Part shown: one piece after another, positions 1-49,743 of the stretch
How positions within the stretch are numbered: position 1 is the stretch's first letter
How the letters are laid out: every line of letters begins with the position of its first letter
The notes under the pieces: generated by a model
What the model saw: only the letters and a program-made list of their open reading frames with translations
Database searches by the model: none
Told to the model about the DNA's origin: nothing
From: Jiella endophytica
Lineage (GTDB): Bacteria; Pseudomonadota; Alphaproteobacteria; Rhizobiales; Rhizobiaceae
Assembly: GCF_004519335.1 (NCBI RefSeq)
Contig: NZ_SOZD01000013.1
Coordinates: 1-49,743 of the forward strand
Length of the DNA: 49,743 nucleotides
Direction of reading: 5' to 3'
Made by a program: the position numbers and the translations under genes

Positions 1-642
1 CATGACGATCAGCGGGTTGATCTCGAGAAGGCTCATGTCCTTCTCGGTGAAGGCCTTGTAGAGGATCGGGAAGAGCTGCATGCCGTCGACCTTGGCGGCG
101 CCGCCGAGATTGAGGGCCGCGCACAGCTTCTCGGCATCGGTGGCGGTGACGCCGGCGACCGGGTCGATCGCCACGGTGACGATCTTCTCGGGCGTCTCCT
201 CGGCGACGGTCTCGATGTCCATGCCGCCCTCGGTGGAGGCGACGAAGGCGACGCGGCCGACCGAGCGGTCGACGAGGATCGACAGATAGAGCTCGCGCTC
301 GATGTCGGCGCCGTCCTCGATATAGAGGCGGTTGACCTGCCGCCCGGCGTCGCCGGTCTGCTTGGTGACCAGCGTGTTGCCGAGCATTTCGCGGGCGTTG
401 GCGACCACCTCCTCGACGGTCTTCGCCAGCCTGACGCCGCCCTTGGCGTCGGGCGAGAGCTCCTTGAACTTGCCCTTGCCTCGCCCGCCCGCATGGATCT
501 GGCTCTTCACCACGTAGACGGGTCCAGGCAGGCGTCCCACCGCCGCCTCAACGGCATCGACGCCGGTGACGGCGATGCCGGCGGCGACCGGCGCGCCAAA
601 GGATTTCAACACTTCCTTGGCCTGGTATTCGTGAATGTTCAT
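1..642 (-). CDS. Succinyl-CoA/malate-CoA ligase beta subunit, partial (left edge)
   Basis: Open at the left edge; 214 codons are visible and the frame has no stop. The N-terminus [16 protein letters not shown] is the classic SucC/MtkA start, followed by the ATP-grasp region with [33 protein letters not shown] and the LEINPL motif just before the edge. Known for the family: the beta subunit binds ATP or GTP and the acid, and joins CoA to succinate or malate together with a SucD/MtkB alpha subunit. It is the last visible gene of the minus-strand oxalate array, 86 bp downstream of the one-chain acyl-CoA synthetase. Its alpha partner is not visible and probably lies further left. It is much closer to canonical SucC than the second SucC-like gene at 5666-6886. 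Whether it is the TCA-cycle enzyme, malate thiokinase or a dedicated ligase cannot be decided from this fragment. Confidence 0.88.
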
Positions 643-728
643 GGACGATCCCGCAGGTCTGAGAGCTTGGCAAGGAAAGGGCTCCCGCATCTGTTGCGGA
701 AGCCCCGGGTCGGTGACGGGCCAGCCGC

Positions 729-2855
729 CTAGAGGAGCCCAGCCCCGCGGGCCCAGCGATATTTCGCGCCGAGCACCTCGACCGGCAGTTCGGTCGAATA
801 GGCATAGGCCGGGATGCCGTGGGCGTAGAGATATTCGGCGGCTTCCTCGACCTCGACGTCGCCGGCGAGCGAGGCGACCATCGGCTTTTCGATGCCCTTT
901 GCCTTCATCTCGTCCTTCACCTCGACCATCAGCTTGGCAAACACCATCGGCGGCGTGACGATGGTGTGCCAGTAGCCGAGGATGAGGGCGTGGATGCGCT
1001 CGTCCTCGAGCCCGAGCTTGACGGTGTTCTTGTAGGTCTGCGGCGGCTCGCCGCCGGTGATGTCGACGGGATTGCCGGCAGCGCCGAAGGGCGGGATGAA
1101 CTTGCGGAAGGCCGCGTCGAGGTCGTCCGGCATCGTCATGAGGCTGAGTTTGTTGTCGACGCAGGCATCCGACAGGAGGACGCCCGAGCCGCCGGCACCG
1201 GTGATGATGACGACGTTCTCGCCCTTCGGCGTCGGCAGCACCGGCACGCCGCGGGCGAAATCCAGGAGCTGGCGCAGCGACTTCGCCCGGATGACGCCGG
1301 ACTGGTTGAAGACGTCCTCATAGATCTTGTCGTTGCCGGCAAGCGCCCCGGTATGGGACGAGGCCGCCTTGGCGCCGGCCGAGGTGCGCCCGGCCTTCAG
1401 GACGACGACCGGCTTGGTCTTCGACACCCGCTTCGCCGCCTCGGCGAAGGCACGTCCGTCCTTCAGGTCTTCCAGATGCTGGGCGATGATCTTGGTGTTG
1501 TCGTCCTGCTCGAAGAAGCAGAGCAGGTCGTCCTCGTCGATGTCCGACTTGTTGCCGAGGCCGACGATCGCCGAGACGCCCATCTTGGCCGAGCGCGAGA
1601 AGCCGATGATCGCCATGCCGATGCCGCCGGACTGCGACGACAGCGCCGCCGATCCCTTGACGTCGAAGGCGGTGCAGAAGGTCGCGCAGAGATTTTCCGG
1701 CGTATAGTAGAAGCCGTAGATGTTCGGCCCCATCAGGCGAATGTTGTATTCGCGGCCGATCGCGACGATCTCGTCCTGCAGCTCCGGCGCGCCGGCCTCG
1801 GCAAAGCCGGACGGAATGAGCACGGCACCGGGGATCTTCTTCTCGCCGCACTCCTTCAGCGCGCCGGCGACGAATTTCGCCGGGATCGCGAAGACCGCGG
1901 TGTCGACGTCGCCGGGGATCGCCGTGACGCTCGGATAGGCCTTGTAGCCGAGGATCTCTTCGGCCTTGGGATGGACCGGATAGATCTCGCCCTTGTAGCC
2001 GCCGTTGATGAGGTTCTTCATCACCGAATTGCCGATCTTGCCGGCCTCGGCCGAGGCGCCGATCACCGCGACCGCCCGCGGACGCATGATCTTGTTCATC
2101 GCGGCGACGATCTCTTCCTTGGCCGGGCGGGGCCGCGGCTCGGGCTGATCGAAGTCGACGACGATCCTCACATCCGCGGCGATCGCGCCGTCCTTGGTGG
2201 CGAAGACCGGATTGAGATCGAGCTCGACGATTTCCGGATAGTCGGAGACGAGCTGCGACACCCGGACGATCATGTCGGCCAGCGCCTCGCGGTCGACGGC
2301 CTCGCCGCCGCGAACGCCCTTCAGCATTTCGGCGGCCTGGATGCCGTCGAGCATCGACAGCGCGTCCTCGCGGGTCGCCGGCGCCATGCGGAAGGTGATG
2401 TCCTTCAGCACCTCGACGAGCACGCCGCCGAGGCCGAAGGCGACCAGCTTGCCGAAGCTGCCGTCGGTCACCGCGCCGATGATGATCTCCTGGCCGCCGG
2501 TCAGCATCTGCTGCACCTGGATGCCGGCGATCCTGGCGTCGGACTTGTAGGTCTTGGCGTTGGCGACGATCTTGTCGTAGCTCGCCCGCGCCTCCTCTTC
2601 GGACTTGACGCCGACGACGACGCCGCCGGCCTCGGTCTTGTGGAGGATGTCCGGCGAGACGATCTTCATCACCACCGGAAAGCCCATCGAGCCTGCCAGC
2701 GACACCGCCTCGTCGGCGGTCTTGGCGAGGCCTTCCTGCGGCACCTTGATGCCGTAGGCGTCGCAGAGGATCTTGCCTTCCGGCGCGGTGAGCGCGTCGC
2801 GCCCTTCCGATTTGACCTTGTCGAACAGGCCGCGAATTGCGGATCTATCGAGCAT
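729..2855 (-). CDS. ADP-forming acyl-CoA synthetase, single chain (beta-alpha order)
   Basis: About 708 residues from the start [12 protein letters not shown] chose it over an in-frame ATG 12 bases upstream because GGAG sits 6 bases before it, while the upstream ATG has no ribosome site. Domain order is ATP-grasp first (about 1-230; [19 protein letters not shown]), then a CoA-binding Rossmann domain (about 245-340; [18 protein letters not shown]), then the succinyl-CoA-ligase-like part with SSHTGA, whose His (about residue 501) is the expected phosphohistidine. Known for the family: acid + CoA + ATP gives acyl-CoA + ADP + Pi, reversibly. The order is the reverse of PatZ-type enzymes, where the CoA-binding part is N-terminal. 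It lies between oxlT and the second SucC-like gene, so a role in making or cashing in formyl-, oxalyl- or another short acyl-CoA is inferred only. Confidence 0.88.
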
Positions 2856-2931
2856 GATTGTCTCCATTCAGGCGTTGTCACCGGGTTTCGGTGGTTCCGG
2901 GATGGCGGCGCCGCGATCGCCGCCTCAGTAT

Positions 2932-2948
2932 TGGCATCCGTAATGCCA
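2932..2948. promoter_or_regulatory. Inverted repeat upstream of the acyl-CoA synthetase gene
   Basis: TGGCAT, 5 bases, ATGCCA: a perfect inverted repeat with 6-bp arms about 77 bp upstream of the acyl-CoA synthetase start, in the 365-bp gap after oxlT. The half site TGGCAT/ATGCCA is the one found overlapped in the TGGCATGCCA palindromes upstream of oxc. An operator read by the same regulator is inferred. The rest of this gap (2856-3220) shows no gene; a 9-bp GC-rich hairpin at 3184-3213 lies just past the oxlT stop but has no T-run. Confidence 0.4.
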
Positions 2949-3220
2949 GATGATGTGACATGACGTCGGCCGGTCGGGTGTTCGACACGCAGCGTCGCGG
3001 CGTGGTCCCTCTCGGCGAGGCTGTCGAAAAGTCTGGATGCCGGCCCTGGGTGGAAGCGGGCCGCCGGCCCTCGATCTTCCGGCCTGGAACCCGAGCGCGG
3101 TGGGCAGGTGCCCGGTCCCGCTCGGGGTCTTCGTTTCACGACGCCGGGCGATCGTTCCGAGTTCCGCCCGGACGGGGCGGTGGGCCGGCGGCACCTTTGC
3201 GAGGGCCGCCGGCTCGAGGC

Positions 3221-4516
3221 CTATTCTGCCGGCTGCAGCGTCGGATCCTGCGCGGATCTTCGGATCATCCCCGCCCGCATCGGTTTCAGGACACCGATGG
3301 CGAGCAGTGCGGCGATCGCATTGAGGACGACGCCGATGATGAACACCGGTCCCCAGTTGCCGCTGGCCGCAAGCCCCGTCCCGAAGGGCACCAGCAGAGC
3401 CGCCGTTCCCTTGGCCGTATAGAGCAGGCCGGCATTGGTGGTGGCGAACTTCGAGCCGAAGGTGTCGGTGCAGGTCGACGGGAACAGGCTGTAGATCTCA
3501 CCCCAGGCGAAGAACACCGTTCCGCTGAGAATGACGAACAGCACCGGATTGTGGGCATAGAGATAGAGAAGATAGATGCCCACCGCCTCGATCGCGAAGG
3601 CGATGAACATGGTGTTCTCGCGTCCGATCTTGTCGGAGATCCAGCCGCAGATCGGCCGGGTCACGCCATTGAGGATGCGGTCCAGCGTCGCCGCGAGGGT
3701 GAGGGCCGGGATGCCGAGCCAGAGCGGCACGGTCGCGACGCCGAGATCCTTCGCCATCGGCGCCAGATTGGCCGTCACCACCAGGCCGCCGACGCCGACC
3801 ATGACGAACATGGCGTACATCAGCCAGAAGATCGGATGCCTGATCGCCTCGGTCGGCAGAAACTGCCGCCGCGACTGGATGATCGGTCCCTTGTTGGTCG
3901 GCTCGGGCACCTGTCCCTTGCGCGGCGCCATGAGGAAGAACGACAGCACCACGACGACGATGCCCTGTCCGAGCCCGAAGCTGAAGAAGGCGCTTTCGAA
4001 GCCGTAATTGGCGATCGTCGCCTGGATCGGCCACACCGTCAGCGCCGAACCCGCACCGAAGCCGGCCGCCGTGATGCCGGAGGCGAGGCCGCGGCGATCG
4101 GGAAACCACTTCAGCGCATTGCCGACGCAGGTGCCGTAGACCGCACCGGCACCGATGCCGGCGATCACCTGACCGACGCAGAACATGAAGATCGAGTCGG
4201 CCTGGGAGTTCACCATCCAGCCGATGCCGCAGAGGACACCGCCGAACATGATGACGTTCTTCGGTCCGTATTTGTCGACGAACCAGCCCTCGACCGGAAC
4301 GAGCCAGGTCTCGAACAGCACGAACAGCGTGAACGACCACTGGATCGCCTCACGCGTCCAGCCGTATTTCTGGACGATCTCCGGTACGAAGAACGTCCAG
4401 CCATATTGCAGATTGGCGATCATCACCATGCAGACGACGCCGATCGCGAGCTGCGTCCATCTGAAGCTGTCGCTCACCGGCTCCGCAGCCGGCTCGTCAT
4501 GGATTGCGTCTACCAT
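3221..4516 (-). CDS. oxlT: Oxalate/formate antiporter, MFS (OxlT-type)
   Basis: 431 residues with about 12 hydrophobic segments. The N-terminal region FRWTQLAIGVVCMVMIANLQYGWTF, the GWTREAIQW stretch after TM1 and FPDRRGLASGITAAGFGAG in the middle are typical of the oxalate:formate antiporter family of MFS carriers. Known role in the family: exchange of external oxalate for internal formate across the inner membrane, which with oxalyl-CoA decarboxylation consumes a proton and helps build a proton gradient. The start has a strong site, GGGAGGAA, a few bases upstream. It sits on the same strand downstream of oxc, frc and the SucCD-like pair, as expected for an oxalate pathway. A related monocarboxylate carrier of the same family is the main alternative, but the neighbours favour oxalate. 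Confidence 0.87.
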   Translation of the reverse strand: MVDAIHDEPAAEPVSDSFRWTQLAIGVVCMVMIANLQYGWTFFVPEIVQKYGWTREAIQWSFTLFVLFETWLVPVEGWFVDKYGPKNVIMFGGVLCGIGWMVNSQADSIFMFCVGQVIAGIGAGAVYGTCVGNALKWFPDRRGLASGITAAGFGAGSALTVWPIQATIANYGFESAFFSFGLGQGIVVVVLSFFLMAPRKGQVPEPTNKGPIIQSRRQFLPTEAIRHPIFWLMYAMFVMVGVGGLVVTANLAPMAKDLGVATVPLWLGIPALTLAATLDRILNGVTRPICGWISDKIGRENTMFIAFAIEAVGIYLLYLYAHNPVLFVILSGTVFFAWGEIYSLFPSTCTDTFGSKFATTNAGLLYTAKGTAALLVPFGTGLAASGNWGPVFIIGVVLNAIAALLAIGVLKPMRAGMIRRSAQDPTLQPAE

Positions 4517-4708
4517 GCCTTCCTCCCTTTATAGACAAATGCGTTGCCTTGATTGTTCATGAAAACAGAAGATCTTGTCTGGTAGTCCTGCCGGGCTTTG
4601 CTTGTGACCGGGGATCGCCCGATCGATCTGCGGCCCGTCTCTTGCTGCTATTTCCCTCCGATTTGCTGTGCCCACCGGCCCCTCCCGGCCGGCGGGTCGT
4701 CTGTGGCC

Positions 4709-5608
4709 CTAAGCGACCTGCGACGCCGCGCCGTCGGCGTGCCGCAGGGCGTTGCGAATGGTTTCGCCGATGAGATGCGGCGACGGCGCGATGGTCACGC
4801 CGGCCCGCTCCAGCGCGCGGATCTTGCCGTCGGCGTCGCTCGGCGCCGCGGCGAAGGCGCCGGCATGGCCCATCCGGCGCTTCGGCGGCGCGCATCTGCC
4901 GACCACCGTCGCGACGATCGGCATCTTCGGCCGGGCCTCGGCGATGAAGTCGGCGAGTTCCTCTTCCTGGCTGCCGCCGATCTCGCCGATGACGACGACG
5001 CCGTCGGTGTCCCGGTCCTTCGAAAACAGCGAGAGACAGTCGTGCATGGTAAGCCCGCAGATCGGGTCGCCGCCGATGCCGACGGTCGTCGACTGGCCGA
5101 GCCCGGCGGCGCTGATCTGGGCGATCACCTCGCTGGTCAGCGAGGCCGATCGGGAGATGACGCCGACGCGGCCGGGCCTGGCGCTGGCCGTCGCCATGAC
5201 GCCGATCTTGCACTGGCCGGGCGACAGGATCCCCTGCGAGTTCGGTCCGACCAGCGTCGAGCGCGATCCGGCGAGCGCGGCGCGCACCTTCAGCATGTCG
5301 TGCAGCGGCACCCGCTCGGTGACGGTGACGATCACCGGCACCTCCGCCTCGATCGCCTCGATCATCGCCGCGCCGGCATGGTCCGGCGGCACGAAGACGA
5401 TGCTGACGTCGATCCTGTGCTCACGCGTCGCGGTGGCGACGTCGCCATAGATCGGCAGGTCGAGGAAGCGCATGCCGGCCTTGCCGGGGGTCACCCCGGC
5501 GACGACCTTCGTGCCGTAGTCGAGCATCGATGAGGAATAGTGCCGCCCGGCCCATCCGGTCATGCCCTGGACGAGGACGCGGCTCTGGCTGCCTGCGAGG
5601 ATCGACAT
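4709..5608 (-). CDS. Succinyl-CoA ligase alpha-subunit-like protein
   Basis: 299 residues, the usual SucD length. The N-terminal CoA-binding Rossmann fold begins SRVLVQGMTGWAGRHYS, followed by VAGVTPGKAG, VGPNSQGILSPG and, near residue 245, RRMGHAGAF containing the conserved phosphohistidine of SucD proteins. GGGGAG lies 8 bases before the ATG. It follows the SucC-like gene at 5666-6886 by 57 bp, so the two should form one heteromeric ADP/GDP-forming CoA ligase. The sequence diverges from housekeeping SucD (for instance QGMTGWAGRHYSS instead of QGFTGKQGTFH). Inferred: a dedicated acyl-CoA ligase of the oxalate array, possibly acting on formate or oxalate; the substrate is not shown by the sequence. 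Confidence 0.85.
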   Translation of the reverse strand: MSILAGSQSRVLVQGMTGWAGRHYSSSMLDYGTKVVAGVTPGKAGMRFLDLPIYGDVATATREHRIDVSIVFVPPDHAGAAMIEAIEAEVPVIVTVTERVPLHDMLKVRAALAGSRSTLVGPNSQGILSPGQCKIGVMATASARPGRVGVISRSASLTSEVIAQISAAGLGQSTTVGIGGDPICGLTMHDCLSLFSKDRDTDGVVVIGEIGGSQEEELADFIAEARPKMPIVATVVGRCAPPKRRMGHAGAFAAAPSDADGKIRALERAGVTIAPSPHLIGETIRNALRHADGAASQVA

Positions 5609-5665
5609 CGCCTCAGCTCCCCTTCTGCGGGATCGACCCGCCGGACGCGGTTTTCGTGACGCTCG

Positions 5666-6886
5666 TCATCTTGCCACCGCCTCCCGGCGCTCGAAGAAGG
5701 CGATCGACTTCGGCGGCTCGACCGGGCGGGCGAGCCGCACGGCGTTCTCCGCGGCCGACCACATGTCGGGGCAGTCGATGATCGGGCAGCCGAAATTGGC
5801 GAGCCTGGCGCGGGCGAAATCGGCATTGTTGCCGGCAAAGCGCACGACCACCGGGCATTTGCGGTTCGAACGGCGCATCGCGATGCCGAGGCCGTCGCCG
5901 ACCGTGTCGCAGGCCTGCATGCCGCCGCCATGGACGTTGATCAGGATGACCCGCACCGCCGGGTTGTCGAGAAGCAGCGATATGCCGTGGGCGACGTCGA
6001 GGCTGGTCGCGGTGGTGCGGATATCCATGAAGTTGGCGGGCTGGCCGCCCCCCGCGCGCACCAGGTCGAGGGTCGCCATGCCGAGCCCGGCGCCATTGGC
6101 GACGAGGCCGATGTCGCCGTTCATCCGGACGTAGTTGATCCGGTGGCGCTCGGCGCTCTCCTCGAGATCGCCGGTCGCCTCGACCGGGTCCGGCACGGGC
6201 CGGTCCGGATGGCGGAACAGGGCGTTGTCGTCGAGGATGATCTTGGCATCGAGGGCGACGAAGTCACCGGCGCCGGTCAGCACCAGCGGGTTGATCTCGG
6301 CGAGCGTCGCGTCGAGGCCGATCAGCGCCTTGGCGAGATTGGCAAGGAGGGAACAAAATGCGCCGCGGCGGTCCTCGGGAACGGCGAGCCGCCGCGCGAA
6401 GTCGTCTGCCGCATCGGCATCGATGCCGCCATCCGGATCGACGGCGAGGCGCTCGACGGTGGTCCGCCCTTCGCGGACATTCGCCTCGATGTCGGTGTCG
6501 CCGCCGATCGCCCCGAGAATGACGATCTCGGCCGCCGAGGGGTCGATCATGGCGCTGAGATAGAAACTCGCGGCGCCCGCGACGCTCTCCTCGACGAGGA
6601 CGCGGCGCACCGCGTAGCCGTCCGGGCCGGTCTGTTCGGTAACGATCCGCGCGCCGATGAGCTCGGCACCGGCCATCTCCACCGCCTCGGCGCCTTCGAC
6701 GATCCTGATGCCGCCGGCCGCTGCCCGCCCGCCGGCGGGGATCTGCGCCTTGACGGCGAAACTCTGGCCCCCAAGCCTTTCGGCATGGGCCCGCGCCTCG
6801 GCGGCGCTCGTCGCAACGCTGCCCGCCGGAATGGCGATGCCGTATTGCGCCAGAAATGATTTCGACTGAAATTCATGAAGTTTCAT
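5666..6886 (-). CDS. Succinyl-CoA ligase beta-subunit-like protein (divergent)
   Basis: 406 residues with the SucC layout: ATP-grasp region (MKLHEFQSKSFLAQYGI, FAVKAQIPAGGRAAAGGI, EINPLVLTGAGDFVALDAK) and a C-terminal CoA-ligase domain (NGAGLGMATLDLVRAGGGQPANFMD is split over this region, then LINVHGGGMQACD). The QIPAGGRAAAGG segment departs from the standard [12 protein letters not shown]. The start is set by GGGAGGGAG upstream. It is paired with the SucD-like gene 57 bp downstream and follows frc by 235 bp. A second, more canonical beta subunit sits at 1-642, so the array holds two beta subunits and one visible alpha. Substrate unknown; the oxalate setting suggests a short acid. Confidence 0.84.
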   Translation of the reverse strand: MKLHEFQSKSFLAQYGIAIPAGSVATSAAEARAHAERLGGQSFAVKAQIPAGGRAAAGGIRIVEGAEAVEMAGAELIGARIVTEQTGPDGYAVRRVLVEESVAGAASFYLSAMIDPSAAEIVILGAIGGDTDIEANVREGRTTVERLAVDPDGGIDADAADDFARRLAVPEDRRGAFCSLLANLAKALIGLDATLAEINPLVLTGAGDFVALDAKIILDDNALFRHPDRPVPDPVEATGDLEESAERHRINYVRMNGDIGLVANGAGLGMATLDLVRAGGGQPANFMDIRTTATSLDVAHGISLLLDNPAVRVILINVHGGGMQACDTVGDGLGIAMRRSNRKCPVVVRFAGNNADFARARLANFGCPIIDCPDMWSAAENAVRLARPVEPPKSIAFFERREAVAR

Positions 6887-7121
6887 GACGACTCCCTCCC
6901 AAGAGTGGTGTCAGAACATCACTGGCCTCGAACGTCCTGTTGCCTGCCATCTCCCGGGCCGCTGCGAGTAAGCACCGAAGCGGCCGTTTTGGGATGCATG
7001 ATGCCAGTCGGCGAAGGCGCTGCCTATGGCTACCGTCCTGCCCTCTTACTTTTATCGTCGTGTCGGGCAGACGATGTCGCGGGGCCGATGCGGGCTGGCT
7101 TTCGCCCCGGCCCCGCAGGTC

Positions 7122-8396
7122 TCATTCGGCCGCAAGCTGCTGCGGATTGCCCATCGCGCCGGAGGCCGTCACCGCGGCGACCCGGGCGTCGTCATAGGAG
7201 AGGACGTCGCGAAGGATCTCTTCGTTGTGCTCGCCGAGCAGCGGCGAGCGACGCACCTCCGCCGGGCTCGCCGACAGCTTGATGGGGTTGCCGACGGAGA
7301 GATACGGCCCGCGCACCGGGTGATCGACCTCGACCAGCGTGCCGGTCGCCTTCAGCGACTCGTCCTCGGCGATCTCCTTCATCGACAGGATCGGGCCGCA
7401 GGGCACGTTCAGCTTGTTGAGGATCTCCATCGCCTCGAACTTGGTGTACTGCATCGTCCAGGCTTCGATCCGCTCGAAGATCTGGTTGAGGCGGGTCAGC
7501 CGTGCCTTCGGCTTGGCGTAGTCGGGATGGGTCTTCCAGCCGGGCTCGCCGATGACGTCGCAGATCGCTTCCCACACCGGCGCCTGGGCGATGAAGTAGA
7601 TGTAGGCGTTGGGGTCGTTCTCCCATCCCTTGCATTTGAGGATGCGGCCGGGCTGGCCGCCGCCGGAATCGTTGCCGGCGCGCGGCACCGCGTCGTCGAA
7701 GTCGATGCCCTCGCCATACTGGCTGTATTCGGTGAGCGGCCCGGACTGCAGCCGCTGCTGGTCGCGCAGCTTGACCCGGCAGAGATTGAGGACGCCGTCT
7801 TGCATGGCGACGGAAACCTTCTGGCCGGTTCCGGTCTTGGTGCGGTGGAACAGCGCCGTGACGATGCCGAGACACAGATGCAGCCCCGAGCCGGAATCGC
7901 CGATCTGGGCGCCGGTGACGAGCGGCAGGCCGCCGAGGAAACCGGTGGTCGAGGCGGCGCCGCCGGTGCACTGGGCGACGTTCTCGTAGACCTTGCAGTC
8001 GGCATAGGGGCCGGGGCCGAAGCCCTTGATCGAGGCGACGATCATCGCCGGATTGAGTTCGTTGATGCGCTCCCAGGAGAAACCCATGCGGTCGAGCGCG
8101 CCGGGGGCAAAATTCTCGACGAGAACGTCGCAGACCTTGATCAGCCCTTCGAGGATCTCGCGGCCGTCCTTGGTCTTGGTGTCGAGGGTGATCGACCGCT
8201 TGTTGTGGTTCAGCATGGTGAAATAGAGGCTGTCGGCGCCTTCGACGTCCTGCAGCTGGCCGCGCGTCGCATCGCCGGTGCCGGGTCGCTCGACCTTGAT
8301 CACGTCGGCGCCGAACCAGGCCAGGAGCTGCGTGCAGGTCGGTCCGGACTGGACATGGGTGAAGTCGAGAATTCTGACGCCCTCGAGAGCTTTCAT
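7122..8396 (-). CDS. frc: Formyl-CoA:oxalate CoA-transferase
   Basis: 424 residues, close to the 428 of the Oxalobacter enzyme. It is a class III (CaiB/BaiF) CoA-transferase. [48 protein letters not shown] and [10 protein letters not shown] match formyl-CoA transferases over the whole length. The Asp of GDSGSG (residue 167) corresponds to the catalytic Asp169 of the Oxalobacter enzyme that forms the acyl anhydride. Reaction: formyl-CoA + oxalate gives oxalyl-CoA + formate, in the cytoplasm. GGAGGAAATC stands directly before the ATG. It is 101 bp downstream of oxc and supplies its substrate; together they form the frc/oxc cycle that turns oxalate into formate and CO2. The identification is firm from motif order and context. 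Confidence 0.95.
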
Positions 8397-8455
8397 GATT
8401 TCCTCCGCGTTTTGTCTTGGCGGCGGGCATTGCCTGCCGCGAATGCCTGTCTCTG

Positions 8456-8484
8456 GCGCCGGGCCTCTCCCGAAGGTCCGGCGC
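8456..8484 (-). other. GC-rich hairpin between oxc and frc
   Basis: Arms of 11 bases (8456-8466 and 8474-8484) pair with one mismatch around a 7-base loop, in the 101-bp spacer after the oxc stop. There is no T-run after it on the minus strand, so it is a possible transcript-stability or processing hairpin rather than a clear terminator. Confidence 0.3.
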
Positions 8485-8497
8485 GCCGCGGCCAGCC

Positions 8498-10261
8498 TCA
8501 GCCGGCGGCCTTCGGTTTCTTGCCGACGGCGCTTTGCGGGTTGAGCTTGCCGATATTGCCGCTTTCGGTTCCGGCGGCGGGGTCGATGACGGCGTTGACG
8601 AGGGTCGGCCGGCCGGAGTCCATTGCTTCCGCGACCGCGCGGGACAACTCGTCCGGCGTCGTGGCGTTGACGCCGACGCCGCCGAAGGCCGCCATCATCT
8701 GGTCGTAGCGGGCATTTTCGACGAACACCGTCGTCGCGACGTCCTTGCCGCCGGTCGGGTTGACGTCGGTGCCGCGATAGATGCCGTTGTTGTTGAAGAC
8801 GACGACGCAGACCGGCAGCTGGTAGCGGCAGATCGTTTCGATCTCCATTCCCGAAAAGCCGAAGGCGCTGTCACCCTCAACCGCCAGCACCGGCTTGCCG
8901 GTCTCGATCGCGGCGGCGATGGCAAAGCCCATGCCGATGCCCATGATGCCCCAGGTGCCGACATCGAGGCGCTTGCGCGGCTGGTACATGTCGATGATGC
9001 CGCGGGCGAGGTCGAGGGTGTTGGCGCCCTCGTTGACGAGGATCGCGTCGGGCCGGTCCTTGACGATGGTCTTCAGCGCTCCGAGCGCGCTGTGGAAGTC
9101 CATCGGGATCGAATTCTTGCCGAGCTTGGTCGCCATCTTGGCGAGGTTGTCGTTCTTCTTGCCTTCGATCGTCTCGATCCAGGCCGAAGGCGGTGCCTTC
9201 CAGTCCTTGGAGACGTGGCCGAGCAGCGCTTCGACGCAGGAGCCGATGTCGCCGACCAGCGGCGCGGCGATCTCGACGTTGCTGTCCATTTCCTTCGGCT
9301 CGATGTCGATCTGGATGAAGCGCTTCGAACCCGGCGCCCCCCAGCTCTTGCCCTTGCCGTGGGAGAGGAGCCAGTTCAGCCGCGCGCCGATCAGGACGAC
9401 GACGTCGGCGTCCTTCAGGACCAGCGAGCGGGCCGCGCTGGCGCATTGCGGATGGGTGTCCGGCAGGAGCCCCTTGGCCATCGACATCGGCAGGTAGGGA
9501 ATGCCGCTCTCCTCGATCAGCGCGCGGATCGCCTCGTCGGCCTGGGCATAGGCGGCGCCCTTGCCGAGAATGATCAGCGGCCGCTCGGCGCCCTTCAAAA
9601 CGTCGATGGCGCGGGACACCGCATCGGGACCGGGGATCTGCGCCGGCGCGGCGTCGATCACCTTGACCAGCGACCTTTCGCCGAGATCGGCATCGATCAC
9701 CTGCGACAGGAGCTTTGCCGGCACGTCGAGATAGACGCCGCCCGGCCGCCCCGAGAGCGCGGCGCGCACGGCCCTGGCGACGGCGATGCCGATATCCTCG
9801 GCATGCAGCACCCGGAACGCCGCCTTGCAGAGCGGCTTGGCGATGGCCAGCTGGTCCATTTCCTCGTAGTCGCCCTGCTGGAGATCGACGATCTCGCGCT
9901 CCGACGAGCCGCTGATCAGGATCATCGGGAAGCAGTTGGTGGTGGCATTGGCGAGCGCCGTCAGGCCGTTGAGAAAGCCCGGCGCCGAAACCGTCAGGCA
10001 GATGCCCGGCTTCTTGGTGAGGAAGCCGGCGATCGCCGCGGCATTGCCGGCGTGCTGCTCGTGGCGGAAGGAGATGACCCGCATCCCCTCGGCCTGGGCG
10101 AGACGCCCGAGATCGGTGATCGGTATCCCCGGAACGCCGTAGATCGTGTTGAGACCGTTGAGCTTCAGCGCGTCGATGAGAAGATGGAACCCGTCGGTCT
10201 GCGCGGGCGCCGCCGCATCCTCGGTGTCGTCCGTCTCGACGATCTTGGCCACTGCCGACAT
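8498..10261 (-). CDS. oxc: Oxalyl-CoA decarboxylase
   Basis: 587 residues from [13 protein letters not shown] chose this ATG, not the longer in-frame extension, because GGAGGAAG lies just upstream. It is a thiamine-diphosphate enzyme of the oxalyl-CoA decarboxylase family. The N-terminal PYR domain carries INGLNT-like [18 protein letters not shown] and the [11 protein letters not shown] segment with the ThDP-activating Glu. The middle domain includes [13 protein letters not shown]. The C-terminal PP domain has [16 protein letters not shown] followed by FNNNGIYRG, the GDG...NN-type cofactor motif. Reaction: oxalyl-CoA gives formyl-CoA + CO2; formyl-CoA then goes to Frc. It is the first gene of the minus-strand oxalate array and has a long upstream region with hairpins and a palindromic operator. 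Length compares with 568 in Oxalobacter. Confidence 0.95.
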
Positions 10262-10321
10262 CTTGTTCTTCCTCCCGAAAGTCTTGCGGCCGTTTGCCGG
10301 CCTTTGCGATTTGCCTGCGAT

Positions 10322-10342
10322 GGGCGGCCGGACAGGCCGCCC
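10322..10342 (-). other. Hairpin in the oxc leader
   Basis: GGGCGGCC, GGACA, GGCCGCCC: a perfect 8-bp stem about 61 bases before the oxc start. A second small stem (GCGCC/GGCGC, 10355-10369) lies directly upstream in the transcript. If transcription starts near 10620 the oxc leader is about 360 bases and structured. No known riboswitch class was recognised. Confidence 0.35.
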
Positions 10343-10627
10343 CTGGATCCTTCCGCGCCGTTTGGGCGCAACTTCCCCGTTCCGCGGCACTCCCAGGGTG
10401 CTCGGCGGCGCAGGTTTCCAGCTCGCGACCCGCTCCAACCCGCCTTGCGGCGGAGGGACAGACGATCGCGTTCGTTCCGTATCCGCGAAGGTTACGGCGC
10501 CAGAGGCTGAAGTAATGTCTTGCTTTTTACGGCCTGTTGCCGTTGACCAGGCGAGCGATGACCGTTCGGCTGGTGCGGGATGCAGTGTGCAATAGACCTC
10601 CTCGCCATCGCTCCTACGCCGTTATTG

Positions 10628-10653
10628 CTGGCATGCCAGATACCAATTGTCAA
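10628..10653 (-). promoter_or_regulatory. Putative oxc promoter -35 box with palindromic operator
   Basis: On the minus strand a perfect TTGACA (10653-10648) is followed by the palindrome CTGGCATGCCAG (10628-10639), which would lie between the -35 and -10 boxes. The 16-base string CTGGCATGCCAGATAC recurs exactly at 10899-10914. A repressor operator is inferred from the location; the -10 box is poor (AGCAAT or CAATAA). The TGGNNNNCCA-like shape would suit a FadR-type GntR regulator, but none is encoded nearby. Confidence 0.45.
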
Positions 10654-10898
10654 ACAACTTTTTTCCCGCCTGTCATGAGCCCTTCATATGCAGGCGTTCC
10701 GGCCAGAGGCCGGGCTCGCGCGGCTCCGGAATCACTGGCATCCCCAGCGGCGCATTTCGGCATCCGCGACCGGTCGGACATTTGCGGCCGACGACGCGCG
10801 GAAGAGATCTGAAGAGACCGCCCTCTACCGTTCCAACACCTTCCGCTATGCAATGACGCTGGGTCAGCCATGCACTGCCCTGCGTTGTGCGCGCAGCT

Positions 10899-10915
10899 CT
10901 GGCATGCCAGATACA
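10899..10915 (+). promoter_or_regulatory. Second copy of the palindromic operator, upstream of a small gene
   Basis: CTGGCATGCCAGATAC, identical over 16 bases to 10628-10643, containing the perfect 12-bp palindrome CTGGCATGCCAG. It ends 47 bases before the start codon of the 45-codon gene at 10962, where a promoter (GATACA as a -10 candidate) would sit. A weaker relative, CTGGCATCCCCAG, is at 10735-10747. Confidence 0.5.
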
Positions 10916-10961
10916 AGCCCAGCAGCGAGCCACCCTGCAGATCCCTAGAAGGAGCCCGAAA

Positions 10962-11099
10962 ATGCCGACGACCCACGCAAGTTTCTCCCCGACCCACACC
11001 AGCGAGACCCGCGGCCTGTGGGCGATGATCATGGCTTTCCTCGACAGCCGCGCCCGCGCCGAGGCGAAGTCGCAGAGCTACGTGCCCTTCGGCCTCTGA
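10962..11099 (+). CDS. Small hypothetical protein, 45 residues
   Basis: A short gene with a textbook ribosome site, AGAAGGAG, 7 bases before the ATG, and a hairpin with a short T-rich tail at 11233-11275 after it. The protein starts MPTTHASFSPTHTSETRG, has a short amphipathic or hydrophobic stretch (LWAMIMAFLDSRARAEAK) and ends SYVPFGL. I do not recognise a family. It is transcribed away from oxc, and both carry the same 16-bp operator, so co-regulation with the oxalate array is inferred. It could be a small regulator, a membrane-associated helper or a leader peptide. Confidence 0.5.
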   Translation: MPTTHASFSPTHTSETRGLWAMIMAFLDSRARAEAKSQSYVPFGL

Positions 11100-11232
11100 T
11101 TTCTCGCAAGGGCGAGACGGCGATAGCCGGCCGAAGACCGGGAGCCCAAGCGCTTTCGGGCCCTCTGCCGGGCCTGCGACCCCAGCCCCTCGCCGGGCCG
11201 CCTTTCGACAATCTTGAAGCATCGACCCACTC

Positions 11233-11275
11233 GGCCGCCGGACGCCTCGCGCATCCGGCGGCCGTTCCGTTTTCG
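11233..11275 (+). terminator. Rho-independent-type terminator after the small gene
   Basis: GGCCGCCGGACGC (11233-11245), a 5-base loop, and GCATCCGGCGGCC (11251-11263) pair over 13 positions with one mismatch, followed by GTTCCGTTTTC. It lies between the small gene at 10962 and the DeoR gene at 11380, so it would insulate the regulator. Confidence 0.5.
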
Positions 11276-11379
11276 CGGCGGCATTCGCGACGGACCGGCG
11301 GGCGGGGAGCCGTCCGGTCTATCAATGGCCCGGCGGCCGTTCTATCGATGGGACGGGTTCCGCAGCCGGTCGGAGAGCG

Positions 11380-12141
11380 ATGAGAGTCAGCAAAGCCAAA
11401 CGCCAGTCCCAGATCCTTGCCGAACTGAACGTCTCGCCGAGCCTTCGCATCGCCGATCTGGCCGATCGGCTCGCCGTCTCCACCGAAACCATCCGCCGCG
11501 ATCTCGACGAGCTCACCCGCCAGGGCCAGCTCAACCGCACCTATGGCGGCGCCATCCGCGCCCTCGGCACCGAGCCCTCCGTCACCGAGCGGCACACGCT
11601 GCTGGTCGCCGAGCGCGAGCGGATCGCCCGGGCGACGATGGAGATCCTGAGGCCGGCCAATGTCATCATGATCGGCTCGGGATCGACCACCGTCCACGTG
11701 GCGCGGCGACTGGCGGTCGAGCGGACCAACATCACCGTCATCACCCATTCCTTCGGCGTCGCGACGGTGCTGGCGCTCAATCCGACGATCTCGACGCTGA
11801 TCGCCCCCGGCACCTATGACGGCACCGAAGGGGCGACGGTCGGCGTCCACACGGTCGGCTTCCTGAACGAGTTCTTCGCCGACGCCGTGGTGCTCGGTGC
11901 GAGCGGCCTCACCGAGGAAGGGCCGACCGACGCGCTGATCGAGGCCGGCGCCGTCTATGGCGCGATGCTCGCCCGCTCGGCGCGCTCGGTGCTCGTTGCC
12001 GACCATTCGAAATTCGGCCGCGTGTTTCCATCGCGCTGGGCGAGGTGGAAGCAGATCGACGCGCTGGTCAGCGACGCGGCTCCGAACGGTCAGCTGCAGG
12101 CGGCGATCGACCGCCACCATGTCAGCGTCACGGTCGGCTGA
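11380..12141 (+). CDS. DeoR/GlpR-family transcriptional regulator
   Basis: 253 residues. The N-terminal DeoR winged helix (MRVSKAKRQSQILAELNVSPSLR is followed by IADLADRLAVSTETIRRDLDEL, residues about 8-60) carries the diagnostic STETIRRDL recognition helix and the GGAIR stretch. The remainder is the DeoRC sugar-phosphate-sensor fold (ANVIMIGSGSTTVHVARRL near 90-110; DGTEGATVG). Known role: repressors whose effector is often a phosphorylated sugar or metabolite. It converges with the ABC importer at 12163-16289 and is the only regulator in this cluster, so it is the natural candidate for the shared inverted repeats at 16373 and 19884. A phosphorylated effector would suit a pathway that has a kinase. 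Confidence 0.87.
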   Translation: MRVSKAKRQSQILAELNVSPSLRIADLADRLAVSTETIRRDLDELTRQGQLNRTYGGAIRALGTEPSVTERHTLLVAERERIARATMEILRPANVIMIGSGSTTVHVARRLAVERTNITVITHSFGVATVLALNPTISTLIAPGTYDGTEGATVGVHTVGFLNEFFADAVVLGASGLTEEGPTDALIEAGAVYGAMLARSARSVLVADHSKFGRVFPSRWARWKQIDALVSDAAPNGQLQAAIDRHHVSVTVG

Positions 12142-12162
12142 CGCCGGTCCCTTCTGCCGGCC

Positions 12163-12966
12163 TCAGCGCGCCCGCCGCGCCTTGACGAAGCCGGCGATGG
12201 CGCCGCCCGCCAGAAGCAGCGTCGCCGCGGCGAGCGTGCTCATCGTGCCGAGCGCCGGCACCATCGGCGTATAGCCGGCGACCATCTTCGAATAGAGCCA
12301 TTTCGGGATCGTCGAGTCGGCGCCCGCCGTATAGAGCGACAGCGGGAAATTGCCCCAGGAGAGCAGGAAGGCGAAGAGCGCCCCGGACCAGATGCCCGGC
12401 CAGAGGATCGGCAGGGTCACGTCCCTGAGGATCATCCAGCGCCCTGCCCCGAGATCGGCCGCCGCCTCCTCCATCGCCGGGTCGAAGCCGTAGACCTGGA
12501 TGGCGATCACCAGCGTGACGACCGGGACGATCCAGACGAGATGGGCGACGATCGCCGTGTGCCAGCTCGGCTGGATGCCGAGCGTGTTGAACCACAGAAG
12601 CAGCGCCAGGCCGAGCACCGGCTGGGGAAAGAAGATCGGCAGCAGCAGAAGCTTCTGGTAGAGCCGCCGGCCGCGCCAGTCGAACCTGGCGAAGGCGAGC
12701 GCGCCGAAGAAGCCGAGCACCAGCGAGACGACGGTGACGATCAGCGCGATCAGGATCGAGGTCTGGACGATCCGCTGGATCTCCAGCGAATCGAGCGTCT
12801 TCTGCCACCATTCGAAGGAGTAGGCGCGGATCGGGAAAAGGAAGTAGCGGCCCTTCGACAGCCCGGCGAGCGCGCCGCAGGCGACCGGCAGGTAGATCGC
12901 CACGGCGACGAAGATCGTCCAGATCCAGATCATCAGATGCGAGCGGCGGGGGCGGCTTCGATCCAT
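12163..12966 (-). CDS. Polyamine-type ABC importer, permease (PotC-like)
   Basis: 267 residues with six hydrophobic segments and the BPD_transp_1 EAA-type loop EEAAADLGAGRWMILRDVTLP near residue 165 (quoted in part: ADLGAGRWMILRDVTLP). The starting ATG has AGGTGA upstream and lies 4 bases past the stop of the first permease. It is the last gene of the minus-strand operon SBP, ATPase, permease, permease. Family knowledge: PotC/YdcV-type subunits of importers for cationic amines, opines or similar. The substrate is not determined by the permease itself. It is convergent with the DeoR gene, with 21 bp between the stops. Confidence 0.88.
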   Translation of the reverse strand: MDRSRPRRSHLMIWIWTIFVAVAIYLPVACGALAGLSKGRYFLFPIRAYSFEWWQKTLDSLEIQRIVQTSILIALIVTVVSLVLGFFGALAFARFDWRGRRLYQKLLLLPIFFPQPVLGLALLLWFNTLGIQPSWHTAIVAHLVWIVPVVTLVIAIQVYGFDPAMEEAAADLGAGRWMILRDVTLPILWPGIWSGALFAFLLSWGNFPLSLYTAGADSTIPKWLYSKMVAGYTPMVPALGTMSTLAAATLLLAGGAIAGFVKARRAR

Positions 12967-12970
12967 CGCG

Positions 12971-13900
12971 TCACCTGCGGCCGAGAATGCGGTCGAGGTC
13001 GAGCCGCGCCATCACCGCCATCGACAGCCCGCCGATGACGATCATCAGAAGCACGGCGAGCGCCGCGCCGCGCGGCCAGTTCTGCGAATAGGTGAAGGCG
13101 TTCTCGATGTCGTGGCTGATCATGATCACCGACTGGCCGCCGAGGATCTTCGCCTCCGCCACCGCGCCGGCGGCGAGGACGAAGGTCAGAAGCGCGCCGA
13201 TCAGGATGCCGGGCATCGCCAGCGGCAGCTCGATCTCCCGCCAGATCATCAGCCGGCCGGCGCCGAAGTCCCGCGCCGCCTCGATCAGGTCGCCCGGCAC
13301 CATCGACAGCCCCAGCGTCATCGGAAACAGCATGAAGGGCAGATAGGTGTAGATCATCCCGAACAGCGTGATCTCCGGCGTGAACAGCACGTTGGGGCCG
13401 GAGAGCCCGATGCCCGCCAAAAGCCCGTCGAGCACCCCGTGATTGATGAAGAACAGCGTCCAGCCATAGAGCCGGACGTTCTCCGAGATGAACAGCGGGA
13501 AAACGAAGGCGATGCTGACCAGCGACGACCAGCGGCCGAAGACCCGCACCAGGCCGTAGGCGATCGGGTAGCAGATCAGGAGCAGCGCCGCGACGGTCAG
13601 GAGCGCCAGCGCCAGCGACCAGGCGAAGGACATCCACACCGTGTCGGCCGGATTGAAGATCTCGGCGAAGTTCCGCAGCGTGAAACTCTCGAACACCGCG
13701 AAGCTGCGGGGCTCGGCGAAGGCAAAGCCGATCACAGTCAGGAGCGGCGCGAGGAAGCCGAGCGCCATGAACAGGAGGATCGGGCTCGCGCAGCGCGCCC
13801 CCGCCGGGAGCGAAAGGTGGCGGAGCGCGCTCCGGCCCTGCCGCTCTTTGCCCTGTTTCTCCCTGACTGTTGACGAGGTGCCGAGCGTCGCGTCGCTCAT
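12971..13900 (-). CDS. Polyamine-type ABC importer, permease (PotB-like)
   Basis: 309 residues. A hydrophilic N-terminus (MSDATLGTSSTVREKQGKER) is followed by TM segments beginning at about residue 38 (ILLFMALGFLAPLLTVIGF). The coupling loop EAARDFGAGRLMIWREIELP lies near 215-235. It is translationally close to the ATPase (3-base gap after its stop). PotB/YdcU-type permeases form the heterodimeric channel with the PotC-like partner encoded directly downstream. The assignment to the spermidine/putrescine/opine subfamily rests on the SBP and ATPase next door. Confidence 0.88.
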   Translation of the reverse strand: MSDATLGTSSTVREKQGKERQGRSALRHLSLPAGARCASPILLFMALGFLAPLLTVIGFAFAEPRSFAVFESFTLRNFAEIFNPADTVWMSFAWSLALALLTVAALLLICYPIAYGLVRVFGRWSSLVSIAFVFPLFISENVRLYGWTLFFINHGVLDGLLAGIGLSGPNVLFTPEITLFGMIYTYLPFMLFPMTLGLSMVPGDLIEAARDFGAGRLMIWREIELPLAMPGILIGALLTFVLAAGAVAEAKILGGQSVIMISHDIENAFTYSQNWPRGAALAVLLMIVIGGLSMAVMARLDLDRILGRR

Positions 13901-13903
13901 CGC

Positions 13904-15100
13904 TCAGGCCTCCACGACGATGGCGTCTTCGGCGTTCCAGCCGATCAGCACCTCGCCGTCGCCGGTGCCGGGGCGGATCTGCGAGCGCGACATCTCGATC
14001 AGGAACACCCGCTCGCCCGCCCGCACCTGGTACTGGATGCGCGAGCCGAGCGAATATTCGTTGTAGACCCGGCCGCTGACGACATTGTCGGCATCGCCGG
14101 GCGCCGCGAGGAACTTCATGTATTCCGGCCGGATGACGACGGCCGCCCGCTCGGCCCCGGCCATTGTTTGGGGGAGCACGAGGCGGACCGGCTCCGCGGT
14201 CTCCTGCGACAGCCATGCGCCGTTCGAAAGGGTGACGCCGATAACGTTCACCTCGCCGACGAATTCGGCGACGAAGCGGTTCTGCGGCTGGCCGTAGATC
14301 GCGTCGGGGCTGCCGACCTGGACGAGCTTGCCGGCGCGCATGACGCCGATCCGGTCGGACATCACCATCGCCTCCTCCAGCGAGTGGGTGATGTAGACGA
14401 AGGTCTTGCCGGTCTCCTTGTGAAGGTCTTTCAGCTCCTTCTCGAGCAGCTTCTTCAGCTTGTAGTCGAGGGCCGAGAGCGGCTCGTCGAAGAACAGGAC
14501 GTCAGGGTCATAGGCAAAGGCCCTGGCAAGCGCGACGCGCTGGCGCTCGCCGCCGGAGCAGGTCATGACGTTCTTGCCGTAATAGGCCTCCGGCAGCCGC
14601 ACCATGCGCAGGAGCTCCAGCGCCCGCGCCTTGCGCTCGGCGGCGGAGACGCCCTTCGCCTTCAGCGGAAACTCGATGTTGCGCCCGACGGTCATGTGCG
14701 GGAACAGCGCCAGCGACTGAAAGACCAGGCAGGTCGGCCGCCGGCGCGCCGGCAGGTCGTTGATCAGCGTGCCGCGCAGCGTGATGTTGCCCTCCGACGG
14801 CTGCTCCAGCCCGGCAAGCATCCGCAGAAGCGTCGTCTTGCCGGAGCCGGACGGCCCGACGATGGTCAGGAACTCGCCCTCGCGGATGTCGAGCGAGATG
14901 TCGTCGACGGCGGTGAAGTCGTCAAAGCGTTTGGAAACGCCGACCAGCTGCAGCACCGGCAGCGCCGGCCTGTCCGCCCCCTCGCCCGGGCGCCCCCCGC
15001 CCGCGCGGGCCGTCTCGCTCTGCCCGGCGCCCATGCGGGCCGTCTCGCTCTGCTCAGTCCAGGTCATGTTCATCGGCTTGGCGGCTGCCGCTTCTCGCAT
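13904..15100 (-). CDS. Polyamine-type ABC importer, ATP-binding protein (PotA-like)
   Basis: 398 residues. After a long, variable N-terminus, LQLVGVSKRFDDFTAVDDIS opens the ATPase domain. Walker A is GPSGSGKTT, the signature is CSGGERQRVALARA (an unusual Cys precedes SGG), and Walker B is VLFFDEPLSALD. The C-terminal TOBE region includes RPEYMKF. It energises the two downstream permeases. Oddity: residues before the ATPase core contain the repeated string QSETAR, encoded by a direct DNA repeat (19 bases, 30 bases apart at 15005-15053). The start is uncertain: ATGs at 15073 and 15067 are also in frame and none has a clear ribosome site. Confidence 0.88.
   Translation of the reverse strand: MREAAAAKPMNMTWTEQSETARMGAGQSETARAGGGRPGEGADRPALPVLQLVGVSKRFDDFTAVDDISLDIREGEFLTIVGPSGSGKTTLLRMLAGLEQPSEGNITLRGTLINDLPARRRPTCLVFQSLALFPHMTVGRNIEFPLKAKGVSAAERKARALELLRMVRLPEAYYGKNVMTCSGGERQRVALARAFAYDPDVLFFDEPLSALDYKLKKLLEKELKDLHKETGKTFVYITHSLEEAMVMSDRIGVMRAGKLVQVGSPDAIYGQPQNRFVAEFVGEVNVIGVTLSNGAWLSQETAEPVRLVLPQTMAGAERAAVVIRPEYMKFLAAPGDADNVVSGRVYNEYSLGSRIQYQVRAGERVFLIEMSRSQIRPGTGDGEVLIGWNAEDAIVVEA
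15005..15053. repeat. Short tandem duplication in the ATPase N-terminus
   Basis: A 19-base string, GCGGGCCGTCTCGCTCTGC, occurs at 15005-15023 and 15035-15053, period 30. It encodes the duplicated QSETAR segment before the nucleotide-binding domain. The in-frame period (10 codons) keeps the gene open. Confidence 0.75.
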
Positions 15101-15143
15101 CGGGAAAGATCGGGCCGGCGCGCCCCGCGCCGGCCCGGAGCGC

Positions 15144-16289
15144 TCAGCTGCGCTGGCGCTTGGCGTTGTTCATCAGGTCGAGCGCCTTCTCGTAGTCCGG
15201 CACGATGTCGTATTCGACCGAACGGGCCATCTCCTCTTCGAGGCTGTCCCACTGGATGGCGTCGAGCTCGTCCTTGGTGAACAGGTCGAAACAGGCCTTG
15301 TTGCCCATCTGGGCGACCGGGTTGAAGGTGCCCTCGGCAAAGGCCACCGTGTGGGCGACTTCCGGATCCTGGACGTATTTGAGGAATTCCGGGGCCAGCG
15401 GCGAGAGCTCGGGGTTGTTCACCGTCGAGGTCACCTCGATCCAGGAAACGCCGCCCTTGCCGTTCATCGGGCCCTTCAGCGGCGTGATCGCCCGCATCTC
15501 CGGGAAGCCGTCGGCCCGCGCCGGCGAGACCGAATAGGTGCCGCCGGTCATATGCAGGTCGATCTCGCCGGAGATCAGCGCCTGGTTCATCGTCGCGATG
15601 TCGCCGATCAGCTTGGCGCCCTTGAACACCTTCAGGGCGGTGTCCTCGAAGGCCTTCATCTCCTCCGGCGAGTGCTCCTTGAACGGGTCGAGCCCGGCGA
15701 CCAGGAAGATGTTGAAGACGTTCCAGTCGTCTGATTCGAGAATGCCGTATTTGCCGGCGAGGCTCTCGTCGTTGAAGAGGTCCCAGCCGGTCTCCTCGGC
15801 GGTCTTGCGGCTGATCTTGTCGGTGTTGACCACATAGCTGTAGGGGCCGAAGCGCTGGGTCATGCCTAGCAGCTCGCTGCCGTCGTCGCTCATCGCCCAT
15901 TTGTAGGGCGGATGGAACTGCTCCAGCATCTTGTCGAAGTACGGCATGAACTCGTCCTTCGGCAGCGGCTTGATCAGCTTTTCCGGATACATGATCTTGC
16001 GTGCCCAGGGATTGTTCACGTTGATCAGATCCCAGACCTTGCTCTCGCCCGAGCGCAGCCGGTTGATCATCGTCGGATCGTTGGTGAGGCTCTCGGCCTT
16101 CACCGTCGCCCCCTCCTTCTCGCGGAAGGGGTCGAGCACCTGCGCCGAGTTGTAGCCCTCCCAGCACAAGATGTTCAGTTCCTTCTCGCGGGCGGCAAGG
16201 GCCGCGCCCGGAAAGCCGAGCGGCGCGCCCGCGGCAAGGGCGCCGGCGCCGAGGATCTTGAGCGTGTCGCGTCGGTTGAAATTCGTCAT
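15144..16289 (-). CDS. Polyamine-type ABC importer, periplasmic substrate-binding protein
   Basis: 381 residues. The N-terminus MTNFNRRDTLKILGAGALAAG has a twin-arginine-like RRDTLK motif followed by a hydrophobic stretch and an AALAA cleavage region, so export is probably by Tat. The mature part begins KELNILCWEGYNS, the PotD/PotF-type opening (LNxxxWxxY). It is the first gene of the four-gene importer operon, with a 288-bp divergent gap to the SDR gene. The ligand would be a small cationic or polar amine by family, which fits the amino-alcohol kinase and phospho-lyase in the same cluster; this last step is inference. Confidence 0.87.
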   Translation of the reverse strand: MTNFNRRDTLKILGAGALAAGAPLGFPGAALAAREKELNILCWEGYNSAQVLDPFREKEGATVKAESLTNDPTMINRLRSGESKVWDLINVNNPWARKIMYPEKLIKPLPKDEFMPYFDKMLEQFHPPYKWAMSDDGSELLGMTQRFGPYSYVVNTDKISRKTAEETGWDLFNDESLAGKYGILESDDWNVFNIFLVAGLDPFKEHSPEEMKAFEDTALKVFKGAKLIGDIATMNQALISGEIDLHMTGGTYSVSPARADGFPEMRAITPLKGPMNGKGGVSWIEVTSTVNNPELSPLAPEFLKYVQDPEVAHTVAFAEGTFNPVAQMGNKACFDLFTKDELDAIQWDSLEEEMARSVEYDIVPDYEKALDLMNNAKRQRS

Positions 16290-16348
16290 CGGTCCCTCTC
16301 GTCACTCGGCGGGCGTGCGGCCGCCAAAAACTTGGCATGTCCGTCATT

Positions 16349-16390
16349 CGATGTGGCATATCGAACGTCGCGATGTGGACTTCACAACAT
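16349..16390. promoter_or_regulatory. Operator region between the importer and SDR genes
   Basis: The 288-bp divergent gap contains ATGTGGACTTCACAACAT (16373-16390), an imperfect inverted repeat matching the perfect one at 19884-19901 in arm sequence and 6-base spacing. CGATGTGG occurs twice, 22 bases apart (16349 and 16371), about two helix turns. A GGCATGCCAG palindrome core at 16456-16465 resembles the oxc operator. A shared regulator is inferred. Confidence 0.5.
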
Positions 16391-16577
16391 TTTTTTGCGA
16401 TGCGTCAAGAGCTATGATGCCTCGAGCGGCAGCCATGGCCGTTGCCCAAGCATTCGGCATGCCAGTTCGGGCAGAAGCGCGGCATGCGCGCGGTGTTGCG
16501 GGCGTGACGCCTGGCGCAGGCCCGCCGGGCGGCCCGCGACAACCGCGGCGAAAGACACGACAAGAGAGGAGCGCGAC

Positions 16578-17351
16578 ATGTACAGATCGCTGAAGGGAAA
16601 GACCGTCATCGTCACCGGCGCCAGCCGCGGCATCGGCCGGGGCATCGCCAAAAGGTTCGGCGAGGCGGAACTCAACGTCCTCGTCGTCTCGCGCAGCCTC
16701 GCCGATGCCGAGAAGGTCGCCGCCGAGATCGGCGGCCATGCCAGCGCCTTCGAAGCCGATGTCGCCGAGCCGGAGGCTGCCGATGCGATGGCGGCGGCAG
16801 CGCTCGAGCGCTACGGCACGATCGACGTCCTTTGCGCCAATGCCGGCATCTTTCCCTCGGCGAAGCTCGGCGAGATGACGGCGGCCGACTTCGACCAGGT
16901 CATCGGCACCAATCTGAAAGGCACCTTCCTGGCGGTGTCGGCCTGCCTGCCGGCGATGAAGGCGCAGAAGTCCGGCCGCATCATCCTGACCTCGTCGATC
17001 ACCGGACCGGTCACCGGCTTTCCCGGCTGGTCGCATTACGGAGCGAGCAAGGCCGGCCAGCTCGGCTTCATGCGCACCGCGGCGATCGAGCTCGCGCCCT
17101 CCAACATCACCGTGAATGCCGTGCTGCCCGGCAACATCGCCACCGAGGGCCTCGCCGATCTCGGCGCAGACTACACCGCGAAGATGGCGGCCTCGGTGCC
17201 GATGAAGCGCCTCGGCACGGTCGAGGATATCGCCAATGCGGCGCTGTTCTTCGCCACCGAGGAGGCCGCCTATGTCACCGGCCAGAGCCTCATCATCGAC
17301 GGCGGCCAGATCCTGCCGGAATCCCTCGACGCGCTCGAAGCGATGGGCTGA
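16578..17351 (+). CDS. SDR-family NAD(P)-dependent oxidoreductase (FabG-like)
   Basis: 257 residues with GAGAGGAG 7 bases before the ATG. It is a classical short-chain dehydrogenase: cofactor motif TGASRGIG (about residues 13-20), NAG in LCANAGIF (near 90), and the catalytic Ser (TSSITG) with Tyr154 and Lys158 in HYGASKAGQ. The C-terminus has the DGG motif (IIDGGQILP). It reads away from the ABC importer and towards the phospho-lyase gene, within the same putative regulon. FabG-like SDRs oxidise or reduce many alcohols and ketones; here oxidation of a hydroxyl on the imported compound or reduction of its aldehyde product is possible. The substrate cannot be read from the sequence. Confidence 0.87.
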   Translation: MYRSLKGKTVIVTGASRGIGRGIAKRFGEAELNVLVVSRSLADAEKVAAEIGGHASAFEADVAEPEAADAMAAAALERYGTIDVLCANAGIFPSAKLGEMTAADFDQVIGTNLKGTFLAVSACLPAMKAQKSGRIILTSSITGPVTGFPGWSHYGASKAGQLGFMRTAAIELAPSNITVNAVLPGNIATEGLADLGADYTAKMAASVPMKRLGTVEDIANAALFFATEEAAYVTGQSLIIDGGQILPESLDALEAMG

Positions 17352-17414
17352 CTTGCCCCCCGGCGCCGCCTCACCAAGGCGCCGGATGCTCCGCCACGAG
17401 CCGGTCTTCCGACG

Positions 17415-18755
17415 TCAGCCGGCGGGGCGTTCCAGAACGTCGGCCAGCGCCGCGACGAACATCTCCGCATGCTCGCGCGAAAAGCAGAGCGGCGGGCGGA
17501 TCTTCAGCGTATGGCCGAAGGGTCCGGCCGCCCCGACCAGCACATGCCGGCGCCTGAGGCCGTTGATCACCGCGCCGGCGCGCCGGGCGTCAGGCGCGCG
17601 GGTGTCCGGATCGACGATATCGAGCCCGACGAAGAGCCCGGCGCCGCGCACCGCGCCGATCTCCGGACGCCGCCCGGCAAGCTGCCGCAGCCCCGCGCGC
17701 AGATATCCGCCGACGGCCTCGGCATTTTCGATCAGCCCCTCCCCGGCGATCACCTCCAGCACCGCCCGGCCGGCCGCAGCCGCCACGGTGTTGCCGCCGA
17801 AGGTGTTGAAATAGCCGACGCTCTCGCAGAACCGCTCGAGCAGGTCGGCCCGCGTCGCGACGCCGCCCATCGGATAGCCGTTGCCCATCGGCTTGCCCAT
17901 GGTGACGATGTCCGGCGTCACGCCATGGCGGGCAAAGCCCCAGAGCCCCGCCCCGGTGCGCCCGAAGCCCGGCTGCACCTCGTCGGCGATGAAGATGCCG
18001 CCGGCCGCCTGCACGGCCTCGACCGCCGGCTTCAGGAAGCCCGGCGGGTCGGCGAAGACACCGTCGGAGGAGAAGATCGTGTCGACGATCAGGCCTGCAA
18101 GGCCGTGGCCGCTCGCCTGAAGCTCGCCGATCGCCTTGGCCACGGCGCCAGCAAAGCGCGCCGCAAGGTCGCCCGGCCCGTCGCCGTCCCGCTCAGCCGG
18201 CATCGGCACGACCCGGACATGCGGCGGCACCGCGCCGCCCTTCAGCGACGACGGCGAGACCTCGGTGACGAGCGACGTGTTGCCGTGATAGGCGGTCTCG
18301 GTGACGATGAAGCCGCGCGCCCCCGTCGTCGCCATGGCGAGCCGCAGAGCCAGATCGTTGCTCTCCGAGCCGGTGCAGGTCATCACCAGATTGCCGATAG
18401 ATGCCGGCAGCGTCGCCAGCAGCGCCTCGCTGTAACCCTGGACGGTGTCGTTGAGATAGCGCGTGTGGATCGCCATTTCGCCGGCCTGGCGGGCGATCGC
18501 CTCGACGACCCTCGGATGGCAGTGCCCGACCGACGGCACGTTGTTGTAGACGTCGAGATAGCGCTCGCCCGCCCTGTCATACATGAAGACGCCGCTCGCC
18601 CGGACCATCTCGATCGGCTCGCGGTAGAACAGCACCGAGGAGGCCCCCGCCGTCGCCCGGCGCCGCTCGACCATCTCGGCGGTCCGCCCGACGAGCCCCT
18701 CGGCCTCCTTGGCGTCGAAGGCGTTCAGCGCCAGGATCGGCTTGGTCGGGTTCAT
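17415..18755 (-). CDS. Class-III PLP enzyme, amino-alcohol-phosphate phospho-lyase type
   Basis: 446 residues from MNPTKPILALN; GGAGAG lies 9 bases upstream, so I prefer this to the longer in-frame start. Fold-type I, class-III aminotransferase family with PLP Lys288 in VTMGKPMGNGYP, IADEVQPGFGRTG before it, and NTFGGNTV after it. The segments LDVYNNVPSVGHCHPRVVEA, TRYLNDTV and TCTGSESNDLALRLA resemble the AGXT2L branch (ethanolamine-phosphate and 5-phosphohydroxylysine phospho-lyases) more than ordinary omega-transaminases. Known in that branch: beta-elimination of phosphate and ammonia from an amino-alcohol phosphate, giving an aldehyde. The kinase gene directly upstream on the same strand supports this reading. 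A plain transaminase is the alternative. Confidence 0.85.
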   Translation of the reverse strand: MNPTKPILALNAFDAKEAEGLVGRTAEMVERRRATAGASSVLFYREPIEMVRASGVFMYDRAGERYLDVYNNVPSVGHCHPRVVEAIARQAGEMAIHTRYLNDTVQGYSEALLATLPASIGNLVMTCTGSESNDLALRLAMATTGARGFIVTETAYHGNTSLVTEVSPSSLKGGAVPPHVRVVPMPAERDGDGPGDLAARFAGAVAKAIGELQASGHGLAGLIVDTIFSSDGVFADPPGFLKPAVEAVQAAGGIFIADEVQPGFGRTGAGLWGFARHGVTPDIVTMGKPMGNGYPMGGVATRADLLERFCESVGYFNTFGGNTVAAAAGRAVLEVIAGEGLIENAEAVGGYLRAGLRQLAGRRPEIGAVRGAGLFVGLDIVDPDTRAPDARRAGAVINGLRRRHVLVGAAGPFGHTLKIRPPLCFSREHAEMFVAALADVLERPAG

Positions 18756-18810
18756 CGGTCTGTTCTCTCCACGACTATGACAGCCAGGCACCCGGCGCAG
18801 CGGGGAGCCT

Positions 18811-19797
18811 TCAACCTTGCCGGGTCAGGAAGGCTTCGGCGAGTGCGGCCGTGCCGGCGGTGTAGCCATGGCCGAGCTCGGCCGCCGTCGGCGTCTCGGA
18901 ATGCGAGGCGAGCCACGCGGTGAGCAGCATCCGCCGCAGCATGACGAAGACCGGCAGCATCGCCTCGTCCTCCGGCGACAGCGGCGCCACGGCGCGGTAT
19001 CCCGCCACCCAGGCCGCCATCAGTTCCGGCACCACGGGGTCGGTCTCGATGAAGCTGATCGCCGCGGCAAAATCGTACATCAGCCAGGAAAAGCCGCAGT
19101 CGTCGAAATCGATGACGCCGAGCCGCTCGCCTTCGACCAGGAGGTTGGCGAGCCTGAGATCGGCATGGATCAGCCCGAAACGCTCACCTTTGCCATAGGC
19201 GTCGAGGCGCAGCTTCAGCGCCGCGGCGGTCTTCTCCAGAACCGCCTTCTCGGCGGGTTCGAGGCCGATCGCCGCCCGCCAGTCGCCCCAGAGCGGCCGG
19301 CTGCCCAGCATCGCTTCGAAGTCCCACACCTTGCGCGAAAATCCCTCCGGCCGCTGCCAGCTCCGCGAATGGTCGTGCAGCCGCGCGGTGATCGCCCCGA
19401 GCCGCTCGAACCAGGGCACCAGCCCCTCAGCGGCGCTCGGCTCGCGCCCGCTCATGAACTCGAAAGCGACCACCTCGCGCTTTTCGTCGCCATGCTGAAG
19501 CTCGGCGATCAGCCCGCCACCGTCGGCGCGCTCGACCGGCCGCGGCGTCTCGACGACGCCCGCTTCGATCAGCGCCCTCGTCCAGGCGAGTTCGGAGACG
19601 ATCTCGTCGCGGCGGTGATAGCCGGGCCTGTGGACCCTCAGGATGAGGCGCCGGCCGCTGACCGGATCATCAGCAAGGAAGGTGGCGTTTTCCGAGATCG
19701 TCAAAAGCCTCGCCTTAGCCGCGGCGCCCAATCCCCACAGCGGCAAGAGCGGCGCGAGGCCGGCCTGCAGATGGTCGAGAAAGGCGCTGTCATACAT
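18811..19797 (-). CDS. APH-family small-molecule kinase
   Basis: About 328 residues from MYDSAFLDHLQ. Kinase fold of the aminoglycoside-phosphotransferase/homoserine-kinase-II type, with LIHADLRLANLLVEG (Brenner-type HxDxxxxN catalytic loop) and GVIDFDDCG (metal-binding Asp). An ATG at 19860 is also in frame, but a promoter-like TTGCAG-18-TATATC would start RNA at about 19862, leaving no leader for it, so I prefer the internal start; neither has a good ribosome site. It is 55 bp upstream of the phospho-lyase on the same strand. In animals a kinase of this fold phosphorylates 5-hydroxylysine and an AGXT2L lyase then splits the product; a similar kinase and lyase couple on an unknown amino-alcohol is inferred. 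Confidence 0.83.
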   Translation of the reverse strand: MYDSAFLDHLQAGLAPLLPLWGLGAAAKARLLTISENATFLADDPVSGRRLILRVHRPGYHRRDEIVSELAWTRALIEAGVVETPRPVERADGGGLIAELQHGDEKREVVAFEFMSGREPSAAEGLVPWFERLGAITARLHDHSRSWQRPEGFSRKVWDFEAMLGSRPLWGDWRAAIGLEPAEKAVLEKTAAALKLRLDAYGKGERFGLIHADLRLANLLVEGERLGVIDFDDCGFSWLMYDFAAAISFIETDPVVPELMAAWVAGYRAVAPLSPEDEAMLPVFVMLRRMLLTAWLASHSETPTAAELGHGYTAGTAALAEAFLTRQG

Positions 19798-19866
19798 GGG
19801 CAGGACTGTGGCTCGGACGGAGACGCCGGCCGAGGACTCGTCAGCCCCGATGACCGGCATTTCCGT

Positions 19867-19903
19867 TCGATATACAACAAAAAATGTTGGACCTGCAACA
19901 TTT
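19867..19903. promoter_or_regulatory. Perfect inverted repeat and promoter, kinase/hydrolase divergent region
   Basis: AAATGTTG (19882-19889), six bases, CAACATTT (19896-19903): a perfect 8-bp inverted repeat. On the minus strand TTGCAG inside it, an 18-base spacer and TATATC make a fair sigma-70 promoter for the kinase and lyase genes, so the repeat would cover the -35 box. The core is shared with 16373-16390 upstream of the SDR and importer. Confidence 0.55.
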
Positions 19904-19911
19904 CACTTTGC

Positions 19912-19930
19912 ACTGCGGCATCGCCGCAGT
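19912..19930. promoter_or_regulatory. Second inverted repeat beside the kinase operator
   Basis: ACTGCGGC, ATC, GCCGCAGT: perfect 8-bp arms with a 3-base loop, 9 bases from the operator and about 100 bases before the hydrolase start. It may be an operator or a hairpin in the hydrolase leader. Confidence 0.4.
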
Positions 19931-20031
19931 AGCCTCTTGCTGCACAAGGCCCGGGCCGTTCCCTGGACTGGGTCGGCGGCAGAGTGCCGTCGGATCGACG
20001 GACAACGCTTCGGCGGAAGGCAAGTGACGGG

Positions 20032-20922
20032 ATGTGGCGCGAGATCGAACCGGACGAGACCCGGACCGTCAAGGTCGACGGCCATGACGTCGTCACCTAC
20101 AGCTTCGGCAGCGGCGACGACGTGGTCTTCTGCCTGAATGGCGGGCCGGGCCTTCCCTGCGACTATCTGAGGGACTCCCATTCCTGCCTGATCGACCATG
20201 GCTACCGGGTCGTCGCCTTCGACCAGCTCGGCACCGGCGCCTCCGACCGGCCGACCGATCCGGCGCTCTGGACGATCACCCGCTATGTCGAGGAGGTGGA
20301 GACCGTCCGCCGGGCGCTCGGCCTCGGCAAGGTCCATCTCGTCGGCCAGTCATGGGGCGGCTGGCTGGCGATCGAATACGCCCTCACCTATCCGGAAGCC
20401 CTGCGCACGCTGATCCTCGAAAACACCGTCGGCGACATTCCCCATCTCGTCACCGAGCTCGAGCGCCTGCGCGCCGCGCTCGGGCCGGAAACCGTCGCGA
20501 TGATGCAGCGGCACGAAGCCGACGGCAGCCTCGACCATCCGGAATATCAGGCGGCGGTGACGTTATTGAACTACCGGCATGTCTGCCGATTGCCCGAATG
20601 GCCCGCACCGGTGCAGCGTTCGCTGAGCGACTGGAACATGGGTCCCTACGAGACCATGCAGGGGCCGAACGAGTTTTGCTACACCGGCAATCTGAAGGAC
20701 TGGAACCGCATCCCCGACATGCACGAGATCACCGTGCCGGTGCTGATTACCGTCGGCCAGCATGACGAGCTGACGCCGGCCTGCGCCGCCCGGATGAAGC
20801 ACGCCCTGCCCGACGCCGAGGTGGCGGTGTTTCCAAATTCCAGCCACATGCCCTTCTTCGAGGAGCCGCAGGCCTTCTTCCCGGTGCTTCTCGACTTCCT
20901 GAAGCGGCGCAAGCGCGGCTGA
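20032..20922 (+). CDS. Proline-iminopeptidase-family alpha/beta hydrolase
   Basis: 296 residues from ATG 20032, with GGAAGG 12 bases upstream inside a longer in-frame GTG extension. Alpha/beta hydrolase with oxyanion region NGGPGLPCDYL (the HGGPG of prolyl aminopeptidases), GTGASDRP, nucleophile elbow GQSWGGWLAIEYAL, acid Asp in VGQHDELTP and catalytic His in SSHMPFFE. Family S33 members remove N-terminal proline from peptides, but the group also contains amide and ester hydrolases. It lies divergent from the kinase across a shared operator, so it probably belongs to the same pathway; release of the amino-alcohol from a peptide or amide precursor is one inference. Confidence 0.85.
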   Translation: MWREIEPDETRTVKVDGHDVVTYSFGSGDDVVFCLNGGPGLPCDYLRDSHSCLIDHGYRVVAFDQLGTGASDRPTDPALWTITRYVEEVETVRRALGLGKVHLVGQSWGGWLAIEYALTYPEALRTLILENTVGDIPHLVTELERLRAALGPETVAMMQRHEADGSLDHPEYQAAVTLLNYRHVCRLPEWPAPVQRSLSDWNMGPYETMQGPNEFCYTGNLKDWNRIPDMHEITVPVLITVGQHDELTPACAARMKHALPDAEVAVFPNSSHMPFFEEPQAFFPVLLDFLKRRKRG

Positions 20923-21129
20923 CAAGCAGGGGCGCGTCGATACTGACGAACGCTCGTCGCGATTGTCGATCTGCGTCGGCGTCAGGATCGCCGTGATCTG
21001 GCCGCGGCTGAACGCAGAGTTCGCATCGCTTGCAGCGCCGCGCAGTCGGGGCGACGTCGCCGCGGCCGCGACGACGCCGCGCCGATCCTCTCTTGCGGCG
21101 TCGGCGAGAAACTCCTAGGACACCGGCAA

Positions 21130-21205
21130 GGGCGGTTAGCTCAGCTGGTAGAGCGCCTCGTTTACACCGAGGATGTCGGGAGTTCGAGCCTCTCACCGCC
21201 CACCA
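21130..21205 (+). tRNA. tRNA-Val (anticodon UAC)
   Basis: Full cloverleaf: acceptor GGGCGGT pairs with ACCGCCC, D arm GCTC-agctggta-GAGC, anticodon stem CCTCG/CGAGG around TTTACAC (anticodon TAC at 21163-21165), T arm GGGAG-TTCGAGC-CTCTC with one G-U pair, discriminator A and an encoded CCA. It reads GUA valine codons. No integrase or attachment-site duplication is seen beside it. Confidence 0.96.
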
Positions 21206-21303
21206 TTATAAGCCCTCGTTTTACCGCCCGCTCGCCGAAGCGGGCGATCCAGCCCAAGCCGGCTGTGCGACGCCACGACAATCCGTCGACCGGGCCGGGG
21301 TGC

Positions 21304-22218
21304 CTACATCCGCCCCTTCCACGGCACCAGGCGCCGCTCGACGAAGCGCATCAGCATGTCGAAGGCATAGGCGATGGCGGCGATCACCACGATCCCCATG
21401 ATCACCGTCGCGGTCTGCAGGAACTGCGAGGCGGTCAGCACCATGTAGCCGAGCCCCTTGGTCGCCGCGACCATCTCGGCGGCGACCAGCGTCGTCCAGC
21501 CGAAGCCGATGCCGATCCGCATGGCCGTCAGGATCTCCGGCAGCGCCGAGGGCAGGATCACGTGCCGCATCACCTGCCAGCGCGAGGCACCGAAGGAATA
21601 GGCGGCATGGATCTGCTCGATCGCCGCCGAGCGCACGCCCGATTTCGCCCCCAGCGCCACCGGGGCAAACACCGACAGGAAGATCAGCAGCACCTTCGAC
21701 GTCTCGCCGATGCCGAACCAGATGATCATCAGCGGCAGATAGGCGAGCGGCGGGATCGGCCGGTAGAACTCGATCGGCGGATCGAAAATGCCGCGGATCG
21801 TCGGGCTCATGCCCATGGCAAGGCCGAGCGGCACGCCGACGGCACAGGCCAGCAGGAAGGCGCCGAAGACGCGGGCCGCCGAGATCCCGGCATGGGCGAG
21901 CAGCGAGGTGCCGGTGAAGCCGTTGGTCAGGACGTCGACGAATTTCAACAGGATCGCCTGGGGCGACGGGACGAAGAGCGGCTTGACCAGACCGAGCGCG
22001 GTGACCAGCCACCAGACGAAGACGAAAGCGACGATGGTGACGAGGCTGAGCACCACCGTTTCGCCCTGGCCGGGCACGCCATAGGTCTCGCCGGGCCTGG
22101 TCGGGCGGCTGCGCAGCAGCCTCTCGAAGCTGCCGGCGACGGCCGCCTGCCATCCCGTCGCAGACGCCGGCGAGGCCTCGGCCGGGGCGGCGTCCTCCTT
22201 GGTTCGCACGATGCTCAT
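21304..22218 (-). CDS. tauC: Taurine-type ABC importer, permease
   Basis: 304 residues of the SsuC/TauC permease family. A hydrophilic N-terminus is followed by TM segments (ETVVLSLVTIVAFVFVWWLV and others) and the coupling loop AAYSFGASRWQVMRHVILPSALP near 200-222 (quoted in part: SFGASRWQVMRHVILPSA). The start codon overlaps the tauB stop (ATGA), so translation is coupled. With TauA and TauB upstream it forms the importer of taurine or another alkanesulfonate. The aminotransferase, exporter and SDR next to it favour taurine. Confidence 0.88.
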   Translation of the reverse strand: MSIVRTKEDAAPAEASPASATGWQAAVAGSFERLLRSRPTRPGETYGVPGQGETVVLSLVTIVAFVFVWWLVTALGLVKPLFVPSPQAILLKFVDVLTNGFTGTSLLAHAGISAARVFGAFLLACAVGVPLGLAMGMSPTIRGIFDPPIEFYRPIPPLAYLPLMIIWFGIGETSKVLLIFLSVFAPVALGAKSGVRSAAIEQIHAAYSFGASRWQVMRHVILPSALPEILTAMRIGIGFGWTTLVAAEMVAATKGLGYMVLTASQFLQTATVIMGIVVIAAIAYAFDMLMRFVERRLVPWKGRM

Positions 22219-23003
22219 CAGGCGGCCTCCTCGTCGGCGAAGATGATGGCGAGAACGTCTTCGCGCAGCGCGATGAAATCCTGCGACGCCTTGATGGCGC
22301 GGGCGGACTGGCCGTCGCAGAACCGCTTCGAAAACGGCAGGTCGAAGACATGGGCGATGCGGCCGGGGCGAGGCGACATGACGATCAGTTTCGTCCCCAT
22401 GAACAGCGCCTCCTCGACGCTGTGGGTGATGAAGAAGACCGACTTCTGCGTCTCGTGCCAGATGTTGAGGATCAGCTCCTGCGCCTTCTCCCGGGTCAGC
22501 GCGTCGAGCGCGCCGAGCGGCTCGTCCATCAGCAGGAGCTTCGGATCGGATGTCAGCGCACGGGCGATGCCGACCCGCTGCTGCATGCCGCCGGACAGCG
22601 AATAGACCGGCGAGGTCTCGAAGCCGGAAAGACCGAGGAGGCCGATGAATTTCTCGGCGACCTCCTGCCGGGCGGCCCGCGGGCGGCCCTGCAGCTTGAG
22701 GCCGAAGGCGACGTTCTCGACGACGTTCAGCCAGGGCAGCAGCGCATGTTTCTGGAAGACGACGGAGCGGTCGGCGCTCGGCCCGGCGACCGGCTTGCCG
22801 TTGAGGAGGATGTCCCCCGAGGAGGGAGCCAGAAAGCCGGCGATGAGATTGAGCAGCGTCGACTTTCCGCAGCCCGAGGCACCGAGGGCCACGGCGAATT
22901 CGCCGGGGCGAATGGTCAGATCGACCCGGCTGAGCGCCTCCACCGGAGCCCGCCCGTCGGCCGCCGGATAGACGACCGACGCGTCTCTGATCTCGAGTCC
23001 CAT
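22218..23003 (-). CDS. tauB: Taurine-type ABC importer, ATP-binding protein
   Basis: 261 residues; ATG 23003 is preferred over the GTG one codon upstream because GGAGAG is 6 bases before it. Walker A GASGCGKST, Q loop FQKHALLPWLNV, signature LSGGMQQRVGIARAL, Walker B LLLMDEPLGALD, H loop THSVEEALFMG. These are typical of TauB/SsuB ATPases, including the VVFQKHALLPW segment. It overlaps tauC by 4 bases and follows tauA by 64 bp, so the three form one unit. Confidence 0.9.
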   Translation of the reverse strand: MGLEIRDASVVYPAADGRAPVEALSRVDLTIRPGEFAVALGASGCGKSTLLNLIAGFLAPSSGDILLNGKPVAGPSADRSVVFQKHALLPWLNVVENVAFGLKLQGRPRAARQEVAEKFIGLLGLSGFETSPVYSLSGGMQQRVGIARALTSDPKLLLMDEPLGALDALTREKAQELILNIWHETQKSVFFITHSVEEALFMGTKLIVMSPRPGRIAHVFDLPFSKRFCDGQSARAIKASQDFIALREDVLAIIFADEEAA

Positions 23004-23067
23004 CACTGTCTCTCCAGCTTCTCCGCCGCAGGCGGCGCGGCGGAGGGTTTCGCGAATGCCGGGGGGC

Positions 23068-24069
23068 TTATTCGGACGCCGCGGCCTTGGCGTATTCCTC
23101 CGTCACCGAAGCGGAATAGTCGTCGGCAGCGCCGTCGATCCGGCCGGCCGACTGCAGGAATTCGGCGGTCGACTTGACGGCCGCGGCGCCCTTTTCCCCG
23201 AGCCAGCCGCTGTCGATCTGCTCCTTCAGCGGCAGGAAGGTGTAGCCGGCCAGGACCGCCGGCACCTGATCGGGCGCCGCGCCGGTCCGCTCCGCGATCG
23301 TCTTCACCGGCTCGCTGTCGGCAGTCCATTTCGACGGATCGGCGAGATAGTCGCCGTTTGCCTCGGCCATGGTCTTGGTGAAGGCGATCATCGCCTCCTT
23401 GTGGGATTCGGCGAAGTCCTTGTTGACCACCCAGGCGTCGAAGGTCGGGTAGCCCCATTCGGCGGTCTTGTCCGCACCGACGAGCCGGGTCCCGTCCTCC
23501 ATCAGCTTGCCCTGGGCAGGCTCCCAGACGAAACCGGCGTCGATGGCGCCCTGCTGCCAGGCGGCGACGAGCTGATCGGGCGACATGTTCATGATCGTCA
23601 CGTCGCTCGGATCGACGCCGGCATGCTTCAGCGCCCCCATCAGCGAGAAATGCGAGGTCGAACCGATCGGCACGCCGATCCGCTTTCCTTTCAGATCGGC
23701 CAGCGTCTCGATCCCCGAACCGTTGCGCACGATCAGCGATTCGGCGGTGCCGATGACCTCGGCAACCATGAACATCTGAAGGTCGAGACCCTGCGTCGCG
23801 GCAATCGCCATCGGGGAGGAGCCGAGCTCGGCCACATTGACGTCGCCGGACGCCATCGCGGCGATGACGTCGGTGCCGGCGGCGAACTTGCGCCAGTCGA
23901 TCTTCCAGCCGGTGGCCTTTTCGAACTTTGCGTCGGCCGCCGCCACCTGGTCCGGCGTCGGATTGCCGAAATGGCCGACGATGACGGTCTCCTGCGCGGC
24001 GGCTGCTCCGACGGCCAGTCCGGACGCAGTCAGGCCGACCAGGAAAACGGCTGCAAGCTTATTGATCAT
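23068..24069 (-). CDS. tauA: Taurine ABC importer, substrate-binding protein
   Basis: 333 residues from MINKLAAVFLVG, with GGAGAG 6 bases upstream. The Sec signal peptide runs to about residue 26 (GAAAAQ). The mature start TVIVGHFGNPTPDQVAAAD is very close to known TauA proteins, and the body is an OpuAC/SsuA-like type II periplasmic fold (GKRIGVPIGSTSHFSL, DAGFVWEPAQGKL). It binds taurine and hands it to TauBC by family. It sits 265 bp downstream of the aminotransferase on the same strand, and that gap shows no gene. Confidence 0.9.
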   Translation of the reverse strand: MINKLAAVFLVGLTASGLAVGAAAAQETVIVGHFGNPTPDQVAAADAKFEKATGWKIDWRKFAAGTDVIAAMASGDVNVAELGSSPMAIAATQGLDLQMFMVAEVIGTAESLIVRNGSGIETLADLKGKRIGVPIGSTSHFSLMGALKHAGVDPSDVTIMNMSPDQLVAAWQQGAIDAGFVWEPAQGKLMEDGTRLVGADKTAEWGYPTFDAWVVNKDFAESHKEAMIAFTKTMAEANGDYLADPSKWTADSEPVKTIAERTGAAPDQVPAVLAGYTFLPLKEQIDSGWLGEKGAAAVKSTAEFLQSAGRIDGAADDYSASVTEEYAKAAASE

Positions 24070-24334
24070 TCTGCTCTCCAACTCTCATGGCAATAAAGGC
24101 GCAGCCCCCGGGCGATGGGGTAGCGCGCGTCGAAACCCGCATTGGAACGACAAGCAAGGACCATGCCGTGACGGGCGCCGGCCCGTTTCGGGCTGCATCG
24201 GGATGCCGGAAAGCGGCCCCGCACCGGCCGGCAGCGGCATGCGGCGCAGCGCTGGTCGGCGTCTCGATGCCGCCTGCCCGGTCCCGGAATCCAGAATCGC
24301 CAGCGGGCAGGCAGGAGGGGCCATTCTCGGACGG

Positions 24335-25657
<1,323 letters not shown>

Positions 25658-25829
25658 CGCGTGTCCTCCATCTAAAGATCGCCAAGCTCACTCCAGCCGC
25701 GGCGAAACGGAAAGAGCCACGGCAAAGTCTCGATGGAGCCAGGCCTGGCCCCACCGAAGCCGGCTTCTGGACCTTTTCAACGCGTCCCTTAGACGAAATG
25801 GTGCCCGGGACCTTCCCGGAGCTGCCGTC

Positions 25830-26609
25830 TTGACCGTCGAACTTCTGTGCGCGCTGCCGATCGTCGTTGTTGCAGCGGTGATACGCGGCGCGACCGGTTT
25901 CGGCTTTTCCCTCGTCGCCGCGCCGCTCCTGTCCTGGTTCTGGCCGCCGGAACTGGCGACCGGCATCGTCCTCTGCCTCGACCTTGCTGCGACGGGGCTG
26001 CTCGTCCACGGCGGCATCCTCGAGGGGCTGGTTCGCCAAGACGCCCTCATCCTCGGCGCAGCGGCCCTTTTCGGAGCGCTCTGCGGCGTCTTCCTGCTCA
26101 GCCTGCTTCCCGCCGGCCCGGCGCTCGTCGGCCTCAACCTCGCCGTCCTCGTCTCGGCGCTCGCAGCTTTGGCGAAAGTTCGCTGGCTCTGGCTGGACAG
26201 CCGCGCCGCGATGATCGGCGCCGGCTTTCTGACAGGGGCGATGATCGGCGCCTTCGCGGTCGGCGGCACTCTCGTCGTCGCCTGGCTGATGGCGAGCAAG
26301 CGCAGCCCCGCCGAGGCGCGGGGGCTCCTGACGGTCGTGTTCGCTCTCACCGATATCGGCACGATCGCCTTTCGCGCCGCGCTCGGCCTCTTGCCGCCGT
26401 CGAGCCTTGCTTTAACAACCCTTCTTCTGCCGGCTCTCGCCGCCGGCGTATTCATCGGCCGGCATGTCTATGGCCGGATCGGCGCCGACACCTGGAAGCG
26501 CGCGGTCGCCTGCCTGCTGGTGCTGTTGGCGCTCGGCAGCCTCCTGCGCACCGTCTTCCCGGCGTCTGCCGCGCCGCAACCGCAAGACCTCGGACAGGAG
26601 GGATCATGA
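25830..26609 (+). CDS. TauE/SafE-family sulfonate/sulfite exporter (IsfE-like)
   Basis: 259 residues starting at TTG, with GGAG about 9 bases upstream. About eight hydrophobic segments; the opening LLCALPIVVVAAVIRGATGFG with GATGFG is the TauE/SafE signature, and a second half repeats the fold (FLTGAMIGAFAVGGT). Members export sulfite, sulfoacetate or isethionate. It overlaps the SDR gene by 4 bases (ATGA), and lies divergent from the taurine aminotransferase. That arrangement matches isfE-isfD, so export of isethionate is the best inference. Direct repeats GGACCTT at 25769 and 25808 lie in the divergent gap and may belong to a regulator site. Confidence 0.82.
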   Translation: MTVELLCALPIVVVAAVIRGATGFGFSLVAAPLLSWFWPPELATGIVLCLDLAATGLLVHGGILEGLVRQDALILGAAALFGALCGVFLLSLLPAGPALVGLNLAVLVSALAALAKVRWLWLDSRAAMIGAGFLTGAMIGAFAVGGTLVVAWLMASKRSPAEARGLLTVVFALTDIGTIAFRAALGLLPPSSLALTTLLLPALAAGVFIGRHVYGRIGADTWKRAVACLLVLLALGSLLRTVFPASAAPQPQDLGQEGS

Positions 26610-27355
26610 CTGGAACCGTCCTCATCACCGGCGCCTCGGCCGGTTTCGGACAGGCGAGCGCCCGCAGATTTGCGGCCGCCGGCTGGCGGGTCGTCGGCAC
26701 CGGCCGGCGGGCCGAGCGGCTGCAGGAGCTCAAGGCGGAACTCGGCGACGACTTTTATCCCGCCGTCTTCGACATCACTGACGAGACCGCCATGGACGCG
26801 GCGCTCCGGTCATTGCCGGCGGACTTCTCCAAGATCGACGTGCTGGTCAACAATGCCGGGCTCGCGCTCGGCACCGAGCCGGCGCAGGCGAGCGACCTTG
26901 CTGCCTGGAAGACCATGATCGCGACCAACGTCACCGGACTCGCCGCCATCACCCACAAGCTTCTGCCGGGCCTGATCGAGCGGCGCGGATCGATCGTCAA
27001 CCTCGCCTCCATCGCCGCCAACTGGCCCTATCCCGGCGGCAACGTCTATGGCGGCACGAAGGCTTTCGTCCAGCAGTTCACCCGCGGCCTCAGGGCCGAC
27101 CTGCACGGGACGGGCGTGCGGGTCACCTCGATCGAGCCGGGGCTTTGCGAAAGCGAGTTCACGATGGTGCGCACGGGTGGCAACCGTGAAGCCTATGACG
27201 CGCTCTATTCCGGCGCCGATGCCCTGCAGCCCGAAGACATCGCCGCGACGATCTTCTGGGTCGCGACGCTGCCGCCGCACATGAACGTCAACCAGCTCGA
27301 GGTCATGCCGGTCAGCCAGAGCTGGGGCCCGTTTCGCGTCCACCGGGAGCCGTGA
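26606..27355 (+). CDS. isfD: SDR-family reductase, probable sulfoacetaldehyde reductase (IsfD-like)
   Basis: 249 residues. Classical SDR of the YdfG/IsfD group: TGASAGFGQASARRF at the N-terminus, NNAGLALG, and catalytic Tyr148 and Lys152 in VYGGTKAFVQQF. The C-terminal segment MNVNQLEVMPVSQSWGPF is characteristic of the YdfG branch. Known for IsfD: NADPH-dependent reduction of sulfoacetaldehyde to isethionate after taurine transamination. It is translationally coupled to the exporter and sits with taurine import and transamination genes, and no sulfoacetaldehyde acetyltransferase is present in the window. A general 3-hydroxy-acid dehydrogenase (YdfG) is the alternative. Confidence 0.82.
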   Translation: MTGTVLITGASAGFGQASARRFAAAGWRVVGTGRRAERLQELKAELGDDFYPAVFDITDETAMDAALRSLPADFSKIDVLVNNAGLALGTEPAQASDLAAWKTMIATNVTGLAAITHKLLPGLIERRGSIVNLASIAANWPYPGGNVYGGTKAFVQQFTRGLRADLHGTGVRVTSIEPGLCESEFTMVRTGGNREAYDALYSGADALQPEDIAATIFWVATLPPHMNVNQLEVMPVSQSWGPFRVHREP

Positions 27356-27495
27356 CACCGGACTGCGCCGATCGGTTCGGCTCTGCAGGAACAGCGACTT
27401 CGCCCAGTCCGTCGGCAGGCCTTGCATAAAATTTCATCTTTTCGATCGTCTGCCTGAAGAATACTCTCGCGCTGCAATGGTCGAGGGTTCGCGTC

Positions 27496-28959
27496 ATGTC
27501 TGAAGCCGTCCTTCAGTTCGCCCGGCAGGAGGGCCAGCCTCTGCAGGCGTCGCTTCGCCAGTCGCTGATCGGGGCGATCAGCGAGGGCAGGATCATGCAG
27601 GGACAACGCCTGCCGCCGTCGCGGACACTGGCCCGGCAGATCGGCATCGCCCGCAACACGGTGACGGCCGTCTATGAGGATCTCGTCACGCGCGGCTATC
27701 TCGTCTCGGTGGAGCGGCGCGGCTATTTCGTCGAAAACGGCGGCGATGCGGCGCAGGCTCCCTGCGATGCGACCGTCGACCCCGACGACGCGGGCGGCAT
27801 CGCCTGGGACAGGCATCTGAAGCTTGATCCCGCCGCCGCCCGCAACATCGAAAAGCCGAAGGACTGGCAGCGCTTCGCCTACCCGTTCGTCTATGGCCAG
27901 GTCGATCCCGCGCTGTTTCCGATCGGCGTCTGGCGGTCGTGCTCGCGCGATGCGCTGGGGCGTTCTGCCGTCGACTATTGGGCGGCCGATCGGGCCGTCG
28001 AGGACGACGAGCTGCTGATCGAACAGATCTGCCGCCACATCCTGCCGCAGCGCGGGGTCTTTGCCCGGCCCGACGAAGTGATGGTGACGCTCGGCTCGCA
28101 GCACGGCCTCTACATTCTCTCCCGCCTCCTCGTCGACGAAGCCAGCGTCGTCGCGGTGGAAGATCCCGGCTATCCGGATGTCCGCAACATTCTGGAGATG
28201 GTCGGCGCGCGCCTTCATCACGTGCCGGTCGACGATGACGGTTTTCGCGTCGACGAGGCGCCGGCTTCGGCCGGCCTCGCCGTTGTCACGCCCGCCTACC
28301 AGTGCCCGACCATGGTGACACTCTCGCCGGACCGCCGCGCCGCGCTGATGGAATGGGCGGAAGCGGGGGATCGGCTGATCGTCGAGGACGACTATGAAGG
28401 CGAGACGCGCTTTTCGACCACCCTGCCGGCGTTGAAGGCGATGGACCGGTCGGGCCGGGTCATCTATCTCGGAACGCTGTCCAAGGTGCTCGCGCCGGGC
28501 GTGCGCATCGGCTACATGGTGGCGCCGGCGCCGCTGATCCGCCAGGCCAAGGCCCTGCGCCGGCTCATGCATCGCAGCGCGCCGCTCAACAATCAGCGGA
28601 CCGCAGCGATCTTCCTGTCGGAGGGGCATTATCTCGGCCTGGTGCGGACGCTGCGCGGTTCCCTCGCCCAGCGCTGGAATTTGCTGACCGCCGCCATCGA
28701 CAGGCATCTTCCCGGCTTCGAGCGGCCGGCTTCCCACGGCGGCTCGAGCATCTGGCTGCGCTGTCCGCCGGGGGTCGACGCGCAGGCGCTCTATCACCGG
28801 GCCATGGCCAAGGGTGTTCTCGTCGAGCTCGGCGATCCGTTCTTTCCCCGCGGCGACGGCGGGCGGCATATCCGCCTCGGGATCTCGTCGATCGACGAGA
28901 CGAGGATCGACGAAGGCGTCAGGCGGCTCGCGCAAGCCGCTTCGAGCCTCATGCAATAG
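27496..28959 (+). CDS. tauR: MocR/GntR-family PLP-binding regulator (TauR-like)
   Basis: 487 residues. The N-terminal GntR winged helix (about 15-80; RLPPSRTLARQIGIARNTV) is fused to an aminotransferase class-I domain with the PLP Lys330 in YLGTLSKVLAPGVRIGYM. This is the MocR architecture of TauR, GabR and PdxR. In Rhodobacter and others TauR activates taurine genes when taurine and PLP are present. It follows isfD by 140 bp on the same strand and ends about 100 bp before the amidohydrolase. Control of the tauABC, aminotransferase and isfED genes is inferred; the downstream amidohydrolase and Dpp-type genes could be other targets. Confidence 0.85.
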   Translation: MSEAVLQFARQEGQPLQASLRQSLIGAISEGRIMQGQRLPPSRTLARQIGIARNTVTAVYEDLVTRGYLVSVERRGYFVENGGDAAQAPCDATVDPDDAGGIAWDRHLKLDPAAARNIEKPKDWQRFAYPFVYGQVDPALFPIGVWRSCSRDALGRSAVDYWAADRAVEDDELLIEQICRHILPQRGVFARPDEVMVTLGSQHGLYILSRLLVDEASVVAVEDPGYPDVRNILEMVGARLHHVPVDDDGFRVDEAPASAGLAVVTPAYQCPTMVTLSPDRRAALMEWAEAGDRLIVEDDYEGETRFSTTLPALKAMDRSGRVIYLGTLSKVLAPGVRIGYMVAPAPLIRQAKALRRLMHRSAPLNNQRTAAIFLSEGHYLGLVRTLRGSLAQRWNLLTAAIDRHLPGFERPASHGGSSIWLRCPPGVDAQALYHRAMAKGVLVELGDPFFPRGDGGRHIRLGISSIDETRIDEGVRRLAQAASSLMQ

Positions 28960-29064
28960 AGCTTCGACACGGCTGCTGGTCCAAGCCGATCCATCCGCCT
29001 GGCCCTTCGCCGGCCCGGCGGGGAGGATCACGATGCGGCGAACGCCAGCGAGGAGCAAGCCGCC

Positions 29065-30714
29065 GTGTCCGCACCGATCAAGGTCTATCGTGCCCGCAAG
29101 ATTATCACGATGAGCCGCAACCGGCCGACCGCGACCCATGTCGCCTTGCGTGACGGCCGCGTTCTCGGTGTCGGCGAGCCCGAGGAACTGGCACGCTGGG
29201 GCGAGCTCGAAATCGACGAGCGGTTCGCGGACAAGGTGCTGATGCCGGGCTTCGTCGAGGGCCATGCACACGCCATGGAGGGCGCCGTCTGGCGCGACCT
29301 CTATGTCGGCTATTTCGTCCGCCGATCTCCTGATGGAGAGATGGAGGGCGGGCTGAAGAGCCTCGATGCCGTCGTCGAGCGGCTGCGCCGCTACGCCGAG
29401 ACGCTGCCCGAGGACAAGCCGGTCGTCGCCTGGGGTTTTGATCCCCTCTATTTCGACGGCCGCAGGATGGACCGGCACGATCTCGACAAGGTGTCGACGA
29501 CGCGGCCGGTGCTGGTCTTGCATGCGAGTTTTCACATCCTCAACGTCAACAGCCGCGTCATCGAGATGGCCGGCATGGGGCCATCGACCAATGTCGAGGG
29601 AGTGATGAAGGACCCGGCCGGCGAGCCGAACGGCGAACTCCAGGAAATGGCGGCGATGTTTGCCGCCACCCGCGCCGCCAAGGTCGATTTCGATCTGCGC
29701 ACGCTCGACGGGCCGAGCCTCTACCGCTATGCCGGATCCGCGACGATCGCCGGGGTCACGACGGCGACCGACCTGCACAACAAGCTCGACGACGAGATGG
29801 TCGATCTCTTCGCCGAAGTGACGGCGAAAGAGGATTTTCCCCTGCGCCTCGTGCCGGCCCTCGGCGCCCTTTCCTGGTCGCCCGACGACGGCATCGCCCA
29901 GGCAAAGGCCATCCGGGAACGTTCCACCGACAAGCTCCGCCTCGGCCTCGTCAAGGTGATGACGGACGGCTCGATCCAAGGCTTCACCGGGCGGCTGAAA
30001 TGGCCCGGCTATCACAACGGCGCGCCGAACGGCATCTGGAACATCGCGCCTTCGGAGCTCAAGCGCACCATCGGCCTCTACCACGACGCCGGGCTGCACA
30101 TGCACATCCATACCAACGGCGACCAGGCCTCGGAATTCGTTATCGACTGCCTGGAGGAGGCGCTCACGACACGGCCGCGGCGCGATCATCGCCATACCCT
30201 GCAGCACTGCCAGATGGCGGATGCCGCGCAATTTCGCCGCATGGCGGCACTCGGCGTGTGCGCCAACCTCTTTGCCAATCACGTCTTCTATTGGGGCGAC
30301 CAGCACTATGCCCTGACCATGGGTCCGGACCGGGCCCGGCGCATGGACGCCACTGCCACGGCGCTCGCCTGCGGCGTGCCGCTGGCGATCCACTCGGACG
30401 CTCCGGTGACGCCGCTCGCACCCCTCTTCACCGCCTGGTGCGCCGTCAATCGGCGCACGTCCAGCGGCCGGCTGCTCGGTCCGGAGGAACGGCTAACGCC
30501 GGAACAGGCGCTCTTCGCAATCACCCTCGGCGCCGCCTACACCTTGAAGCTCGATCATCTCGTCGGCAGCATCGAAGTCGGCAAATTCGCCGATTTCGCG
30601 GTGCTCGACGACGATCCGCTGGCTGTCGCGCCGGACATGCTGAAGGATGTCGGCGTCTGGGGGACGGTGCTCGGCGGCATTCCCTTCGAGAGCCCGGCGC
30701 GCGCGGCTTCATGA
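29065..30714 (+). CDS. YtcJ-type amidohydrolase (amidohydrolase family 3)
   Basis: 549 residues, GTG start with AGGAG 9 bases upstream. Amidohydrolase superfamily, family-3 branch (YtcJ, AepA, N-substituted formamide deformylase). The first metal motif HAH is in [12 protein letters not shown], later His ligands are in HIHTNGDQA and HTLQHCQ, and the metal Asp is in [12 protein letters not shown]. The C-terminus [19 protein letters not shown] closes the composite beta domain. No signal peptide, so it acts in the cytoplasm on an imported amide or formamide. Its last codons overlap the metallochaperone GTPase gene (ATGA), and a Dpp-type importer follows. The exact substrate is unknown. Confidence 0.86.
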
Positions 30715-31730
30715 GCACCCCCGACGCCACCGGTCCGCTGCCGGTCACGGTGATCGGCGGCTTTCTGGGAGCCGGCAAGACGACCCTCGTCAACCGGCTG
30801 CTTGCGCGAGGGGGCAGGCGCTATGCCGTGCTCGTCAATGATTTCGGCGCGATCAATGTCGACGCCAAACTGGTACAGAGCCGCGACGGCTCCAAGATCC
30901 AGCTGGAGAACGGCTGCATCTGCTGCTCGATGGCAGACGGGCTCTCCCTGGCTCTCGCGGACGTCCTGGATGCGAGTCGGCGCCCCGAGGCGATCCTGAT
31001 CGAGGCGAGCGGCGTCGCAGACCCATGGAAGATCGCCGAAGTGGCGCTGGTCGAGCGCTCGCTCCGCCTCGAACTCGTCGTCGCTCTCGTCGACGCGGCG
31101 AATTTCGCCCGTCAGGTCGAAGACCCGCTCCTCGGCGACACGCTGGTCAGGCAGTTGTCCCGCGCCGATCTGATCCTTCTCAACAAGATGGACCAGGCCG
31201 GCCGATCCTCGGCCGACCGTGCAAGGGCACTGATCCTTGCCGAGGCGCCTGACGCCCGAATTGCCGAGACGGTCGCCGCCGAACTGCCGGCCGACGTCCT
31301 GTTCGGACCGACGCCGAGCCCCGAACGCAGGGAGTACGGTGTGACCGCCTCCCCACGACCCGGAGAGCATCTTCCGCAGCACGACCACGCCGAAAACACC
31401 AGCCAGGGCCCTGCAGGCCACGACCATCGGCACGAAGACGCCTTCCGTCGCTGGACTTTCGTGTCGCCCACAGCGTTTTCGCGGGCGGGTTTCGAGGCGG
31501 CGCTCGGGGGGCTCCCGTCATCGCTTCTGCGCCTCAAGGGCTGGTGTCGCTTCGAAGGCGACGAGGCGGGATGGCTGCTGCAGTGGGTCGCGGGGCGATG
31601 GACGCTCGATCGCGACGACAGCGGGCCGGTCGGGACGGCACTGGTGGGCGTCGGGACGGCCGCACTTCCCGCGTCGGGCGAACTCGATGCGCTGCTTGCC
31701 GCTGCCGCCCCCCGTACCCCTGGCCCCTAA
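30711..31730 (+). CDS. G3E (COG0523) metallochaperone GTPase
   Basis: 339 residues, start overlapping the amidohydrolase stop by four bases. Walker [17 protein letters not shown] (residues about 16-31), the metal-binding CICC motif at 69-72 in [17 protein letters not shown], and the guanine-specificity LNKMD. A His-rich linker (His 220, 224, 226, 237, 239, 241) follows, then the CobW C-terminal domain ([18 protein letters not shown]). Members insert Zn, Co or Fe into client enzymes. The coupled, metal-dependent amidohydrolase upstream is the obvious client, as with nitrile hydratase activators. This is inferred from coupling; the metal is not known. Confidence 0.9.
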
Positions 31731-31862
31731 GAAGAACCACGGCTGGCCCTACGCCCCGGCTGGCGGGGCGGGAACTATAAGGCCCGCAACGGCCTCGGGC
31801 CTGCGGCAGCCGCACTTGCTGCAATCGGCCATTCGAAGCCACGACCATTGGGGATTTCAGCC

Positions 31863-33452
31863 TTGAACGTCATCCATCGACTGACCCTCACCACGGCACT
31901 TGCCGCCGCAATTGCGTCGGCCTCCACCGTCGGCCATGCAGCGCCCAAGGAAGGCGGCACGCTGGTCATCGGCAGCACCTCGACGCCCCGCCACTTCAAC
32001 GGCGCGATCCAGTCGGGCATCGCGACGGCCGTGCCGAGCACGCAGATTTTCGCCAGCCCGCTGCGTTACGACGACCAGTGGAACCCCCATCCCTATCTGG
32101 CCAAGAGCTGGGAGGTCTCCAAGGATGGCCTCACGGTGACGCTTCACCTCGTCGAGAACGCCAAGTTCCACGACGAGACGCCCGTCACTTCAGAGGACGT
32201 GAAGTTCTCGATCGAGACGATCAAGAAGAACCACCCTTTCAAGACGATGCTGCAGCCGGTGACTTCGGTCGAGACGCCGGACGCCCACACCGTGGTCATC
32301 CATTTCGACCATCCGCATCCGGCGTTCCTGCTGGCCATGTCGCCGGCGTTGATGCCGATCCTGCCCGAGCATGTCTATGGCCAGGGCGACATCAAGACCA
32401 ATCCCGCCAATCTGAAGCCGGTCGGCTCGGGCCCCTTCGAATTCGATACCTACAAGCAGGGCGAATACATCAAGCTGAAGAAGTTCGATGACTTCTTCAT
32501 CAAGGGAAAGCCCCATCTCGACAACATCGTCATCCAGATCATCGGCGACGAGAACAATCTCATGCTGTCGACCGAGCGCGGGGACATCGACATGGTCCCC
32601 TTCCTATCCGCCGTCCGCGACATCGAGCGGCTGAAGAAGGACGACAATCTCGTCGTCACCGACGCCGGCTACGACGCAATCGGCCCGATCAACTGGCTGG
32701 CCTTCAACACCAGGAAGCAGCCGCTTGACAAGGTCGAGGTTCGCCAGGCCATCGCCTATGCCGTCGATCGGGACTTCATCGTGAAGAAGCTGCTCGGCGG
32801 CTTCGCGCCGGAGGCGACCGGCCCGATCGTGCCGGAGTCTCCCTTCTATAGCGGCGATGTCGACAAGTTCGCCGTCGACATCGACAAGGCCAACCAGATG
32901 CTCGACGATGCCGGGCTGAAAAAGGGCAGCGACGGCAGCCGCTTCTCGCTGACGGTGGACTACATCCCCGGCGATCCCGAGCAGCAACGCAACATCGCCG
33001 AGTATCTGCGCTCGCAGCTCCGCCGCGTCGGCATCACCGTCAACGTCCGCTCCGCCCCGGACTTTCCGACCTGGGCCCAGCGCATCTCCAGCTACGACTT
33101 CGATATGACGATGGACAACGTCTACAATTGGGGCGACCCGATCATCGGCGTCGATCGCACCTACATCTCCAGCAACATCCGGCCCAACGTCATCTGGTCC
33201 AACACCCAGCAGTACTCCAACCCGAAGGTCGATGAACTGCTGGAGAAGGCCGCAACGGAGACCGATCCCGAGAAGCGTGCCGAACTCTACAAGGAGTTCC
33301 AGAAGATCGTCGTCGGCGACGTGCCGATCTACTTCCTCAACGAAACCCCGATGTACACCGTCTACAAGAAAGGGCTGAAGAACGCGCCGACCTCGATCTG
33401 GGGCGCGGCCTCGCCGCTCGACGACGTCTACTGGGACGACGGAAGCAACTGA
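31863..33452 (+). CDS. Dpp/Opp-type ABC importer, substrate-binding protein
   Basis: 529 residues from TTG 31863 (MNVIHRLTLTTALAAAIASA), chosen because GGGGA sits 8 bases upstream; a TTG 15 bases earlier is also in frame. Sec signal peptide cleaved near VGHAAPKEG. SBP_bac_5 fold: GGTLVIGSTSTPRHFNGAI, then NPHPYLAKSWEVSKDGLTV-type text (quoted in part: LAKSWEVSKDGLTVTLHL) and KPVGSGPFEFDTY. It binds peptides or other small amides for the permeases downstream. The gene is 132 bp after the G3E GTPase, and all five transporter genes run on the same strand. Ligand unknown; association with the amidohydrolase is inferred. Confidence 0.87.
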   Translation: MNVIHRLTLTTALAAAIASASTVGHAAPKEGGTLVIGSTSTPRHFNGAIQSGIATAVPSTQIFASPLRYDDQWNPHPYLAKSWEVSKDGLTVTLHLVENAKFHDETPVTSEDVKFSIETIKKNHPFKTMLQPVTSVETPDAHTVVIHFDHPHPAFLLAMSPALMPILPEHVYGQGDIKTNPANLKPVGSGPFEFDTYKQGEYIKLKKFDDFFIKGKPHLDNIVIQIIGDENNLMLSTERGDIDMVPFLSAVRDIERLKKDDNLVVTDAGYDAIGPINWLAFNTRKQPLDKVEVRQAIAYAVDRDFIVKKLLGGFAPEATGPIVPESPFYSGDVDKFAVDIDKANQMLDDAGLKKGSDGSRFSLTVDYIPGDPEQQRNIAEYLRSQLRRVGITVNVRSAPDFPTWAQRISSYDFDMTMDNVYNWGDPIIGVDRTYISSNIRPNVIWSNTQQYSNPKVDELLEKAATETDPEKRAELYKEFQKIVVGDVPIYFLNETPMYTVYKKGLKNAPTSIWGAASPLDDVYWDDGSN

Positions 33453-33469
33453 CAGATCGGGGAGTTCCG

Positions 33470-34450
33470 ATGAGACACGCCTATCCGATCGCCATCCGCC
33501 TGGTGCAGTCGCTGGCTCTTCTGGTCTGCGTCGTCGTCCTGAACTTCCTGCTGATCCAGCTCGCCCCCGGCGACACCGTCTCGGTGATCGTCGGGGAAAT
33601 GGGCGGCGCCTCGCCGGAGACGATCGCCGCGCTGAAGGCCGAATACGGCCTCGACCAGAGCATTCCTGCCCAGCTCGGCATCTATCTCGGCAAGGTGCTG
33701 ACCGGCGATCTCGGCTATTCCCATTACTTCAACCGACCGGTGCTGGGGCTGATCCTGGAAAGGCTGCCGGCGACCATCCTTCTCGTCGTCACGTCCCTGA
33801 TCCTCGCTTTCGTCGTCGGCACGGCGCTCGGCATCTTCTCGGCACGCCGGCCGAAAGGCATCCTCAGCCACTTCGTCACGGTCTTCTCGCTCGCCGGTTT
33901 CTCGGCTCCGGTGTTCTGGACCGGATTGATGATGCTGATCGTCTTCGCCTCGCTGATCCCGTTGTTCCCGGTCTCGGGCATGGCCGACGTCGCGCGCCCC
34001 GGGCAGGGTCTCGGCTACGTTCTCGACGTGCTGCATCATCTGGTTCTGCCGGCGGTGACGCTCGGCATGATCTACGTCGCATCCTACAGCCGGCTGTCGC
34101 GTACCAGCATGCTGGATGTGCTCAGCGCCGACTATATCCGCACGGCGCGGGCGAAGGGCCTGCCGGAACGGAGGGTGGTCTACAAGCACGCGCTGCGCAA
34201 CGCGCTGTTGCCGGTCGTCACCATGGTCGGCATGGAGTTCGGCCAGCTCTTCGCCGGTGCTGTCTTGGTCGAGACGGTCTTCAACTGGCCGGGCCTCGGG
34301 CGCCTCGCTTACGAATCGATCCTTCGGCGGGACTACCCGACGCTACTTGCCATCCTCCTGTTTTCCGCAATGCTCGTGATGGTCGCCAACATCCTGACGG
34401 ATCTCGCCTACAGGCTCATCGATCCGCGCATCCGCGGACGCGGCCGATGA
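33470..34450 (+). CDS. Dpp-type ABC importer, permease 1
   Basis: 326 residues of the DppB/OppB family. TM1 is LVQSLALLVCVVVLNFLLIQ, then the periplasmic LAPGDTVSVIVGEMGG stretch, and the coupling loop ADYIRTARAKGLPERRVVYKHALRNALLP near 222-250 (quoted in part: YIRTARAKGLPERRVV). It follows the binding protein by 17 bp and overlaps permease 2 by 4 bases, so the permeases are coupled. Confidence 0.9.
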   Translation: MRHAYPIAIRLVQSLALLVCVVVLNFLLIQLAPGDTVSVIVGEMGGASPETIAALKAEYGLDQSIPAQLGIYLGKVLTGDLGYSHYFNRPVLGLILERLPATILLVVTSLILAFVVGTALGIFSARRPKGILSHFVTVFSLAGFSAPVFWTGLMMLIVFASLIPLFPVSGMADVARPGQGLGYVLDVLHHLVLPAVTLGMIYVASYSRLSRTSMLDVLSADYIRTARAKGLPERRVVYKHALRNALLPVVTMVGMEFGQLFAGAVLVETVFNWPGLGRLAYESILRRDYPTLLAILLFSAMLVMVANILTDLAYRLIDPRIRGRGR

Positions 34451-35388
34451 CCTCGCGGAGTGCTTCCCTCGCCGCCGCGTCCGGCCCGGAAACCGCCCCG
34501 GCATCGGCACCCCAGGGGCCGTCTCCCGCTGCCGGAACGACGCCAAAGCCCGACCGCCCCCTCCTCGACACCTGCCGGATGTTTGCCCGCAACTGTCCGG
34601 CGATGACCGGGCTGGTGCTCCTCGCGACCATCGTGCTCGCCACCCTCTTCGGGCCGGGCCTCTACGGCGTCGACCCGTTCTCGATGGTCGACATGCCCTT
34701 TGCGCCGCCCGGGCCGGATTGCCTGCTCGGCACCGACTATCTCGGCCGCGACATCCTGGCGGGCGTCATCGTCGGTGGCAGAGCCACCCTTGCGGTCGGC
34801 GCGTCGGCGGCTGCGATCACCGTCCTCATCGGCGTCGTGATCGGCACCTTCGCAGGCTATTTCGGCGGTTGGGTCGATGCTGTACTGATGAAGGTGACGG
34901 AGTTCTTCCAGATCCTGCCGACGCTGCTTTTCGCCATGGTGCTGGTGACGATCTTTTCCTCGAGCCTCGTCACCATCGCGATCGCCATCGGAGCGGTCAG
35001 CTGGACGGCGACGGCCCGGCTGACGCGCGCCGAGTTCATCCGGATCCGTGACCTCGAATACGTCAAGGCGGCACGCACGGCCGGCGCCCGCGACTTCTAC
35101 CTGATGTTCCGGGTGATCCTGCCGGCCGCCCTGCCGCCGATCATCGTCGCCGCGGCGCTGGCCGTCGGCATTTCGATCCTGTTCGAGGCGGGCCTCAGCT
35201 TTCTCGGTCTCGGCGACCCCAACACGATGAGCTGGGGCATGATCATCGGACAGAACCGCGACTACCTCCTGAACGCCTGGTGGACCGTGACCTTCCCGGG
35301 CATTGCGATCTTCCTGACGGTGCTGTCGATCAGCCTGATCGGCGATGGCGTCAACGATGCGCTGAACCCGCGGCTGAGGAGACGATGA
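34447..35388 (+). CDS. Dpp-type ABC importer, permease 2
   Basis: 313 residues of the DppC/OppC family. A Pro/Ala-rich N-terminus is followed by a TM (MTGLVLLATIVLATLFGPGL), the conserved LLGTDYLGRDILAGVI, and the EAA-type loop LEYVKAARTAGARDFYLMF. The start overlaps permease 1 (ATGA). Together with permease 1 it forms the inner-membrane channel. Confidence 0.9.
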   Translation: MTSRSASLAAASGPETAPASAPQGPSPAAGTTPKPDRPLLDTCRMFARNCPAMTGLVLLATIVLATLFGPGLYGVDPFSMVDMPFAPPGPDCLLGTDYLGRDILAGVIVGGRATLAVGASAAAITVLIGVVIGTFAGYFGGWVDAVLMKVTEFFQILPTLLFAMVLVTIFSSSLVTIAIAIGAVSWTATARLTRAEFIRIRDLEYVKAARTAGARDFYLMFRVILPAALPPIIVAAALAVGISILFEAGLSFLGLGDPNTMSWGMIIGQNRDYLLNAWWTVTFPGIAIFLTVLSISLIGDGVNDALNPRLRRR

Positions 35389-35390
35389 CG

Positions 35391-36392
35391 ATGGGTGACG
35401 AGCCGCTTCTGGAGGTCCGCGATCTCGTCGTCGAGGTCGACACCGGAAAGACAGTTCTGCCGGTGATCGACGGCGTGTCCTTCATCCTGGCCAAAGGCCG
35501 GACGCTGGGCATCGTCGGCGAATCCGGCTGCGGCAAGAGCATGACGGCGCTCGCCGTGATGCAGCTTTTGCCACCGGGCTTCCGCATCGCTTCCGGCGAA
35601 ATCCGGTTCTGCGGCGAGGACCTTGCCCGGGTCGGCGAGCGCCGGTTGCGGGCGCTTCGCGGCAACGACATGTCGATGATCTTCCAGGAGCCGATGACCT
35701 CGCTGAATCCGGTCTACACCGTCGGAGACCAGATCGGCGAAACCCTGCGCCTGCATCAGCGGCTCGGCGCAGCGGCGGCCCGCCAGCGGACGATCGAACT
35801 GCTCAGATCCGTCCACATCCCGGCCGCCGAACGCCGCGTCGACGACTACCCGCACCAGCTTTCGGGCGGCATGCGCCAGCGGGTGATGATCGCCATGGCG
35901 CTGGCATGCAGGCCGAAGCTGATCATCGCCGACGAGCCGACGACGGCGCTCGACGTCACGGTCCAGGCGCAGATCTTCCGGCTTCTCGAAGAACTGCGCG
36001 AGGAGACCGGCACCGCCATCATCCTGATCACCCACGATGTCGGCGCCGTTGCGGAGATGGCCGACGAGGTGGCGGTGTTCTATGCCGGCAAGCGCGCCGA
36101 GTTCGGGCCGGTGGACACGGTTCTCTCCCGAGCCGCTCACCCCTATACGCGCGGCCTGATGGCGTCGACGCCGCGGCTTCGTCTCGGTCCCGCCGCCGCG
36201 GGGGCAGAGCCTGCCCTGAAGGAAATAGCCGGCGTGGTGCCGCCGCTTGGCGAATTCGAGCCGGGTTGCCGGTTTTCGCCGCGTTGCCCTCTGGCGGACC
36301 TTCGTTGCCGTGACGTGCCCCCACCCGAAGAGACGGTCGACCGCGACCATTCGGCACTCTGCTGGAAGACCGGGCTGGAGCTGGTGGCATGA
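35391..36392 (+). CDS. Dpp-type ABC importer, ATP-binding protein 1
   Basis: 333 residues from ATG 35391, which stands 9 bases after GAGGAG; the ATG at 35385, overlapping the permease stop, is only 3 bases from that site. DppD/OppD type: Walker [26 protein letters not shown], signature [15 protein letters not shown], Walker [23 protein letters not shown]. The C-terminus has the oligopeptide-transporter Cys-rich tail ([15 protein letters not shown]), likely an iron-sulfur or metal site in the family. It overlaps the next ATPase by 4 bases. Confidence 0.9.
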
Positions 36393-37399
36393 GCGCCGAC
36401 AGCCTGCTCAGGGTCCGCGATCTGGCAGTGCATTTTCCGGCCGGGCACCGCAACGGCCGCCGGCTCTTCGTCCATGCCGTCGACGGCGTCAGCTTCGACG
36501 TGAAGCGCGGCACGACCTTCGGCATCGTCGGAGAGTCCGGATCGGGCAAATCGACGACGGCACAGGCGGTGATGCGCCTCGTCGAGATCACCGCCGGCGA
36601 GATCGAACTCGGCGGCGTCCCGCTGTCGAAGCTGAAGGACGAGGCGCTGCGCTCTGAGCGCAGCCGCTTCCAGATGATCTTCCAGGACCCGTTCTCTTCG
36701 CTGGATCCGCGCCGGCGGGCAGGCGCGGCGGTCCGCCAGACACTCGACCTCCTCGGTGTTGGCGACCTGAAGCGCCGCGACGAGACGGTCGCCGAGATGC
36801 TGACGGCGGTCGGCCTTCACCCGTCGGCCGCCAGGCTCTATCCGCACCAGTTTTCCGGCGGCCAACGCCAGCGCCTGTGCATTGCCCGGGCGCTCGCCTC
36901 CCAGCCGGAACTCGTCGTCTGCGACGAACCGGTCTCGGCGCTCGACGTGGCGATCCAGGCGCAGATCCTCAACCTGCTGCGCCGCCTGCAGCGCGAGCAG
37001 TTCCTCACCTATCTGTTCATCAGCCACGATCTCGCGGTGGTTCAGAACATCTGCGACGAAGTGGCGGTGATGTATCTCGGCGAATTTGTCGAGAAGGCGC
37101 CGACGGATGCAATCTTCGGCGGCGCCCGCCATCCCTATACCTGGTCCCTGATGGCGGCTGCGCTGTCGCCCGAGCCGCGCGAGGGGCGCCGCCCGGACCG
37201 CTTCATCGTGGCTGGCGAGCCGCCGAGCCCGATCGATCCGCCGGCCGGTTGCCGCTTTTCGGGCCGGTGCCCCTTTGCCACCGAACGCTGCCACAGGGAG
37301 AAGCCGGCGCTGCGCGAACTGGCGCCCGGCCACCAGGTCGCCTGCCACTATGCCGAGACGCTTGACTGCCCGATACCGGCCCTTCGCCAGGCGGCTTAA
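36389..37399 (+). CDS. Dpp-type ABC importer, ATP-binding protein 2
   Basis: 336 residues of the DppF/OppF type: Walker A GESGSGKSTT, FQMIFQDPFSSLDPR, signature FSGGQRQRLCIARAL, Walker B LVVCDEPVSALD, FISHDLAVVQNI. The C-terminal tail has Cys residues (GCRFSGRCPFATERC) as in its partner. It is the last gene of the five-gene importer and is coupled to the first ATPase by an ATGA overlap. The 250-bp gap to tmm after it carries no gene. Confidence 0.9.
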   Translation: MSADSLLRVRDLAVHFPAGHRNGRRLFVHAVDGVSFDVKRGTTFGIVGESGSGKSTTAQAVMRLVEITAGEIELGGVPLSKLKDEALRSERSRFQMIFQDPFSSLDPRRRAGAAVRQTLDLLGVGDLKRRDETVAEMLTAVGLHPSAARLYPHQFSGGQRQRLCIARALASQPELVVCDEPVSALDVAIQAQILNLLRRLQREQFLTYLFISHDLAVVQNICDEVAVMYLGEFVEKAPTDAIFGGARHPYTWSLMAAALSPEPREGRRPDRFIVAGEPPSPIDPPAGCRFSGRCPFATERCHREKPALRELAPGHQVACHYAETLDCPIPALRQAA

Positions 37400-37649
37400 C
37401 CGGCGCTGCAAGCGTCTGCTGGTCGCACCGTTTGCCGCGATTTCCCGATCCGACAAGGCCGGCGAGCCATTCGTCGCCAACCGTCTCGCAGTCTCCCAAT
37501 GTCGTCGGAGTCCCTCCCCTGCTATCGGTGCGCCGGACACGACCCTTCCAGCCTCACATTTATTTCTCCAAAAGAAAATTATTTGACTTTCTGGAACACG
37601 TGACGGAAGCTGATCGTCATCAAGCCACCGCACGGGTCAGGGGAAGGTC

Positions 37650-39005
37650 ATGGTCGAAAGAGTCGCCATCGTCGGTGCGGGGCCGAGCGGCCTTGCCGCC
37701 CTCAGGGCCTTCGAGACCGCGCGGCGCGCCGGCGCCGACGTGCCGGAGGTGGTCTGCTTCGAGAAGCAGGCGAACTGGGGTGGTCTTTGGAACTACACCT
37801 GGCGCACCGGCCTCGACGAGTTCGGCGAGCCGGTCCATGGTTCGATGTACCGCTATCTCTGGTCGAACGGGCCGAAGGAGTGCCTGGAATTTGCCGATTA
37901 CGGCTTCGAGGAGCATTTCGGCCGGCCGATCCCCTCTTATCCCCCCCGCGCCGTCCTCCACGACTATATCGCCGGCCGCGTCGAAAAGAGCGGCGTCAAG
38001 GCGTATGTCCGCTTCTCGACGCCGGTGCGCCACGTATCCTTCGACGAGAAGACGCAGACCTTCCAGGTGACGGCGAAGGACCTCGTCGCCGACCGCCACG
38101 TCACCGAAAGCTTCGACGTCGTCATCGTCGCCAACGGCCATTTCTCGGTGCCCAACGTGCCGGCCTTTCCGGGCATCGACAAGTTTCCCGGCCGCGTCCT
38201 CCACGCCCACGACTTCCGCTCGGCGGACGAGTTCGCCGGCAAGAACGTCCTCCTCGTCGGCTCCAGCTATTCGGCCGAGGACATCGGCGTCCAGTGCTAC
38301 AAATACGGCGCCAGATCGATCACCTTCAGCTACCGCACCCGGCCGATGGGATTTCACTGGCCGGACGGCTTCGAGGAGAAGCCGCTGCTGCAGAAGCTTT
38401 CCGGCAGGACCGCCACCTTCAAGGACGGCTCGACGAAGGAGGTCGACGCAATCGTCCTTTGCACCGGCTACCAGCACAGCTTTCCCTTCCTGCCGGACGA
38501 GCTGCGCCTCAAGACCGCCAACCGGCTCTATCCGCTCGGCCTCTACAAGGGGATCTTCTGGCAGGACAATCCGAAGCTGATCTATATCGGCATGCAGGAC
38601 CAGTACTACACCTTCAACATGTTCGACGCCCAGGCCTGGTACGCCCGCGACGTCGTCCTCGGACGCATCGCGCTTCCCTCGGCAGAGGAGCAGGCGGCCG
38701 ACATCGCCGTCTGGCGGGCGCGGGAGGAGGCGCTGGAAAACCCGTTCCAGCAGATCGACTTCCAGACCGACTATGTCCGCGACCTTCTCGCCGCGACGGA
38801 CTACCCGCATCTCGACGTCGACCGCGTCGCCGAACTCTTCAAGGAATGGGAGCATCACAAGCAGGAAGGCATCCTCACCTATCGCGACCGCTCCTATCCC
38901 TCGACCCTCACCGGCACACTGGCGCCGGTCCATCACACGCCGTGGATCAAGGCGCTCGACGATTCCCTCGAGGCGTTTCTCGGCGTCAGACAGGCCGCCG
39001 AATAG
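37650..39005 (+). CDS. tmm: Trimethylamine monooxygenase
   Basis: 451 residues, the typical Tmm length, with GGGGAAGG before the ATG. Flavin-containing monooxygenase: FAD motif [13 protein letters not shown] (9-21), FMO fingerprint [11 protein letters not shown] (FxGxxxHxxxF), NADPH motif [10 protein letters not shown]. The stretches [20 protein letters not shown] (20 residues) and [20 protein letters not shown] are hallmarks of bacterial Tmm. Reaction: trimethylamine + NADPH + O2 gives trimethylamine N-oxide. The next gene, tdm, uses that product, which makes the assignment firm. An AT-rich stretch with CACGTG and a TTGACT-like box lies at 37558-37605 and may hold its promoter. Confidence 0.93.
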
Positions 39006-39044
39006 CTGAAAGGGGAAGGCGCGTCGCCGAGGAGCCCTGCGGCC

Positions 39045-41441
39045 ATGACCATCTGGATCCCCGAGACCTCCGGACCAGAGCCGATCTCCGTCGGCCGTCC
39101 CTCTGCGGCGGTGGTGCGGGGCGGCGCGGTCCGGCTCGTCCGCCTGTCGGCGGGCGACCGGCTGACGGTGCGCGATCCTGAGGGCCGGCAGCCGGCCCAT
39201 CTCCATCTCTTCGGCCCCGGTTCGGCGCTGCGCGGCCTGCCCGGCACCCCGGCGCCGCCCTTTCCCGATGCCATCCGTGCCCTTGCCGGCGGCGATGCCG
39301 CCATCGCGGCCGCCTCCCACGCGTCCGAGATCCACGGCGTCTCGCTGTTCGAGGCCGGCAGCCCCGCCGGCGCCTGCCTGACGCTCGAAGCCGTGGAGCC
39401 GGTGCTCTGCGCCATCGCAGCGCCGGGCGGGCCGATGGCGCCGCACGAGCAGGAGCCGGCGACCGACCTCGTCCTCGAGATCGTCCCCGCCGCGCCCCGC
39501 CTCGGCGACGTCCCGCCGCCCCTCGCCGATGCCGTCGTCCTCGATCTGCGCATCGATGCCGCCACCGCCGGCGCCTACCGGGTGAAGGCCGGCGACTATA
39601 TCCAGATCATCGACGTCGAGGGGCGCCAGTGCTCCGACTTCCTCGCCTTCGATGCGGCAGACCTTGCGAAGGGCGAGGAGTTCGATCTCGACGCCACGGT
39701 GACCCGGACGCTGATGGGCAGGAGCTTTTCCGGGCCGGGCCTCCATTCGAAATATTTCGATCGCCGCATGCGCCCGCTGGTCGAGGTGGTGCAGGACACC
39801 GTCGGGCGCCACGACACCTTCCTGCTCGCCTGCAGCGCCAAATATTACGAGGACATGGGCTATCCCGGCCATTCCAACTGCACCGAGAACTTCAACCGCT
39901 GCCTCGAGCCCTATGGCGTGAAGCCGCGCGCCGGCTGGCCGGCGATCAACTTCTTCTACAACACCTTCGTCGACGAACATGACACCATCGGCATGGACGA
40001 GCCCTGGTCGCGGCCGGGCGACTACGTGCTTCTGCGCGCCCTCACCGACCTCGTCTGCGCCTCCTCCTCCTGCGCCGACGACATCGACCCGGCAAATGGC
40101 TGGCAGCCGACCGACATCCATCTTCGCGTCTATGACGGCAGGCTGGCCGATCTCGAACGCGGGAGTGCCCATCGCATGACGCCCGATGCCGAACCCCGCC
40201 TCAGCCGCGAGAGCGGCTTTCACCCGCGCACCTCGGCGCTCACCCGCAATTTCGAGGACTATCGCGGCACATGGCTGCCCACCGCCTATTCCGGCGAAGG
40301 GCCGATCGGCGAATACTGGGCCTGCCGCGAGCGCGCCGCCATGATGGACCTTTCGGCCCTCAGGAAGTTCGAGGTCACCGGGCCGGACGCCGAGGACCTG
40401 CTGCAGCTCGCCGTGCCGCGCAACATCCGGAAGCTCGCCGTCGGCCAGGTGGTCTATACGCCGCTCCTCTACGAGCATGGCGGGATGATCGACGACGGCA
40501 CGATCTTCCGGCTCGGCGCCCACAATTTCCGCTTCGTCTGCGGCGAGGACTATTCCGGCCTGTGGCTGCGCCAGCTCGCCGAAAAACACGGGCTGAAGGT
40601 CTGGGTCAGGAACGCCTCCGGCCAGCTCGACAATATCGCCGTCCAGGGCCCGCTCTCGCGCGACATCCTCGCGCCCATCGTCGCGACGCCGCCGCACCAG
40701 CCGACGCTTTTCGAGCTGAAATGGTTCCGCTTCACCATCGGCCGGATCGGCGACATCCCGGTCGTCGTCTCGCGCACCGGCTATACCGGCGAGCTCGGCT
40801 ACGAGATCTGGTGCCATCCCGGCCGGGCGGCCGAACTGTGGGACGCGGTGATGGCCGCGGGCAGGCCCTACGGCCTTGCCCCGATGGGGCTTGCGGCGCT
40901 CGACATGGTGCGGATCGAGGCGGGGCTGGTCTTTGCCGGCTACGACTTTTCCGACGAGACCGACCCCTTCGAGGCCGGCATCGGCTTCACCGTGCCGAAG
41001 GAGACGCCGGAACCCTATATCGGCGACGCGGCGGTCGCCCGCCGGCGAAGCGCGCCGCATCGCGTCCTCGTCGGCCTCGACGTCGCCGGCAACGAACAGG
41101 TCGGCCATGGCGACTGCGTCCATTCCGGCCGCGCCCGCATCGGCGTCGTCACCAGCGCGGTGCGCTCGCCCGTCCTCGGCAAGACCATCGCTCTGGCAAG
41201 GCTCGACGTCTCGATGGCGACGATCGGCACGGCGGTGGAGATCGGCAAGCTCGACGGTGAGCAGAAGCGCGTCGCGGCGAGCGTCGTGCGCTTTCCCCAT
41301 TACGATCCGGAGAAGACCCGGGTCCGCGCCGAGGCCGGCAGGACAGCCGGAGCGCCCGCCCCTCAGGCAAGCCCCGCTTCGCCAAGCCCCGCTTCGGCGA
41401 GCGCCGACGACCCCCGCGGCAGCGCCCTCAGGACAAGCTGA
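39045..41441 (+). CDS. tdm: Trimethylamine N-oxide demethylase
   Basis: 798 residues in two parts. Residues about 160-370 are the DUF1989-type metal domain and residues about 400-780 the GcvT tetrahydrofolate-binding domain (MMDLSALRKFEVTGPDAEDL, RTGYTGELGYEIWC, LDMVRIEAGLVFAGYDF). In the first part Cys263 (LLACSAKYY), Cys279 (NCTENFNRC) and Cys343 (SSSCADD) fall at the positions I recall as zinc ligands of the Methylocella enzyme. Reaction: TMAO gives dimethylamine + formaldehyde, with the folate domain catching formaldehyde. It follows tmm by 39 bp. The C-terminal tail is Pro/Ala/Ser-rich, encoded by a near-duplicated AAGCCCCGCTTCG string, and looks disordered. Confidence 0.93.
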   Translation: MTIWIPETSGPEPISVGRPSAAVVRGGAVRLVRLSAGDRLTVRDPEGRQPAHLHLFGPGSALRGLPGTPAPPFPDAIRALAGGDAAIAAASHASEIHGVSLFEAGSPAGACLTLEAVEPVLCAIAAPGGPMAPHEQEPATDLVLEIVPAAPRLGDVPPPLADAVVLDLRIDAATAGAYRVKAGDYIQIIDVEGRQCSDFLAFDAADLAKGEEFDLDATVTRTLMGRSFSGPGLHSKYFDRRMRPLVEVVQDTVGRHDTFLLACSAKYYEDMGYPGHSNCTENFNRCLEPYGVKPRAGWPAINFFYNTFVDEHDTIGMDEPWSRPGDYVLLRALTDLVCASSSCADDIDPANGWQPTDIHLRVYDGRLADLERGSAHRMTPDAEPRLSRESGFHPRTSALTRNFEDYRGTWLPTAYSGEGPIGEYWACRERAAMMDLSALRKFEVTGPDAEDLLQLAVPRNIRKLAVGQVVYTPLLYEHGGMIDDGTIFRLGAHNFRFVCGEDYSGLWLRQLAEKHGLKVWVRNASGQLDNIAVQGPLSRDILAPIVATPPHQPTLFELKWFRFTIGRIGDIPVVVSRTGYTGELGYEIWCHPGRAAELWDAVMAAGRPYGLAPMGLAALDMVRIEAGLVFAGYDFSDETDPFEAGIGFTVPKETPEPYIGDAAVARRRSAPHRVLVGLDVAGNEQVGHGDCVHSGRARIGVVTSAVRSPVLGKTIALARLDVSMATIGTAVEIGKLDGEQKRVAASVVRFPHYDPEKTRVRAEAGRTAGAPAPQASPASPSPASASADDPRGSALRTS

Positions 41442-41741
41442 CCGGCGGCTTCCGCACTGACCGGGGCGGCCGGACCGGCCCGGCCGGACCGGCGCGCCTG
41501 CCATACCGCCGAGGATCGGCCCCATTCGAAGCCAGCGCATTTGCCCGCCGACGAACTCGCCGCCGCACCCTCACTTGCGCCGGCCCGCAGCACGCTTTGC
41601 GCCCGGCCCGCCGCCCGCAGCCTCACCTGCCGCGCCGCCCCAAATATCCTTTCAAAGCGATCATTCTGGACGGAAGCCGGAAGATTTTTTATATGACGGC
41701 GACGTTTCGACACCCAGATTTCGACAGAGCAGGTCCCCCGC

Positions 41742-42491
41742 ATGGCCGGTCATTCACAGTTCAAGAACATCATGCATCGCAAGGGCCGGCAGGATGCCGT
41801 CCGCTCGAAGCTGTTCTCCAAGCTCGCCCGCGAGATCACCGTGGCGGCGAAAGCCGGCATGCCCGACCCGGACATGAACCCGCGCCTTCGCCTGGCGATC
41901 AACAACGCCAAGGCCCAGTCCATGCCGAAGGACAATATCGAGCGGGCGATCAAGAAGGCCGCCGGCGGCGAGGGTGAGAACTATGACGAGGTCCGCTACG
42001 AGGGCTACGGCCCCGGCGGCGTCGCCGTCATCGTCGAGGCGCTGACCGACAACCGCAACCGCACCGCCTCCAACGTCCGCTCCTATTTCACCAAGTCCGG
42101 CGGCGCACTGGGCGAGACCGGCTCGGTCGCCTTTATGTTCGACCGCGTCGGCGAGGTCGTTTACCCTGCATCCGTGGGCGATGCCGACAAGGTCATGGAA
42201 GCGGCAATCGAGGCCGGCGCCGACGATGTCGTCTCCGACGAGAACGGCCACACCATCATCACCGCCTTCGAGGACCTCAACGAAGTCTCCACCGCGCTGG
42301 AAGCCTCATTGGGCGAAGCCGAGAGCGTCCGCGCCATCTGGCGCCCCCAGACCGGCACCCCCGTCGACGAGGAAAAGGCACAGAGCGTCCTTAGGCTCAT
42401 CGGCAATCTCGACGACGACGACGACGTCCAGAACGTCTATGCCAATTTCGAGGTCGACGACGCGGTGATGGCGAAGCTGTCGGCGGCTTGA
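41742..42491 (+). CDS. yebC: YebC/PmpR-family protein
   Basis: 249 residues, standard length. The opening [19 protein letters not shown], then [16 protein letters not shown] and [16 protein letters not shown] are the family signature. Family members act on transcription (PmpR) or help ribosomes pass proline stretches, depending on branch. In many Alphaproteobacteria yebC is next to ruvCAB; here the histidine kinase, receiver and Uma2-type genes separate it from ruvC. The 300-bp gap upstream (41442-41741) holds GC-rich low-complexity sequence and an AT-rich stretch near 41690 (GATTTTTTATATG) that could contain a promoter; no gene is seen. Confidence 0.95.
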
Positions 42492-42783
42492 GGGGAGCGT
42501 GGGGCGATCGGCTGCGGTTCCCTCCGGCTGCGCAAGGCAGCGATGACGTCGCCGCCGCTCCTGCGGCGATCGTGCGGTCTCTTGACGCTTGCCTTGCCTA
42601 TCGGCGGGAATCTGTGAGCAATCCGATTGCGCGGGGATCGTCGCGCGCATAACAGTATGACACGGCTTGGATGAGCAAGTCCGCGAACCTGTCGGGAGCC
42701 CACGGTCCTGATGCCGTCTCATACCGCAGGATTTGTTCCCCGATGGTCTCTTCCCTTCATGACCGTTGACACAGGGCTTCGCA

Positions 42784-43962
42784 ATGCCGGCTGATCCCGC
42801 CGAGGGCCGCACGGCGCATCCCCTCCTTGTCGGCGGCGGCCGGATGGGCGAGGCGATCCGCGCGTTCGACTGGTCGAAGACCTCGCTCGGGCCGATGAGC
42901 GCGTGGCCCCTGGCGCTTCTCAACACCCTGCGCACCGTTCTCGCGACGCGCCAGCCGATCTGCTTGTGGTGGGGGCCGGAGCTCCTGCAGTTTCACAACG
43001 ATGCCTATCTGCCGATGCTGGCCGGACGGCCGGCCGATGCGCTGGGCGCGCCGTTTCGCAAATTCTGGGCGGATGTCTGGGGCGATGTCGAAGGTTTCGT
43101 CGACGAGGCGCTCGCCGGGCGCGGCACGTGGATCGAGGACCTGCCGCTGCAGATGGTCCGCGACGGCGAGGCGCGGCCGACCTTCTGGACCTTTTCCTAC
43201 AGCCCCCTTCACGACGATGACGGCACCGTCGCCGGCCTGATCAACATCGTCACCGAGACGACGACGACCGTCCGGCAGAGGGCGGCTCTGGAGGCCGAGG
43301 CCGAACGCAGGATGGTCGCCCTTGCCTCGCTCAAGGAGGCCGAAAAGCGTCAACGCGTCCTCCAGCGCGAGCTGACCCATCGCATGAAGAACACCCTCGC
43401 AATGGTCCAATCCGTCGTGACGCAGAGCCTGCGCCACGCCACCGGCATCAAGGAGGGCGCAACGCTCGCCAGCCAACGCATCCACGCGCTGGCGAAGGCC
43501 CAGGACATGTTGACCGACACGAACTGGGAGGTCGCCGACATTGGCAATGTCGTCGAGGCGGCGGTCTCGCCCCACCGGGACCACCCGCACCGTTTCACGA
43601 TCGACGGGCCGGAACACGACCTGACGGCCCAACAGGCCCTCGGACTGTCGCTGGCGCTGCACGAGCTCGGCACCAACGCCGCCAAATACGGCGCGCTGTC
43701 GACTGATGGAGGGGTCGTCGACCTCAGGTGGTCGGTCTCCGGCGAAGGCGCCCTTTCATTCCGCTGGAGCGAAGGAGGCGGCCCGCCCGTTGTTGCGGCA
43801 CCCGAACGGCAGGGTTTTGGCACGCGCCTCACCACCCGCGTCGTCCCCTTCTATTTCGACGGCCATGCCGCGATCGAGTATCGCCCGGACGGCGTCGTCT
43901 ATTCGCTCACGGGCGGCCCCCGAGTGGCGGAACCAAACCGGTCGGGAGCGCTTGCACCTTGA
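42784..43962 (+). CDS. HWE-family sensor histidine kinase with PAS domain
   Basis: 392 residues from ATG 42784 (MPADPAEGRTAH); a TTG 18 bases upstream is also in frame. Residues about 20-165 form a PAS-like sensor (LLQFHNDAYLPMLAGRP, TFWTFSYSPLHDDDG). A coiled-coil-like linker follows, and the HWE dimerisation region has the phospho-acceptor His199 in ELTHRMKNTLAMVQS. The ATPase N box is ALHELGTNAAKYGAL. No TM segment, so it is a cytoplasmic sensor. HWE kinases are common in rhizobia and often take part in the general stress or light response. It overlaps the receiver gene by one base (TGATG). Confidence 0.9.
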   Translation: MPADPAEGRTAHPLLVGGGRMGEAIRAFDWSKTSLGPMSAWPLALLNTLRTVLATRQPICLWWGPELLQFHNDAYLPMLAGRPADALGAPFRKFWADVWGDVEGFVDEALAGRGTWIEDLPLQMVRDGEARPTFWTFSYSPLHDDDGTVAGLINIVTETTTTVRQRAALEAEAERRMVALASLKEAEKRQRVLQRELTHRMKNTLAMVQSVVTQSLRHATGIKEGATLASQRIHALAKAQDMLTDTNWEVADIGNVVEAAVSPHRDHPHRFTIDGPEHDLTAQQALGLSLALHELGTNAAKYGALSTDGGVVDLRWSVSGEGALSFRWSEGGGPPVVAAPERQGFGTRLTTRVVPFYFDGHAAIEYRPDGVVYSLTGGPRVAEPNRSGALAP

Positions 43963-44339
43963 TGGAAAATCTCTCCCCCGCCTCGCGTCTGACGATCCTC
44001 GTGGTGGAGGACGAGCCGCTCTTGCGCATGGATGTCGTTGACACGCTGGAAGACGCCGGATTCACCGTCCTCGAAGCCGCCGATGCCGACACGGCGCTGG
44101 CGATGCTGGAGGCCGGCAGCGGCGCCGACCTCCTCCTGACCGACATCCACATGCCGGGATCCATGGACGGCCTCGACCTCGCCCGCCGCGTCGAAAAGCG
44201 CTGGCCCGACATGGCGATCGTCGTCATGTCCGGCCACCGCCACCTCGAGGACCTTCCCCCGATGAGCGCTTTCCTCGCCAAACCCTTCGGCCCCGCCACC
44301 ATCGTCGACACCATCCGCGCAACCGCCGCGCGGGGGTGA
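43962..44339 (+). CDS. Single-domain response regulator
   Basis: 125 residues: one receiver domain with no output domain. Acidic pair VVEDEP (residues 15-17 region), phospho-acceptor Asp61 in LLLTDIHMPG, the Ser/Thr switch (VVMSGH) and Lys in FLAKPFG. It starts on the last base of the HWE kinase stop and is clearly its partner. Such stand-alone receivers pass or drain phosphate in multi-step relays. Confidence 0.92.
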   Translation: MENLSPASRLTILVVEDEPLLRMDVVDTLEDAGFTVLEAADADTALAMLEAGSGADLLLTDIHMPGSMDGLDLARRVEKRWPDMAIVVMSGHRHLEDLPPMSAFLAKPFGPATIVDTIRATAARG

Positions 44340-44457
44340 GTGGCTGCGGAGGGGGCGTGACGGTGGATGCGGGCAGGAATGCGCCTAATAGGACGTTCAG
44401 GCTGCCTTTGCGTGCTTCGGAAAGCGACCCTCTAGTGGTCATACCGTGACATATGAG

Positions 44458-45045
44458 TTAGCCGGAAATGCTCCCCACCCCCGTCTCCTCATAGACCTCC
44501 GCCATCCCCAGCTCGCAGCCGATTTCCGGCAATGCGATCGTCGCATCGAGGCCTTCGACGATTTCCGAGTGCCAGCCGCCCTCCCCGTCCCGGCGCCAGA
44601 CGATGACCTCGCTCGATTCCGAGGCGACGAGAAGGACGACGCGGACGCTGTCGTTGGTCTTGTATTCCTCGACCTTGCGGAAGCGGTCAAAGGCCATGGT
44701 CGAAGGCGACAGCACCTCGAAAAGAACGCGGGGCTCGCCGGTTTCCATGGAGCGGTCCGGCCCGCCCTTGCAGTCGACGATGACGTCCGGCCGGCGGATG
44801 TTGCCGGACGGGTTCCTCACCGTCATGTCGTCGGTATGCGGGCGGCAGGGCTTGCCGCGCAGCTTTTGACGCAGAAGACTGAGAATGTTGAACGTGATGA
44901 TGTCGTGCCGGCGGCTGGCGCCGGTCATCGCCTTTGCCGGCAGCACCGGGATGCCGTCCACCAGCTCGTAGTTCTGGTCCTGCTCGAGCTGCCAGGCGTA
45001 GAATTCCTCGGCGGTCATCCGCTTGATGGTCTTGGCTTCGCTCAT
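44458..45045 (-). CDS. Uma2-family protein (PD-(D/E)XK nuclease fold)
   Basis: 195 residues from MSEAKTIKRMTAEEFYAW; GGAGG is 8 bases upstream, inside a longer in-frame start that I reject. DUF820/Uma2 features: MTAEEFYAWQ, YELVDGIPV, RHDIITFNILSLL, RRPDVIVDC with the nuclease-type Asp, and PRVLFEVLSPST with the following Glu. The fold is that of restriction-type nucleases; the function of the family is unproven. It points against its neighbours and separates the two-component genes from ruvC, so it looks like a recent insertion. Confidence 0.85.
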   Translation of the reverse strand: MSEAKTIKRMTAEEFYAWQLEQDQNYELVDGIPVLPAKAMTGASRRHDIITFNILSLLRQKLRGKPCRPHTDDMTVRNPSGNIRRPDVIVDCKGGPDRSMETGEPRVLFEVLSPSTMAFDRFRKVEEYKTNDSVRVVLLVASESSEVIVWRRDGEGGWHSEIVEGLDATIALPEIGCELGMAEVYEETGVGSISG

Positions 45046-45192
45046 CGCCGTCGCCTCCATTTCGGCGGATCATAGCGCGACGATTCGTTCCGCGCGAGCG
45101 ATGTTCTCCTGCCCCGCGCCAGTCGTTTCATCTTTGTTCATGTTTCGTCTGTCCAATCGCCGGAGATTCGGATAAAGGAAGGTTTGAACAAA

Positions 45193-45711
45193 ATGTTAAC
45201 GGGGGCTCCCATCCGCATCATCGGCATCGATCCGGGCCTCAGGCGCACCGGCTGGGGCGTCGTCGAGACCCTCGGCAATTCGCTGCGCTTCGTTGCGAGC
45301 GGCACGGTGACGTCGGATGCCAAATGCGACCTCGCCTCCAGGCTCTGCCAGCTGCATGAGGGCCTCTCCGGCATCGTCCATTCCCACCGTCCGGACGAGG
45401 CGGCCGTCGAGCAGACCTTCGTCAACAAGGACGCCGTCGCCACGCTGAAGCTCGGCCAGGCCCGCGGCGTCGCACTGCTGGTCCCCGCGCTCGCCGGCCT
45501 TCCCGTCGCCGAATATGCGCCCAACGCGGTGAAGAAGGCGGTCATCGGCGTCGGCCATGGCGAGAAGAAGCAGATCCACATGATGGTGAAGGTGCTGATG
45601 CCGAAGGCGAGCTTCGACACCGACGATGCCGCCGACGCCCTCGCCATCGCCATCTGCCACAGCCATCACCGCCAGTCGGCGACGGCCCGGGCGGCGCTCG
45701 CCGGCCTCTGA
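45193..45711 (+). CDS. ruvC: Holliday junction resolvase RuvC
   Basis: 172 residues from ATG 45193 (AGGAAGG about 10 bases upstream; a TTG three codons earlier is too close to that site). Catalytic acids are present in order: Asp in [12 protein letters not shown], Glu in AVEQTF, and [13 protein letters not shown] at the C-terminus. It cuts four-way junctions with RuvAB. ruvA and ruvB, which usually follow, are absent: lepA comes next. I looked for a LexA-type box upstream and found none of the alphaproteobacterial GTTC-N7-GTTC form. Confidence 0.95.
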
Positions 45712-45858
45712 AGGCCCCGGGACGGCCCTGGCGGTCCCGGCAGCCCCTGGTCGTCCGGTTGCGACCCTTCGCCTTTCCGCCGGGCCGCCGCGAAAACTCT
45801 CCCGCAACGCGAAATCCACCGCTTCCAAGACGCGTTAACTCTCTTTATATCGCGGGCC

Positions 45859-47679
45859 ATGAGCACCATGCCCGCCGACACGCCGCTTTCGCGCATCCGC
45901 AACTTCTCGATCGTCGCCCATATCGACCACGGGAAGTCGACGCTGGCCGATCGCCTGATCCAGAACACCGGCGGGCTCGACACCCGCGAGATGAAGGATC
46001 AGGTGCTCGATTCGATGGATATCGAGCGCGAGCGCGGCATCACCATCAAGGCGCAGACCGTCCGCCTGCACTACACCGCCAAGGATGGCGAGACCTACGT
46101 CCTCAACCTCATCGACACGCCCGGCCATGTCGACTTCGCCTATGAGGTGTCGCGCTCGCTGTCGGCCTGCGAGGGCGCGCTCTTGGTGGTGGACGCGGCG
46201 CAGGGCGTCGAGGCGCAGACGCTGGCCAACGTCTATCTCGCCCTCGACAACGATCTGGAAATCGTCCCGGTCCTCAACAAGATCGACCTTCCCGCCGCCG
46301 AGCCCGACAAGGTGAAGGAGCAGATCGAGGAGGTGATCGGCCTCGATGCCTCCGAGGCGGTGATGATTTCGGCGAAATCCGGCATCGGCATCGACGACGT
46401 GTTGGAAGCGATCGTCCATCGCCTCCCCGCCCCGAAGGAGGGCGACCGCAAGGCGCCGCTGAAGGCGATGCTGGTCGATTCGTGGTACGACGCCTATCTC
46501 GGCGTCATCGTGTTGGTGCGCATCATCGACGGTGAGCTGAAGAAGGGCCAGACCATCCGGATGATGGGCACCGACGCCAAATATCCGGTCGACCGGGTCG
46601 GCGTCTTCACCCCCAAGATGGTGCAGGTCGACGCCCTCGGCCCCGGCGAGCTCGGCTTCATCACCGCCTCGATCAAGGAGGTCGCCGATACTCGTGTCGG
46701 CGACACGATCACAGAGGACAAGCGCCAGACCGAAACGATGCTGCCGGGCTTCAAGCCGGCCCAGCCCGTCGTCTTCTGCGGCCTCTTCCCGGTCGACGCC
46801 GCCGATTTCGACGACCTGCGCGCAGCCATGGGCAAGCTCCGGCTCAACGACGCCAGCTTCTCCTTCGAGATGGAATCCTCGGCCGCCCTGGGTTTCGGCT
46901 TCCGCTGCGGCTTCCTCGGCCTGTTGCATCTGGAGATCATCCAGGAGCGGCTGTCCCGCGAGTTCGACCTCGATCTCATCGCCACCGCCCCCTCGGTGGT
47001 CTACAAGATCCATATGACCGACGGCTCGGACATCGAGCTCCACAACCCAGCGGACATGCCGGACGTCGTCCGGATCGACCATATCCAGGAGCCCTGGATC
47101 AAGGCGACGATCCTCACCCCGGACGACTATCTCGGCAACATCCTCACCCTCTGCCAGGAGCGCCGCGGCATCCAGACCGACCTCTCCTATGTCGGCAAGC
47201 GCGCGCTCGTCGCCTATGAGCTGCCGCTGAACGAGGTGGTCTTCGACTTCTACGACCGGCTGAAGTCGATCTCCAAGGGTTACGCCAGCTTCGACTACCA
47301 GATGACCGATTACCGGGAAGGAGACCTCGTCAAGCTCTCGGTGCTGGTCAATGCCGAGCCGGTCGACGCGCTCTCCATGCTCGTCCACCGCACCCAGGCC
47401 GACAGGCGCGGCCGGGCCATGTGCGAGAAGCTGAAGGAGCTGATCCCCCATCACCTCTTCAAGATCCCGATCCAGGCGGCGATCGGCGGCAAGGTGATCG
47501 CGCGAGAAACCATCTCGGCGCTCAGAAAGGACGTGACCGCCAAATGCTACGGCGGCGACGCGACGCGCAAGCGCAAGCTTCTGGAAAAGCAGAAGGAGGG
47601 CAAGAAGCGCATGCGCCAGTTCGGCAAGGTCGAGATCCCGCAGGAAGCCTTCATCGCCGCGCTGAAGATGGACAGTTGA
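45859..47679 (+). CDS. lepA: Elongation factor 4 (LepA)
   Basis: 606 residues. Translation GTPase of the LepA family: G1 [15 protein letters not shown], switch region [12 protein letters not shown]3 [12 protein letters not shown]4 NKIDLP, G5 SAKSGIG. The C-terminal LepA-specific domain ends [18 protein letters not shown]. It acts on ribosomes in the cytoplasm. ATG 45859 or 45868 could be the start; neither has a strong ribosome site, and an AT-rich TTTATAT stands about 15 bases before. After its stop the sequence changes to repeats and gene remnants. Confidence 0.96.
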
Positions 47680-47698
47680 TGCGACACGTTGCCCCTCC

Positions 47699-47733
47699 AC
47701 CCTCATGGTGAGCTTGTCGAACCACGAGGGTGA
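47699..47733. repeat. Dispersed palindromic repeat, copy 1
   Basis: CACCCTC and GAGGGTG arms flank the core GGTGAGCTTGTCGAACC. It lies 20 bp after the lepA stop and could act as its transcript-end hairpin. Confidence 0.75.
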
Positions 47734-47755
47734 AGCTTCAGCGGGTGCCCAGCGC

Positions 47756-47788
47756 CCCTCGCCCTTCGACAGGCTCAGGATGAGGGGC
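47756..47788. repeat. Dispersed palindromic repeat, copy 2
   Basis: CCCCTC...GAGGGG with core CTTCGACAGGCTCAGGAT, the reverse-oriented form of the TGAGCCTGTCGAAG core. Intergenic. Confidence 0.75.
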
Positions 47789-47892
47789 TACTGGGACGCT
47801 GATTGAAAGCCCTGCGGCGAAAACCCCTATTCTTGACGGACCGACGACCCAATTCGACGAAGCAGAACGGCGATCACGGCTTGCCGCGACCT

Positions 47893-47936
47893 GCCTCTTC
47901 CCTCATCCTGAGCCTGTCGAAGACGAGGGAAGAGGC
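47893..47936. repeat. Dispersed palindromic repeat, copy 3, covering a ribosome site
   Basis: Perfect 12-bp arms GCCTCTTCCCTC (47893-47904) and GAGGGAAGAGGC (47925-47936) flank the core ATCCTGAGCCTGTCGAAGAC. The right arm contains the GGGAAGAGG ribosome site of the GIY-YIG gene, whose ATG starts one base later. Confidence 0.8.
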
Positions 47937-47937
47937 A

Positions 47938-48260
47938 ATGCTCGACGCCACCGTCTATATCCTGCGCTGCGCCGATGGCTCCTACTATACCGGACTGACG
48001 AAACAGCCGATCGAAACACGCCTCTGGGAACACAACGCAGGCGTTTACGACGGCTACCGAAGAAGCGCCGCCCAGTTGAACTCGTCTTTTCCGAATCCTA
48101 CGACCGGATGCTCGACGCGATTGCTCGCGAGCGGCAGATCAAGGGGTGGACCCGAGCGAAGAAAGAGGCCCTGATCGCACACCGGTACCATTGCCTGCCC
48201 GCCCTGTCGCACAACAAAAACGAGCTTGACACGAGGCGATGGCTGGATCGCGATGATTGA
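47938..48260 (+). pseudogene. GIY-YIG nuclease, frameshifted
   Basis: The first 40 codons read MLDATVYILRCADGSYYTGL and on to GVYDGY, the GIY-YIG (UPF0213/YhbQ-like) core with both Tyr motifs. After TAC at 48055-48057 the frame breaks. The rest of the protein continues in another frame from 48060 as KKRRPVELVFSESYDRML and ARERQIKGWTRAKKEALI to a stop at 48258-48260. A loss of about four bases (or one, mod 3) between GY and the KKRRP stretch explains it. A sequencing error is the alternative to a true pseudogene. The intact family is a small nuclease common in Alphaproteobacteria. Confidence 0.8.
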
Positions 48261-48355
48261 GACACTGGATGCTGGCGACGAGTTTTCATCATGGCCGCAT
48301 GCAGAAGCGCGTCCACGCCCTGAAATGGGTCGAGCGGCATGCGATGAGTGCCGAT

Positions 48356-48387
48356 CCCCTCGCCCTTCGACAAGCTCAGGATGAGGG
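48356..48387. repeat. Dispersed palindromic repeat, copy 4
   Basis: CCCCTCGCCCTTCGACAAGC followed by TCAGGATGAGGG: same form as copy 2 with one core change (AAGCTC for AGGCTC). It reads as SPFDKLRMR in one frame, a known false-protein signature of such repeats. Confidence 0.75.
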
Positions 48388-48441
48388 AATTTGGCGTCGC
48401 GTGCTGCCTCGTCCGCGCGGTCATGGTCGAACCCTTTCATA

Positions 48442-48471
48442 CCCTCATGGTGAGCCTGTCGAACCACGGGG
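48442..48471. repeat. Dispersed palindromic repeat, copy 5
   Basis: CCCTCATGGTGAGCCTGTCG then AACCACGGGG: same form as copy 1. It abuts the coding remnant at 48472 and reads LMVSLSNHG in that frame. Confidence 0.75.
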
Positions 48472-48614
48472 AAATCGGACCTTTCATTACCGACTACGAT
48501 GCCGAAGGTCGGGTCATCGGCATCGAGGTCCTCTCCGCCAGCACGGTCCTCGCCCCGGGAGACTGGCAGACTGCAAAACTTCCGGGCAAGCGCGACGTCG
48601 ACGCGGCGGAGTGA
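48472..48614 (+). pseudogene. DUF2283-like C-terminal remnant
   Basis: The stretch DYDAEGRVIGIEVLSASTVL (20 residues), followed by APGDWQTAKLPG and a stop at 48612-48614, resembles the second half of DUF2283 proteins. The usual N-terminal strand and start codon are missing; in their place is repeat copy 5. Upstream codons in the same frame translate two repeats and are not protein-like. I read it as a gene cut by repeat insertion or deletion. Confidence 0.5.
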
Positions 48615-48689
48615 ATCTGCCTCACGCTTGGACAGGCTCGCAACGACGCGCTATTCTGACGCCAGAACCGGATTTTCGGGGCCCCGTGC

Positions 48690-48932
48690 ATGAACGACGT
48701 CGTCATCGACCCGGCCTTGCTGGCGGAAGCCGAAGCGCTCGACATCGACATTCCCGCCGCTGCGGCCAAGGGCGTGGAAGAAGCCGTCCGCGCGGCCCGA
48801 AAGTCGCGCTCGCGCGAGGATAAGATCGCCGCGATGCAGCGGCTGGTCGATGAAGCGTTGGCAAGCGGGATCGGCAGCCGCTCGCCGGAGGAGCTCTTTG
48901 CGGACGCTGAGGCGCGGGCCCGGCAGGGCTGA
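48690..48932 (+). CDS. Antitoxin, ParD/RelB-like
   Basis: 80 residues, acidic and helical, starting MNDVVIDPALLAEAEAL. It lies 2 bp before a ParE/RelE-type toxin gene, the usual antitoxin-first order. Sequence similarity to a named antitoxin family is weak by eye (a CcdA/ParD-like N-terminal DNA-binding part VVIDPALLAEAEALDIDIP, 19 residues, then a charged C-terminal half that would wrap the toxin). Expected to bind the toxin and repress its own promoter. Confidence 0.72.
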   Translation: MNDVVIDPALLAEAEALDIDIPAAAAKGVEEAVRAARKSRSREDKIAAMQRLVDEALASGIGSRSPEELFADAEARARQG

Positions 48933-48934
48933 GC

Positions 48935-49231
48935 ATGGGCTTCCGGCTCACGCCAGAAGCCGAAGAGGATATCGTCGCCATCGCCGAGGCCGGCATCCGC
49001 CTTTTCGGCCCGGCGCAGGCGCGGCGCTACCATGACGAACTCTTTGCCCTCTTCACTTTGATTGCCGGCAATCCGCATATGGCCCGCGAGCGAGAAGAAT
49101 TGTCGCCGCCGGTCCGCATTCATCCCTTCAAGGCCCATCTCGTCGTCTATGTCGCAGAGAGCGGCACCGACATCCTCGTCATCCGGATCCGACATGGCCA
49201 TGAAGATTGGCAAGCCAGCGATCCAGAGTGA
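48935..49231 (+). CDS. Toxin, ParE/RelE superfamily
   Basis: 98 residues. MGFRLTPEAEEDIVAIAEAG at the N-terminus, ARRYHDELFALFTLIAGNP in the middle, and VRIHPFKAHLVVYVAESGTD and ILVIRIRHGHEDW at the end match ParE toxins (R-x-H...YR-like strand, then IRIRHG). Known family actions: gyrase poisoning (ParE) or mRNA cutting on the ribosome (RelE). The ParE type is more likely because the RelE catalytic set is not obvious. Partner antitoxin is 2 bp upstream. Confidence 0.85.
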   Translation: MGFRLTPEAEEDIVAIAEAGIRLFGPAQARRYHDELFALFTLIAGNPHMAREREELSPPVRIHPFKAHLVVYVAESGTDILVIRIRHGHEDWQASDPE

Positions 49232-49337
49232 CCTTGCAACTGAACCGCAACGATCCCGGCCACCTTCGCTAACCTCGCGGCAACAAGGAAGCCCTCGACG
49301 GTTCGCGGCTCGCAGGGCGCTCGCGAGGGGGACGTGC

Positions 49338-49640
49338 GTGGCATCGTCGCAGGAGACTGGCGGGGGCGTTCATACCGAAAAACTCGACCGTCTGATCGCC
49401 GAGGCCTCCGCCTCCGGCGGCGCCGAGCGGGCGAACACCCCGCTCTTGGTCATCGGCCTCACCGACGCCCTCGGCCTTCCCCGCCCGCAGATGGCGTCTG
49501 CCGAAAACGCCCGCAACGACCACGTCTTCGGGCGCCAGATCGATTCCCCCCGTCCAAACGGCTCGCCGCCTTTCGCAAGCAGCGCCCCGCCGAACACGAC
49601 GTCCAAGGCGCAGCGTCAGCAGTCCCCCTCATCCTTGTAA
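49338..49640 (+). pseudogene. Possible N-terminal remnant of a DNA methyltransferase
   Basis: 100 codons from GTG 49338, with GAGGGG 7 bases upstream. The first part, EKLDRLIAEASASGGAERAN followed by TPLLVIGLTDALGLPRPQ and NARNDHVFGRQID, resembles the start of large MmeI/YeeA-like class-I DNA methyltransferases (xFIARWxxxGGxERANYxxFLxxLCDxLGxPRP). The rest (after about residue 65) is low complexity and does not match, and a stop comes early, so the methyltransferase core is missing. It could instead be a small unrelated gene; I could not check this by search. Confidence 0.5.
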
Positions 49641-49682
49641 CTCCAGCCTCGCATCATCTGGTATTGTTGATGGTGCGGAGAT

Positions 49683-49743
49683 GGAGGGGACACCGTCTCA
49701 TCCTCGGGCGAGAGAGCCCGGACCTCAGCTTGGTGTCCCTTCC
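49683..49743. other. Strong stem-loop at the right edge
   Basis: GGAGGGGACACC (49683-49694) pairs with GGTGTCCCTTCC (49732-49743) with one mismatch, and an inner hairpin (TCGGGC, GAGAGA, GCCCGG) lies between them. It ends exactly at the window edge, so it may be longer. It could be a structured RNA, a terminator or an element end. Confidence 0.4.

What the first reader, a model, noticed from the sequence alone, without database searches (positions are those of the whole stretch)
16289..20922. Kinase plus phospho-lyase cluster with its own importer: possible undescribed amino-alcohol pathway
Seen: an APH-fold kinase directly upstream of a class-III PLP enzyme of the AGXT2L type, with a polyamine-type ABC importer, an SDR and an iminopeptidase-like hydrolase. 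Known: in animals such kinase and lyase pairs degrade 5-hydroxylysine and ethanolamine phosphate. Inference: import, phosphorylation, then elimination of phosphate and ammonia to an aldehyde. No aldehyde dehydrogenase is present, so the SDR may take part. I am not aware of this set being described.
Basis: partly seen in the sequence, partly recalled or inferred. Interest (0 to 1): 0.8.

Follow-up and report, generated by a model that had tools for sequence, protein, structure and literature searches.

The report
Shell-free aminopropanol breakdown gene cluster
A bacterium carries a compact gene set that probably imports a small amino-alcohol, adds a phosphate and splits it to an aldehyde plus ammonia; the chemistry is known from bacterial microcompartments, but here it appears without the protein shell and with its own importer.

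Summary
The PLP enzyme falls in the phospho-lyase clade: a tree groups it with A1RDF1 (5g4i) and human ETNPPL (100/99), apart from GabT, PatA, ArgD and AptA, and three GabT residues are replaced. The kinase and SDR have 6ef6 and 6ci8/6ci9 as best solved relatives (47% and 57% identical), which I recall as the Mycobacterium smegmatis (S)-1-amino-2-propanol kinase and dehydrogenase of the RMM/aminoacetone-utilisation microcompartment. The genome shows no BMC shell protein. The same eight genes occur in 11 of 45 other kinase neighbourhoods examined, including Jiella, Ancylobacter and Agrobacterium fabrum C58. Kinase and lyase co-occur in alphaproteobacteria (20 of 23 kinase genomes, p=7e-19). Best reading: aminoacetone <-> (S)-1-amino-2-propanol -> phosphate ester -> propionaldehyde + NH3 + Pi, without a shell. 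Substrate and final aldehyde step are inferred. New variant of a known kind. A second locus type swaps in a distant PLP enzyme plus an acylating aldehyde dehydrogenase.

The parts
11380..12141 (+). DeoR/GlpR-family regulator, probable regulator of the set
   Evidence: PF00455 7.2e-39; counterpart in the 11 other full-set loci
12163..12966 (-). PotC-like ABC permease
   Evidence: NF007047 4.9e-34, below its curated cut-off; conserved with the kinase/lyase/SDR genes
12971..13900 (-). PotB-like ABC permease
   Evidence: NF007044 1.8e-36, below its curated cut-off
13904..15100 (-). PotA-like ABC ATPase
   Evidence: NF006987 1.1e-94, below its curated cut-off
15144..16289 (-). PotD/PotF-like periplasmic binding protein; ligand unknown
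   Evidence: SBP_bac_8 7.4e-11; only solved relative a putrescine-binding protein, 28.8 bits; 92% identical in Jiella flava
16578..17351 (+). SDR, close to 6ci8 (recalled aminopropanol dehydrogenase; aminoacetone <-> 1-amino-2-propanol)
   Evidence: 6ci8/6ci9 308 bits, 3pk0/3rih 292/282, next 173; 57.3% identical to 6ci8 with shared CANAGIFPS, TSSITGP, PGNIxTEGL and C-terminal LPES; ATG at 16578
17415..18755 (-). class-III PLP phospho-lyase (Lys288 in GKPMGNG)
   Evidence: 5g4i 369 bits, 6tor 323 bits, next 167; clade 100/99; GabT R141/E211/R398 replaced; fold search top hits 5g4i and 6tor
18811..19860 (-). APH-fold amino-alcohol kinase (likely start 19797)
   Evidence: 6ef6 271 bits, next 60; seven signature residues shared with 6ef6, present in 29 of 31 APK-like rows in all
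19984..20922 (+). proline-iminopeptidase-family hydrolase, possible accessory amidase (alternative start 20032)
   Evidence: TIGR01250 280 bits; 77-78% identical copy next to a kinase paralogue in L040 and L044, 85% next to the DeoR gene in L142, 82% in L051

Best explanation
A catabolic gene set for a small vicinal amino-alcohol, most likely 1-amino-2-propanol (isopropanolamine) and its ketone aminoacetone. The PotABCD-like transporter imports the amine or a conjugate of it. The SDR interconverts aminoacetone and (S)-1-amino-2-propanol. The APH-fold kinase uses ATP to make the O-phosphate. The class-III PLP enzyme removes phosphate and ammonia by 1,2-elimination, giving propionaldehyde (acetaldehyde if ethanolamine is used). 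An aldehyde dehydrogenase elsewhere in the genome then oxidises it. Shown here: family membership, phospho-lyase-clade placement, shared kinase and SDR signature residues, conserved linkage, no BMC shell match. Inferred: substrate identity, stereochemistry, transporter ligand, last step.
For: PLP enzyme: best matches are the phospho-lyases 5g4i and 6tor, 369 and 323 bits versus 167 for the next; one clade of 21 rows with them, support 100/99, with E. coli GabT, PatA, ArgD and the window's AptA outside; GKPM(G/A)NG in exactly those 21 of 30 rows, 19 locus rows and 2 PDB rows; GabT R141/E211/R398 changed in all 21. Kinase: 6ef6 271 bits; S56, W194, R236, E272, W284, R310, H320 identical in 29 of 31 APK-like rows including 6ef6 and the Rhodococcus microcompartment kinase (L037 and L045 differ at two and one), against none of 4 rows of a second kinase group, which differ at six or seven; whether these line the pocket was not checked. 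SDR: 6ci8/6ci9 308 bits, 57.3% identity. Linkage: same eight genes in 11 of 45 other kinase neighbourhoods; co-occurrence p=6.6e-19 and 4.7e-9. Aldehyde product: related loci add an aldehyde dehydrogenase, acylating type in L036, L038, L039, L043 and L149, L151, L152, and an Aldedh-family (GabD-like) one directly after the lyase in L150. Amino-alcohol substrate: EutB and EutC, ethanolamine ammonia-lyase, lie between SDR and kinase in L050; an annotated ethanolamine permease lies between lyase and kinase in Chimaeribacter.
Against: I know of no activity measured on any enzyme of this shell-free set. That 6ef6 and 6ci8/6ci9 are the M. smegmatis aminopropanol enzymes is recalled; the tool calls them aminoglycoside phosphotransferase and 3-oxoacyl-ACP reductase, the kinase paper is not held and a search for the entry codes found nothing relevant. 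No aldehyde dehydrogenase in the window and no acylating one in the genome by one search without its own positive control. No threonine dehydrogenase over cut-off, so no obvious internal aminoacetone source. Nine of the 20 loci show no PLP enzyme beside the kinase, three of them on contigs under 9 kb, and Aurantimonas VKM B-3413 (L048) has the kinase beside gyrB with none of the set. The Rhodococcus jostii RMM stretch showed no SDR match. The importer genes reach no curated cut-off, and the binding-protein model was too poor to use.
Confidence: 0.7

Rival explanations
1. Same kinase and phospho-lyase chemistry, but the main substrate is ethanolamine (product acetaldehyde) or a broad range of amino-alcohols, with the SDR only accessory.
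For: Human ETNPPL is in the same clade; annotated ethanolamine permease beside kinase and lyase in Chimaeribacter; EutB and EutC in the L050 locus.
Against: The SDR, with no obvious role in ethanolamine use, is kept in the 11 full-set loci (part of that definition) and co-occurs with the kinase beyond them (9 of 12 SDR genomes); it is 57% identical to 6ci8; the kinase signature is that of 6ef6.
Confidence: 0.15
2. The nutrient is an amide or peptide conjugate of the amino-alcohol; the iminopeptidase (or, in other loci, an isochorismatase-family or P1-family hydrolase) frees it before SDR, kinase and lyase act. This adds to, and does not exclude, the best explanation.
For: A hydrolase recurs in the neighbourhood: isochorismatase-like in L029, L036, L039, L043, L053, L143, L147, L150, L151; P1 peptidase in L051, L053, L143; iminopeptidase in the window, L040, L044, L051, L142. 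In L040 the kinase and iminopeptidase lie between a carbon-nitrogen hydrolase and an oligopeptide-type ABC importer. Six of the 11 other full-set loci have at least one of the three types.
Against: The hydrolase type varies; in the class sample the iminopeptidase lies by the kinase in only 2 of the 11 other genomes that have it; five of the 11 full-set loci (L049, L050, L052, L057, L144) showed none of the three in the stretch examined.
Confidence: 0.2
3. The PLP enzyme is an ordinary class-III aminotransferase and the kinase acts on something else.
For: Relatives are annotated as aspartate aminotransferase family in public records; Ravcheev et al. 2019 proposed an aminotransferase for the microcompartment homologue (section read).
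Against: Tree, GKPMGNG motif and loss of three GabT residues; linkage to the kinase. Loss of those residues alone is not proof: the window's AptA lacks them too.
Confidence: 0.05
4. The kinase supplies 1-amino-2-propanol O-phosphate for cobalamin side-chain salvage, not for breakdown.
For: Aminopropanol phosphate was proposed as a cobalamin intermediate (a reference title seen).
Against: The adjacent lyase would destroy it; no cobinamide gene was noticed in the set; the cobalamin isomer is R (title) whereas the recalled kinase specificity is S.
Confidence: 0.03

Closest known systems
RMM / Aut / aminoacetone-utilisation (AAUM) microcompartment loci of Mycobacterium and Rhodococcus
   Same: SDR, APH-type kinase and class-III PLP enzyme of the same families; the Rhodococcus jostii PLP enzyme is in the same 15-row subclade (95/90); proposed to turn aminoacetone into propionyl-CoA (PMC8156839, passage)
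   Different: No shell gene found in this genome, PotABCD-like importer instead of an amino-acid/GabP-type permease, DeoR instead of GntR regulator, no aldehyde dehydrogenase in the cluster
Arthrobacter aurescens A1RDF1 phospholyase (PDB 5g4i)
   Same: Best sequence and fold match; same clade
   Different: Falls in the other subclade, together with two kinase-lyase pairs that lie beside aromatic-catabolism genes
Human ETNPPL (ethanolamine-phosphate phospho-lyase, PDB 6tor) and PHYKPL
   Same: ETNPPL in the same clade; shared N71, N72, R99, Y108, W272, K288-P289-M290, F316-N317 (20 rows)
   Different: Animal kinase partners were not compared; PHYKPL was not compared at all
Amino-alcohol kinase and O-phosphate phospho-lyase route of Erwinia and Pseudomonas (1970s biochemistry, recalled)
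   Same: Same two steps with no shell that I recall; the Chimaeribacter and Acinetobacter kinase + lyase loci fit it
   Different: Those two loci have an AraC regulator (and in Chimaeribacter an ethanolamine permease), no SDR match and no PotABCD match

Membership tests
Class-III PLP phospho-lyases (ETNPPL/A1RDF1 family) | Groups with characterised phospho-lyases and apart from transaminases | tested here: met
   100/99 support, 21 of 30 rows; only four transaminase-family reference rows
Class-III PLP phospho-lyases (ETNPPL/A1RDF1 family) | Catalytic lysine and family motif GKPMGNG | tested here: met
   K288 in GKPMGNGYP
Class-III PLP phospho-lyases (ETNPPL/A1RDF1 family) | Releases phosphate and ammonia, no transamination | not testable with these tools
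   needs assay
(S)-1-amino-2-propanol kinase (6ef6, identity recalled) | Closest solved relative and same conserved signature residues | tested here: met
   271 bits vs 60; seven signature residues
1-amino-2-propanol dehydrogenase (6ci8/6ci9, identity recalled) | Closest solved relative, shared active-region segments and C-terminal LPES | tested here: met
   57.3% identity
RMM/Aut/AAUM microcompartment | BMC shell proteins | tested here: not met
   PF00936 0 matches in the genome (97% complete); control genomes E. coli and Synechococcus rang
RMM/Aut/AAUM microcompartment | CoA-acylating aldehyde dehydrogenase in the locus | tested here: not met
   none in the window; none found in the genome by one search
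RMM/Aut/AAUM microcompartment | Kinase + class-III PLP enzyme + SDR core | tested here: met
Polyamine (PotABCD) importer | Binding protein binds polyamines; curated model scores | tested here: inconclusive
   no polyamine model over cut-off; weak structural relative, 28.8 bits; model pLDDT 42.6, discarded

The most novel reading that the evidence does not exclude
A widespread shell-free amino-alcohol route exists in proteobacteria in which the same kinase and SDR are served by two distant PLP phospho-lyase lineages: the ETNPPL-type one of this window, and a putrescine-aminotransferase-like one paired with an acylating aldehyde dehydrogenase that lost its transaminase residues independently. 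The true nutrient is a conjugated (amide-linked) amino-alcohol opened by swappable hydrolases.
Probability: 0.2. Interest if true: 0.6.

Novelty: new variant of a known kind. Interest (0 to 1): 0.42.

Why it matters
It suggests that aminoacetone/1-amino-2-propanol breakdown does not need a microcompartment, and gives a testable function to genes now labelled FabG, aspartate aminotransferase family and phosphotransferase in several proteobacteria, including the Agrobacterium fabrum C58 At plasmid. Comparing shelled and shell-free versions would ask directly what the shell is for. It also argues that the microcompartment aminotransferase of this family is really a phospho-lyase.
Full report
What is there. 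The finding's four genes are real, and the functional unit is larger: 11380-20922. On the minus strand lie PotC-, PotB- and PotA-like genes and a PotD-like binding protein (12163-16289), then the PLP enzyme (17415-18755) preceded by the kinase (18811-19860) with a 55-base gap. On the plus strand lie a DeoR/GlpR regulator (11380-12141), the SDR (16578-17351), divergent from the binding-protein gene with 288 bases between, and the iminopeptidase-like hydrolase (19984-20922). Family assignments are; the polyamine-importer models are the best but none reaches its curated cut-off. A tRNA-Val at 21130-21205 follows, then a separate taurine-type importer (TIGR01729 over cut-off) and omega-aminotransferase AptA.

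The PLP enzyme. Its best solved relatives are 5g4i (named by the fold library as PLP-dependent phospholyase A1RDF1) at 369 bits and 6tor (human O-phosphoethanolamine phospho-lyase) at 323 bits; the next is 167. In a 30-row tree, 21 rows including these two form one side of a branch with support 100/99. E. coli GabT, PatA, ArgD, the window's AptA, a Tsukamurella enzyme and four second-type PLP enzymes (L036, L038, L039, L043) fall outside. Several outside rows have long branches, so their own order is unsure, and the ETNPPL row has an odd letter make-up. Two subclades appear: 15 rows (95/90) with this window, the Rhodococcus jostii microcompartment enzyme and the two gammaproteobacterial plasmid ones; and 5 rows (99/99) with A1RDF1. 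The motif GKPM(G/A)NG is in exactly those 21 rows, 19 locus rows and 2 PDB rows. Three residues of E. coli GabT that I recall as central to its two-substrate transamination, R141, E211 and R398, read N/T/C/H, S/T/N/C and K in all 21 rows. This is consistent with a lyase but not proof, since AptA also lacks them. A model (pLDDT 71.1) matches 5g4i and 6tor best in the PDB.

The kinase. 6ef6 scores 271 bits against 60 for the next, amicoumacin kinase; identity is 47.2%. Seven positions (S56, W194, R236, E272, W284, R310, H320) were picked because they are constant in 24 rows I had chosen as APK-like and changed in four others, save S56 in L047. Over all 36 rows, 29 of 31 APK-like rows, 6ef6 included, have all seven; L037 differs at two and L045 at one; the four rows of the second group differ at six (L047) or seven; the last row is amicoumacin kinase. 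Where these residues sit in the structure was not checked. The second group (89/57 in the tree, weak) includes the pair beside hpa homoprotocatechuate genes (L060) and the one beside protocatechuate/vanillate genes (L059); the surroundings of L046 and L047 were not annotated. The kinase tree places this window's kinase in a 12-row group (99/99); its relation to the Rhodococcus kinase is unresolved.

The SDR. 6ci8/6ci9 score 308 bits and two further chains (3pk0, 3rih) 292 and 282; the next, a FabG, 173. Identity with 6ci8 is 57.3% against 44.2% with that FabG, and four segments including the C-terminal LPES are shared.

What these PDB entries are. I recall 6ef6 as the (S)-1-amino-2-propanol kinase and 6ci8/6ci9 as the (S)-1-amino-2-propanol dehydrogenase of the M. 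smegmatis RMM microcompartment (Mallette and Kimber 2018). I saw those papers only as references and one-line statements in others; the kinase paper is not held and the dehydrogenase paper was not looked up. The tool's own molecule names do not say this. [quoted passage not shown] PMC6620236 (passages and one section) names them Aut and proposes transamination; PMC8156839 (passage) says the route was proposed to turn aminoacetone into propionyl-CoA. The Rhodococcus jostii RHA1 stretch fetched here holds shell genes, aldehyde dehydrogenase, kinase (41.6%) and PLP enzyme (46.0%), but no SDR match.

Conservation. I examined 46 kinase neighbourhoods in three batches (20, 13, 13); L052 and L141 are the same Jiella locus, so 45 distinct. 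They are not a random sample: of the 26 rows outside the window's genome, 20 were widened; of 94 plasmid records 8 were opened; of 15 further matches in relatives 13 were widened. The same eight genes (kinase, lyase, SDR, binding protein, PotA, PotB, PotC, DeoR) occur in 11 of the 45: L029, L049 Ancylobacter, L050 Thioalkalivibrio MAG, L051 Rhizobiaceae MAG, L052 Jiella flava, L053 Agrobacterium fabrum C58 plasmid At, L057 A. tumefaciens plasmid, L142, L143, L144, L147. Within the window's own genus the kinase is patchy: 4 of 10 genomes including the window's. In a class-wide sample of 289 genomes the kinase (E 1e-20) is in 24, a lyase homologue (E 1e-60) in 35, the SDR (E 1e-70) in 13. Leaving out the window's genome, kinase and lyase share 20 of 23 kinase genomes (p=6.6e-19), kinase and SDR share 9 of 12 SDR genomes (p=4.7e-9). 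The limits were my choice and related genomes are counted as independent, so the p-values are optimistic. The lyase lies beside the kinase in 14 of 24 genomes, the window's included; some other homologues are in long frames elsewhere in the genome.

Against: 9 of the 20 loci (L030, L033, L034, L035, L037, L040, L041, L044, L045) show no PLP enzyme at the kinase; L033, L034 and L041 are on short contigs. L048 (Aurantimonas) has the kinase beside gyrB and a TPR protein with none of the set; L153 also has the kinase without lyase or SDR.

A second version of the locus. L036, L038, L039, L043 and L149, L151, L152 carry the same SDR and kinase, at least part of the Pot importer, an AraC regulator, an acylating aldehyde dehydrogenase 45-48% identical to the Rhodococcus microcompartment one, and a second type of PLP enzyme. 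Those of the first four are about 26% identical to this window's; those of the last three are 60-69% identical to the L036 one. The L036 enzyme is nearest to putrescine aminotransferase in the PDB and to several class-III transaminase models in NCBIfam, none over cut-off among the 25 shown. In the four aligned ones the three GabT positions read H, T and Q; L149, L151 and L152 also have HGH. L150 has an ETNPPL-type lyase directly followed by an Aldedh-family gene. These loci support an aldehyde as the product of the kinase-PLP pair.

Mechanism. Import; SDR between aminoacetone and (S)-1-amino-2-propanol; ATP-dependent phosphorylation; PLP 1,2-elimination to an enamine that hydrolyses to propionaldehyde and ammonia; oxidation by an unlinked dehydrogenase. 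No shell match, no acylating aldehyde dehydrogenase found (without its own positive control genome), no Tdh over cut-off, so the substrate is probably taken up rather than made from threonine. The recurring hydrolases (6 of the 11 other full-set loci, and the window) hint that a conjugate may be the real nutrient; this is speculation.

Novelty. I found no paper in the held library on a shell-free locus with a PotABCD-like importer in the searches, judged from listings and from passages of those opened; subscription papers are mostly missing, so this is weak evidence of absence.

Noticed in passing
L060:7616-9921, L059:7622-9906, L046:6992-9367, L047:8079-10471: A second kinase + phospho-lyase group; two of the four loci lie beside homoprotocatechuate (hpa) or protocatechuate/vanillate genes, and the kinase signature residues differ. 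Possibly for phenolic amino-alcohols such as octopamine (guess).
   Followed up: partly
L036:10541-11836, L149:10519-11808, L151:11020-12291, L152:3951-5237: Putrescine-aminotransferase-like PLP enzyme in place of the phospho-lyase in loci with the same kinase, with an acylating aldehyde dehydrogenase; transaminase residue lost (HGH). Possible second phospho-lyase lineage.
   Followed up: partly
L058:9926-12140: Tsukamurella plasmid kinase followed by a third type of class-III PLP enzyme outside the phospho-lyase clade.
   Followed up: no
L040:8540-16801 (similar in L044): Kinase paralogue between a carbon-nitrogen hydrolase and an iminopeptidase about 77% identical to the window's, followed by an oligopeptide-type ABC importer.
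   Followed up: partly
L050:7223-9906: Ethanolamine ammonia-lyase EutB and EutC inside a full-set locus of a Thioalkalivibrio MAG.
   Followed up: partly
31848-41441: Oligopeptide-type ABC importer genes, a flavin monooxygenase-like gene and a DUF1989 + GCV_T fusion, resembling a trimethylamine monooxygenase / TMAO demethylase pair (recalled resemblance).
   Followed up: no
21304-26609: Taurine-type ABC importer (binding protein TIGR01729 over cut-off), AptA-type omega-aminotransferase (NF052567 over cut-off) and a TauE-family gene side by side.
   Followed up: partly
729-10438: CoA-ligase domains, an MFS gene, a succinyl-CoA-ligase-like pair, a class III CoA-transferase and a TPP enzyme in a row: looks like oxalate/oxalyl-CoA metabolism (inference).
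   Followed up: no
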